Below, one piece after another: positions 1 to 64,000 of a stretch of DNA of 64,000 nucleotides (position 1 is the first letter of the stretch; each line of letters begins with the position of its first letter). Made by a program: the position numbers and the translations under genes. The stretch comes from Ilex aquifolium (lineage: Eukaryota > Streptophyta > Magnoliopsida > Aquifoliales > Aquifoliaceae): assembly GCA_951799425.1 (NCBI GenBank), contig OX637392.1, positions 38,640,593-38,704,592 of the forward strand, read 5' to 3'. A model generated the notes under the pieces. The model worked only from the letters and a program-made list of their open reading frames with translations, made no database searches and was not told the origin of the DNA.

Positions 1-297
1 GGGAAATCACCTTGTTAATAAAATTAAGGATTGTAAAGTGGGATTGTTGAAATGAAAGAACGAAAAATTTGGCCATGTGGGAAGACAGGTGGAGGCGAAC
101 AGGTTTAGAATGTCCTAGCTACAATGTGCAAATTTTTTTGAGGAAAATAGAAGGAATGCATAGAAATGCAACTAAACAAAGGAAAACAAATAAAGAATTT
201 ACCATAGATCCTAAGAATAAATGTCAAAAGAGATATCAAAAATTTTTGGATTTTTGTATTTCCATTATTTTTAGTTTTTCAAATTTCAAATATTCTC

Positions 298-2427
298 CTA
301 CTTCTTAAGAGCCATGACCTTGTTAGAAGCAATTGGGGCCTCTAACTTGGTTGAGATGGTGAGTTTATCAAAATCCTCCTTAGTCACCCAAACTTTTTTT
401 CCCTTCCTAACACTCGGATTAGGTTGGGGAATGTGTAGAGGACTAGCTTTTTTCTCCCCGGAAGTGTGTAGATCAATCTTGACCTCGGGGTTAGAAGAAG
501 CTTTGGACACTCTAGCTTGTGGTCCATGTGAAGATGATGCATGAGTATGCTTGGATACACTTTACTTTTCTACAAGCTTGGAAAGATTGACAACTTAATT
601 GTTCAATGCTTTAGATTGGTTGGCTAGGTGCATGAGATTTTTGTCTAAGACTCCCCTATTTTGAATATAATGTGTACTATGGTGATCATGCTTTCCACAA
701 GTGAAACACACAAATGATTTGGTTTGGGTATTCTTTTTGACCGGCTTCTTTTCAAACTTACCCTTATCATTCTTAGTCTTTTGGGGACTTGTGCTCACTT
801 GTGGGGCTGTATTGTTGAGATCACCCTTTACAAACACAATCTTGGAAGAAATGGAGGTGTTGTGTTCATTAGTGAATCCTAATCCTCTTTTGTCACCCAC
901 ACTTTTCCCTATAGCCAACTTTTTGTCAAGCTTTTCGGTGCTTTGGAAAAGTCTTTTTGAGAAGTCTTGTGATTCATGTAGGTCTCTATCAAGTTTGATG
1001 AGCTTAAAATCAAGACCTCTCTTAGACTCTAAAAGCCTATTTAGCTCTCTTTCAAGGAAGCTCACCTTATCATGGAGGGACTTCTTCTCCTCCTCAAGCC
1101 CAACAATATGAGTCTTGGACTTAACTATGTCCACATGAAGTGCTTTCTTTTCATCTTCACTCGTTTTGAGCCTAGTGCTCAATGAAAGCAACTTCCCACC
1201 TTGTTTGAGACACTCCTCAACACTTTCGATCTGATCCTCACTAGTAGAGCTTCTATAACTAGATCATCTACATCCATAGTGAGACTAGACTCAACTTCCT
1301 TTTCTTGATTCTTGGAAGTTTCTCGCGGGGGGGGGGGGGGGGGGGAGTATGAGCCTACAAAAGCTGTGGACGAAAAGTAGTCAACACTTGTTGTGGACTC
1401 ACTTTCACTTTCATTCACCTTAGCCTTTAAGGCTTTTCTTTTCTCCTTAGGTATATCCTTCTTTTTAGCACTAGGATATTCCTCAGCTACATGTCCAAAC
1501 CTGTGACACTTGTAGGATTGGAGACTTTGGCCCTTCTTCTCAACCTCATGTCAAGAAGGTCTACCCCTACTTTTTTTTCCCTTTCTAAGAGATTTGGGTC
1601 TACTTAGATTTACTTTCGACCTTAAGGACTTGACACTACTATTCTTAAAATATTTGTTAAATTTTCTCGCAAGATAGGCTATGTCCTCTTCTCCCAAATG
1701 GGGTGACTAGAATTTGCCCATTTCTTCAATTTTGGAATTTAATGCCACACCCTTTATTTTCTTGGGTGGAAGAAGGTTCATCTCGAAATTCAAAATTGAC
1801 CCTACAAGGTCTTTGACCAATACCGTAGCCATGTTGACACTCATCTCGAGTGAGGTCACCTTAGCATGAAATCTCTCCAGTAGAGATCTTAAGATTTTCT
1901 ACTTAATGGCGGCATCGTTGATGTTGGTACCTAATGCAAAGGAAGAAGTAACAATATCACATAACTTTGCATAAAAGTCGTCAAAGGTTTCTTCCTCTTG
2001 CATCCTCAACACCTCAAATTGTGAGGTGTACCTTTGGAGACGGGACATCTTAGCTATTATAGTTCCTTCATGTGAAACCACAAGAATATCACATGCCTCC
2101 TTTGAATTCTTACAATTTGCGATCTTTCAGAACTCATTTGGTGTCACGACATTGAATATCGCATTCAAACCTTTCTAGTTTCACCCCCGCCGAATTGATC
2201 TCGGCTCTTGACCAAGTCGTTGGGATTTTCAATTCAACCACTATTTTACCACCTTTAATTTGCGTGGCGGTGTTGGGAGGGCTCCAACCCTCTTGCACAG
2301 TCAGCCAAACTCTCTCATCAATTGATTTTAGAAGCTCTCTCATGCGAGTTTTCCAATATGCAAAGTTAGAACCATCAAAGAGAGAAGGTCGTGCAATTGA
2401 ACCACCTTCTTTTTTAGAATTATTCAA
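298..2427 (-). pseudogene. copia gag remnant
   Basis: Fossil gag of the copia element. At the N-terminal side (2134-2427) the reading frame carries PSLFDGSNFAYWKTRM, which matches the conserved start of plant copia Gag (DUF4219/UBN2 family). A middle piece (1899-2081) resembles the UBN2 segment that continues it. Nearer the C-terminus (595-1191) come a charged coiled-coil-like stretch and then a zinc-knuckle-like motif beginning FVCFTCGKHDHH. In retrotransposons this protein forms the virus-like particle; here it is a broken relic. A run of about 20 G at 1326-1346 lies in the region. Confidence 0.75.
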
Positions 2428-2529
2428 AACTAACTAGCAGTAATGATAGATTTCTGGAAAGTAAACCTTGGCAAGTATGCAAAAACAAAATATGTCTACT
2501 TAGTGTGTTATGATCTTAGGGCAACCACA

Positions 2530-2542
2530 CTCTAATATCAAT
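2530..2542 (-). other. copia primer-binding site
   Basis: Read on the minus strand the sequence is close to TGGTATCAGAG, the complement of the 3' end of plant initiator tRNA-Met. It sits just inside the LTR and just upstream of gag, as expected. Confidence 0.6.
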
Positions 2543-2546
2543 TATT

Positions 2547-5239
2547 ATTCTAGGAGGGAGAACCCGATATATATCTTCTCTCATGATTATACACATGGAC
2601 ACCAAGACACAATACCTAGAGGGGGTGAAAAGGTTTTTCAATTTTAGCCTAAATTGATTACCAATTAAAACCTATATCTACCACAATTACTACTTCTCAA
2701 TCGAATGTGAAAATTAACGATGAGAACCCCTTTAGTCACCACAACCACCTTTAACCATGACGATTGATTTGAATTAATGTTCAATTAATTCACTCTCAAT
2801 CAATATCACTGCGATCCCAAAATCCAATCCTAATGCACAACTATGTATGGATGAATGTCGAGAGTGTAATATTGCATATTTAATAAGTTAATTCATCCAT
2901 TTTATGTCATTGTTCGATGTTTAAGTATTTGAATTGTGTTAAGATTGGATTAATTGTTGTATTTGTGTTTGTAGGTGAAAATGAGATAGAGGAGCATGTT
3001 GGAATCAAGTTAGAAGATCATGGAAAGCATAGGAAAGAAGGGGATTGGAATCTAGAGGAGAAAAGCAGAAATTCTGAAAAGAGCTACCAGAACCGTTTCT
3101 ATGAGGTCTAGAACCTATTCTACCATGCTAGAACTGGTTCTACAAGGATCAGAAATCTTAGACTGATTCTACATAGGTTTTACATGCTAATTCGGTTCGC
3201 GAAGTCCCGAGCCTTCATTCCTTGGTCGTGAAGCTACTTCCAACCACTTGCACAACTTGAGGGGTGAATCCTAACTCGTAGGCAAATCTTTTCATTGGAT
3301 GATTTCATCTTCCAACAAAAAAGCGAGCACTTTCATTGGTCGACATTGGCGGAGGGAATTCTTCAGGGAAGCTTCCACCACCCAAGCCTTTCACTTTAGA
3401 AGACAACCAGAGGAAGGAATTTTTGCTTCATTTTCAAAAGCTTTATTTGTATGGTTTTTCTTTGTATTTGAGTAGAGTTCTTTGAAGCTAATCTAGTGGA
3501 GATTATCTCTTTTCCTCTTGTTTCTTATTTTCATTAGTTTTACATGTTGTTTGTAGCCGATTTTGACTTGATGGGTTTTACTTCCAGTTAAGTTTCGGCG
3601 CGATCGAGGGATGATTCTCATATGCAATCAAGCCATGGTGATTCTCTATTGAGTTATAACAGATTGAATGCTCTAAAGAAAATGAAAAACTAAGTTTAAA
3701 AATTAGTTGTTAAGTATCTACCTTGATTTCTCGTTGATGGGTCGTTCGGCACGAGTAATTCTTGGAAATCATTTATACATCTAAATGCTTACCATTCTAG
3801 CTTCCATTACCTATTTTCAAAGCTACATATTATATAAATGGGATTTTGTTGAATAATTTACATTCGAGTAAGTTTGAATACAACCTCGGATGAGTTCAAA
3901 TTGAGAATCAAAATACTTGCTTATGGTGAGTTCATTCCTGAGGATTAGCTGACTGTTTCTTCTTGTTACACTAGAATCAATTCCTCAATTTTTCCACAAA
4001 ACAAAATATTTCTACTTTTTATTGCACATACATCACCAATCCAATTGCGTTTGTTCCCTGAGGAGACGACCTCGGAATTTTCGAGTTACTACACTACAAA
4101 ACTTTCTTACACTTAGGAAATACATTGTATACATTTTAAAAGAGAATCTTTGGAGACAAGAAATGAATATTAAATCAATCGTTCCAATAAACACATAGTA
4201 CGCGTTTGTGCTAACAATTACAAGTGTATACGATAGAAATTAAAGAACACAAGCGATTTGTTAACGCAGTCACCCTTATCGAGAAAAACTATGGGGAACC
4301 ACTCGGGGGTACACCAAAGCGTAATGCACTACTTGCTAATTCAACATACAAGTACTCGAGGCTTATACCTCAACGAATATCATGGTAAGATGCTCTTTTC
4401 CTTTCTATGTCTTTCTGCCGAAAATCCCTCTTCGATGTCTAGTGTAACTTCACTTGGACCTCCCCTCCGCCCGGTTCCTCTAGGCCTTGAGTGATTATGG
4501 TCACACCAAAAATCTTCGGTATGCACACACCAATGGGCTTATAGAACTATCAAGATCTTCAACTCCAATTTTTGAGGTTGGGTAGAATCTCTAGTGGTAG
4601 CGTTTGGATTTTAGGGATCTAGATTGTGGTGAAAGCTCTCAAGGTAGAGGAATGAATTTCTCTCTTTGAAATCTCTCTAGATGCTTAAGAGGCTTTTACC
4701 TAAGTGTGAGAAAGGCTCTCCCCATTTATGGGTCCAGAATAAGAATAGTCTCAGTAAATAAGAAAACTCAGATTCGCGATCAACCACTCGATCGGTGGGA
4801 GGGTGATCATAGGGTAGTTGTCGCTGGAATGAAAACAACATTTCAAATATGACTAAGGCAGGCACCGCTCGAGTAACTATGAGGACCGCTCAAGCGAGCT
4901 CATAGAACGCCCTATGCTGCCTTCTGTGGCCTTTTCCCATTTCCTTCCCCAAGTCATAAAAAGGCCGCTTTAACGAAGGCTAGCGAGCATAAATCGATCC
5001 CTACAGGTTTTTAAGCATAAAATTATGCAAAAATTTGTCATCTTGAGCACTAAATGGTGTTGCTCAAAGAGAGGTACAATTGTGACTCAAACTATGTTTT
5101 CAAAACTCATAAATGGTTTAGAAAAAATTTTCTTTTAAAATCACCTAGGAGTCATAATCGAATCGCTTCAAATTTCATTTTCATCCTAATCAACCTAAGT
5201 AAAAATTAAGGGATTATCTTAGGTGTCTAGATCATTACA
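2547..5239 (-). repeat. copia 5' LTR, split by a nested LTR-like block
   Basis: The outer end on the plus strand is ...gatcattaca at 5239, which reads tgtaatgatc on the minus strand, a normal LTR start. The inner end adjoins the primer site. Text such as acctagagggggtgaaaagg (2621-2640) is typical of plant copia LTRs. Without the foreign block at about 2855-4115 the LTR would be about 1.4 kb. The inner edge is uncertain by several bases. Confidence 0.6.
2855..4115 (+). repeat. Ty3/gypsy solo-LTR-like block nested in the copia LTR
   Basis: The stretch ends with text typical of plant Ty3/gypsy (Tat/Athila or chromovirus) LTRs, ccctgaggagacgacctcgg at 4056-4075, followed by a short pyrimidine/A-rich end. 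No gypsy coding sequence adjoins it, so it is best read as a solo LTR. I could not fix a 5-bp target duplication, so both edges are approximate. Confidence 0.5.
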
Positions 5240-5404
5240 TTTGTCTTACGCATGAAGGTGCATACGGAGGTTGAATGATGTTGCTTTGACGCTTGATCTC
5301 CTCCATTCAATGACGTTTTTGAATCTTGAAATTGATAGCATCATGATCATGAAATAGGTTGAGATTTTACAATGGACTCGACGAAATTAGCCAATTACAA
5401 ATAT

Positions 5405-6723
5405 GATTTAACAAAGTAGATAGATGGCTTCCTCGACCATCAATGTTTAAAGTTATAAGCCCTCTCTAAAATGTAAATGATGATGGATTAGTGAGCTCAC
5501 TGTTGGAAAAAGAAAACAGGTGTTAGGACATAGCAAAGGTTCAAAGCTTATTCTTGGACTTCAAAGCTAAGGAAATTATGGCGATCCCGATTTGTGAAGA
5601 GTTTCCTCTAGACCAATTACTTTGGCACTATACCAAATCAGGAAATTTCTTTGTAAGAAGCGCGCATCATTTAATTATGGATCTTGGTTTGCATAAGACA
5701 TCGAGTAATATCCAACATGCTAGTTGTAGTTCGAGGGAGGAATGGAAGCTTCATTTGGAAACCTAAAGTTGCCAGTAAGATTAAGATTTTTGCTTGGAGA
5801 GTTTATCATGACAATCTGCCAACACAGTGACACCTCCAACAGAAAAGAAAACAGGTAGAGAATGCATATTATCTGTGTGGTGAAGAAAATAAATCATTAG
5901 TACATCTCCTACTGCAACGTCCATACTCTAGGCAAGTATGGTCAGAAGCTGGAATCAATGTCGATCCTAATCCTTCTATCTATGTTCATGAATGGTTAAG
6001 TGCGGCAACAGAATCCCTCAAATTTGACCAATTGGAACTTTTTATTGTTCTAGTTTGGTCTATTTGGTACAACAGGAACAAAACAAGGTTGCATCAGGAG
6101 GTAGTTTACCCAAAGCAGATCTTGAACTTCTCCATCTCTTACATTGAACAGGTTGCAACAGCTTAGGATACTAGGCTACAAGATAAACATATGCCATGTG
6201 AGATATAAATGGTTTGCCCCTCACGAAGTTGTTATAATAAGCTTTGAAGGAGCAATATTTGATTCAACAGAAGCAACTGGAATTGGGCTTATCATTAGAT
6301 GCTTAAGAGGTAGTTTTCTAGTGGCACTAAATCATTTGATTCGATGTATCAGTTGTGCAAAACAATTTGAGTTCTGGGCAAATTTCATTGCTACGAAATT
6401 GGCTATAGAAATGGTTTACCAAAACATAGTGTTGGAAGGAGATTCCAAATTTGTTATCGGAACTGTTGAGAAGAATAGGGTAATTTATCTGTCATGGGCC
6501 ACTTTGTTGATTAGATTTATGTTTATGTTGATCAAGTATCGCATTTTTCTACATCATCGATTCGTAAATCAAGGAATAATATAGCGCATCTACTAGCTAC
6601 ATATGTTATTTCTTGTAAGGATCATGTCGTATGGAGAGAGGATGCCCTAGAATTTGTAATACCTGCTCTCTAAGTCCATTACTTAATCAATGCAAAGTTC
6701 ATCATTTCCTATCAAAAAAAAAA
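5405..6723 (+). mobile_element. 5'-truncated plant L1-type LINE (zf-RVT and RNase H part)
   Basis: This is the 3' end of a non-LTR retrotransposon. It begins near a WLPRPSMFKVISP motif typical of plant LINEs. A zf-RVT-type segment follows (LLWHYTKSGNFFVRSAHHL at about 5617-5673). After a frame break comes more of that module (FAWRVYHDNLPTQ and a CGEEN...HLL zinc-binding-like segment). An RNase H-like domain lies at about 6144-6584, with ILEGDSKFV-like text as VLEGDSKFVIGT. Several stops and frame breaks are present. The copy ends in a poly-A tail (6714-6723), which fixes the strand and the 3' end. The endonuclease and RT core are absent, consistent with 5' truncation on insertion. I found no target duplication. 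Confidence 0.8.
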
Positions 6724-6933
6724 GTTTCATCTCAATTTAAATTTTTCGTTAAATTGGCGGATGATTGAACTTGACAAAAAAGGCCAACTTAAACTCAGAG
6801 GTTGTCGATCCATCCTATATGAAGTAAAATAATAATAAAAAACTATATTCGAAAACCATATCTTCCATAATCCCCCTCCTCTCCACGTTCTCTATTTTAT
6901 TAGGGACATCTTGCACCTCCTAATTTAAAATTA
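6724..6933. other. spacer between LINE tail and MULE
   Basis: AT-rich sequence with no gene or repeat structure that I can see. Its last nine bases (6925-6933, ttaaaatta) are the left target-site duplication of the next MULE. Confidence 0.6.
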
Positions 6934-7708
6934 GGGCAAAATTCATTTTACCTCCCTATGGTATACCTCAAATGCACTTTACCTCTCTAAGATTTAAAAA
7001 TATTCACATAAGCCTCGCATGGTTTGTGGACTAAACTGCACTAGCACCAGGAAAATGACATTAATACCCTTCCCTCTATCTTCTTCTTCAACAGACTCCC
7101 AACCCCTTGATCCGGCAAAGCACCCAACCTACTGTTACGACATGAGTCATTGTTCTTCTATACCATTCCAGCCACAATCACCCATCAACCACCTCCTCCT
7201 CAAATTCAACAACCATAATTAAGAACTAAAAAGAAATTGAAAAGAATGGGAAAAAAAAGAAATTCAAGTACCATTAGATCTAAAACCAATGGATGCATAT
7301 AGTTATGGAGGTTGAAATGAAGTGAGAAAAAAATTAGGAAGAAGTTTGTATATTGTTTGCATTTGTTTATCCATGGCCCATCCCTTTTTGTTAGGTCCTC
7401 TGAAATTTAATTTGCGTGTATTCCAGTTTTTGTCTTGTTCTTGTTGTCTTTTTCTCAATTAAACAATTCAGTTAACACATTGTTTTGATTCCTCTATTTC
7501 CTAATCATTTTTTTTTATTTTGTTTCAGGTCTTGAATATGGTCATCCATCCCTGGGTGAATTGTTGTGTAGGGTGATGCAAAAAATCAAAACATTTTGTT
7601 TATGCAGCTCCGGCGAGATAATGGTCGGCAGAGAATTGAGGAAGAAGAAAGAAGATAATTCAAAAAGGTGACTGGTGTGGCTGGAGGAAGAGGATTGATC
7701 AGAGAAGA

Positions 7709-7836
7709 GAAAAGGTAGCCGTTGCTCGACTGGAGGCAATGGGCTTGCAGCGGTCTGATGTTTGTGAGAAGCGAAAAGGTAGCCGTTGCTCGACTGGAGG
7801 CAGTGGACTTGCAGCGGTCTGATGTTTGTGAGAGAA
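7709..7836. repeat. 64-bp tandem duplication inside the MULE
   Basis: Two adjacent copies begin gaaaaggtagccgttgctcg at 7709 and 7773 and differ at only a few positions. They lie just upstream of the nested TIR element. Confidence 0.85.
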
Positions 7837-7850
7837 AATGGGGGTGGGAG

Positions 7851-8623
7851 TGTTATCAGAACTGGACCGGCCGGTTAAACCGGTAGAACCATGAACCGGG
7901 ATCTCAAATGATCCGATTCTCTAGTTAGACCGCTTAAGGAATCAAACCGCTTAGGAACAGAGAAACCGGCCAGTTTTTGAACAAGAACCGTGAAACCGGC
8001 CAATTTTTGGACAAGAACAGTGAACCGGATGAGTTTGTAAACCGGACAATTGGAACTACATTAGGCGTCAGGCGACAAAGGCGACCACTCTGCTCAAACT
8101 CGAAGCTCAGGCGACCACTCTGCTCGAACTCGAAGCTCAGGCGACCACTCCTTCCTTCTCCTTGCTTCGATCGCCTTTTGTGAGTAGTCTCAGATCTCTT
8201 CTCTGTTCTTTCTCTCTATCTCTCTGGCTCTCTCTTTCATACACACACCACCACCGACTACTGAATAGTGAATAACCCTTCCTTTTTTCTTTTTCTTTTT
8301 TTTTTCCTGAACATGAATAGTAGTGATAGTGTTTTCTGCCATTAAATAATTTTCTAATGTCTTTTATTTTTATTACTCTTGTAAGCTTGTTATTATTTTA
8401 CTTTTTTTTGTTAGATAGGATTATGTGTTAATGGTGTTAATTTTATAGTAAATTTTATATATTATGGATATATTTTATATTTTTTTAGCTAAATTATTAT
8501 TTTTATAATTTTTTTAATTTTTTTATTATACAACTGGTTCAACCAGTTGACCCAACGGTTGAACTAGTGAACCATTGACCCAGTCTCCCTGTCAGTTCGA
8601 TGACCGGTCCGGTTCTGATAACA
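7851..8623. mobile_element. small TIR element nested in the MULE (hAT-like)
   Basis: The ends are inverted: tgttatcagaactggaccgg at 7851 and, read in reverse, tgttatcagaaccggaccgg from 8623. Many GGTT/AACC half-sites (accggttt, ggttcaacc) fill the subterminal parts, as in known plant elements with repeated GAACCGG motifs. The flanks gtgggag (7844-7850) and ttgggaa (8624-8630) agree at 5 of 7 positions and may be a decayed target duplication. There is no transposase. Superfamily assignment is tentative. Confidence 0.7.
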
Positions 8624-8908
8624 TTGGGAAGACGATGACTTATATGAGTGTTTATGAGGATATTCTTGTCATTTTATTATATTTTGTTAAAATCAACTCT
8701 CATAGTTCGTGCGTCACTTACACAATCTGTTAAAGGAAATACTATGTAACTCAAATTTTCATCTCAAATGAAGGGGGACTAAAAAGTCTGACGCTGCAGT
8801 TTAGTCCACAAACCATGCAAGGGTTATGTGGATATTTTTAAATCTTAGGGAGGTAAAGTGCATTTGGGGTACCCTAAGGAGGTAAAATGAAGTTTGTCCT
8901 TAAAATTA

Positions 8909-9182
8909 ATGTGACCAAGTAATACACGATTTTGATCTTGTTTATTTCAAATCACAATCAAACTGCAATGCTTCTTTGAAGGGGCCAATTACTCTGACCT
9001 CACTCAAGGTCTTTAGTCATGAATCCAAAACAATAAGCACCCATACAAACAATGACACAACTTGAAATAAATGGTTTGACACAAATCCGATTAAATATAA
9101 CACGAAAAAATTAGATTGGATTTATAGATGACACTAACCTGACACAAAATAAATATCATTGATTGGATATGAATTAAAAAAA
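8909..9182. other. spacer
   Basis: AT-rich sequence between the MULE and the outer TIR element. I see no gene, RNA gene or repeat in it. Confidence 0.5.
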
Positions 9183-10005
9183 GTGATAATTGGAGTCAAT
9201 CCTCTTTAGTGAACTTATAATGAGTTAAGTCCATCACTTAAACGTATTTGGTAATAAGTCCTATTATTATCTTTTTAATAAGTAGTTAAGTCCAAAAAAA
9301 TTTAGTAAGTCCAAAATGCCCTTTCTATAACATTGAAAGTAGTCTTCACGTTTAAATCAGTTTCCTAACTAGAAAAAAATTACTCCTTGATTCACGTTCA
9401 ATGGAGATATGCCAATAATTTTTTTTATCATAAAATTCAAAATTTTCATATATAATTTGATAAATTACACACAGATCCCCTGAGAATTGTCACTTAATCA
9501 GACAGACCCCCTCCGATAGAAGAAATTACACACACGCCCCTTCAAGTTTGTGCGTGTATGTCACTTAAACCCATTGTCGTTTGTATGTGTTAGAGACCGG
9601 TGAAAAATGTATTGTGCCGGCATATTATATATTCATTTTCTCCAAACTACCCTTTTTCTTTGTTGGGACCCACGCTTATTAAGATTGACTGTTGCTTCCC
9701 ATTTCCCACATGACCGTTGGACACGCCATAGTTGCCAATAATATTTTGAGAAATGCATCATTCAACATAAGTTTATAATTATTACATGCCATAAAACTAT
9801 ACCCTAGCATGTTAACGGTGGCATTCAAAACCCTAGAAAAACTATGTTTTTCATGCCAAAAAATTGTGTTACAACCCAAGAAAATTCACAAAAGAATGCC
9901 ATCCAACTATACCCCTTCACAACCAAAAACAACCAACAAAATAAAACATGCACTCCAAAGCTCATAAGCTACTGTCCAGCAAAAGATACCACGTGAACAA
10001 TACCC

Positions 10006-11755
10006 ATTCTAAAACATGGCATATTCAGACTCCACATTGCCACTAGGAGGGGTAGTTTCATTTTTCTTGCTACTATCTCCATGCTTCAAACCCTTGGTAC
10101 CACTCATTGAAGACTCATCCTTCTTGCTCATCATAGCCTCTACACCTTTCATTCCACTCTTGCCAAGGAGCTGAGATACCCTTCTTGAACCAAACATTTG
10201 TGAAAGATTTTCACCAATAGATGTCACCTGAGATGCATTTAGAAAAAGGGTATTTAATTATTTATCAGTAAATATAGCTTCAAGTATTTAAGTAATTAAC
10301 TGGTGTTACCTGAGATGCATCATTGCGATGAGCATCAGTTTCAGGTTGAGAAGATTGAGTCGAAACCTAAGAACCTCCTTCCTGTCCATTGTGAGCATTG
10401 TTAGCACAACTAGTTGCAACCTGATAACCTCCTCCCTGCCATTATTTTCACCATTAGTAGCAACCTGAGATGCTCCTCCCTACACCAGCAAATTTGACAA
10501 TCAGAAACAAAAAAATGTCAGTGGCCTACAATAGAGAAACATTTTACTGCAACCTTTCAGCACACCAGGTTGCAACTTTTTTTGAACAAATTGTAATGTT
10601 TAGCCACATAATTACTCACTTAAACTCTTGTTAAATAAGTACTACAAAATCAGGAAAATAAACATACCATTTCATCACCATTATTAGAACCATTAGTTGC
10701 ACCAACACCACTTCTTTGACCAACATTACTGCCTAACCCCACTTACAACAGAATATTTGTGGTATATTACAACAAATACTACACTTACAACAAAATATTT
10801 GTGGTATATTACAACAAATACTACAAGTATGAACTTAAAGTAAAATAAAGAAAATGTGTATTTAATTACCATTGTATTTCTTTTTTGTTTCCTCACTCTA
10901 ATTGGACCCCTCTGACAAGTCCTCTTATTATGGTCATACTCCTTGCAATTTGCACACCTAATAGTGCATCATCTCTTTGACTAAGTTGATGGGGCTGGTT
11001 CATCCACTTCTCTTCTTCTATTTTTCTTTGGCCTTCCCGAGAGCCTTCTCATTGGCGGAGGAAGAAGAGTAGATGAAATGATCCCATTAACTGGGGGACA
11101 TAAAGTTACATCCGGAATTGGGTGAATCATTTCACCATAAGCCTTGAGGTAGGCATCCTTGGAGTAAAAAGCATTGCAAAAATCCTCAATGTTTTGCCTC
11201 CTATAAGCAATGCCTATAGCAGCATGCTTACAGGGTATGCCACCAATATCTCATACCTTGCATTCACATGTCTTCTTCCCAATATCAACAATATAACTCC
11301 ACAGAACTCAAACTAACATCACTTTCAGTGTGCACACACCACCCATATTCATCACTGTAAGATAAGGCATCATCATCATTCTCATCTTGAGTCTCTTTCT
11401 CCTTAACAATACTTCTTTCATTTGAAGGGAGAGGAGCATGAGGAACTTCCTCTGCCAATGGTTGAATGAATTGAACACCATCAACATAGACATGAATCAC
11501 AGTGCTCTTGTTGTTCAACTGGAACATTTTCGCCACATCAGCATCTTCTTTTACATGTATTTTTTGCATTGACCCATGAATTCCACAACTTAGTGATATG
11601 GAACTGTTGACGTTTGAAGGAATATCTTTCAAAGCTACTTCACAAACATCATTTAACATATCAAAGAAGCAATATTCATCTGGATCAATGTTCTTCACAA
11701 TGAACTCAGTCGCTAAGTAATGAACTATCAAATCATGGACGTAAACACTCTGCAT
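10006..11755 (-). pseudogene. MuDR-type transposase, internally deleted
   Basis: The N-terminal part (11285-11755, 156 aa) begins MQSVYVHDLIVHYLATEF and carries an acidic stretch (KEKETQDENDDDALSYSDEY) like the N-terminal region of plant MuDR transposases. It runs directly into a SWIM zinc-finger region (about 11190-11284) with CEC...GGIPCKHAA, the C-x-C...C-x-H pattern. Next comes a CCHC knuckle near 10920-10960 (RCANCKEYDHNKRTCQ) and a Ser/Gly-rich tail (10009-10227, MTSIGENLSQMFGSRRVSQL). The DDE catalytic core between N-terminus and SWIM is missing, and there are stops in the SWIM and linker parts, including a TGG-to-TGA-like change just after CECK. It cannot make active transposase. Confidence 0.8.
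10744..10830. repeat. 43-bp tandem duplication
   Basis: Two adjacent copies of cttacaacaraatatttgtg...aaatactaca lie within the degenerate MULE transposase region. Confidence 0.8.
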
Positions 11756-11764
11756 CCTACAAGT

Positions 11765-12130
11765 AAAACATAAACTGTGAATGTGTGGTAATACCTAAAA
11801 ACAGTTCATTACTGTGACTATGTGGCAATACCTAAAAACATAATATATTGTGGTGTGTGTGCACTGTGAATGTGTGGCAATACCTAAAAATAGAAAACAT
11901 ATAACCCATAAAAATACAGAAAAACAACAAACCATAACAAAATCAGGATCACATAAACACAAAAAAACGAAGCCACAAAAAAAACACAAAAAAAAAATCA
12001 TAACAAAATAAGATCACATAAACACAGAAAAACAAAAAAAAAATACCATAACAAAATCAGGATCACATAAGCACAGAAGAAAGTTGCTACAAGAAAAACA
12101 CAAAAAAATAAATAAACCAAGAAAACACAT
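11765..12130. repeat. short tandem repeats in the MULE 5' region
   Basis: Two repeat types lie upstream of the transposase start. At 11776-11900 ctgtgaatgtgtggcaatac units occur three times. At 11935-12110 units built on cataacaaaatcaggatcac and acataaacacag occur about three times. They occupy the expected promoter or 5'UTR side of the minus-strand gene. Confidence 0.65.
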
Positions 12131-14444
12131 AAAAACATAGAAATCATGATCATTCAGCTTACTGAAGCATCACAGAAACCACTAATGATACAGACGCCCT
12201 CAGAAATAACTTCATTTATTCGAGAACAAACCCTAATCACAAATATTTTTGAATTAGTTTGTTTTACTTCAATACAGCTAGCCTCTATTTTAACGTATAT
12301 TAGATATGAAAAACCCCCCAAATTTATTTCAAACAAACCATATTTTTGTTCAAAAAAAAAAAACCTAATCAAATGTTATTCATTCGTAAAAAACGAACAA
12401 TAAATCTCATAATAACGTTTTCAGTCGATGACCTAGCCTCAAACATGACATGCAAACAACTCTTGAAGTATAACCAAAACCCTAACCTATTGTACGGACC
12501 TTCACCACGATGTAGGCTTCACTCTCAAGTTTCTTCACTACCAGCAACAACTTCAGATATCAGCAGTAACGGTTGAGGATGAAATCATGTCATGTTTCAC
12601 TTTCAGTCGATGAACTCATGTCATATTTCACTCTCAGTGGATGAATTTAGAGGTATCAAATGCTTCACTCTCTATTTTGTTCATAGTGATGTACTCATGA
12701 TCTTCGGATGAGGATGAAAATCTGATGAGAGAGAGAGAAAGAAAGAGAAAAAAAAGATGAAGAGCGGGATACTAAGGACTCTCCCGCCTTTTGTTCTGCG
12801 GTGTGGAGCAATAGGGGCCTTTTAGTAAAGGCATCAAATCTTGTAACGCCCCAAATACCACCCTGGATGGCATTACATTCTAAAACATTCACATCATGAG
12901 AGCATTAAATATCATCCATAAATAAATTAAACTTCATTCATCATCCATAAAATATTTACATCATTATCCAAAAGAATATGCCCAACCATGGCATTTACAT
13001 CTCAAAAATCCAATAATGTAGCGCAGCGGAATTACAAAAGAAAACTAGACTTTACAAGGTTCCAAATGAATAACCTAGTCTAGTACAAAAGAAGCTATAT
13101 CTCTAGTTGTCCCATTCGGGATCTAAGTACCCCTCCAAGGAAGCTTCCCCAAGGCCCGGCTCATTCACACCGAGCTCTTCCTCTAAAGCCAAATCTGAAA
13201 AATGTAATTTGTAGGGGATGAGCACGAAGCTCTGTAGCAAAATCTTCCCAAACTCAAACAAGGTTTATGAAAACATATAAAATGGCCGGTCACATTTTGC
13301 AAATAGCATACATAATCTTTGAAGTAAAACAGGGACATTTTAAAATGGATCTCAAGTTTAAGTAGCAACAGTAATTTACATAAACAGTAAAAGAAACCAA
13401 GATCCAATCAATATCCATTTTCCAAAATATATAAACCATTTTCCCACAAGACCTTGTGGAATCCCATACTTCCACAAGTCCTTGTAGGAAACCATTTCCC
13501 ACAATAATACACAATCCATCAATATGTATATGTATCTCAAACATGATGTAAGGCAAACCCCATGAATCGACACGTTGAGTAATATCTAACCCACACACAC
13601 CCACACAAATCTTATCAAAGATATTCATCATTTAGGAAGGGCGTATGCCACACCAATGGCAGTGACGTATCCAACCCAGGCATTAGTATACTAACCCTCT
13701 TACACGGCACCACGTGAGCAATAGCGGTTTAGTCTTACCAAAGCACTAACCCCACTACGAGTGGTAGGAGAAATGCCAACCCACACGGAGCAAGCAACAC
13801 GTCTACCCACTCAACGATATCTCGTCAAAGGCCACCCATGGTCATCCCACACTCATAAGAGATACAATACCAAATCCAATTCCAAAATTTACAATTATAT
13901 CTTCAAAATCCCCAAATTGAGCATTTGACATTTTCAATAACCAACCAAGAAAAATGCAAGAGATCACAACAATATCATTTTATTACTCAACACAAAACAC
14001 TATAGTTTTGAAATCAAGAATCAAGGAAGAGTTCAAGAGGAAAACCCATCACTCTTGAAAACTAGGGTTTTTTAAACCAAAAAAGGGATTTGTGTAAAAC
14101 ATTTTAACAATTGAACAAGAACCAAGAAACAATGGAACCATAGCAAATACATATCATTAAGAATCAAAACATACATATTTATTAACCCTAACATCAATGT
14201 AAGAGAAAGAGAAGAAATCCCCTACCTTGATGTTCTTGGAAATCTAGGGCTTGGATCTTGAATCACCCTTAAATTCCTTGTTTTTCATCTTTGATCTTGT
14301 GTTTTTCTCTTCCCCTCTTTCTCTCTAATGTTTTCTAGGGTTTTAAGGCGTGTAATGAAGGCTAAGGGGATGGCAAGAAGTATTTATAGTGGGGGAAAAA
14401 CCGGCTGTTCGCGACTTAAATACATCATGAGAGCACTAATATCA

Positions 14445-16644
14445 CCCTGGACGACATTACATACTAAAACCATATACATCATGAGAGCACTAATATCATC
14501 CATAAATAAATTACACTTCATTCATCATCCATAAAATATTTACATCATTATCCAAAAGAATATGTCATCTTTGGCCTTTACATTTCAAAAATTAATCCAA
14601 GTTGCACAGCGGAATAAACAAAAGGAACTAGACTACACAATGTTCCAAAAGAATGTCCTAGTCTAGTACAAAAGGAAAAGAGGTCGCTCTAAGCGTCCAC
14701 CTCGGGATCCACACTCCCGTCTAGCGGAGTCTCCCAAGTAGCGGGCTCCTCGACCCCTACGTCCTCCTCTTGTAGGAAATCTGAAAAATGTTAGCAGCAG
14801 GGGATGAGCACGAAGCTCTGTAGCAAAATCTTCCCAAACTCAAACAAGGTTTAGAAAAGCATATAAAACGGTTGGTCTCATTTTCACAAATAGCATATAT
14901 AACATTTGAAGTAAAACCAGGACATTTGAATAGATCTCAAGTTTAAGGAACAATAGTAATTGAATGAATAAGTGAAACCAGTATACAGTTAACAAACTAT
15001 ATCCAAATATAACCCATTCTACCATAAACCGTTTCCAACAAGTTCTCTCGGAATCCCATACTTCCGGAAACTCTTGTCGAAACCATTTCCGGTACAATGC
15101 ACGATAACCCCCAATGTATATCCGACACTACCCACGTTACTATTCCGTCATCATTAGTGCTAGGAAATGTTCGTACCCACACGGCGTACAAAGACGTCTA
15201 CCCACACTATGTGGTAGGAAAAGTTCATACCCGCGTGGCATACAAAGCCGTCTACCCACTACATGACACCCGGTCAATAGTAAACCATGTTAGCATCGTA
15301 CAACTACGCAAGAGATACTATACCGACAAACACCTCACCTTCCCAACAATTACACAATTCCCCCAATTTACACGCCATATCCAAGAAAAATCCCCAATTC
15401 TCATAAGTTGTGGTACAAGAGTAATACAATAAAATGTACAAGAGATCATCATAAATAGCATTTTGTTGTTCACTATGAAACACTAACGTTTTGAAATCGA
15501 GAACATAGGAGGAATCAAAAGAAAAACCCCTTTCTCTTGAAACCTAGGGTTTTAAGATGAGAAAAAGGATTTAATGGTTATTCCACCATATATTTGTTTA
15601 AAACTTGATAATCATTGCAAGGATGTCAAGAATCAAGTAAATACTAGCAAGTATATACGGTTTTGAAACAAAAGAGTACATATAATTTAACCCTAACATC
15701 AATGTAAGAGAATAGGAAGAAATCCCCTACCTCAACCAAGTATCTCTAGCAACCCAAGCTTTAATGACTCCCCTTTTCCCTTTTTTTTTCTTGTTCCCTT
15801 GCTACTTTCTCTTTCGGTTCTAAGAGGTTTGAGTGAAAGTGAAGTGAAATTATAGTAGAGGGAATGGGTGGAGAAGTGGGTTCTTGAAAAACTAGGGTTT
15901 GATTTTGTTCAAGGTGTAAATCTCTCTTGATTTTATGTTTTTCTCTTCCTCTCTTCCTCTCTAATGGTTTCTAGGGTTTCAATTGGTGTAATGAGGCTTA
16001 GAGAGGTGTAAGGATGTATTTATAGTCAAAGAAATGGAGAAAGAACCGAAGCCGGGTCGGGCTAGGCTTTGCCGGGCGTACCGGTACGCGTACCGGTACG
16101 GTTGAGCTACTGGAGTTCGGCGTACCGGTACGGTTCGACTGCCAGATTTTTGCTCTAACTTCTAGTGCAGTTTTGACCCATTTAGAGGTCGAATTGGAAA
16201 ATTTTCATGAGATACACTTTTGTAGCCCTAGATGTCTACTATCTACTGTAAAAATTTAAGACCAATTGGACTTAAGGATAAAAAGTTATGGCCGAAATAC
16301 TAAGCAGTGTCCAAAATCTTAAATTCCCAAATTTTCTCTACAATGTGTTTTAACTCCAAAATACTTCCTAACTTCGAATACACCTCATATTACCTCTCCC
16401 AAGGTTTCTCGACCTTCCGGACTCAATGGAAACCTTATTTTGACCTAAAAACCTTTAGAAACTTGTCTATTCATCCTTTCCAAGTTTAAACATCTTCGAC
16501 ACGTAACTTCCCAATCAAATTGTCTCCATAGCATTTATTCCTACGGTTTATTCTTATGTCACTACATATATCTACATCTTTACTAATATTATTTACTATA
16601 TATATATCTCTATAAATATATAAAAGAAAATTCAGGGTGTTACA
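14445..16644 (-). repeat. 3' LTR of the young chromovirus
   Basis: It ends gggtgttaca at 16644, next to the polypurine tract. It is near-identical to 19851-22050, including identical 111-, 85-, 64- and 60-codon open frames that are shadows and not genes. It carries three copies of the palindrome cgtaccggtacg at about 16077-16135. Confidence 0.9.
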
Positions 16645-16660
16645 ATCCACCTCCCTTAAA
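16645..16660 (-). other. polypurine tract
   Basis: On the minus strand the sequence reads ctttaagggaggtggat directly before the LTR start tgtaacaccc. This is the expected plus-strand priming site of the element. Confidence 0.75.
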
Positions 16661-16685
16661 GAAAGTTTCGTCCTCGAAACTTACC

Positions 16686-17273
16686 TCAAGTAGCGAACAA
16701 ATATGGATACTTCTCCCGCATTTCTTGCTCCGGTTCCCATGTAGCTTCTTCCACCCCATGATGTCGCCACAAAACCTTCACGAGTCGGATGACTTTGTTG
16801 CGGAGTACCTTTTCCTTGGCATCAAGAATCTCCACCGGTTGTTCTTCATATGTTGCTCCATCTTGAATTTCAATATCCTCCAAATCCACGACTGGAGTTG
16901 CATCCGATTGACACTTCCTCAACATCGACACGTGAAACACGCCTTGTACTCCGGATAACTGAGCTGGTAATCGCAACTGATACGCCGCTTTGCCCACCAC
17001 TTTGATCACTTCAAACGGTCTGGTATATCTTGGCACTAACTTCTCATTCTTGCCGAATCGAAACACGCCCTTCTTTTGTGACCCCTTGGGAAACATGTAA
17101 TCTCCCACTTTAAATTCCACGGATCTTCGTCTGTGGCCCGCATAGCTCTTCTGTTCTACTTTGCGCCGTGCGTAGCCTCTCCCGGATGAGTTGAATCTTG
17201 TCCGTAGTTTCCCCATTGTATTCCTTACTCCGTTAGTTCGCTGCGCACTCTGATATAAATTACAATCTACCAA
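16686..17273 (-). pseudogene. integrase C-terminus with chromodomain (chromovirus)
   Basis: A 195-codon open frame. Its middle matches the integrase C-terminal region of plant chromoviruses: VEFKVGDYMFPK, then FRFGKNEKLVPRYTRPFEV and YQLRLPAQLSGVQGVFHVSM. It ends in a chromodomain-like segment with VLWRHHGVEEATWEPEQEM. The chromodomain is thought to steer integration toward heterochromatin. The N-terminal residues do not look like integrase. Because only the end of pol is present, this is a fossil fragment. Confidence 0.85.
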
Positions 17274-17279
17274 AGGTTA

Positions 17280-18660
17280 CAGTTGAAACCTAACCCGACT
17301 TGTCCTCCCATTTTAGCTTCCAAATCCATATACATTTTTCCAACGAAATAATTTAAGAAAAATTAACATAATATCATCGAAAATACCATTTTATTGGTCA
17401 ATACCAATCGTTAGAATTTTGAATTAAGGAACAAATAAATAATCAAGCTTTGGAATCAAAAATAAATGGCTATCAAGCTTGGAAATCAAGAACAAAAGAA
17501 CAAGCAAGGTTTGAAATTAATAACAAACGAATCTCAAGTTTTTGGAATCCATAGTAAAGGAACAATCAAATCTTGAATTCCATAACAAACCCATATCAAG
17601 CTTTGGAATCCAAATAAGAAACAATCAAAGCTTGAAATCAAGAACAAAGTAACATTCGAATCTTGGAGTTTATAATCAGGAACTAATAAGTCTCAAGTTT
17701 CGAACTCAAAAACGAAGAGTAATCAAGTATTGAAATCAAGAGCAATTGATTGTCAAGTCTTGAAATCAAGAACCAATGAATATCAAGAATAAATGAATCA
17801 CAAGGTTTAGAATCAATAACAGATGAATATTAAATTTGGATCCCAAGAGCAAATGAATATTAAGCTTGAAAATCAAGAATAAAGGCGTATCAAGCTTGAA
17901 AGTAATGAACAAAGGAGAAATTAAGATTTAGCGGAACAATCATGTATGGAAGTCAATAACAAACGACTATCAAGGTGTGAAATCAAGAACAAATGATTTA
18001 TGAAGCTTAGAAATCAAGACCAAAAGAAAACTCAAGTCTTGGAACCAAGAATAAAGAATATCACGTATTGAATATTGAGAATAATTGAATCACAATGGTT
18101 ATAGTCACTACCAAGTGCATATCAAATTTAGATATCAAGAACACATGAATATTGAGCTTAGAAATCAAGAACAAAGGAACAATCACTTCTTGAAATCCAT
18201 AACAACGAATATCAAGCTTAGAATTAAAAAAATAAGGAACAATCAGGTATTGAAATCAACAACAAACAAATGGATCATCAAATTTAGATACCAAGAACAA
18301 ATGGATTATTAAGCTTAGGAAATTAAGGACAAGGAAACAATTAAGTCTCGAGATCAATAACAACGGATATCAATCTTGGAATCAGAGATAAAGTAATAAT
18401 CATATATTGGAATCGATAACAAACGACTATCAAGGCTTGAAATAAATGACAAAGGCAAGATAAAGAGAAAACACCTCTCCCTTGAAAACTAGGATTTCAA
18501 GGTCATACCAAAAGGATTTGGTGGTCACCCACCCATAACCTAGCTTAGAACAAATAACATTTAAGTTCGGGAATCAAGAGCAAAGGAGAAATCAAGAGAA
18601 AAACACATCTCCTTTGTAAACTAGGGTTTGAAGGCATAAGAAAAGATTTAGAGTTTACCC
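17280..18660. repeat. degenerate ATCAAG-type repeat spacer inside the young chromovirus
   Basis: About 1.4 kb of A-rich sequence made of loose units around 30-45 bp built on words such as gaaatcaagaacaaatgaat and atcaagcttggaatcaagaa. It resembles no retrotransposon protein and lies between the gag part and the integrase C-terminus. The 75-codon frame at 18085-18312 is a by-product of the repeat. Confidence 0.8.
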
Positions 18661-18674
18661 AACCCTAATATATT

Positions 18675-19720
18675 TTAGAACAAGGTAATATTAACAAGAA
18701 TGACAAGACATGATGATTTCCTAACAAGTAGATATAAATTAGAGTCAAAGATTACATATAAATAGACCCTACTGGTATCTCCTTGTTTTCCCGTAGGCAA
18801 GTTAACATACAAGGCATGTTCTAGCTCCTCGGAACCCAATCCCAATTCCACAGCGTCCGCAGTACGTATAAAAGAATGAGTCACATAGGAATCCAATAAA
18901 ATTCGGGCCCAAGAATGGTAGAGAAGAACAATACCTTCCATGATGGCGTTGGAGGCATTTTCCTCCGGTTGAGTCATAGCAAAAACCCTTCCTTGATTGG
19001 CGCCGCCGGGGGCATGAGCTTGTAACGGTCTCTGTGGTGGTAATGGCTGTCATAGCGGTGGCCTGTTTGCATTCACTCGCCCCGTTGCTTGGTTGGTCTT
19101 GGTGGAAAGCAATGGACAATTATCTTTGAAGTGCCCAACACCTCCACAGGCAAAGCATCGGCGTGCATCCGTTCCTACCCTCTCTGGTACGCTTCCCGCT
19201 CCTTGAGCTATCTGAGGTCTCTGCTGTGTTGGCCTTTGTAGAGGTGGCTTGTTTGTTGGTACTTGCTCGGTTGCTTGCTTGGTCCTTGGGGGAAACGAGG
19301 GGCATCTATGTTTGAAGTGTCCATACTCTCCGCATGCAAAGCATTGGCGCGGGTCATTGCTTGTTCTAGTCTGAGTCACTTCATCTTCTTGAACTATCTG
19401 AGGTCTTTGTCCAATCACGTCCACGTCCACGTCCACGTACACGTCCACGTTCAAGTTCACGTCCTCGTTCACGTCCACCGACACGTACACGTCCACGTCC
19501 TCGTTCTCGTCCACGGACACATACTTGTATTCTCGAATTCAGAGTGTGACCCTCTTCTCGCGAATGGAAGGCCTCAAATCTTGTTCAAAGCGTTTAGCCA
19601 TCTTTGCATCAGGGGCCACAAAATCGATTGCGTAGCAAGAAAATTCATCGAATTCGAACAAATAATTAACCCCTAACCTAAATAAACAACTAATCTTACC
19701 TATTTGATAAACACATAACC
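18675..19720 (-). pseudogene. gag C-terminal part with two zinc knuckles (chromovirus)
   Basis: The best frame (19050-19520) carries two CCHC knuckles, CFACGEYGHFKHRC and CFACGGVGHFKDNC, separated by a Gln/Pro/Thr-rich linker. Upstream of the knuckles, 19415-19500 is a run of cacgtc/cacgta units that reads Arg-Gly-rich in another frame, as in Tekay/Del Gag. A short piece (18675-18977) resembles the aspartic-protease start (ILLDSYVTHSFIRTA). It is a fossil. Confidence 0.75.
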
Positions 19721-19814
19721 ACAAACAAATTCAAGCCTAAAGTTTCTTCAACCTAGTCCTACCTTTCTAGTGGTAATCCATAACCTACAGCTCCCATGTA
19801 AGACCTAAAGCCTA

Positions 19815-19831
19815 GGCTCTGATACCAAATC
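19815..19831 (-). other. chromovirus primer-binding site
   Basis: The plus strand ggctctgatacca reads tggtatcagagcc on the minus strand, the complement of the initiator tRNA-Met 3' end. It lies directly inside the 5' LTR. Confidence 0.85.
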
Positions 19832-22050
19832 TGTAACGCCCCAAATACCACCCTGGACGACATTACATACTAAAACCATATACATCATGAGAGCACTAAT
19901 ATCATCCATAAATAAATTACACTTCATTCATCATCCATAAAATATTTACATCATTATCCAAAAGAATATGTCATCTTTGGCCTTTACATTTCAAAAATTA
20001 ATCCAAGTTGCACAGCGGAATAAACAAAAGGAACTAGACTACACAATGTTCCAAAAGAATGTCCTAGTCTAGTACAAAAGGAAAAGAGGTCGCTCTAAGC
20101 GTCCACCTCGGGATCCACACTCCCGTCTAGCGGAGTCTCCCAAGTAGCGGGCTCCTCGACCCCTACGTCCTCCTCTTGTAGGAAATCTGAAAAATGTTAG
20201 CAGCAGGGGATGAGCACGAAGCTCTGTAGCAAAATCTTCCCAAACTCAAACAAGGTTTAGAAAAGCATATAAAACGGTTGGTCTCATTTTCACAAATAGC
20301 ATATATAACATTTGAAGTAAAACCAGGACATTTGAATAGATCTCAAGTTTAAGGAACAATAGTAATTGAATGAATAAGTGAAACCAGTATACAGTTAACA
20401 AACTATATCCAAATATAACCCATTCTACCATAAACCGTTTCCAACAAGTTCTCTCGGAATCCCATACTTCCGGAAACTCTTGTCGAAACCATTTCCGGTA
20501 CAATGCACGATAACCCCCAATGTATATCCGACACTACCCACGTTACTATTCCGTCATCATTAGTGCTAGGAAATGTTCGTACCCACACGGCGTACAAAGA
20601 CGTCTACCCACACTATGTGGTAGGAAAAGTTCATACCCGCGTGGCATACAAAGCCGTCTACCCACTACATGACACCCGGTCAATAGTAAACCATGTTAGC
20701 ATCGTACAACTACGCAAGAGATACTATACCGACAAACACCTCACCTTCCCAACAATTACACAATTCCCCCAATTTACACGCCATATCCAAGAAAAATCCC
20801 CAATTCTCATAAGTTGTGGTACAAGAGTAATACAATAAAATGTACAAGAGATCATCATAAATAGCATTTTGTTGTTCACTATGAAACACTAACGTTTTGA
20901 AATCGAGAACATAGGAGGAATCAAAAGAAAAACCCCTTTCTCTTGAAACCTAGGGTTTTAAGATGAGAAAAAGGATTTAATGGTTATTCCACCATATATT
21001 TGTTTAAAACTTGATAATCATTGCAAGGATGTCAAGAATCAAGTAAATACTAGCAAGTATATACGGTTTTGAAACAAAAGAGTACATATAATTTAACCCT
21101 AACATCAATGTAAGAGAATAGGAAGAAATCCCCTACCTCAACCAAGTATCTCTAGCAACCCAAGCTTTAATGACTCCCCTTTTCCCTTTTTTTTTCTTGT
21201 TCCCTTGCTACTTTCTCTTTCGGTTCTAAGAGGTTTGAGTGAAAGTGAAGTGAAATTATAGTAGAGGGAATGGGTGGAGAAGTGGGTTCTTGAAAAACTA
21301 GGGTTTGATTTTGTTCAAGGTGTAAATCTCTCTTGATTTTATGTTTTTCTCTTCCTCTCTTCCTCTCTAATGGTTTCTAGGGTTTCAATTGGTGTAATGA
21401 GGCTTAGAGAGGTGTAAGGATGTATTTATAGTCAAAGAAATGGAGAAAGAACCGAAGCCGGGTCGGGCTAGGCTTTGCCGGGCGTACCGGTACGCGTACC
21501 GGTACGGTTGAGCTACTGGAGTTCGGCGTACCGGTACTGTTCGACTGCCAGATTTTTGCTCCAACTTCTAGTGCAGTTTTGACCCATTTAGAGGTCGAAT
21601 TGAAAAATTTTCATGAGATACACTTTTGTAGCCCTAGATGTCTACTATCTACTGTAAAAATTTAAGACCAATTGGACTTAAGGATAAAAAGTTATGGCCG
21701 AAATACTAAGCAGTGTCCAAAATCTTAAATTCCCAAATTTTCTCTACAATGTGTTTTAACTCCAAAATACTTCCTAACTTCGAATACACCTCATATTACC
21801 TCTCCCAAGGTTTCTCGACCTTCCGGACTCAATGGAAACCTTATTTTGACCTAAAAACCTTTAGAAACTTGTCTATTCATCCTTTCCAAGTTTAAACATC
21901 TTCGACACGTAACTTCCCAATCAAATTGTCTCCATAGCATTTATTCCTACGGTTTATTCTTATGTCACTACATATATCTACATCTTTACTAATATTATTT
22001 ACTATATATATATCTCTATAAATATATAAAAGAAAATTCAGGGTGTTACA
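19832..22050 (-). repeat. 5' LTR of the young chromovirus
   Basis: This 2,219-bp LTR runs from tgtaacgcccc at 19832 to gggtgttaca at 22050 and is therefore bounded by TG/CA. It is the near-identical partner of 14445-16644. It holds three cgtaccggtacg-like palindromes (about 21483-21540). Confidence 0.9.
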
Positions 22051-22200
22051 ACCCAGTACCGGTACAAGGAACCTTCTGGAATTGGGGTACCGGTACTCAG
22101 TACCGGTACCATTCAGTACCGGTACCCAGTACCGGTACAAGGAACCTTCTGGAATTGGGGTACCGGTACTCAGTACCGGTACCCAGTACCGGTACCATTT
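22051..22200. repeat. cluster of GTACCGGTAC palindromes
   Basis: In the right piece of the solo LTR, eight copies of the 10-bp palindrome gtaccggtac or one-base variants occur within 150 bp. A 73-bp tandem duplication accounts for part of this: cccagtaccggtacaagg at 22052 and again at 22125. Confidence 0.85.
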
Positions 22201-22618
22201 ACCCAGTTTTGCCTATTTCTTTTGTTTTCCATTTCCAATCCATTCCAATCTCTTCCAAATCCATCTCAAACCTCTCCAACATATATTTCTACCTCAAATC
22301 CATTTAGTACAAGTTCTAGGACATAAAATTTCATATTTTCACATACTAAAACTAAATTTCAAATATTATTTCCTCGAGTTATACTATATCAAGCTTTTTA
22401 CAACTATTATTTAGTAGATATCTATATACATATATAAACGAAAATGCGGGGTGTTACAAATCTAGAAAATATCTTGGGCCTTTTTGACATCTGCCACTTT
22501 CCGTTTGCTCCGTTAGCAAAACGTCAATGACATGGGGTTCATGTGTAATTTCATATACTTGAAGGACTCTGTCTGATTAAGTGACAAACCTCAAAGGATT
22601 TGAATGTAATTTAACCTA

Positions 22619-22680
22619 TCTATACTACTAATAAAAGTACACTATCAAGAAAAACTTTTGATTGACTACTTTAACCCTAA
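22619..22680 (+). mobile_element. Helitron-like 5' terminus
   Basis: The text TCTATACTACTAATAAAAGT after an A, followed by tttgattgactactttaacc, resembles the 5' ends of plant Helitrons, which begin TC and insert between A and T. I found no convincing 3' end (hairpin plus CTRRT), so neither the length nor the identity is proven. Confidence 0.4.
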
Positions 22681-23929
22681 AATAATATATAAAGACAATA
22701 CTAGCCTTATTTAATTTAGAACTAATATTAATAAGACTTGATTGATGTTAAATTTTTAATTGGACAACTTTACTCTCACAATACTAACATTATTAATATG
22801 GAATTCATATCAATAAAACTTCATTAATATTACACATATCCAAGCCTTTCATATTCTTTCTTTTAAAAGACAAATATTAATTGTTAAAATAATTAAATTT
22901 ACTTTTATTTATGTCTATTTATTTTCATTAGTTGATGACAAGTTCTTGAATTTTCAAATGAAATTGCATAAATGCACTAGAGTCTTATTTAGTATAATAT
23001 TTATTTTAATATAATTTAGATAATATTATCAAACCATAACTTTTCATTTATTTCTCTTTTATGTTTTAGTTTTAATAAATCTTCTTTAGTTATGTTTATT
23101 GGCAATACTAGAAACCATTTTATTTGTATCAATTAACAATGCTATGAATATGTTTAGTCTCACATTAAATTTACTTATCACAACTTACCTTTTTAAATTT
23201 GTTTAATCAATTGTTTATAATTAAATGATCACCATAACTTAAAATATTTCGCTTCCATATTTTTCATAATTTAATAAGTTTATGCGATACTTTTTAGTTA
23301 TATATGCCTACATGCTATAAAATATATTTGTACAATTACTATGATGTTGTAAATAAAATTAAACGCCGGACCATAGCTGACGAAAATCACTGTCTCACTA
23401 TTGCCTATTTCCTTCTAAATGACTTTCCACTTTTGCTAGTTAGCTTTCTCTGATTGTATATGCAGCAAAGCCTTTCTCATCTCTCTCTCCTATTACTATC
23501 AGAACCCTTATTCACTATGGTAGATTCTTGCCGGATGGCCGTTCCTTCATTAACGCTATACTCCATCTCAGGGCTGAACTCACCATCAGATAGTGACTCC
23601 TCTTTGTTTATCCTTTGGGTACTGTAATTTTTTTTTTAATTTGGCTTGAACAAAGAATTATGGATGTTGCGGTTGGTGTAAGCATTAATGTTTGTGGCTT
23701 AGATGACGAAAGATCAATCTTATTGTTGCTTTTTGTTTGTGATCCTAATTGTGCGCTGTAACTGATAGGGCCAAATTCACAGTTGACTCGTGTGTTTCTG
23801 CCGAATGACACGACGGTGCACCTATGGTTTTACTCTCAAACCATATGTTTTTGTCGTAGAAACTACGTTGGTGCCTTTTACTGCATTTATTCTTTCTTGC
23901 AACCAGGCCTATCAATGGATTGAGTTTGG
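22681..23929. other. AT-rich region without recognisable gene
   Basis: I see no gene here. It may be the body of the Helitron-like element that starts at 22619. The part at 23370-23830 is less AT-rich and could be a captured fragment, but I recognise no protein in it. Confidence 0.4.
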
Positions 23930-24380
23930 ATAGGATTTTTAATGTTACTATTTTCTGTTTTGGGTTTGAATGTTACTATTTATGTTTGAATGCATCATCA
24001 GTTGTCCATGTTGCTTAAAAATGCTCAGTGTGTTACTGGTTTGTTCAACGTTTTATATTACTACTTTTTTTAGTGAGTATATTATTATTTTCTCGTCTAT
24101 GCATCATCAGCTGCCCATGTTGATTAAAAATGCTCAGTGTGTTACTGGTTTGACCCCTCATTTTGTTCAATTTTTCATGTTACTACTTTTTTTGTTGAGC
24201 ATGTTTCTGTTTCTTGCCTATACATTATCAACTATCCATGTTGCTAATCGTTCTCTGGTTAATATTCAATGTTACTATTTTTGTGCTTTGAATGTTAATA
24301 TTGAATGTTACTATTTTTTTATTTTATTTTTTCTAAAATGTTAATATTCAATGTTACTATTTTTTGTGGTTGAATGTTAC
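23930..24380 (+). repeat. GTTACTATTTTT array with roughly 110-bp tandem units
   Basis: Words gttactattttt and aatgttactattt recur about ten times. Within the block a longer unit starting gcatcatcagttgtccatg (23992) repeats at 24101 and, more diverged, at 24222. The reverse-complement form of the same words makes an array at 29160-29480 on the other side of the LINE. Confidence 0.75.
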
Positions 24381-24387
24381 TATTATT

Positions 24388-24394
24388 ATATATA

Positions 24395-24446
<52 letters not shown>
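24388..24446. repeat. compound microsatellite (TA)n(TG)n(CG)n(TG)n(AG)n
   Basis: Simple dinucleotide runs follow each other directly with only a few breaks. Confidence 0.95.
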
Positions 24447-24447
<1 letters not shown>

Positions 24448-25247
24448 AAGAATTTTAATGTTACTAAAACTCCTAAATTTTTTTTTTAATTAAATATAAC
24501 TACTGGAGGTATTTTTGGACAACAAAAATTAAAATAGATTTATTTTAATAAAATTTTTGAGTGGACTTAAGACCAAATAAATCTAAAAAAGTAGACCGCC
24601 TTCAAATTTCTCTTAAAAAAATTTAGGAAAATTTGGAGGTCAGTCCCCCTATATGGACTTATTTGGACTTAAGTCCTCCAAAAAAACTTATTTGTTATGA
24701 AGTCCAATTTTTTGTCAATTTTTATCAGACTATCCATTCCCTTTAAAAGTGAAGTAAAACTAAAAATTAAAAACTCCTATATCTTAGAAGTTTGACTAAT
24801 ATTAAAAAAAATTCTCTCTACGGATCACTATTAATACTCCCTCACCCAGAAATTATACCACACCCTTTTGCCAATAAAACCAACACCTCAATCCATTCCA
24901 ACCTTGCAGTACCTAAGCAAAATGCAGAAGATACTATCAAACATTTGCAGAGAAGGAAAATACATAGATTCACCTCCACAAAATCCCTTTCAAGAACTTC
25001 AAAATCAGCTTCAGGTAACCTACTTCATGAAATCCAAGTGGTTGAAAACACAGTGGAACTGTCTATGGCTGAGGAGGAGGGCCTTACCATGCCCCCACTC
25101 CCCTCATGATCTGATATATCTAGAACTGTCGAGGGTTAGCCCAGACCTCAACAGTTCGTCATTTAAGGGCTCAAATAAGAGAAGTCCATCCAGACTTCGT
25201 ATTCTTGTCAGAAACAAAAAATTGGGTAAGAAAAGGCTAGCAGAATA

Positions 25248-25826
25248 TTGAGAAGTTTGGGTTTCTATAACTTTGAAATCCAAGAATCTAATGGGCTTTC
25301 AGGAGGTATATATTTATGTTGGCACAAAGGAGTGGATATTGAAATCATTGTGTCCAACAAATCCATTATTTCGGCACTTGTTCTATCAGATAGCCCAGGC
25401 CCCACTTGGTTGCTTAGCTGTATTTATGCCCCCCCACCAAATAGGCGTCTCCAATGCAAACTTTGGGAATCCATTTCCCAGATTAATGATGATTTCCAAG
25501 GACCTGCGATCTTCGTAGGATATTTTAACAATGTTACCTCACAGCAAGAGAAAAAAGGGGGGAAACCATTTGCATCCACCTCTAGTGGAGGTTTTGTAAC
25601 ATTCCTGAATGAGCAAGGTCTCATAGACCTAGGTTTTAAAGGAAACCCCTTCACTTGGTCAAACAAGAGAGATGGTTTGGCAAATATCAAAGAGCGATTG
25701 GATAGAGGCATTGTGAACATAGACTGGAGATTGTTGTTCCTAAGAGCTACAATAAAACACTTACAAGCCATTGAATCAGACCACAACCCTTTGCTATACC
25801 TATGGGGACTGGGTCACATTCTCTAA
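25248..25826 (+). pseudogene. LINE endonuclease domain remnant
   Basis: A 192-codon frame matches the APE-type endonuclease of plant LINEs: SLGFYNFEIQESNGLSGGIY, LSCIYAPP and, near the end, ESDHNPLLY. The position that is normally GDFN reads GYFNN, so the catalytic Asp is lost. The domain start (WNC...) lies in another frame around 25030-25090, showing at least one frameshift. Confidence 0.8.
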
Positions 25827-26256
25827 GCCGTTCAAGTTTGAAGCAATCTGGACCAGAGATGAGACAAGTCATCTGATAATCAAGAACTCAAGGAACACAA
25901 ATCAAAATGGCTCTATCGTTTTCAAGTTCTATACGAAAATGCAAGCCACAACGACAGCACTCGGGAAATGGAATAGAGAAAAATTCAGAAATTGTTTCAA
26001 GAAGATCAAATATCTAAAGATGCGCATTGACACTCTCCAAGTTGCTGATCCAACTCCCGATAACCTACTGATATTGCAATCAAAACTTGCGGAGCAGCTC
26101 AAAAGGGAAGAAGCAATCCGGAGGCAAAGGTCAAGGATACAATAGCTCAAGGAAGGAAACAGATGCACAAAGTTCTTCCACAATACCACTGTGATCAGGG
26201 GGTGCAAGATTTCTATCGATTGTCTGAAATTGGAGAATGGAAACTAAACAACATAA

Positions 26257-27915
26257 ATGTCTGAAATTGGTAATCAATTCTCGCTTTACTTCCAATCTCT
26301 CTTCTCTTCCACGAACCCCCAATTCCCAGAAGACCTAGATCAGCTGTTCCCTCCAATTATTAATTCAGACCAATATCCAAACCTATGTGCCATCCCAACT
26401 CATGAAGAGATAAAATCAACCTTGTTTGCTATGCCCCCATTAAAGTCACCTAGCCCTGATGACATGTCCACTATCTTTTATAAGACCTACTGGCATACCG
26501 TCGGAACTGATATCATCAATGTAGTGAAAAACTTCTTTGCAGGAGGACACATGCTTAGGGAACTAAATAAGACCAATATTTGCTTGATACCCAAATCCAA
26601 TAGTCCCTCCATAGTCCACCACTATAGGCCTATAAGTTTATGCAATGTGGCTTACAAAGTAATATCCAAAATTCTTAAAAATTGACTACGGCCCTACCTA
26701 GGCAAGTTTATCTCCCTCCCACAAAAAGTCTTCATTCCTAGAAGAAACATTGCAGAAAATGTAGTCCTTGCTCAAGAGGTAGTACACCAGCTCAAGGAAA
26801 AAAAAGGGAAAGGAGCACTGATGATCCTAAAAATTGACATGTCTAAAGCCTTCGATAAGGTGGAATGGTGATTCCTTCTTCAAATTCTATCCTTATTAGG
26901 CTTCCCTCCCCAATTCATTCATCTCATTGAGCAATGCATCACAACCCCAACTTTTTCCATCCTTGTTATTGGAGGCCCAATTGGTAACTTCTCATCACAG
27001 AGGGGCTTAAGACAAAAGGACCCCCTATCCCCTTTCCTTTTTACAATTTGCTCAAAAGCTCTTTCACGACTGCTCACAAAGAAAGCCATGGTGGGCAACA
27101 TAAAAGGAATTAAAATTGCTAGACACTATGATCCTCTTACACGTTTAATGTTTGCAGATGACCTCCTTATCTTTGGCAGAGCTAATGCAGGTGAAGTTGA
27201 ATCAATAGTAGAATGCCTTTCAACCTATGAAAGATGGCCAGAACAGCTTATCAATAAAGACAAATCCATGATTCATTACAGTGCCAATGCAAACAGACAA
27301 GTGGTAAGCACAGTTAATACTATATTGGGGCTTCGGAAAGCAAATAACAACATAAAGTATTTGGGTCTTCCATTTATTGGTTCGAGATCAAGGCGCACAG
27401 CTTTTCAATCCATTGTGGAGAGATTAGATGCCAAGTTACAAGGATGGAAAGCAAAGCTATTGTCATATGCGAGAAGAGCCACATTGATCAAATCCACAGC
27501 CCTAGCAATGCCAACATACGCAATGCAAGCCTTTCTCATGCCCAAGACCACATGACATACCATAGATAGTAAGATCAGGGCCTTCTGGTGGGGACATAAT
27601 GAAGACAAAAGGTCAATGTGCATCAAATCTTGGGACTATATCTCCAGGCCAAAAATGGTGGGAGGATTGGGCTTTAGACGGACTTATGATATGAATGTGG
27701 CCCTCATGGCCAAATTGGGATGGCAGATGGTCTCGCAACAGTCTAAATTATGGACATCACAATTGGAGCGAAAATATTGCTCTAGATATTCTTTCTTGCA
27801 AGTGGAAAAACACTCAACAAACTCCCCAATCAAGAAGCCAATTCTGGACTGCAGACCAGCAATTGAAAAGGGCGCATGCTACATCGTTGGGAAAGGACAT
27901 AAAATTAACATCTAG
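26257..27915 (+). pseudogene. LINE reverse transcriptase remnant
   Basis: RT motifs are spread over consecutive open frames. They include the thumb-side KYLGLPFIGSRSRR and the downstream WGHNEDKRSMCIKSWDYISRP that follows RT in plant LINEs. The FADD active site is intact, but stop codons and a G-to-K change in GLRQ-DPLSP show that the copy is dead. Confidence 0.85.
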
Positions 27916-28583
27916 ACAGACCCATGGGTCCCCAACATACCTGGATTCATACCTCAGTTGGAGTAGGAAGTGGAGGAAATGGCATCCACAGTGGCAGAGT
28001 TGGTAAATCATGAAAATCATTCTTGGAACTACTCCAAACTTTTTTTGGAGAACAAACCATTGCGGCAATCATGAAGATCAAATTGTCCCCCTTTTAGATG
28101 GAAGACTATATGGCGTGGATCTGTACAACTTCTGGAACATTCAATACAAAATATGCTTACTCAACACTAAGAGGAAACAAGGATGCAGACTGTCATTATC
28201 TCACTAAAGCATATTGGATCAAATTCTGGAACATCCCATTACACGAAAGACACAAAATGATGTTATGGAGAGTTGTCACCGAGAGTCTTCCAACAAAAAG
28301 CACCCTGGCAAGCAGATTCATCATGCCTGACCCACTATGCCCCCTCTATCAGCAGGCCACTGAAACAGAAATTCATTTATTCTTTCACTACCCCATTGCT
28401 CGTATGATCTGGTTTATTAAGTGGGGTTTTCGTACAGAGCCTTTCACTCATTTCAACATCCAAGATTAGATCCATAATCTTCTAAATCCTTCACTCATTT
28501 TTGGTCCCTGCAGTCCACACCAAAATCAACTACTCTCCTTAACAGCATCAACTATATCAACAATCAAGAAGTGGAGGAATAAA

Positions 28584-29168
28584 TTGACCTCTGCTAAAGC
28601 AAAACTAGACCACACACTAATCATTAATGAAGCCATTCAGGTTTTTGATGAATTTCAGTGTGCAAAATCCAAGATTCCAAAGATTGCTGAGGCTTTGCCA
28701 GAAAGTCACAAGTTGGAAGGTTGGTTCAGGCCATTAGAGGGAGGAATACAGATCAATTTCGATGCAGTAATAGGGAAAAAAGGATTCTGCCTGGCAGCAA
28801 TCGCAAGAGATGAGTGGGGGGAAGTACTAGAAGCTACAGTGTTGCAAGACAATGAGGTAGACCCTACAATTGCAGAAGCAATGTCTGCTAGACAAGCAAC
28901 TTTATGGGCTAAGTCAAAAGAATGGTGCTATGTTACCCTAGGAGACTCCCAAAAAGTAGTATTTGCAGCAACTTTTCCACATGTCAAAGTTTCATGGACC
29001 ATTGCCACGGTTATTTCAGATATAAAACACCTCCTATCGCAACATCTGGATTGGGAAATGACTCATGCTTACAGGGATTCGAACAAAGCTGCTCATACCT
29101 TGGCTAAATGGGGACTTGCTACACAATACACAGGCTCCTTGAGTGCAAATGATCAACCGCAAAAATAG
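28584..29168 (+). pseudogene. LINE RNase H domain
   Basis: A 194-codon open frame with the type I RNase H pattern: INFDAVIGKKGF (first Asp), AEAMSARQATLWA (Glu), LGDSQKVV (Asp) and RDSNKAAHTLAKWG (final His/Asp region). This C-terminal RNase H is common in plant L1 LINEs. It is the best-preserved domain of this copy, but upstream frames are broken. Confidence 0.85.
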
Positions 29169-29480
29169 TAACATTCAATATTAATATTTTAAAGAAATAA
29201 CAATAGTAACATATTCAACAAAAATAGTAACATGTTCAACAAAAAATAGTAACATGTTTAACAAAAAACAGTAACATACTTAACAAAAACAGTAACATGC
29301 TCAACAAAAAAAATGTAATATGGAACATTGAACAAAATTGAAAATAAAAATAGTAAGGAAGAAGCCCCCAATTTTCAGCATCCAAAAAAGTAACAGTGAA
29401 AAAGTAATAACATGCTCAATAAAAAATAGTAACATGTAAAAAAAATAGTGATATGTATTAGTAAATTACGTTTTGAAATT
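29160..29480 (-). repeat. AATAGTAACATGTTCAAC array
   Basis: About ten units of aaaaatagtaacatgttcaa, which is the reverse complement of the words in the array at 23930-24380. It begins right at the LINE stop codon. Confidence 0.8.
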
Positions 29481-29729
29481 GATGTTACTATACTAACATC
29501 AAGTACTTGGCGTGCACTGTCCATGTTATTTTTTCAAAATCTCGAGCTTGTACTCCAGCTTCAACCTTCATTCCTTTCAAATTAGCCTCAAATTTCAAAA
29601 GTCGATTATTTAAATATATAACAGACAAAATAATGACTAAGAATTTGAATTTGAAGTATTATAGAAAGCTTGTAATCGACAATTATCATCGTAAATCAAG
29701 CATTCTTATATTCAATCATTGGCCTCCAT

Positions 29730-31297
29730 CACTATAAGAAAAATATTTTTTAGCGGCAAAACAAGTCATCACTAAAAGTGAATAATTTGCCGCTAAAAGT
29801 TTTCTGCAACAAAAAAACTTGGTCGCCAATTTGTCGCGGTAGGCTTGCCACTGAAAATTTTTGACGACCAACTAAAGTATCTTCGCTAAAGTAGATTATC
29901 AGTGATAAAAAACTTAGTCGCTTAAAAATTCATCTACTTGTCACAAAAAAACCTTCGTTGCCGAAAGAAATTATATTATGGTCATATTTTTTCTCTTTGG
30001 TGATGACATAATATTTGTCGCTGAAAATCAAGGTATATTTTTTGCGACTAACATATTTTCGACGCCAGATAACAAATGAACAAATTTTATAAACGGGTAA
30101 CACGACACGACTCATTTAACCCGTTTAATTTTAAAAAAATTATATCAACAAATTTTAATACTCCACTTTTCTTACTCCACTTTTTTTACTGTCAACTATA
30201 CTTACCTAAAAAAATAGGAATTTCTAGTCAAATCTCACATAAAAATCAAACTTTAAGGTTAAAAAAAAAAAAGTCAAGAGGCCACTGCCTTTTATAGGCA
30301 AGTCAGCTCTCCCCATCTCACCTCATTTGTCGATGTGGGACAAAAACAAAAGACATTGGTTTGCTTTTATCTTTGAACTGCTCCTCATCTCCCTATCTCC
30401 CCTTTTTTATCTTTGAACTACTGCTTTACTTTTTTTTGTATTGATTTATTTACATCTTTTTTCTGGCTAATTTTTTAAAATAATTATTAATTTATTATTA
30501 TATTAATTTTATTTTAACGAGTAAACGTGTGATAAACAGTTTAACAGGTCTCACCCAAACACGACCAGTTTATTAAACGTGTTTGATGGGTCAACCCGTT
30601 TATCACTCAAACTCGTTAAGATTTCACCCAAATCCGCTTAATTCGTGTCAGTTAATCGTGTCGTGTCAAATTTTGACAGACCTACTCATCGTCAAACAAA
30701 ATCATTTCTAAAGTGTAACATTTTATGATTACTAATGTCCTTGTAACAAATCAAAATAAATTCACTGTAGTGCTTCAATCATTGAAGATCATTATAATAC
30801 TTTTTGGCAACGAAACGTAATATTTGTCGTAGAATGTCTTTTTTTTGCGACAATTTTTCTTACACATTGCAAAAAGTCGCAGTAAAACGTTTTTTTTATA
30901 GTGATATTCTGCGACCAAATATAAATTGTCCCCAAACAAAAAAAAAATTAACTTTTTTTTCTGCGACAAACATGTATTGTCGCTAAGTATTATTATTTTT
31001 GTTTTTTTATTTTTCATTATTTGACAAAAATTTTGAGACCAAAAAATTATTTTGGCGACAATTTTTTTTGTCGCCCATAAAATTAGCATTTAGCGCCAAC
31101 ATTGGTGCCAATTTCTTTTTTGAGGGAACGTTTTTGCGAAGACTATTGGCGACGACTACAAAAAATGGTCGCCAAAAATATCATAAAAAAGTTTAACACA
31201 ATAAACATTTGAAATTGTCGCCGAAAATCATTTTTTTACAACAAATTTTATTGTTCGTCGCCAAAACTCATTGCTAAAAATCAAATTTGTTGTAGTG
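29730..31297. mobile_element. non-autonomous CACTA element
   Basis: It starts CACTATAAGAAAAATATTTT and ends ...caaatttgttgtagtg, so both ends show the CACTA terminus. It is flanked by a perfect 3-bp duplication cat (29727-29729 and 31298-31300), as expected for the superfamily. Subterminal regions hold many GGCGAC/GTCGC and ttgtcgc words in both orientations, which are likely transposase-binding repeats. No transposase is encoded. A further degraded fragment lies at about 30080-30690. Confidence 0.92.
30080..30690. mobile_element. hAT-like fragment nested in the CACTA element
   Basis: The sequence is rich in acacgacacg and aacccgtttaat words and ends gtgtcgtgtcaaattttgac, close to the ends of plant hAT-type elements such as the one at 52019-52629. 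The left end is not preserved well enough to define. Confidence 0.5.
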
Positions 31298-31503
31298 CAT
31301 ATATAGCTCCTTGTAGATAATGTTTTCAACTTTCCATAATTGACCAAAATAACACTGTTAAGAGTATTTTTTAGATTAAAAAAAAAAAAGTGGACTTAAC
31401 TTCTTACTAATAAGATTAAAAACAGACTTACCTCCAAATATGTTTCTTTGACGGATTCAAATCATTATAAGTCCATGTAAGATAACTCAGCTCCAATTTT
31501 CAC

Positions 31504-31705
31504 AAAAATTTAATATGACATGACATAGAAGAGCCAGTGACTAACCTAAACAGCACCAGTAATGGCTAGCAGGGGAACGAATATGGGCCTAGCGTTAATT
31601 GAGGATTGGAGGGAACTGAATGGGCTGGCTAACTTGTCATCCTCAATTTGCTACATTTTTGGGGCCAATCAAAATTGCACTTGATCCAGAAAACAAGTTT
31701 GCCAT
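31504..31705. other. spacer
   Basis: Short unique-looking sequence between the outer TIR arm and the next hAT-like element; nothing recognised. Confidence 0.5.
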
Positions 31706-32388
31706 TAGGGGTACAATTTGGGCGAACCAACCTGAATTTAACCCAAATCTAATTCAGAAAAAACAAAGTTTGTGTTGAAATTTTTAATTCTTGGATTGGG
31801 TCTGAGTAGAAAAACACCAACTCAAATTGAATTCGAACAATACCCGGGTTGAGGCCTTGTATTAACGGGTTCCGAATATATAAATCGAGCTTAACCCGAA
31901 TATTAAATCGGTCTCAACTCGAACATATATTTAAAACAAATATATAAATCAATATAGCGTTATAACTTACAAGTTAGAACACTAGGGTTCAGTCTTATGT
32001 TAAATATTTGTCTATTATGTCTTTATATTAAATATTAATTTTTATACTTTAAATACTATGATCTCTATGTTAAACATTTGATTCAAGTTATTGGTTGTTA
32101 CTTTAGGTGAATACTATGTAGTATGTAGAATAAGAGGCTGATTTTTTGCTTGAACAAACCCAACTCGAATTATAACCCGAATCAGCCCGAATTACGCAAC
32201 TCGAATCCAACCCGAATTATGTAACCTGAATTCAACCAGAGCCCGTCCGAATTAAACTTGAGCAATATTTGGATTGAATAGCTCGAGTTGAGATCAAGTT
32301 AGAGTTAAAATTAGAATTAAGATCGAAAATTATATACTTAAAGTTGGACTAAACTTAACCTCTCAACCCACCTGAATTACACCTCTAA
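31706..32388. mobile_element. hAT-like non-autonomous element
   Basis: The left end is taggggtacaatttgggcg; the right end read in reverse is ttagaggtgtaattcaggtg. The flanks tttgccat (31698-31705) and tttgcctc (32389-32396) agree at 6 of 8 positions. The interior repeats aacccgaat/attcgggtt words. There is no transposase. Confidence 0.65.
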
Positions 32389-32897
32389 TTTGCCTCCACA
32401 AATTTACTGACACTGAATTAGCAAAAGCATTGATTGGATCAACATCTGGGAAACTATCTTAGTTTGAACTAATGAGGACCCGATTCCAAATTCCAAGGTG
32501 TGGATTCTATGCTCCCAAACACATCCTCAAATTTAACCTTAGCTTCAATACCCTCAGGGCCGGCCCAACACTATTAAAAAAAAAAACATGGACTTTAGGC
32601 CCCAAATTTTTAAAAGGCCCTAAAATTTTAGATACATAACTAGTCCACATAAAATAGGGGAATTTAAAAGCCGGTACAATTTTTTAGACTTATTTAGGCA
32701 AAAGTACAACTCAAAAACTTATTTAGGGTAAAGTGCATATTTTTTAAAAATGCCATTATTGTCATCGGTAAATAGCACATGTATGGAAACTTATCATCTT
32801 CCATCCGTTTTTTTTGGCAACAATCAAGTAATGAGAGGGAAAATAAGGGGTTTAATTATCAAAATCCATCCTTTTCGGCAGAAGGATTCTATGTCCA

Positions 32898-33005
32898 TGG
32901 GAATGCCAGAAGTGTGACTGTTCATCGTCCAAAAAAACAAGGAATACAAGTTACTGTTCATCGTCCAAAAAAAGAGAGGAATACGAGTTATTGTTCATCG
33001 TCGTC
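32898..33005. repeat. short tandem units (gttcatcgtccaaaaaa)
   Basis: The unit ttactgttcatcgtccaaaa is repeated about three times just before the larger minisatellite. The 79-codon frame over it is a by-product. Confidence 0.7.
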
Positions 33006-33056
33006 TACGATCAAATAATTGTGTATCGTCTCCGACAACTTCTTCACCGGAAAAAT

Positions 33057-33330
33057 TGTTACACCCATTAAAAACCAGGTACACCCATTAAAAAAATAGT
33101 TACACCTATTAAAAACCAGTTACACCCATTATAAAAATAGTTACATACATTAAAAAACAGTTACACCCATTAAAAAAATAATAGTTACACCCATTAAAAA
33201 CCAGTTACACTCATTAAAAAAATAGTTACACCCATTAAAAAACAGTTACACCTATTATAAAAATAGTTACATACATTAAAAAACAGTTACACCCATTAAA
33301 AAACAATTACACCCATTAAAAAAAACAAAG
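33057..33330. repeat. TTACACCCATTAAAAA minisatellite
   Basis: About 12 units of roughly 21-23 bp built on gttacacccattaaaaaaca and gttacacccattaaaaaata alternate along about 270 bp inside the hAT-like element. Confidence 0.9.
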
Positions 33331-34160
33331 AAGTTCTTTTTTCCCTACATCCCAACAACGAACAATACATAATATCTAACAAAACATTTACTGCATATAT
33401 CCCACAAAACTGCTCATTCAAAATTCAAAAAATTAAAGATAAAAAATATGTAATCTTTAAATATTTGTTTCCTAAAATATCTGTTAATGGCTGCCTAAAA
33501 TCTCCTACATAACTGCTCATTCAAAATTCAAAAATTAAAAGATAACAAATATGTAATCTTTACATATTCATTTCCTAAAATAACTGTCAATGATAGCTGC
33601 ATAAATTAAGGAAGAGTGTTTAGGTAAAAATGATTTTAATTCATTTGAATTTTGTACCTAAACATAAAAAGTTTTATAAAAATTGTACTTAATGAAATAA
33701 ACAACTTACCCATACACTTTTGCTCAAATAAGTCTAAAAAATTATACCCACCTAAAAAACCCTATTTAAATCCATGAAAATTTTAGGCATTACAAAAAGG
33801 CTCCAAAAAATTTAAGTCCAATCAAAAAATTATAATTTCAATAATTTGGGCCTACAATTTAATTCATAACATTAGAAATTCAAAAATCAAAAATTTAAAA
33901 AATAAATACAAAAAAATTCAAAAGTCAACTCATATTTGCTCACATCTATTCTCTCTCTCTTTCTTAAAAAACAAAAACAAAGTATCACATTCTCCTCGCT
34001 CACTTATAAAAAATTAAAAATATATAATAAATAATACTAAAAATAAAAAAATCTCATTTAATATTATTGTTTTAGACCTCAAATTATCTTGAGCCGCCCC
34101 TGAATACCCTTTCACCAACCAATAGTGGCCACAAAAGAAGAAAAATGAAGGAATACTAAT

Positions 34161-34776
34161 TAGGGGTGCAACTCGGGCGGGTTGGGCGGGTTAGACAGTC
34201 AACCCTAGGTATATAATCTTCAACCCTAACCCTAACCCTAACCCTACCTCGGGTTAAGGAACTCAACCCGAGCACTGCCCGAGTTTAATTCGGGCGGGCT
34301 CGGGTTGAATTCGGGTCACTGCAAGAGAGACAGAGAGAGGGGGGAATAATTACAAATTTATAAAACAATTCATATATTTCATTCATAACAGTGCACGATT
34401 ATTGATCATCTGCTTTCACACCAAAAAACTAGTGATCTCAAAGCACAATCCCAGAAAACATAGAAATTAGACTCATAAAAACATTAAACTTAAAACATCA
34501 CACTATCACGCATAACAGAGTAGCAAGCAACAAGAAACAGAGGATGATGGAGTAAAAATGAAAAAAAGTGCTAATGCTTTATATATATAAAATTATTTTT
34601 TAATTTGTCGGGTTTGGGTTGAAATCGGGTTGCCGATGCCTCAACCCGAGCCCAGCCCAAATTAAATTCGGGTTGAGATTTTTTGACCCAAGCCCAACCC
34701 AAGTATTAAAAACCCTAGCCCAAGCCCTAATTTTTTCGGGTTGGGCTCGAGTTGACCAACCCAAGTTGCACCCCTA
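34161..34776. mobile_element. hAT-like non-autonomous element with perfect 8-bp duplication
   Basis: The ends are taggggtgcaactcgggcgg and, read in reverse, taggggtgcaacttgggttg. The 8-bp flanking duplication atactaat is perfect (34153-34160 and 34777-34784). The interior carries many gggttg/caaccc words and a short ccctaa run at 34224-34246. There is no transposase. Confidence 0.92.
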
Positions 34777-34984
34777 ATACTAATGTCCCATTTGATAATT
34801 TTTTCAAATTTATTTTTCAAGTAAAGAACTAGTTTTACCGAAATATGTTTTAGAAAAATAGTTTATATTCCATTAAGCTTGTAGAATGTGAGGAAACGCG
34901 TTAAAAAAAATGCTATTTGAACAAATACTTTTAAATAGCAAGAAAAAAGTACTTATAAAAATGTTGACAAGCAGTACCTAAAGC

Positions 34985-35202
34985 TATAATCCACTTTGCA
35001 TTATTATTGAACTGTCATTTGTTTCAATACATATAAGAAATTGGCTGCTTTCTACTACTTTACCCCATACAATTTAACAAAATATTCATATCAAAACTCT
35101 TGAGCTCAAACCCCCCTTCTAAAAGAGTAATAGAACTGGGGCTAAAGTTGGCTCAGCATGGAGCAAGGTTAGTCTTCCAGTATGAAATCTGTGATGATTG
35201 TA
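34985..35202 (-). other. probable 3'UTR of the epimerase gene
   Basis: Sequence directly downstream of the TAG stop at 35203-35205 on the minus strand. It is AT-rich with several AATAAT-like words; no cleavage site can be fixed. Confidence 0.4.
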
Positions 35203-38200
35203 CTAAACCGCCATTGGCAGAGGCGGTCCATACCCGTTAAAGTGCGACTTCTGCCATCTCCACGCAGTCTGCAAACTGTCTTGAAGATTGGTGTAACGTG
35301 CTGTCCAGTTTAGCTCATGCAAGATCTTAGTCGGGTCACTGTACACTTCCGCATAGTCACCAGGACGGCGTGGAAGGAAGTCAACTTTGATATTTTTCCC
35401 CGTCGCCTTCTTACATGCTTCCACAAACTCTTTTACTGATCTACCTGATCATCATGAACAAGCATTGTAAGAGAAAGCAACCTTGAAATATGATTATTTA
35501 AGAGGAGTCAAAACTCATGCCCCATACAAGACTGAATGCAGTACCTTTTCCAGTTCCAACATTGTAGATTCCAACTTGCCCAGCCTTGGCCTTCTCAAGA
35601 GCTTTGACGTGAGCATCGACCAGATCAGTAACATCAATATAGTCCCGTATGCAAGTGCCATCTGCAGTTTTGTAGTCTGTTCCTCTAACCTGCACCAGAA
35701 TCAGCACATCAGATTAGCATTACCCATTGTAATCCCAGATATTTTTATAGTGAGTGGAGATAGCTTTATCATACTGGAGATTTGAAATACGACCATCTTT
35801 AGTGGTTTGGGTTATCATCTGAGTTTTTTTCTATTTTTCTTTTCACAAAGCCAGTAAAAATTTGCTACTCGCAACTGGGAAAATTTTTATATTCAATTGG
35901 TGACTCTGAATTAACTTAATCCAATTCTGGCAGCAGATGTATCCAACTTAAGGTGAGAAGAGTGTGCTGCACGTGTGTGACACTCGTTGACAACAGCTTA
36001 AAGAGGAACGTATGAAGGGATCAGAGATCAGCATACCTTAAGCCCAGGAGTAATTCCACGAGCTGCATCAAAACAAGCACCTGATATACGTCCATGTTCA
36101 CGTAATTCCGGTCTAGGAGCTTCTCCTAATCTTCCATCTGGATCTGAACCAATCACATTGAAGTACCTGAAATTTAAACATATGCGACGAGTCTCTGTTT
36201 ATCTTGGTGATTACAATTCATACTTGTGTGAATAACTAAACAACTAATACAACAGTTGGCCGTGAGACGGTGACCACGGGTGGCCAGAGACCTGCTTCCC
36301 AGCACTGAGATAAGGGTGTCTCATATCTAGGTATCATTATCCCATATGAATTTTGCAGACCTTTTGTTCATTAAAATATGATCCCAATGACAAGAATATG
36401 TAACAGCTGTGCTTCGATGACTCAATGTAACTTAAAAGCAGTGTTACTGAATCTGGCACTGGTAAAAAATGACATAAATTGAGAATTAGGTGAAAACTTA
36501 CTAATCAGTAGTAGGTTTTGAGAATTTTAAATTTCACGAAGTTTGAGGGAAAAAGTACATCTAATACAAGGCTTAGCTTGTATTAGGTATAGGCATGAAG
36601 GAACCTAACAACTCTTCCAAGATACTGACTTGGGTTGACATGGTTAAGGAGTAGTGGACATTATGAAGATATCATCAAGAATCACACAGATTGTGAAGTA
36701 AAAACCGCCTCTTTTAAGTATGTTCAGCGTGTACATAACCTTTCTTCTCTGCTTTCAAAAAGGAAGTACAGAGATCAAAGATTTCAGAATCAACACATGA
36801 AAGATTCCAAGGACAACAAAAGGTTCATGCAATAAAACAAAGAACAATTACCAACAGACACTAACAAAACAAAGAACGATAGAAGGATTCTGAAGATAAC
36901 TATACATTAAGGCGCACCTTAAAATCATCACAGCCATGTCTGAGTTTTTGTGGAAGTCGAGAATGATATCTTCCGCCATCTTCTTGGCTTTTCCATAAGG
37001 ATTAATTGGTACCTGCACTAGCAACAGAGAATATGAGCTATTTTGCGATACATCTCCAAATACACAATACAAAATCATAGGATGCTATTACCATGTTTTA
37101 TTGGATGAAGAAGATTAAAAAAAAAAACTATACTGCAGCCTACAATGCACCAAGAGTTTTTAAGAACTTCACCTGTGGGGTTTCTTCTGTAATGGGCATC
37201 TTTTCAGGCTCCCCGTATGTTGCACATGTACTTGAATATATCAAAGTCTTCACATTATGTGCGGCCATGGCCTCCAATACTACGAGAGTATTCGATGTAA
37301 TATTGTGATAATACCTGTTTTATTTCAATAATTTAAGAATACACTATAGGGAGAAACATGAAATTACAACTCTACACCTGAAATAATCTCAAGTCAGTAT
37401 ATGAAAACATTTTAACGGAAAGATCAAAGTCACAGACAAGAAAATTGTCATTTTAAAATGCAAAGGGTTACATCAAGGGCAAAACAGGTTCAGCAAGACA
37501 ACAGAAGAAATAGTATATGTCCCAGTAATGGTTCCAACATTTCAGGATGAAGCTTCAAGCCTGAATATGTAACCCATTGATTTGATATCGTTTTATAGAT
37601 TTGCTATATTTATACATTTAGCTACTTTCAATAAAGGGGTTATGCATTTGGCTAGAGAAATTTTTTTAAATAAGAAAGGTTTTTTCATTCAAATTTTTAG
37701 ATGGAGACAAAGAAAATTGTAAATCCCAAACTTGTGAAGCAAGCATTGGAAGACGACAAAGGGAAGGAAGGTAGGAATTTTGACCTTAATACACGATAAA
37801 TGGCATTGATTAGTAAATGAATACCTATACAACAAAAAGACCACACCATAATTCAGAACATCTCTCTCTCTCTCTCTCTCTCTCTCGCGTGAACTTTCCA
37901 ACCATAGGTCATGTATTTATAATAGAGATCGTACAAAGAAGTTATGCAGGATTGAAGATGAAGAAGCAGCATCAGGGAATCTGATCGAATTTAGATGAGC
38001 ATCTGCACTCATCAAAATCATCTTAATCAATCTATATCTGTGGTCAATTGTGGGTTTTTTAGCTAGGGACCTAGCAAAAGAGCCATTGGGATAGGATCTT
38101 ATAGGAGCTCCACTTCTTCCCAGCTTTCATTCCAAAAGGGAGGCGGATAGGTCCATTGATATACGAGAAAGTCCCTTCAAATGCTTTCATTGGCCCCTAG

Positions 38201-41200
38201 ATCGACCCAGATCCATGCCTGGAATTTTTTTAATGTTTCTAAAGGTTTGGAGCACCTCTCCTAAGAGGTTATTAGATTAAAAAAGAATTCCTTAGTAGTT
38301 AAAGAGGCCATATTGAAATGTATTGAGACTGTATAAACAGTGGTGATCCCATCCATGGGAACTAGGATTTTTGGAGGCTCAATAGAATTCTTGATTCTTA
38401 GTACAACATAAGAAAAAGTTCCAACAGAAAATGAGTATTGAGTGATACATCATTGATAGAGATCAAAACCATAACCAGCACAATCTTCGGGAAAACAGAG
38501 TGAAACATTGCAGTGATACCACTGTATTTGTGACAACAAGCTAATGGGTCCAAGACAATTGGTCGGCCTGTGTGTCAAGTACTGTTCGGACCCACCAGAG
38601 GGATACCAAGACCCGAGTTGCAGGTGATAATTTGTTACCATGCCCTCGTGGAACCAGCTGAACGAGTTGGTTGTGAGGGATGCTACTCGAAGGTGTCAAG
38701 ATTGTAAGTGGACTCTATTCTTGTCCATGTGTGTTTATATAGTGCATTTCTATTGAACTAGCATGAGGTTCCGTTGTTTTCACTCGCAAGGGTTTCCTCG
38801 TAAAAATTACTGTCTCATGTCATTGTGTTATCGCCTGTTTATTATTGTTTTCATTCCCACCATATCCAGATCAATCACAAACAACTAATAATGGAGTAAT
38901 TTCATAATAACAGGGAAATTAAATAGATTTTCAGGCTCTACACTAAATCAAAGAATACTTACTTCAAAGGATCAAGGGTGCTCTCTCCAACATATGCTAC
39001 AGCTGCAAAATGCATCACAGCATCAAATGCATTTTCTGAAAATATTTTGTTCACCTGAAATATTGATCAAGGAAACAAGACGCAGAACGCATGTTTGGCT
39101 GTTTACATAATAATAAATGTCTTATAAGAAATTGACATCAGGATACAGCTTTCGCATCACCCAAATCCGCAAAAATAAACTGAAGCCTTCCAGGTTCTGG
39201 AAATAGTTCTTGTAGAACTTTGACAGCACCTAGATTTCCACGTGAGAGGTTGTCCTGTCACATGAGAAATCCTAATTCCTTAGAGGTCTCATATGAATAC
39301 CATTCATGGGTTGCAAATAATAAGATCAGACATAACTTATTTCTTGAAAGAAAAATACCACTATGGTTACACGGTGCGAGTCCCTTAGAAGTCGTAGTGC
39401 AGCATGAGAGCCAATATAGCCAGCACCTCCTGTTACCAACACATGAGTAACACCTACTTCATGACGAGAGAACTGGGAGGGAAAAGGAAGAGAAAACAGA
39501 AAAAATCAGATTCAATCTGACATAAAGCTCCATTTGGTTGTTGAATTGAACACAACTTAAGGAGAAAAAAAAACAAAGCATTGAATCTTGCAACAGCCTC
39601 TCTGACACAGACCAGCAATAAGATTGAAAAGCCTTTGGCAAACAAAAAGAGCATAGGTGAAAATGAAGAGGAAAACCCTATCATTCATTCAAAAACTAAA
39701 TATTATGCTGTGTGCCAATTATCTATGTTTTAAGCATCATTGAATTATAGATCCAATTAGAAACTAATTATACAATAAATTATACAATCAAAAAAGAAAA
39801 AGAAAAACGCTATAAGATGGTAGCTTGACCATGATTCAAGATTAAAGTATCGGCCAACGACTCAAATGGCAATCAAATGCAACATCGCCGAATGGTATTA
39901 GAAGAAAACTATGAAGTGATAGACAAAAAAAGAAATTGGACACCGCGATGACTTGGCCAACCCGATGACAATGACTTGGACGACTCGTCTAAGTCGAATG
40001 AGACATCTCCGAGTCAACTATGAGTCGAGTAAGACTCGTGGAATACACAAAAAATAGAACAGTATCCGAACGGAAGGTGTTGAGTCAGATATGATTCCAC
40101 CAAGTTGTATTGGACAGCTGATTCTTTGAACCATGAGTTGAGTGTATCATCTCTCACTATAAAACCTAAAGTACAAAGGCATATCATGTACAACTCCTCC
40201 TCAGCATTACCAGAATGCCAAGTATAACTAAATTTTGCGAAATGCTAATAGAGCAAAAAGCCCAACTGAATTGAAAACTATTTGCATTTTGCATCAAGAA
40301 GCTACCAACCAAACAGGGATACCACATAGGTGGCCAAGTTGCCGGTTTTTGTATCCATCCACCAGTGGACCATTTCTTGAAAAAAGGAAAGAAAAATTAA
40401 GTATTATATAGACAAATGCTTGGCACCGATTTTCTCTCATGCTCAATAAATTGACCCTGATGACCAAAAATGGGTGTCATGTTGCTCAACCTAAAAAAGG
40501 ATTGAGTACCCCATTTTAAAAAGAAAACATGATTTCAATGCACACAACCAAGGCATAAGGACGATGTCAAGCATGTCGATGTGGTAGTGCATGGACATAG
40601 ACAAGAATTGCAAAGAGTTGCCTGTAATTGCTATGGAACTCCTAAAACGAAAAAGTTTTAGCTAAAGGAGTCCCTTTGCTTTGTCCCTTGCTTAGAAGTT
40701 CCCTTATATGAGGGTATACAGTGGTCCTTAAGTTGGCAGATAAGGTGGACTATTTTCAGTGTCGCAATCAATGGTGCTTAAGTATCCTAACACATCAATG
40801 ATCAGTATGTATCTCCACGTATATTTGCAACCAATAAGAATGCCCCAGAATTTATACTCAATATCTTCGCCAAAGCATGGCCGCATGAAAGAATAGGACG
40901 TTTGTGCAGAATTCCTTAACTGTGACCATATTCTGCTGAATAATGACGGAAGTAAGTCCATAATCTAGGCATATTTCAGATAATATAGTTTGATTAACTG
41001 ATTTAATTGTGGGACACAAATATTCATTATCATCTAGTCTTTCATATATCAGGGGATTAATTATTTATATATCCCAACTGTACAACAACACAGGCTTATT
41101 TTAAACAAAAATGAACTCTGTAGCAGCGAGAAAAGCAGGGGACTGAGATCTCAAAACAAAAAACTTGACATTGCTTTAAAATGAAACTGAATCTAGAGGA

Positions 41201-41867
41201 ACAACATTCTGAATATAATTCTATATATGCTTCATATTGGTTTAGCAGGGTAATGAAAAAAGACTAGTGATTTAAATTAAGGTATTAGGGCTTACTGCGC
41301 TTGGGGTATTGAAAGTTGAGGAATGCTTGAGCACAAGAATGCATAATGCTGTAAGAGCAGCAGCCAAAAGAATTTTTCCTACCAAATTGCTCTTCTTCTT
41401 TGGGTCCGCATAATCCATACCTTCAATCAATAAAAAACTGGTGAAATATATGCCTTGCATTATAAAAGAAGAATAAAATTACAGAATTCCTATGCAATCA
41501 CTTTAATAGCAATCATAGAAGGGAAGCTCAATTCTGTACTTGAGAACAACATAAGTATTACTCCCAACAAAGCCTTTGAAATTTGGGCAAAACATATTAA
41601 GATCTCAAACATGCTAACCAATAAAATTCAGTAAGAAATAGAACATAGGATGTCCTGCCTCCAAATTCAGGCTTATAGGCCATAATTAACTAATTTTAAA
41701 CAATTAGCAAAAGAAAGAAAGTACTGACAAGTTGTGGCCACTGTATAGTATTGGCAGAAAGACGACGCAGATATCAACTAGCAGATAGGATGTAAGAAAA
41801 ACTGACCTCCTAAAGGCATAGATCTATTTGACCTTGGCTGAGTTCTTGTCCTGCTAATATTTAGCAT
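35203..41867 (-). CDS. MUR4: UDP-arabinose/UDP-xylose 4-epimerase, Golgi (MUR4/UXE-like), complete
   Basis: Ten coding exons join in frame to 417 aa: 41867-41807, 41420-41296, 39472-39359, 39254-39147, 39054-38963, 37314-37173, 37012-36918, 36166-36037, 35689-35545 and 35444-35203. All introns are GT/AG. The product interconverts UDP-xylose and UDP-L-arabinose, feeding arabinan, arabinoxylan and arabinogalactan synthesis. Residues 1-32 are basic ([16 protein letters not shown]), 33-51 form one membrane span (type II Golgi anchor), and the NAD-binding motif GGAGYIG is at 77-83. The short-chain dehydrogenase residues are in SST (194-196) and YGKAK (Tyr220, Lys224). The C-terminus has [15 protein letters not shown] and [20 protein letters not shown]. 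Length matches Arabidopsis MUR4 (419 aa). The start codon directly follows a 3' splice site (tttttcag|ATG), so there is a 5'UTR intron. No damage is seen. UXE paralogues exist in plants, so the exact orthologue is not proven. Confidence 0.95.
37315..38962 (-). other. large intron 5 of the epimerase gene
   Basis: A 1,648-bp intron with standard splice sites. It holds the TC microsatellite and otherwise no gene or element that I can delimit. The block 38050-38290 looks inserted (relatively GC-rich with many short purine runs), but I see no ends. Confidence 0.6.
37861..37886. repeat. (TC)n microsatellite in an epimerase intron
   Basis: About 13 uninterrupted tc units in the large intron between exons 5 and 6. 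Confidence 0.95.
39473..41295 (-). other. large intron 2 of the epimerase gene
   Basis: A 1,823-bp intron separating the membrane-anchor exon from the first exon of the catalytic domain. No gene or transposon with definable ends is seen inside. Confidence 0.7.
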
Positions 41868-42610
41868 CTGAAAAAACCTCTTAAATCAATGCCAATCTTT
41901 CGAATCAATGATCAAGCAACACAGCTCCTTGTTGCAATCTGCTGCAATAAAAATTCCACACTGATTAGTAAAATCCCTTGAAAGAAAAAGTAAATCAAAC
42001 AAGAATATCAGACGGGCCCTGAAGAAGAGGTGATTGGTAAAATTCTGAAATCCTAAAATAAAATTCCCTATGACTAAAAACCATCAAAAAATAAAACCCA
42101 ATTAAAATTTCAAATGTATAAACCATGAACACACCCACACACAACACACACTCAGAGAGAGAGAGAGAGGATAAATTCATTCTTTCAAGAATCCAGAAAC
42201 ACCCAAAATTAAAAATCTGACAAACAGAGGTCCAATTCATGTAAAAGACATTATAGTTTGGAAGAAAATTGGAAACAAATAACCAGCAGAACACAAATCC
42301 AAACACGCACACCCCCCCCCCCCCCCCCCCCTCTCTATCTACATCACTGATTTTGAAGAAATCCAGACCAAAATCGAGAGAACAGTAAGAGAATCGAGCA
42401 AAATTCAAACTTTCAAAATCATACAAACGACCCACAAAGAAATCCCAAACCAATTTACCCAATATTAAGAAATTGAAGTCCAAGTTTCCAAAAGAAACAG
42501 CCCTTTACTTCCTGACACAGTCCTATCGAGAGAAAAAAAAAATCCAGAATGAAAATGAAGTTCCAACCTTTGATAAAATGAAGAAACAGCTAATTGACCC
42601 AAAACTTTAC
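41868..42610 (-). other. probable 5'UTR intron of the epimerase gene
   Basis: The 3' splice site cag lies at 41868-41870 directly before the ATG. The most plausible donor is CAG|GTAAAG at 42611/42610, giving a 743-bp intron. It contains a run of about 21 C at 42310-42331 and a short GA run. A transcript is needed to confirm the donor. Confidence 0.5.
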
Positions 42611-43064
42611 CTGAACCAAATATCATTTAAAGCCCACATATAAGACAATACTCAAAATTTCAGTTATAGGAGCACCAAAACAACCCATATAAATATATAA
42701 ACTGCGGATATATGTGAATTCATATGCACATATATGTATGCATATTTTCACGAGATCTGTGAAGAGCAAGGGAAATGGGCAGAGGAGCGTTACATATAAG
42801 CAGAGCCAAGGACGACGACTTCAATGCATATGATGTAAGAATATTAAACAAAAATTGAGTAAAAGCCAAGATTGCAATTGGGAAATGCTAGGGAGAGAGA
42901 GAGGGAGAGGGAGGGAGAGAGAGAAAGAGAGTTGATAGAGAAGGAACAGACGTACAGGAAAAAGTGTTGGACCAGGTCCTGCGTACGTTTGAATTGTAAT
43001 TCGAGAGAGAGAGAGTTCTAATAGGTGGAGGTTTCTCAGCTGTGCTGCTGCCATGTTCTCGTTC

Positions 43065-43101
<37 letters not shown>

Positions 43102-43110
43102 ACAAAATCA
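42611..43110 (-). promoter_or_regulatory. 5' leader and proximal promoter of the epimerase gene, CT-rich
   Basis: On the coding (minus) strand this region has long CT/TC tracts (complement of 42890-42935 and 43000-43020) and a (CA)n(TC)n tract (complement of 43060-43105). CT-rich leaders are common just downstream of plant transcription starts. No TATA box could be assigned with confidence. Confidence 0.4.
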
Positions 43111-44120
43111 AACACCAACATTTCTTTTTTTTTTTTTTCGGAGGCCAAATACCAACATTTCATTTCCCTATTATTTCTCGCCTTTGCTAGTTCCACTTTT
43201 TTTTTATTAATATTAATATTATTTATTGCAGATATTTATGTACTAAAATAATACTATTCAGTATTCACCGTTCAAGCAAATTAATTTTAAAACTTTTAGT
43301 AGAAGTCCAATTAATATAATATTTCAATTTTTTTAATAATTTTATTATTTACTACATTTAATTATATAACAAAATATAATAAATATTCATTTGGGGTAGG
43401 TAAAATATTTCTTTTTGTTGGCATCATGTTGTTTTCTTTTCATATTGTAGGTGGTAACATGCCAAAAGGCGGAGAGTGCGGCATAGTTACCAATCACATA
43501 CTAAAAAGTATGCTTAGAAATGAGAAATTTGTGTATCTAACAATAGAAGTCATATGTTATCATCTATGGAGCCATCTTTGATTTGAATGACCCTCATTAT
43601 TTTTTGGGTCCATGCTGGTCCCACACGAGGGACCATCAAGGGAGAAAATTATTTTTGTGTGATTGTCATATGATATGATCAATAATAGGCATTTTCCATG
43701 TGAATTTTTTTTTTTTTTTTTTTTTGTGATTATATTGAACGTTGAGATTAAGTTACAATTTAATGAGGCAGAAATAGTACAATTTATAAAAGTCAAGTTA
43801 CGAGTAATAGAGTTAATCAGAATCGATTTGAAAATTTGAGATCGATACGAAACTTATCGAGATTGATCCCATATCTGAGTTATCCATTCCAATTTTGAAC
43901 ATCTTTTAGTTGTAATATTTATTTTATTAAGTTGTAACTTAATTTTTTAATGTGATACCATGTTGGTAACCTGGAATTTTTTTTTCCTGATATGATTTCC
44001 ATTGATAACTCAGACATATGAATTTTCCAATAAGACATGTGGCACGATAAGGTGAAACCCATTTGCGGTTCATCCCGATAAAACTGATAGAATGACAAGA
44101 TCAAAGTACTTATGATGTGG
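43111..44120. other. intergenic, AT-rich
   Basis: No gene, RNA gene or bounded repeat seen. A T run of about 24 lies at 43707-43729. Confidence 0.5.
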
Positions 44121-44124
44121 ACCG

Positions 44125-45000
44125 TATATATAAACTAATTATTGTTCGTGCTTGAAAGCAGAGTAATAAAAAAATTTAATTATAAATATATTTGTATTTA
44201 CACTCAAAATAAAATTACAAACATAGAGGAGAGAGAAAAGAATTTAAGTACCAGTTGTAGTGAGGGTGAGCGATGGTAATGGTGATGGGAGAAAGTGGTG
44301 ATGAAAGAAGATGGTAATGGTTGTGGTGGGCAATGACGACAGTGATGGTGGTGACAGTCGAGGGTGACAATTGTTATTGTGGTGGTGGAATTTGGGTGAC
44401 GATGGTGATAATGGCAACTATGGGTGACGACGGTGGTAGTGGTGGGCGACGATGGTGGTGGTTGGTAATGGTAGTGGTGGGGCGATAACAGTGACGGTGA
44501 TAGGTTGTAGTGGTGGACGATGATAATGGTGGTGGTGGGCGACGATAGGTTTTATGGCGAATGATAGTGGTGATGGTAGGTGTGGTGGAGGTGAGTGATA
44601 GTGGGTGGCGACGATGATGAGCGATGACGGATGGTGGTGGTATGTGTGGTGGGCAACAATGGTTGTAGTGGATGGTAGCGATGAGCGACAGTAGTGGTGG
44701 AATGATGATGATAGTGATAATAAATATAAAAATGAGATGATAATAGTGGTGGTGGGCGGCTGTAGTGGTGGTGGTGAAGTATTTTATAGAGAAGTGATTT
44801 TAAATAAGTAAAAGTTATTTTTTTTTTTTTTACTTTTATGTACTTACTTATTTAAGTAGTAAAATTAATTTTGACTTATTTGGAAGTAATTAAAATAAGT
44901 TATCTCAAACACTATTTTTTTTTTTAAAGTGCTTATGAGAAGTTATAAGTCTTAGAAATGTTTTTGAAAAATCATCCCGAACAAATCTTTAAGGGGGCCA
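44125..45000 (-). repeat. copy A of a dispersed element with GGTGAT/GGTGGT-rich core
   Basis: The core (about 44260-44780) is a degenerate trinucleotide-rich tract (ggtggt, gatggt, gtgatg). Its flanks match, in reverse orientation, the flanks of 52655-53960. One flank shares aataatta...tttgtattta...caaaataaaattacaaacat-type text. The other shares aaagtgcttatgagaagtta...caaacacta. So it is a transposed family and not a chance microsatellite. No coding sequence or inverted termini were found. Confidence 0.75.
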
Positions 45001-47496
45001 TTTTCCTTATTAAATTTTAAGAGTTAATATTAGTTGTCGGATTAATTTTAAAGTAAAATTTAAAATGATCTCAACGGCGAAAAATAAAAATTATTTTCCA
45101 TGTTGTATTTTATTAAATAGATAGTAATGTTAATCTGATTAAATTTTAAGATTAAATTTAATAATGGTTGTGACAACATTACCCTTGGGCCGACACATAC
45201 AAGGGCACAAAAATACTACTGTTGTGTAGATATTTGATTTTGATTCTATTTTTTTTTTTTGTTTTATTTTTGAGTAACGGTGGAAATCCTTTGCCTGTCT
45301 TCGACGAGTAAGGTTGTGTTTATGTCACTCAGACTCATGAGTTCAAGTAGAACCGAATATAAACCCTAGATGCATGAACCGATCCCTCAATCTATACACT
45401 AAAGACTTAGATACTGTTCGTCCAAATAACTGAGATTCGTCCCATCAACCAACCACACTTTTATCACTTAGAAAACTTAAATTCTTAACCGACAAAATAA
45501 TCATAGATATGGCATATGAATTTATTGACAGTTTTTTTTCTATTTTTTCATAGTCCTAAGAACATCATTTGATATTTAGATAATCCGAAAATAAGATTTA
45601 GGAGAAAGGGTTGGTGAGAGATGGAATGCTTACCTAACGATGTTACATTAATCTATTTTAATTTTTTGGTCAAATTTTCCTTATTGATGAATGATACTAC
45701 CGCTATTGGAAGGAATTTTTTTTTTTTTTGGGATATTCGGTGGAATGAATTTATTGCTGACAGATGCTAAAATTGGTAACGAGTGACATTTGACTTAAAT
45801 ATAATTCTTGTTCTTAAAATGTGCACGAAATGTTACTTTGTTCCATCAACTACTTATTTGTTCATTGCATCCCATTAATTTTCCAATTTATGACAGATAT
45901 TTAAATTGATACACACAATGACAGGTTCCACTAGTAGTTTTAAAGACCATTTAAAATTAAATTAAAAAAAATTGGAGATGTGTGTATGTAGCTCGGCAAG
46001 CTAAGAGCACATCATCAGAGCTGGGCAAAAACGAACATAAGATTATGGTCATTTTCTTCTTTCTTTTGTTGTTGATCTCATATCGAGAGCAACCTTTTCT
46101 TATTCAGGGTCATCAGATGAGAGATCTTTCTCTGACTCTAAGAAATCGGTCAAGCGGGAGGCTACCCTCAACTCATAAAAAAACCCTCCCCAGAGGAGAG
46201 CAGAAGCTCTAAAATGAGTATGTCGTGAATTCTCGGATTTATTCTCGTCTTGATCCACCATGGGATCTACAAAAACATTTTAGGAGAAAACTTGCTCTTC
46301 TCAAAGATCACAAGGTGTTGAAGTGGTAGAATAAGGGGGTTTGTAGATTTTTGTGAAAGGGATGCTCTTATCATAACATTGCGTGCATACTTTAGAGATA
46401 AAAAATGCACCCGTGATATTATTTGTTACCACTTGAAGGGTTCATCATGAATTGCATTATTTAGAATGAAATTGGAAATCAAAGATAATTGACAACATTA
46501 ATAGTTGAAAGACCAAAATAGTATTTTGCATATACACTAAAAGCACCAAGAACTTGCCAAAACAAGTATTTCTTAGTTGCAGAAAAGAGTAGATTGCATA
46601 AAAACAGCCAAAGAGGAACATCTGTTATTGCTCCTATATACGTATTTTATATATTTATTTTGCAATTCATTGCTTAATAATAGAATGCTATGTATTCCTC
46701 GGATCCACAAAATACCAATCCTTAATTTACCCAAATAAAATTTGCAAACCCTGATTTAGGTAAAATTTGATTCTATAGCTGTATTAACTGCACTATTTTG
46801 GTAAATGACGAACTATTAATTTCTGTTCCCTTTTTTTGGTAATGAAAAAGAGGTAATTCTTAGAGTCCATATTGAACTTGGTGGTTGGCTGTTAATCTAA
46901 TTAAGTTCGTTCTCGAGAGGTGTAACGGACGCGGTCGGGGATTTCATAATTCTACCGGTGAGAGTCTCGGGATGATCTCTGGATGCTTTCATTTGTCCCC
47001 ACCCCTTTTTATTTAGCCAAAAAAAAAATATATATATTCACCTTCTTTTGGTTGTTGTTCCATGAAATACTAAAAACTATGACAAATAATGTCATCCTCA
47101 AAATTTAAGATAGAATAAGAAAACCAATCTATTTATGTTATCGAATGTTAAACAGATTGCTTACAAAACAGTAACGATTAAATTTGTTATATTAATACAA
47201 ATAATTTATATAATGACAAAATAATCTCATAATTTTTTTTAAAGAAAATGATTTTAATATATTCAAAACTTATCGAGACGTATTCAAAAGAAACCCAAAA
47301 CTTAACATTTATTTGGGCATGAGTCCATAATAATTGATATAATAAGAAAATAATATGATGGATATAATTAAAAATACAAATAAAACTTTTAAAATAAATA
47401 TAAAGAAAAAATTTTGAGGGTGGGCATACACCTATCCTAGGTCCTTAGTGGCTTAAATTTGGGGTAACTTGAAATTTTGTCTTGCCTCATGTAACC
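45001..47496. other. intergenic
   Basis: About 2.5 kb of AT-rich DNA with no recognisable gene. Short open frames such as 45982-46212 have no family resemblance. Part may be old degenerate retroelement DNA, but nothing supports a firm call. Confidence 0.5.
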
Positions 47497-47515
47497 TATC
47501 CTCTCCTAAATTGTC

Positions 47516-47769
47516 TTTTTTTTTTTTTTTTTTTTGCTGGTTAAAAAAGGGGTGGGGTAAGAAAGAGCGCCCAGTGACCACCCCGTTAGGCCCTCACCGG
47601 TGGGATCATAAGGCCCCTGACCGCGCCTGAAGCACCTCTCTGGACCAGACCTAGTTAGGCTAGCATAGCGGCCAACCACTAAGCCCTAATGGGGATTCTA
47701 GAACTCGAACTCCCAACCTCTAGATGAGGAGTAAGGCCGGTACCACCACTAGACCACCCTACTCGGTGG
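47516..47769 (-). mobile_element. tRNA-derived SINE with 19-bp target duplication
   Basis: Read on the minus strand the element begins ccaccgagtagggtggtcta. It has an A-box-like ggtctagtggtgg and, about 40 bp later, a B-box-like gggagttcgagttctag, as in tRNA-derived pol III promoters. A body follows and then a poly-A tail (the T run at 47516-47534 on the plus strand). The direct repeats tatcctctcctaaattgtc at 47497-47515 and 47770-47788 are a perfect 19-bp target-site duplication. It looks like a complete SINE of 254 bp and a fairly recent insertion. Confidence 0.92.
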
Positions 47770-48245
47770 TATCCTCTCCTAAATTGTCGGTAGACAAGTT
47801 CTCCATCTCAAAACCCACGAAGTCAACACTTTTTATATATCTTGGATAAATGTGTAAAACGGGGATATTGAACCTTTGGTAGATGATAAAAAAAAAAAAA
47901 AAAGTTAGTGGAATACCAAAAAAAAACTGGTAGGTAGCGTTCAAAAAAGAAAAAAAAAAACTGTTAGGTAGCGTTCAAAAAAAAAACAGTTAGGTAGATA
48001 AGGAAAAAATGTTGGGCGTGCTGTTGTACCATGTCAGTCAGTATTACTACATAGTGTAATGGTCTACTAATAGGTAAATAAATCAATAAATGAGTTCCAT
48101 TAAAACTCATAATCACTCAGTCATGTCATACATAATCACCTCCATGATAGAAAGTGGAATATATTTTACTCTTTTTTTTTTCTTATTGAATGGTTAGCAA
48201 TTGTTGATATAGTGTAACAATTACACTCAATATTTACTTCTAGTT

Positions 48246-48400
48246 AAGGCCTTCCGCCTATCCCAGCGGGTAAGTCTCCTACTTGTGATGTGGAGGTTGT
48301 AAGTTCGATTCCTTTTCCCAACATCCCTCCCCCTCCCCTGTAATGATAATATGTTCGACTGGTTGACTCGATGCTCGTGGTTTGCAAGTGTTTGTGTGTG
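48246..48400 (+). mobile_element. tRNA-derived SINE-like sequence
   Basis: The segment ttccgcctatcccagcgggt with taagtctcctacttgtgatg (A-box side), followed by aggttgtaagttcgattcc (B-box), matches a tRNA-like promoter head. No poly-A tail or target duplication was found, so it is a fragment or a decayed copy. Confidence 0.5.
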
Positions 48401-49764
48401 CTATCTTACTATATTATAAAACAATCAAATTAGAGATAAAAGACATTGATGACGTTTCTTTCCCTGAATGCTAATTTATTAGAATTTTGAAATATTTAAT
48501 TAATTCACTCCAATCAAAATATTACATGTGTTCTTTGTAATCACTTCCATCATTTTTTTTAAACTATTTCAAAATTTAAATTTTTGATCATCTTTTTTAC
48601 TTATTTTAAAATATAAATAAATATCATTTCATTAATCTTGTAAGAAGATCAACAAAAACCATGCTTGCACTTTGGTTAGATGCAAAACGATTTAGCCTAG
48701 ATTATTCTTTAAACAAAGATTTTACTCGTATCATGAAATTAAACTTTGCTTGAAATGAGGACTTCCTCTCAACTGACAAGGATTATCCTCTAATAACATA
48801 TTTTTGCTTAAATAACATATCGAATTTCAAGTAAAAAATCCTACCCAATTTAGGATAGGGGCTTACGGTCCACGTATTAAAGTGCTCACAAGACTTGCCA
48901 ATGGACTGCCCCCATGTATGACGTTTCACCTAAACCCTTAAAAAGAGCTTTCTATGCCACAAATGCTGGAAACAACAAATCAAATTGCGAAAACGTGCCT
49001 TCATCTGTTAAATGCCCATGCACGAGTCTGTCCCTCATGTCCCTACTGATATTTAAATGGGCGGTTTGTATGAGCCAAGGGGTTGGTAGGTGGTGTTGGG
49101 GGTGGGGGCTCCCACATGGTCTGGAGCAGGGGGCAGGGGGCAAACAGGGGTCAGGGGGCTTGGGCCCACTCTTATTATTATTATTAATTTTTTACCTATA
49201 AGTATTTTGTGGATTTATTTTAATATTTTTAATTGTGTCTACCCTGATGACTTAAAATAAAAAAAAATTGGGTTAACTGTGAGAACAAATCTCTTAGTTA
49301 ATAGACTGAAATAAATAAAAAAAATGGGTCATAGAATCTCTTAGAGTCAACAATAAAAAAATAAAAAAAAAAGTTAATAGATAATTTTTAAGAATAATAG
49401 AGAGCCCCTTTTACGGGGCAGCAATTTCTCCCTTCTTCGCTACAACCCCCTATAAGATAATTGTTGGAGGGTTCCCGACCCTCAGGAGGGCCAAGTGAGT
49501 TTTCCTGGTTTTCCGTCTGCTTCTAACCCTATAGGTGTTATAACTTGAGTTTGGTATATTTACTATTTAGTGTTTCGTCTAGTTCGAAGCATTCCTGGTG
49601 AGCTTAAGTGGTCGATATTGGTTCCTTTCCTAATATTTTGTTTCCTAATATTAGTTTGAAAAATATTAGAAATTTTTTTCCTAATATTTTATTTTCTAAT
49701 AACAAAAATTTCATTTTCTAATAAACGGTGTTCTTTATGTGAGTCAAACCACAAGATTTTCTTC
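48401..49764. other. intergenic
   Basis: Nothing recognised. The G-rich patch 49078-49160 gives short open frames without family resemblance. Confidence 0.5.
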
Positions 49765-49774
49765 ATTTACAATA

Positions 49775-49953
49775 AGAAAATGCTACATAAGCCAAATGAA
49801 ACCCAAAAATTAAAACTCAAATGAATATCATCCTTTAGATGAGTATGAGATTAGTGGGTCCCACTGAAAAATTGATGGGATCCACTCATCCAATGAATGA
49901 TATGCATTTGGATTACAACTTTTTGAGTTTCATTTGAATTTTGTAGCATTGTT
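49775..49953. mobile_element. foldback MITE (Mutator-type) with 10-bp duplication
   Basis: The two halves are inverted over about 75 bp: aatgctacataagccaaatg...tatcatcc on the left and, in reverse, aatgctacaaaattcaaatg...tatcattc on the right. The repeat atttacaata flanks it at 49765-49774 and 49954-49963. Size (179 bp) and a 9-10-bp duplication fit a MULE-type MITE. Confidence 0.85.
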
Positions 49954-49963
49954 ATTTACAATA

Positions 49964-51306
49964 TATTAGGCATAACAGAATGTAGTAGTAATAGGCAATA
50001 GATTAGTGGAGAGACCCTTATCTTCAGCCATGCCTATTTCTTATTTCTCACATCTAACATATAGTTGACACTCTTAATAAGTCTAGAATTGATTGGAGCC
50101 TCCATTGGAGTATTGACATTGAACCCTTTGTTTTGAACTCATCAGTCTTGACCTAGCTATTTTGTATTTAGTTTGGCATATCTAGAGTAGAATGGGGTTT
50201 GGATTAAATACTCCACATCAATACCTATCTATGTTGTTTGGGTAGGTCAATAGCAAGGGGATTAGATTTTAGTCAACATTCTTATTTGTCAATATATCCT
50301 AATATATTATGTATACATTAATTTTATATATAAATACAATGATAAAATATGTATTTATAATTTTTTTTTAAAAATTAAAAATAAAAAAAATAAAAAATAG
50401 AAAAATTAATTATTTTTTATTTTCCATCCATCCTCCTAAACACAAAGGATAGAAAGTGCATCATTCCTATTTTCGTTTCATAGAAGATAAAAAGTATATC
50501 CCTTCTACTTTTTATCCCTCCTGCTTTTTATCCTTTCTACCAAACGAAACATAAAAAAAAGGAAATGCATAAATTTCATGGTTAGGATTGGTAGAATTAT
50601 ACATTAAATTAGACATTTTGAGGCATGCAAAATAATTTTTTTTTACTACACCAAAAGTTATAAAATTAATCTGGTCAAGTTACAAATAAAACAGACCAAG
50701 TTGTGACTCAATGGAGCCGAGCTAGGATCGATCGTAACTTTTGAACATTATTAAGTACTAATTGAGTTCATTGAATCATAAATAATCCCAAATTTTATTT
50801 TTTCTATTATATAAAATGCGAACATGCAATAACTCTCAGAGTGAGGTGAAATTTCTCTATCTCACTCCTTATTTATTCTTCCTTGTAAGTGGGGTAACGT
50901 CTCATTTTGTGTGGTAAAAAGGTTGACATGATTGTTCTTTTTTTTTCCTTACTCAAAGGATGACATTATTGTTGAAGTGGCTTTTATATGCAAAAGAAAT
51001 AGTCAGTCAATGAATGATTTTCACAACTATATTGATATAACAATTCAATCTCCTTATAGTACTTTGCTTGTGCTGTCCTTTCTTATTCCAAATATGTAGG
51101 CTATGGTTTAAGCATCTAAGTAATAAAGTGGTTTGGCTAGTTAGTGTAACCTAAAAGCTAAACCCCCCTCCAAACTACACTATTGTAGGAAAGAACCATG
51201 AACATGACTTACATTTAACTTGTTTCATTATTAATGTTATTCAGATTAATGAAGAAGCAAACTCTGGTCAAAAGTCCCATTTTTGTGATGGTGATGAATG
51301 TCCAAT
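49964..51306. other. intergenic
   Basis: AT-rich DNA without gene signals. The stretch 50440-50560 has repeated ctttttatccttctac-like words resembling the end of a small MITE, but only one end is visible. Confidence 0.45.
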
Positions 51307-51319
51307 ATTATCTAGCAAG

Positions 51320-51514
51320 ACCACCGAGCGTTAGATCAGTTGGTGAGGAACTGTTCTAACTTAACCAAGGTCTTCGATTCGAGACTTGGGAACGCAGCTA
51401 CGTTCGGTAGGGAGAGATTTGTCGTCCTTGTGGTCCTACCTGGCTCGAATCCGGATTAGTCGGAGCCCAATGTGGCTTTCGAATACTGGATGGTCAGACC
51501 AAAAAAAAAAAAAA
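51320..51514 (+). mobile_element. tRNA-derived SINE with 13-bp target duplication
   Basis: It begins accaccgagcgttagatcag, with the A-box-like ttagatcagttggt and the B-box-like ggtcttcgattcgagac. It ends in a 14-15-base poly-A run. The direct repeat attatctagcaag occurs at 51307-51319 and 51515-51527. Length is 195 bp. Its sequence differs from the SINE at 47516, so it is a second family. Confidence 0.92.
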
Positions 51515-51527
51515 ATTATCTAGCAAG

Positions 51528-52010
51528 GAAAATTTGGTATAAATTTAGTGAGAGTAGCTTGCTCTTTTATGCTTTAATGTAGTTTGGCTCTATGCATTGT
51601 TTTTAAGTTATTTTTCAATTTACTGTTGTTTGTATAAACACGTAACATAAATCCAAACTTTTTCAAAATATAAAAATAAGTTCATCTATTTTAAAAACAT
51701 GAGTTTAAATGCGCTTTTATCTAAACCATGACATATTAAGAAATAAATTAAAAATAGAATTTTAAAAGCACGATAATTTGGTACAAAAACTCCCTATATC
51801 AACGTTTGTAATGCCCGAAAAGCCTCTAAAACAAACACATACTATAATTGTAGTTTTAGGTTGCTTCGCAGTATTGCTCTGTTTTTAACTATTTAAATTT
51901 ATATAATAAAATAAAATACAATTCAAATATCAAAAAAATAAATAAAATGACTTTTATTTTTCGCGGTTGAGATCTCTTTAAATTTTATTTTAAAGTTAAT
52001 TCGATGACTA
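51528..52010. other. intergenic
   Basis: No gene or bounded repeat seen. Confidence 0.5.
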
Positions 52011-52018
52011 ATATTAAT

Positions 52019-52629
52019 TAAGAGTGTCAATTTTTCACTCAACACGACGACATGACTCGAACTCGACACGAATTTTATGACATGAACTCGATTATAACGC
52101 GACATGAACTCAAAAATGACCCGACACGTGAACACAAAATATAAACGAGTCATGTTCGGGGTTCAACCCGCTAAACCTGAAATTGACACGATCAACCTGT
52201 TTATTTAAGAATTGACAGTTTCTTTATTTTCTTGTTTGTATGGTAACACGAACAACACGAAATTAGCATGTTTAACTAGTATTATAAAAATAAAATATTA
52301 ATTATTTATAACTATTTATTAAACATTGACATAATTATTGTATAAAAAAGATATTTTTACTTATTATTATTATTATGTTGATTAAGTTAATTTTTAGTTT
52401 GTAGAAAAAGTATGAGTATTGATTCAATTAAATGAAAATATAATATTAGTGTTAAATTTTTTATTCAAAGTTTATGTGAGTCAACACGAAAACGAATACG
52501 AACACGATACGAAAATAAACTAGTCAACTCCACATAATACGATTAGTTAAATGAGTTGAGTTAGAGTTGACTAATGTTTGGCACGAACCCGCAATAACTC
52601 GACATGGCATGACTCGATTGCCACCCCTA
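52019..52629. mobile_element. hAT-like non-autonomous element with perfect 8-bp duplication
   Basis: The ends are taagagtgtcaatttttcac and, in reverse, taggggtggcaatcgagtca. The 8-bp duplication atattaat is perfect (52011-52018 and 52630-52637). The interior is full of gacacgaa/acgactcg words typical of a widespread plant hAT family. There is no transposase. Confidence 0.92.
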
Positions 52630-52654
52630 ATATTAATACCCCAAATTTAATAGG

Positions 52655-53960
52655 AAAAATATGCTCCTAAAGATGTGTTTGATATGACTTTTTAAAAGTG
52701 CTTGTAGTATTTATAACTTCTCATAAGTACTTAAAAAAAAAAAATTAGTGTTTGGAACTGCCCCACCAACACCACTACCACTGCCACCGCCACCCCACCA
52801 TCACAACTATAACCACCCCCATTGCCCCGCCACCACCCCCATCGCCATCACCACTACCACTACTACAACCACCACCACCACCTTTGCTGCCACCCCACCA
52901 CCAACTCTTGTCATAACAACCACCACCCCCACCCCCATGCCCCCACCTCCACCATCTACACTATCCTAATCGCCACCCCCACCACCACCACCACCATTGA
53001 CATCTCATCACCACTATCGTTGTCACCATCCTACCACCATCGTCACTGTCCGACCATCACCCCTACCACCACTATCCCAACCATTCCACCACCACCCCCA
53101 AGACCATTACAACTACCACCATCACCCCCGTCGCCACCTCACCATTACCATCACTGCCGCGCCACCCCCACCACCTTCGCCACCCTACACCCACTACCAC
53201 GCCCCATCACCACCACCATTGTCACCCACCACCGATTGTTACTATTGTCGTCCACCGTCACCACCCATCACCATTGTCATCTCATTCTTATATTTATTAC
53301 TATTATCACCATCATCCCTTTACCACCGTTAGCACTCACCGCCACTATTGTTGCCCACCACCATCCATTGCCATAACCCATCATCACTCGTTGTCGCCAA
53401 CTATCGCCGCCAGCCACTGTTACTCAGCCCCACCACACTTATCATTACCAGCCACACCAACAACCATCATTGCCCACCACTGTCGCCACCCACTGCCACC
53501 CACATTCATCACACCTACCACTACCGCCATTTGCCACGACCCATCACATTGTTGCCCAAAAGTATCCCTCGTCGACCACCACCACCCATCGTCACTACCC
53601 ACCACTGCTGTTGCCCCACCGCCACCGCCACCACTGCCAACCACTATCACCATTGCCCACCACCACCCATACACACTACCACCGCCGCCATCACCCATGG
53701 CTGCCATTACCACCATAGTCACCCAAAACTTACTACTACCATCACCGTTGTTATCCCACGACTGTCACCATCACTACGGTCATCGCCACCCACCACAACC
53801 ACCGCTCACCCTTATTACAACCGGTGTATAAATTTATTTTTTTCTTCTTTATGTTTATAATTTGATTTTGAATATAAATACAAATATATTTATTATTAAC
53901 TATTTTTTTTATTACATCGTGTCTTCAAATACAAACAATAATTAATTTATCAATATCTTC
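52655..53960 (+). repeat. copy B of the dispersed element, CCACCA/CCATCA-rich core
   Basis: The core (about 52770-53820) is a 1-kb degenerate trinucleotide tract. Translated frames are His/Pro/Thr/Ser-rich for up to 185 codons but have no domain, and three overlapping frames are open at once, so they are not genes. The flanks are the reverse complement of the flanks of copy A at 44125-45000, about 8 kb away. Confidence 0.8.
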
Positions 53961-55320
53961 TCATCCCAAAATGTGCGTATGTGTTGGAAGGCTTTTATTT
54001 ATATTGAATATTGCATCATAGAACAGTTCCTCTCAACTATGCATATTGCAGAAGAAGTCAAACAAAAACCCCCAAGGATCTGGCTCCCGACAATAGAGCT
54101 GTCTCTGTTAGTGACCTAGCCAATAATAGTGGGTCACGTTACTTGCTCTTTTTATATTGATGGTGATGCCGATGAAGTTTCAAATATTCAAATGGGTAAA
54201 ATACATTTTTTGTCCTCGAATTATGTACTTTGTGCCATTTTAATCCATAGTATTTTAATTGTGTTAATTTGATCGTTAAACTTTTTAATATGTGTCACTT
54301 TGATCAGATCGAAAACAATTGTCGAAATTATGGAGAAAATAATTTTCTCTTACTTTGTTTTTGAAAGAAAATGGGAAAGAAAAAAAAAAGATAATATGAG
54401 AAAATGGAAGAGGTTAATTTTACATGTGGTTTTGTTTTTCATTTTTCTTTATTTTCAATTGGAGAAAACTTCCAATCTAAGATATTTAAGTAGAAGATAA
54501 GACATAAAGAAAGTCTTTTCTTTGCCTTTTTGTTTTTCAATGTCCTTTTCTTGAAAAATATTCCACTTTAAATGTAGGGTATAAAAAAAGAAAAAATAGC
54601 CTATTTTCTAAGTTTTTCTTTTGTGCAACTTGTTCATTATATTTGACATGAAAGTGATATCGGAGATTTCAATCCCAATATATCGAAATAAAGAATTAAA
54701 CTTAACTCAACAAAACTTTTATTCCAACTAATTTGAGATGATATAGAATAGAGAATGCGCCGCTTAAAGGTCACCCGAAGCTAAGTAAAGAACAAAAGAA
54801 AATTAATTAGAAGGTTGCTTAAGCTATGATTAAGTGGAGGGGCAAAGTTAGGCCACCTTTGATTTTTCCTTTTGTCTTGGTCTGCACCTTTCCTTGTTGA
54901 CTTGTGGTATATATGAAGCCACCCATGGCCTGCTTAGCCTAAAAGAAGAAGGAAAATCCACTTGATTTGTGGATTTTCCTTTTTCTCTTCCAACCATTCA
55001 TGCACCCAAGATCTGGAATTTGAGTAGCTTGAAGTCTTTTCCAAGATATTTTCACCAGCTCACAAAAATAGTTGGGACCATCCTTCAACCAGGCTGCTTT
55101 CTTTTTTCTTTTTATTTTATTTTTCCTTATTTCCTATAGGCCGGTTGACTATAATTTCTTAGATCTTGATCTTTGGTTGTTTGCTTTAAAGGTTTTCTTT
55201 TTCTAATAGAATTTATTTACTCCTTAGAGTTCACTCCAAAATGCAGAAAAAGTTGGTTCTGAATGGATGCCAATGCCCAAATTCAACAGAGAAAATTGTA
55301 TATATTATTTTCGTTTCTAT
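53961..55320. other. intergenic
   Basis: No gene seen. A perfect short hairpin lies at 54949-54981. The block 54195-54310 starts like the end of a MULE-type MITE (gtaaaatacattttttgtcc), but a partner end was not found. Confidence 0.45.
54949..54981. other. perfect 13-bp hairpin
   Basis: aaggaaaatccac and gtggattttcctt are exact inverted copies around a 7-base loop. A T-rich stretch follows. No known structured RNA is recognised. Confidence 0.5.
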
Positions 55321-55332
55321 TGGAAAGAAATT

Positions 55333-55439
55333 AATTTTTTTTTTTTTGATGCTTTAGGATATTCCGATTCCACAATAGGGAGAAATGAGTGAGCCTGTTG
55401 GGGGCCGACTGAAGTCACTCGGGCTAGGCCCCATGGTAG
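55333..55439 (-). mobile_element. short retroposed insert (SINE-like fragment)
   Basis: On the minus strand the insert ends in a poly-A run (T run at about 55335-55347). It is flanked by tggaaagaaatt (55321-55332) and tggaaagatatt (55440-55451), which agree at 11 of 12 positions. The body of about 95 bp has no clear A and B boxes, so it is likely a 5'-truncated copy. Confidence 0.6.
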
Positions 55440-55519
55440 TGGAAAGATATTTTGTTAAATTTACTGTATTTTAAGGAATTTTTTCCTATATATTTTGGTT
55501 CAACTGTCAAGGGTGTTTG

Positions 55520-55700
55520 AGTTAACTTATGCGCACTTCGACTAATCTCCTCCCCAATTCGGTTAAAGGCAGGTCATCCACGCCGAAACTAGGATATTCA
55601 CGATGGATAAATCTCTTATGACTTGGCTTTAAGGAGTTATCAATATTCAAACTCAGGACATCTGAATTTATAGCTCGCCCCTGTTACTACTTGAATTATC
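55520..55700 (-). mobile_element. possible decayed SINE
   Basis: On the minus strand the stretch holds a B-box-like segment (tgtcctgagtttgaatattg) preceded by cgagctataaattcag. The ends are not visible. Low support. Confidence 0.3.
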
Positions 55701-58700
55701 ATTAAGATTTTAAGGAATTTTTTCCATAGGGTCTCCTTATAGAGTACTTGTTTTTGTAGCGGTTCATGTAATAGCAGCACAGAAGTCTTGTTTTATTTCG
55801 AATCAGGCTGGTCCATATGTAGGTAACAAAGCAGGCTTGGTCATTAAAAAGAGCCATTTGACTCTGCCAACCTAGCTTGCCATAGAGGTATGGTTACATA
55901 GCCATATAAATATTTTGGTCCACTGGCTCTGCTACATAAGATATTACATAGCCATATAAATAGATTCAACCCCACCTCCCCCTCCCCCCCCCAAAAAAAA
56001 AGTCAAACGTACTGTTGTGGTAGAAAATAACAAAGCTGTTGAGCAAGGTGTAGCTATGACCAAAATGAAACGATGATAGAAGATATGTTTGTCATCCTTT
56101 GATGTTATATATACATTTGCGTCAGCTTTGACTATATCGAGTCCAGTATTGTGTTTTTTATGCTTCCTTAGGTTGTAATATGTCATTTAATCTGGCCTAA
56201 GATTTTTTTGGAAATCGCAAATTGTTTTCCTCTTCATCGTTCCATCCATTATATAACTATCTATATTTGGTTACTTGAAACTAACTAACCAAACAAAACA
56301 AGTAGCCCAATCCAAATAATTTACAGCTAGTTTGATCTAGATTTTTTGGCTAGCTTTATGCTCCATCTTTTGGCGTAGAAGACATGCCATTAGTGAGAGC
56401 CCCACCACCTTAACTTGATAACTGTAACTGAACAATGCACTTCAAAGGTAGGAATAGGATGCATTAATTAATGGTTGTTGAAGGATTTAGACCATTTAAA
56501 GTTCCCAATTAAGGTTTGAAAAGGTAGTGAAATAGATGGGTTGAAATTTGTGAGATCCCATTGTGAAATTTCAATGTCTCATTCAAAGCACCGAGGCCTT
56601 GTTTGGTATGTGGGACAAGGGGGGCTTTGAAAGATGGATTAGGGAATAATAGTCAGCTCGAAATCTTAATATGTTCTGGAATGAATTGTTAGTACATTAG
56701 TTTTGTATCAGGAATATGTAATAGCTAATTGAATAGTTTTTTTTCCTAAATGCCTCTTATAAGTGGCCTTTTAGTGACCTCATTAGTAGGATGGGATGGG
56801 TTGGTTCATATTTTCTTGTTTCTATTTTCTTTTGGCGATGGTTATTGGGAATTTTTATTTCAATATGTAACATGACTATCAGGAGGAAAAATTGGAGAGC
56901 CTTATGGCTCTGCTTATGGGGTTGATGGCAAATTTAATTGAATTTTGATCTTATTAACACTACCATTTTAACAATCTGTGTGATAAGAATTCATATTTTG
57001 TTATGGTTATGATTTTGAAGGTTTAGCAATGTAAGTATCATATTAGTTTGGGGATGAGGGTGTGTTTTTGTGTGCATAACCGTGGCTCCGTGGAAATGAA
57101 AGGTGTTGGGTGTAAGTAATATTGATTAAGTGAAAAGTATAAGCATTGAAATTATAATTTTAAATAGTTAACGTATAATGTATGTATGCAATAACTAGTT
57201 TATATAAAAATATGTAGAGTTATTGATTGGAAAGTGGGCCTTGCTTACCCTATTGTATTGCCTTAATAATCCTATAAGATTTTATTGAAACATAGACAGT
57301 GTAGAGTGTGGTTGGACTTTATTGGAAGAGGATGCTTCAGATACACATAGAATAAACTTTGGGTTGAACCAAAAAACCAAAAACAGAAAATTAAATAGCA
57401 TGTAGAACACGTTGAGATCCATCAAGAACGTGACACTTTGTGAACATATGCAATGAAACATAAAAATCAACGACTTGCTCTCTATGTTCATGGTTCAAGC
57501 AAAAATCAACTACTAGCCTCTTTGTGTGTTGTCTTGGTTCAATTTTTTTTTTCTTTTAGTCTCTCTAGATGTCGTGCTAAGTTCATATGTATAAAATACT
57601 GTGGGGTTTCTTTATGTTTTTTTTTACAATTTTTCCAAACAAATTGATGAAAAACAAAGAATTTTACAGAACGGATTGAATGAGCTTGCTTTACAAACAT
57701 TGTGAATTTCCCAAAGGTTAGTGACAATTTGAGCATCCAAAAGCTTGTTCATATGAAGCAACGGGAGTTATCAGAGTCCCCTTGGATCTACATGCGAAAA
57801 ACCAAGAAATAGTGGAGATATTTGGGTGGGAGAGAGAGAGACGAATTCTCAATGGACAATGATTTGTCTGATCAATTTTTCTCATAATGGTTGGATATTC
57901 TTAATCTTAGAGTTCAAGTTTCCTGTGAACTCTATTCCAAAACCACCTTACGGGTTTTTTATCCCTATCCATGCATGTAGAGTGATAGAGTGAGGAGTCT
58001 AAAGCGATTAGAAATTTAGAACTACTACAACCGTGTGGACGCTGAGCTTGATCGGGATTAAACCGCGTCAACTTCAGATCTCAACCTTTCTTATCAGACT
58101 TCACAACTAATTGCAAATGCAGATAGCCAAAGCAGAAATCATGAGAAAAATATCATTTTTTAGTGTATTGGAGGGGCGGTGGTCCCCCAAATATACGCTC
58201 CGTAAGAAACTTGGTAAGAAATGTTATGCTTAACAAGTTTTTCATCCCAAATGGTATGGCACAATCTCCATCATTAAATATTAATAGAACCCACTTATTT
58301 AATAGTAAAAACTGTTTCACATTGCTTGTAATCAACATAACATTATTGTATTTTGGTTCCCGGTTTTTTAATTCTCTTATTCTTTTTTAATTTTTTCCTC
58401 CTCCTTTCTTATTTCTTTTTTTTTCCCCCTTCCTCATTCTATTTCTTCCACACTCTCCGACCCCCGAACCTTTCCCACTACCCCAAGAAGAAAATAAAAG
58501 GTTCAAGGAAAAGAAATATTCAAGGTCTATCAAAGCTGTAGTTACATTCAAGTTGTAATCACATGTTTCATGAACAAAACAATAAATTATAGAAAATGCT
58601 TTAGAGTTTTGAATTCTATTGGAAAAGTTAAAAGCTGAAGTCCTATAAGAGAGCTGTTTCCCATGAACCTTACTCAACCGACGAACTAGTATGTACGAAA
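55700..58700. other. intergenic
   Basis: About 3 kb of AT-rich DNA with no recognised gene. A ggccttgtttgg word at 56595 resembles one end of a PIF/Harbinger MITE, but no matching end was found. Confidence 0.5.
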
Positions 58701-58710
58701 TAGTACATAC

Positions 58711-58825
58711 CTTAAAATTCTTTTCTTCCTTTTTTGGGGGGGAGGAGAAGGGGATGGGGTTGGAATTCGCAACCACCTCGGGCCGGAAGTGAGCTCTTAT
58801 CATTGCGTCACTCCCTCACTCACAA
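58711..58825 (-). mobile_element. tRNA-derived SINE fragment
   Basis: Read on the minus strand it holds an A-box-like gcaatgataagagctc and a B-box-like ggtggttgcgaattccaa, and then becomes purine-rich. The word agtacata occurs on both sides (58703-58710 and 58826-58833) and may be the target duplication. Confidence 0.55.
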
Positions 58826-58867
58826 AGTACATAACCGCAGATGGGAACAGAGCAAAAAGAAAAAAAA

Positions 58868-58896
58868 AAGGGGGGGGGGGGGGGGGGTGGGGGGGC
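58868..58896. repeat. poly-G tract
   Basis: A G run of about 19, then t and more G, preceded by an A run. It is close to the 3' end of the PPR gene and prone to sequencing error. Confidence 0.9.
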
Positions 58897-59095
58897 GGGT
58901 TGGAGACTGCAAGTGCAAGGCCACACACAATATGAGATCATACAAAACTTGAAAGTCTCATATTGATTCATGGTTGGAAGACTCAGAAGAATGTATGGAA
59001 TACGGCAACATGTAAGCATTTGAAAACCAGGGCCGAATCCCAAACATATGATAACTGATAGACACTCGAAAGCCTTTATATTACAAGAAATCTAA

Positions 59096-62000
59096 TCAAA
59101 ATATTGAAGTTGTTTGACATTGAAATCTACCTACTGTTTCTGTATGGTCAGTTTCAGCTAATGTCATCTGGGTCCTCAAAAATTCTCTACATGATGTCAT
59201 TAGATTATGCAACATTAGGTTCGACGCATCAATGGTGGTAAGGAGGACGCTAACCTCGTGTACCAAGCTGACAAGAGTCTCCCTCTGAAAACGATGAGGG
59301 TCTTCCATGAAGAAATTTAACCATGACTTCAAGGAAAATACATGTGATGGATGAGCATTCAAACAGGAGATAGCAGCTACATAGTCAGTTTGTTCCAATT
59401 TCTTGAAAAACATTTCTTTAACAAGAAGAGGAGGCGGTACCCGATCTGCCTCAACCAAGTGCTTCCAAGTTGTTTCCAACAGCTCCCCCTGAGAAGGATG
59501 CATGCAACACATTACTACCAACTTTTTGTTCAGAGTTCATTGAAAGTCACTAGAATAAATAAAAATGAAGGGCATATATCGAAACCACTTTTGTCAACCG
59601 ATAAGCATAAACCTAGGGCTCATTAAGGATAAATCAAGTTAAGTTATACAACCGATAAGCATAAACCTAGGGCTCATTAAGGATAAATCAAGTTAAGTTA
59701 TACAAATAATATTATTACGTCTTGCAAAGGACTATATAACAAGTAGCTGAACAATCGCATGCAATGTAACACATTTTTCAATTTGGAGGCAAAGCTGAAC
59801 GTTGGACCTGAGCTTGTTCCCCATCAGGATTGGTTATAAAACATCTAAATATGAAAAGTCCCACAATTTTTCAATCTATGACACATGGAAACTTCAATAT
59901 TTTTTACATACATCCACTTCGGACCCCCCAAAATAAGCACACACATGAAGTGCGTATCAAACACATTTAGGTCAGACACCACCCAAACATCATTGAAGGA
60001 ATCGAGGAAAGCAAAATCAGTTCAATGGAAAGTCCCTTCAGATGTTTTCATTTTATTGCATGGAAGACTAAAGATGAGTTGAAGTACTATCATTAAGAAG
60101 TCAAGTTGGCAATAGAGAACTTAGTTCACCGCTAATAGCTGATGAAGACAAATTGTCCAGAGAGATAACTAGATTGAGTAGAGTGTCCTAAATCATAGGG
60201 ATCAGATAAAACTCTAAAACCTAAGACTGAAACCTGAGAAGTATTGCATACCTATATTTAACTAGAGTATTACCAAGATTCAGGCACTTGTCCAACCGAA
60301 CCTACTTTAACAAGACATCTATCAAAATCACTAACAGTATTGCTTATATATTTTCTTTTCTTTTTTTCGGGAGGCCCATACGAGCGAGTTCTGCAAAGTA
60401 AGCAGTGTCAATGCTCAACGCTCACTCTAAAGTACCAACAGTATTGCTTATATAATATGGCAAAGCTAGTGGCGAATTGTTATCCATTATGCAAAGGAAA
60501 TATTATTTAAATGACAAAAAATAGGCTCCTCCCTCTTGCAAGTACAAACTAACAGGGTCAGCTACCCAGCTAACCTTCACTATTAAATACCGTTCCTCTA
60601 GCGGTATAGGCAGATCTGATTGCAAAAGACTATTACTGGATAATTCAGGTGTAGAGCAAAAGAATTATGAACTATTCCTCAACCCAAAAATAAAGAAAAA
60701 GACCGAACAAGAAAAATATAAAGCATTACCAGTGCCAAAAGTTGCAATACTCATACAGGCCTATATTCAACATCTGACCAAAAACTATAACCTTTTCTTA
60801 TCCCTTTGACAATCAAAAACAGTAAACTTGCATATAGCATGTCTATATGAAGACAACTCTTTCATCACCGCAAGATTGGCATTCTTTCAAGCCTTAATCA
60901 ACATACGAGCAGGTTAGCTTGAACATGTACTCAAACATGATTAGAAGTATCATGTTTTACATTCACAATGGCCATTAAGGGGAACTAAATCCAGATATAT
61001 CTATATCAGACATATCAAAGCAACAAGAATCGAGTTCCTTTCTACTTATTTGATCAGTGTGCGAATTATCTATTTAGTAAAATCATTATGTGGCTCCCCT
61101 GGAAACATGCCCCTTGACATAAGGCTGGAATTGCACCGAATTGTTTGTTGTTAATAAATAAAGGGACCCAGTAAAACCATATGGATCCACATATTTTACC
61201 GTACAGATGATAGGACCACCAGTCCACAAATTGATTAAACTTCTCAAGAGAATTGTGACTTGATCAAAGTTGAAAGCCAAAGTTTAAAAGTTCCATTCAC
61301 CCTAACCAAAGTCTGTTTCAAAATTAAAATTTCCTCTACATCAGATGCTTTAGAGACAAAACCATGCCACTGTGTTCGAAGCAAATCCACTATGGTGGAC
61401 AACAAAGGAGGGGGGGAATTAGTTGAATTTTTCTCTCTGCATTTCAAAAAACCAAGGGTACTATGTCAGAGGTAGACAATCGTATATAGGAATTTCATTG
61501 TTCCAATTTTTTGGATTCAGTAGTGAAGATGCTCCATTTGCAGAAGCGCATTCATTGTAAGGAAGGTTCAGTGTGTTCTAGCATCATGACAAAAACAGAA
61601 AGAAGAGCACGCATTCTCCCCAAGCATGCAAACATTGCACTAGTGGGACGAAGGAAATAAAGAATACCTTTCCAGCTCTGCAGGCATCCAATATCATCTG
61701 AAGATGACGTTTCACATTAAAGTGATACCCATGTTGCAGCATCTGTCTGTAGACAAACTCAAGATCATCCCACCTCAGCTCCATGACACAGGCATCTAAC
61801 ATCAAGTTAAAGGTGTAGATATCTGGAATAACTTTGTCCTTACGATCCAATTTATTGGAAATAGGGCTACCATTTTCCAATAAGTTCATGAACAATTCTT
61901 TTGCCTCTTCAAACATTCCATGATCAAGGTAACCTTTCAGCAGTATATTACAAGTCACCAAATTTGGGGAGCAAAACTTGTTCATATAACTGAAGATATA

Positions 62001-62099
62001 TGCCCCGTTATGAATGTTTCCAGAATCCAAACAGGCTTGAATTAGACCAGTGTAAGTCACCACTAGAGGTTTATTTGCAACCTTACAAATCTTGTCAAG
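59096..62099 (-). CDS. EMB2279: EMB2279/EMB88-like pentatricopeptide-repeat protein, 3' part
   Basis: Two exons joined in phase 0: 62099-61668 (144 codons) and 59488-59096 (130 codons plus TGA). The intron is about 2.18 kb with AAG|GTATTC donor and TTCTCAG acceptor. The first exon begins LDKICKVANKPLVVTYTGLI and contains PPR units such as SPNLVTCNILLKGYLDHGMF and IPDIYTFNLMLDACVMELRW. The second begins GELLETTWKHLVEADRVPPP and is a non-PPR C-terminal tail. Order, spacing and wording closely follow my memory of Arabidopsis EMB2279 (At1g30610), an essential P-class PPR protein thought to act on organelle RNA. The N-terminal half is not in 62.1-64.0 kb, so a long intron reaches past the edge. 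No damage is seen in these exons. Confidence 0.88.
59595..59702. repeat. perfect 54-bp tandem duplication
   Basis: The unit starting caaccgataagcataaacct occurs at 59595 and again at 59649 with no difference that I can see, which suggests a recent duplication or an assembly artefact. Confidence 0.95.
60351..60436 (-). mobile_element. 86-bp retroposed insert with 18-bp target duplication
   Basis: The direct repeat aacagtattgcttatata occurs at 60333-60350 and 60437-60454 (18 bp, perfect). On the minus strand the insert ends in an A-rich tail (complement of ttttcttttcttttttt). The remaining roughly 68 bp begin ggtactttagagtgagcgtt and match no tRNA box that I can name, so it is a truncated SINE or a retroposed small RNA. 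Confidence 0.85.
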
Positions 62100-64000
62100 C
62101 TGTGAATAGGAAACTGTCAGCCCGCAACAGAATATTTCAGATAAGGTAAAGAAAAAATAATAAGAGAACACTGCAGCTCAGCCATGATTGACTTCATCCA
62201 TCTATAACTGCTGTTCTAGACCACTTAGAAAACTTACATGGATGAGCCAGAGGTATAATATGTGTGAGAATGTGGTAGCCCCACCCAGTTCAAAAAAAGA
62301 AAAAGAAAATAGCCCCATATAGAATCTGATTACCACAAGTATCAGTGAATCCCTTAACATTTGGCCAAATAATGCAAAATCCAATTTTAGAGCATATTGC
62401 TATGATATTCAGAATGCACCAAATCTGCAAGTTATGAGACTCAATTTTAAGCCTAAAGGATAAATGGCTAAATGTGAATGGCCATGAAAGGCCATTGATT
62501 GAGAGTTCTTGAAGGGGGCTGGACTAGATACATACTTGATCTTTGATATTATTTGCCGCATGATGGTCAACTCGAGATCTTACCACAGCATACGCCCACA
62601 TACACACACAATCTTAAGGTTCTCAACTTACTTAATCCCAGTTTACTTGGGCCCAAAGTTAGATTACACTTAAGTAACTCTGTTTAGTGATAGCTTGGAC
62701 CAATGATGCAGCAAAAATTTCAAATATGCTGGAAGCCTGGAAGTTGCTCTTAGAACAAGAATTCTCACGTGTTAACGATTTTCACTAATAAGATAACAGA
62801 GAAAAAGCATTGATCAACATGGAAGGAAATCCAAGGAAGACTGGAATCCTAAATTTTTTAGAAAAAAAAAAGGCTGTGCAGCCCTGGCTTCTTCGCCCTA
62901 GATAACCTTAATCCTAGCCCTCTGAGAAACTTAAAGGTGACAGTACTGTCAAATGACTACTTTAAAAAGACTAGAAAAATAAATTCTATCCATAAGACTA
63001 ACATTAAAAAAGCTATACTGCAGAAAATAAAATATAAATTAAAACTCAGGTAACTAGAGCCAAGATAAGTCTACTCGTGGGCCCACTTAGTCTTGATAAG
63101 CCTCTTGGATGCTCCTGCATCACTGTTTCTCAGAACAAAACCATTATAAATGTTTTAAACTCAGATACTCACCTAACATCACCCCCCACTCTTAAAAAAA
63201 GATGCAGCAGTTGATCAGATCTAAGACAGAAAAAAGTGAGAAAGGAAAGAGCTGCATTGTTTTCTATGTTATTTCTCTGTTAATCAGAGAATGAGAATTC
63301 AGAAAGTACCTTGGAGAGCACTTAAATTACCTAGTTTGGTTTCCGTACTCGAGAATACTGGGAGGGATGTTCATGGACTAGATGCAGACTGTACTTTCAA
63401 CATTATTTACCCAAAGAGGTTAACCTCAAATTCGAATTCATAACCTTGTAGTTATTAGCCTGATATTTTTACCACAACCATGGAGAGAACAACCACTTAT
63501 TATAGATCGAAAAGCCTCAATGGAGAATATTTAAGGGGGAAACAGTGAAAATAGAGATGAAGGACTCCATTAGTTTCGAATGCTTTTCCTTAACCAATTT
63601 CAAAGCATTTTAACATTATAGTACATTGAAAGCCGAGCCAAAGAACATAGATTACTGATATTTCATGTATGCTTGAGATTACTGATATTTCATGTATGCT
63701 TGAGCCCCCTATCTTTAGATTCTCTCTTTTCGCCTCTGTTGCCTTTTTCGCTCCTATATTTTTTATCTTTACATTGTATATATACCATTTTTTTCTATAA
63801 CATTAAACATTGCATACTTGCATATATTTATTACAAAAGGCTTGTGCACGGTGGCAATAACTAGAACTGTCGCCTTCTGAAGTGATAACGCAAGCCAGAA
63901 CTTCACTAATTAACTACTGCATGTTGTAATTCCATGTCAGGGAAGCCTCCTAGTAAAACTGTAATACTACAAGAATCAAGAAACGTTGATGTATCATTTA
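62100..64000. other. probable upstream intron of the PPR gene
   Basis: No further PPR-like exon is recognised up to the window edge, although the family needs several hundred more N-terminal residues. A 24-bp tandem duplication (attactgatatttcatgtatg...) lies at about 63653-63702. Otherwise nothing is supported. Confidence 0.5.

Follow-up and report, generated by a model that had tools for sequence, protein, structure and literature searches.

Two adjacent Mutator-like elements, each with its own nested insertions, in a four-level transposon nest of Ilex aquifolium

Transposable elements of several classes lie inside one another in 22 kb of the Ilex aquifolium genome, and the question that this locus raises is which element holds which, and in what order they came. 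We analyzed the locus within a window of 64,000 nucleotides (G000:C2:38640593-38704592, forward strand), which was compared with itself and with the genome it comes from (800 Mb, 103 contigs). The original prediction, made from the sequence of the window, was that a single outer element with terminal inverted repeats (TIRs), spanning 9183-31503, had taken in a Mutator-like element (MULE), a LINE and a CACTA element. Our analysis gives a different picture: we are highly confident that the locus consists of two adjacent Mutator-like elements, here called X and Y, each carrying its own nested insertions as set out below (Table 1). Since X and Y are two adjacent elements, the insertion tree has two roots. 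The predicted depth of four levels is retained, with X, and not the 9183-31503 unit, as level 1: X contains the MULE, the MULE contains a solo LTR (A), and the solo LTR contains a young LTR element (B).

Table 1. Coordinates of the elements and target-site duplications (TSDs) at the locus, as positions in the window.
Feature	Position	Strand	Remarks
TSD of X, left copy	9174..9182	.	TTAAAAAAA
Element X, Mutator-like	9183..24612	+	9-bp TSD, long TIRs; ends common to the C16 copy, L023 and L028; X sequence visible at 9183-9457 and 23363-24612
MULE in X	9458..22616	.	Family ends GGGTAAATTACAC...GTAATTTACCC; left 9-mer TATATAATT (9449-9457)
TSD of solo LTR A, left copy	12837..12841	.	AATCT
Solo LTR A, split	12842..22458	-	12842 to ~14419 and 22051-22458
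Filler, 25 bp	14420..14444	.	Identical to LTR 19880-19904; replaces the left end of element B
Young LTR element B	14445..22050	-	3' LTR to 16644; internal region 16645-19831; 5' LTR 19832-22050
TSD of solo LTR A, right copy	22459..22463	.	AATCT
Helitron-like repeat, 5' fragment	22619..23362	+	Follows the MULE end, with TA between; lacks the 3' part
TSD of X, right copy	24613..24621	.	TTAAAAAAA
TSD of Y, left copy	24617..24625	.	AAAAATTTA; five A overlap with the TSD of X
Element Y, Mutator-like	24626..31503	+	9-bp TSD, long TIRs; Y sequence visible at 24626-24819, 29161-29729 and 31301-31503
LINE fragment	24820..29160	+	RVT_1, zf-RVT, RVT_3; 3' truncated, 5' probably too
CACTA-type element	29730..31297	+	TSD CAT at 29727-29729 and 31298-31300
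TSD of Y, right copy	31504..31512	.	AAAAATTTA

A single outer element, host to the MULE, the LINE and the CACTA element alike, would account for the outermost arms (9183-9294 and 31391-31503), which form an inverted pair with 74% identity over 113 bp in the self-comparison of the window. However, the 9-mers flanking 9183 and 31503 agree at only 4/9 positions. The ends pair perfectly in another way: 9183 with 24612 (9/9, TTAAAAAAA) and 24626 with 31503 (9/9, AAAAATTTA), the remaining pairing also giving 4/9; both 9-mers are simple sequences, with 17 and 8 occurrences in the window, respectively. From these pairings it follows that the LINE and the CACTA element lie outside the element that holds the MULE: both sit in Y, and the MULE in X. 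Two further results speak against a single element. In copies elsewhere in the genome X ends at 24612 and Y starts at 24626, and in the top 40 genome matches per outer arm, no two places, one from each arm, lie within 20 kb of each other. We thus consider the single outer element very improbable. A search of this genome with the joined outer flanks, as they would read at an empty site, revealed no such site; it returned the two halves of the window itself and one 41-base match only. On contig C5, a left-type arm is present at both ends of a 4.2-kb stretch (flanks 5/9), so the arm types are not strictly end-specific.

The ends of Y were examined in 19 fetched copies of the right-arm family (L030-L048). 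In 15 of them the left end could be placed, at a distance of 0.9-1.2 kb from the right end, and the 13 of these that were aligned have 82-89% identity to all or part of window 24626-24819. For the count of duplications, two look-alikes (L039 and L040, both 9/9) were left out. In the 13 copies kept, the flanking 9-mers were identical in eight, and 11 had no more than one mismatch in the nine bases; the exceptions were L032 (4/9) and L047 (5/9). Of 156 pairs formed across elements, none were identical and one reached 8 of 9 bases. In copies of the left-arm family, in turn, a right end lies at the base equivalent to window 24612. By eye, one X copy (L023) has ATTATTTTA on both sides (9/9), and two others (L028 and the copy on C16) have flanking 9-mers that agree at 8/9 positions each. 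Two X copies, L006 and L016, agree also in what follows X on its right, and may be duplicates of each other.

X and Y, with related TIRs of ~110 bp, would thus have inserted side by side into one A/T-rich site, the ancestral form of which may have been ...gaaTTAAAAAAATTTAatatg... Their duplications overlap in TTAAAAAAATTTA, and for this reason the order of the two insertions cannot be read from them: either order yields the same sequence. We see an even chance that Y came second, into the right duplication of X, rather than X second beside Y. A later arrival of Y fits the overlapping duplications, and the ends of Y adjoin or lie inside other Y copies at two loci (L030 and L043); against this, the reverse order would leave an identical sequence. 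Two other repeats were seen near these elements: an inverted repeat just left of X (6933-7040 and 8795-8900, 108 bp, 90%), perhaps another TIR element, and, at window 52116-52630, another dispersed repeat, which is 81-83% identical to sequence downstream of the X copy on C16.

The MULE inside X has inverted arms (9461-9532 and 22542-22613, 79% in the self-comparison). Its right end was correctly predicted at 22616, whereas its left end, predicted at 9460, lies at 9458 according to the ends of the family. By eye, family copies have an exact 9-bp TSD in 8 of 11 cases; the others show 8/9 (C8), 7/9 (C9) or are off by an indel (C3b). In the window the right duplication is incomplete: TA alone follows the right end, the left 9-mer being TATATAATT. 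Among eight X copies compared here, four (L006, L011, L013 and L016) follow the window up to and including 9457 and continue without the MULE; three (L014, L015 and L020) stop matching before 9457, and L017 diverges at 9460. As far as sequence can tell, these paralogues without the insert support that the MULE is an insertion into X, into which it would have jumped. Four single ORF pieces of the MULE had no Pfam match at E up to 10. One ORF piece on the minus strand, with the letter X at its stop, matched a SWIM zinc finger (Pfam, E 2e-07), and no DDE core was found among the MULE ORF pieces searched.

The interrupted right duplication of the MULE is followed by a Helitron-like repeat starting with TCTATACTACTAATAAAAG, which has 42 other scored matches at 89-96% identity. 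Helitrons insert at A^T targets, with their 5' TC end next to the A, and have a 3' end with a hairpin and CTRR. Here, A precedes the 5' TC end in 5 of 6 sequences (two of the six come from one locus). All five of the other sequences still continue where the window has already changed back to X sequence, so that the window copy is truncated on its 3' side; we call it "Helitron-like" because the 3' part with the hairpin and the CTRR end is missing in the window. The C16 copy of X matches again at window 23368 after ~250 bp that are absent from the window. The Helitron-like element would have jumped into the right duplication of the MULE, later losing its 3' end together with ~250 bp of X. This order is favoured because the TA and insertion at A^T fit. 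An earlier arrival of the Helitron-like piece, before the MULE, was considered and not favoured: the nine bases after the MULE end (TATCTATAC) differ from the nine before it (TATATAATT). At another locus (L054, G000:C18:17504230-17506030), a Helitron-like copy lies right behind a MULE-type end, with a second copy in tandem after it.

The next level is a solo LTR in the MULE, predicted with an AATCT duplication. In the sequence, this 5-bp TSD is indeed found on both sides of an LTR with TG...CA ends at 12842-22458, and the LTR has no internal region. Of 46 matches to the joined MULE flanks (two of them the window's own halves), 20 span the site, and it is uninterrupted in all seven fetched MULE copies, which read AATCA (4/7) or GTTCA (3/7) there. 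Paralogues without the insert again support, at the level of sequence, that solo LTR A is an insertion into the MULE: an LTR retrotransposon would have entered the MULE, and recombination between its LTRs would then have left the solo LTR.

The innermost element, B, was predicted to be a young chromovirus. Its youth is borne out by its LTR pair (14438-16649 and 19844-22055, 99.8% in the self-comparison), with 3 differences in ~2,200 bp; two of the five differences listed, at 14442 in the filler and at 16646 past the end of the LTR, are not counted here. Since 14420-14444 is identical to 19880-19904, the left terminus of B and its TSD are gone, and they would have been lost during repair, with 25 bp of LTR copied in as filler. 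TGGTATCAGAGCC adjoins the 5' LTR and is presumably the primer site. In Pfam searches B matched zf-CCHC, RVP_2 and SH3_Tf2-1 (E 7.8e-20), and beside the last a Chromo domain (E 0.00067, 20.0 bits, under the 25.1 cut-off). Of 18 ORF pieces from the repeat-filled middle, the 7 longest were searched and gave no reverse transcriptase, RNase H or integrase core; one of them had a weak CAP160 match (E 0.063, under the cut-off). The protease and integrase-tail ORFs have only 1.4 kb between them. The assignment to chromoviruses is therefore sustained by an integrase tail, a sub-threshold chromodomain and a protease, but not by a polymerase core in the pieces searched. Copies were compared over the junction between the integrase tail and the repeat array (query 17150-17470): all of the 40 matches scored, out of 2,497 first-look candidates, cover it at 97-100% identity, so the junction is a family trait. 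We infer that a very young element of chromovirus type, without detectable polymerase core, jumped into a solo LTR of its own LTR family. We judge it an evenly balanced matter whether B represents a recently and strongly amplified chromovirus-type family without polymerase core, which retains, around a repeat array, a gag zinc knuckle, a protease and an integrase-tail/chromodomain ORF, and which multiplies locally too, in head-to-tail arrays with shared LTRs.

On contig C20 (G000:C20:6361516-6399547), eight matches to the internal region of B are 5,381-5,394 bp apart, the unit in the window being 5,406 bp; this spacing resembles a head-to-tail array sharing LTRs. Pairs of internal-region matches 5.2-5.4 kb apart were also seen on C7, C10, C16 and C17.

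Y has its own insertions. The predicted LINE was confirmed by its domains (RVT_1, zf-RVT and RVT_3, found with Pfam). Around it, Y sequence stops at 24819 and resumes at ~29161; judging from coordinates, Y copies that keep this stretch have 130-229 bp between the equivalent positions; in L036, L042 and L043 the interval is shorter. Two LINE copies elsewhere run 148 and 158 bases further, to an A run, and a third extends upstream of the window LINE start into non-Y sequence; the 5' end of the window LINE is probably truncated. We looked for an A-rich 3' tail and a TSD at the window LINE, and saw none. Joins between LINE and Y were absent elsewhere (0/39 and 0/47 matches carry both sides), one repeat match among the 47 reaching 12 bases into the LINE side. 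The LINE would have entered Y and later lost its 3' end with adjoining Y sequence. Alternatively, the fragment could have been copied into Y by break repair or gap filling and not by target-primed reverse transcription, which would suit the lack of tail and TSD, the 3' end ~150-160 bp short of the A run in two copies, the 130-229 bp of Y that are missing, and a 3-base overlap at the right join (29161-29163); a normal insertion followed by one deletion across the 3' end, however, accounts for the same facts, and we find copying by repair rather unlikely.

The CACTA element of Y, predicted with a "cat" duplication, has CACTA...TAGTG ends and CAT on both sides as its 3-bp TSD, and starts one base after the predicted coordinate, at 29730. 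The window copy has no ORF of 120 aa or more. Its site is uninterrupted in all 19 Y copies, with CAT in 15, and its ends recur elsewhere: of 67 non-self matches, 27 have the left end at query 28-31 and 31 have the right end at 1595-1601. Here too, paralogues without the insert support that the CACTA element is an insertion into Y, which would have received it separately. The CACTA interior at 30085-30686 also matches two places (on C1 and C14) without CACTA ends, so an older repeat may have become part of the CACTA family and been amplified along with it.

Taken level by level, the predicted inner chain of MULE, solo LTR and young element is backed by TSDs and by paralogues without the inserts, except that its innermost step is without TSD. 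That the duplications give the insertion order is likewise true of the inner chain and of the CACTA element, but not of X relative to Y, nor of the innermost step, where the TSD is lost. The original prediction had not included the Helitron-like fragment, the loss of the LINE 3' end or that of the left end of element B.

Each step would have been ordinary cut-and-paste, rolling-circle or reverse-transcription activity of the element's own class, with no joint machine. X, Y and the inner MULE resemble Mutator-like elements in their 9-bp TSDs and long TIRs, and the inner MULE also in its SWIM piece; unlike in MULEs, no visible sequence of X or Y is known to code; their assignment comes from TSDs and TIRs. 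Nested insertions of up to 8 layers are described for wheat chromosome 3B (PMC4290129), and the two cases are alike in that elements of different classes have inserted in one another; we see no difference in kind, the present locus stacking 4 layers within 15 kb, next to a second small cluster. Coffea TR-GAG elements are non-autonomous chromoviruses with gag and without pol, thought to be moved in trans (PMC5818461). Element B is likewise an LTR element with a gag zinc knuckle in which no pol core was found, but it still has a protease piece, separated by a repeat array from an integrase-tail/chromodomain ORF. With nests known in wheat 3B and chromoviruses without pol in Coffea, the locus adds one more case to a known kind. 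There is nothing unusual in it as a nest, and the corrected insertion tree is the result: a worked case in which two neighbouring elements with related inverted ends were mistaken for one large element, and in which internal ends, duplications and paralogues without the insert together corrected the tree.
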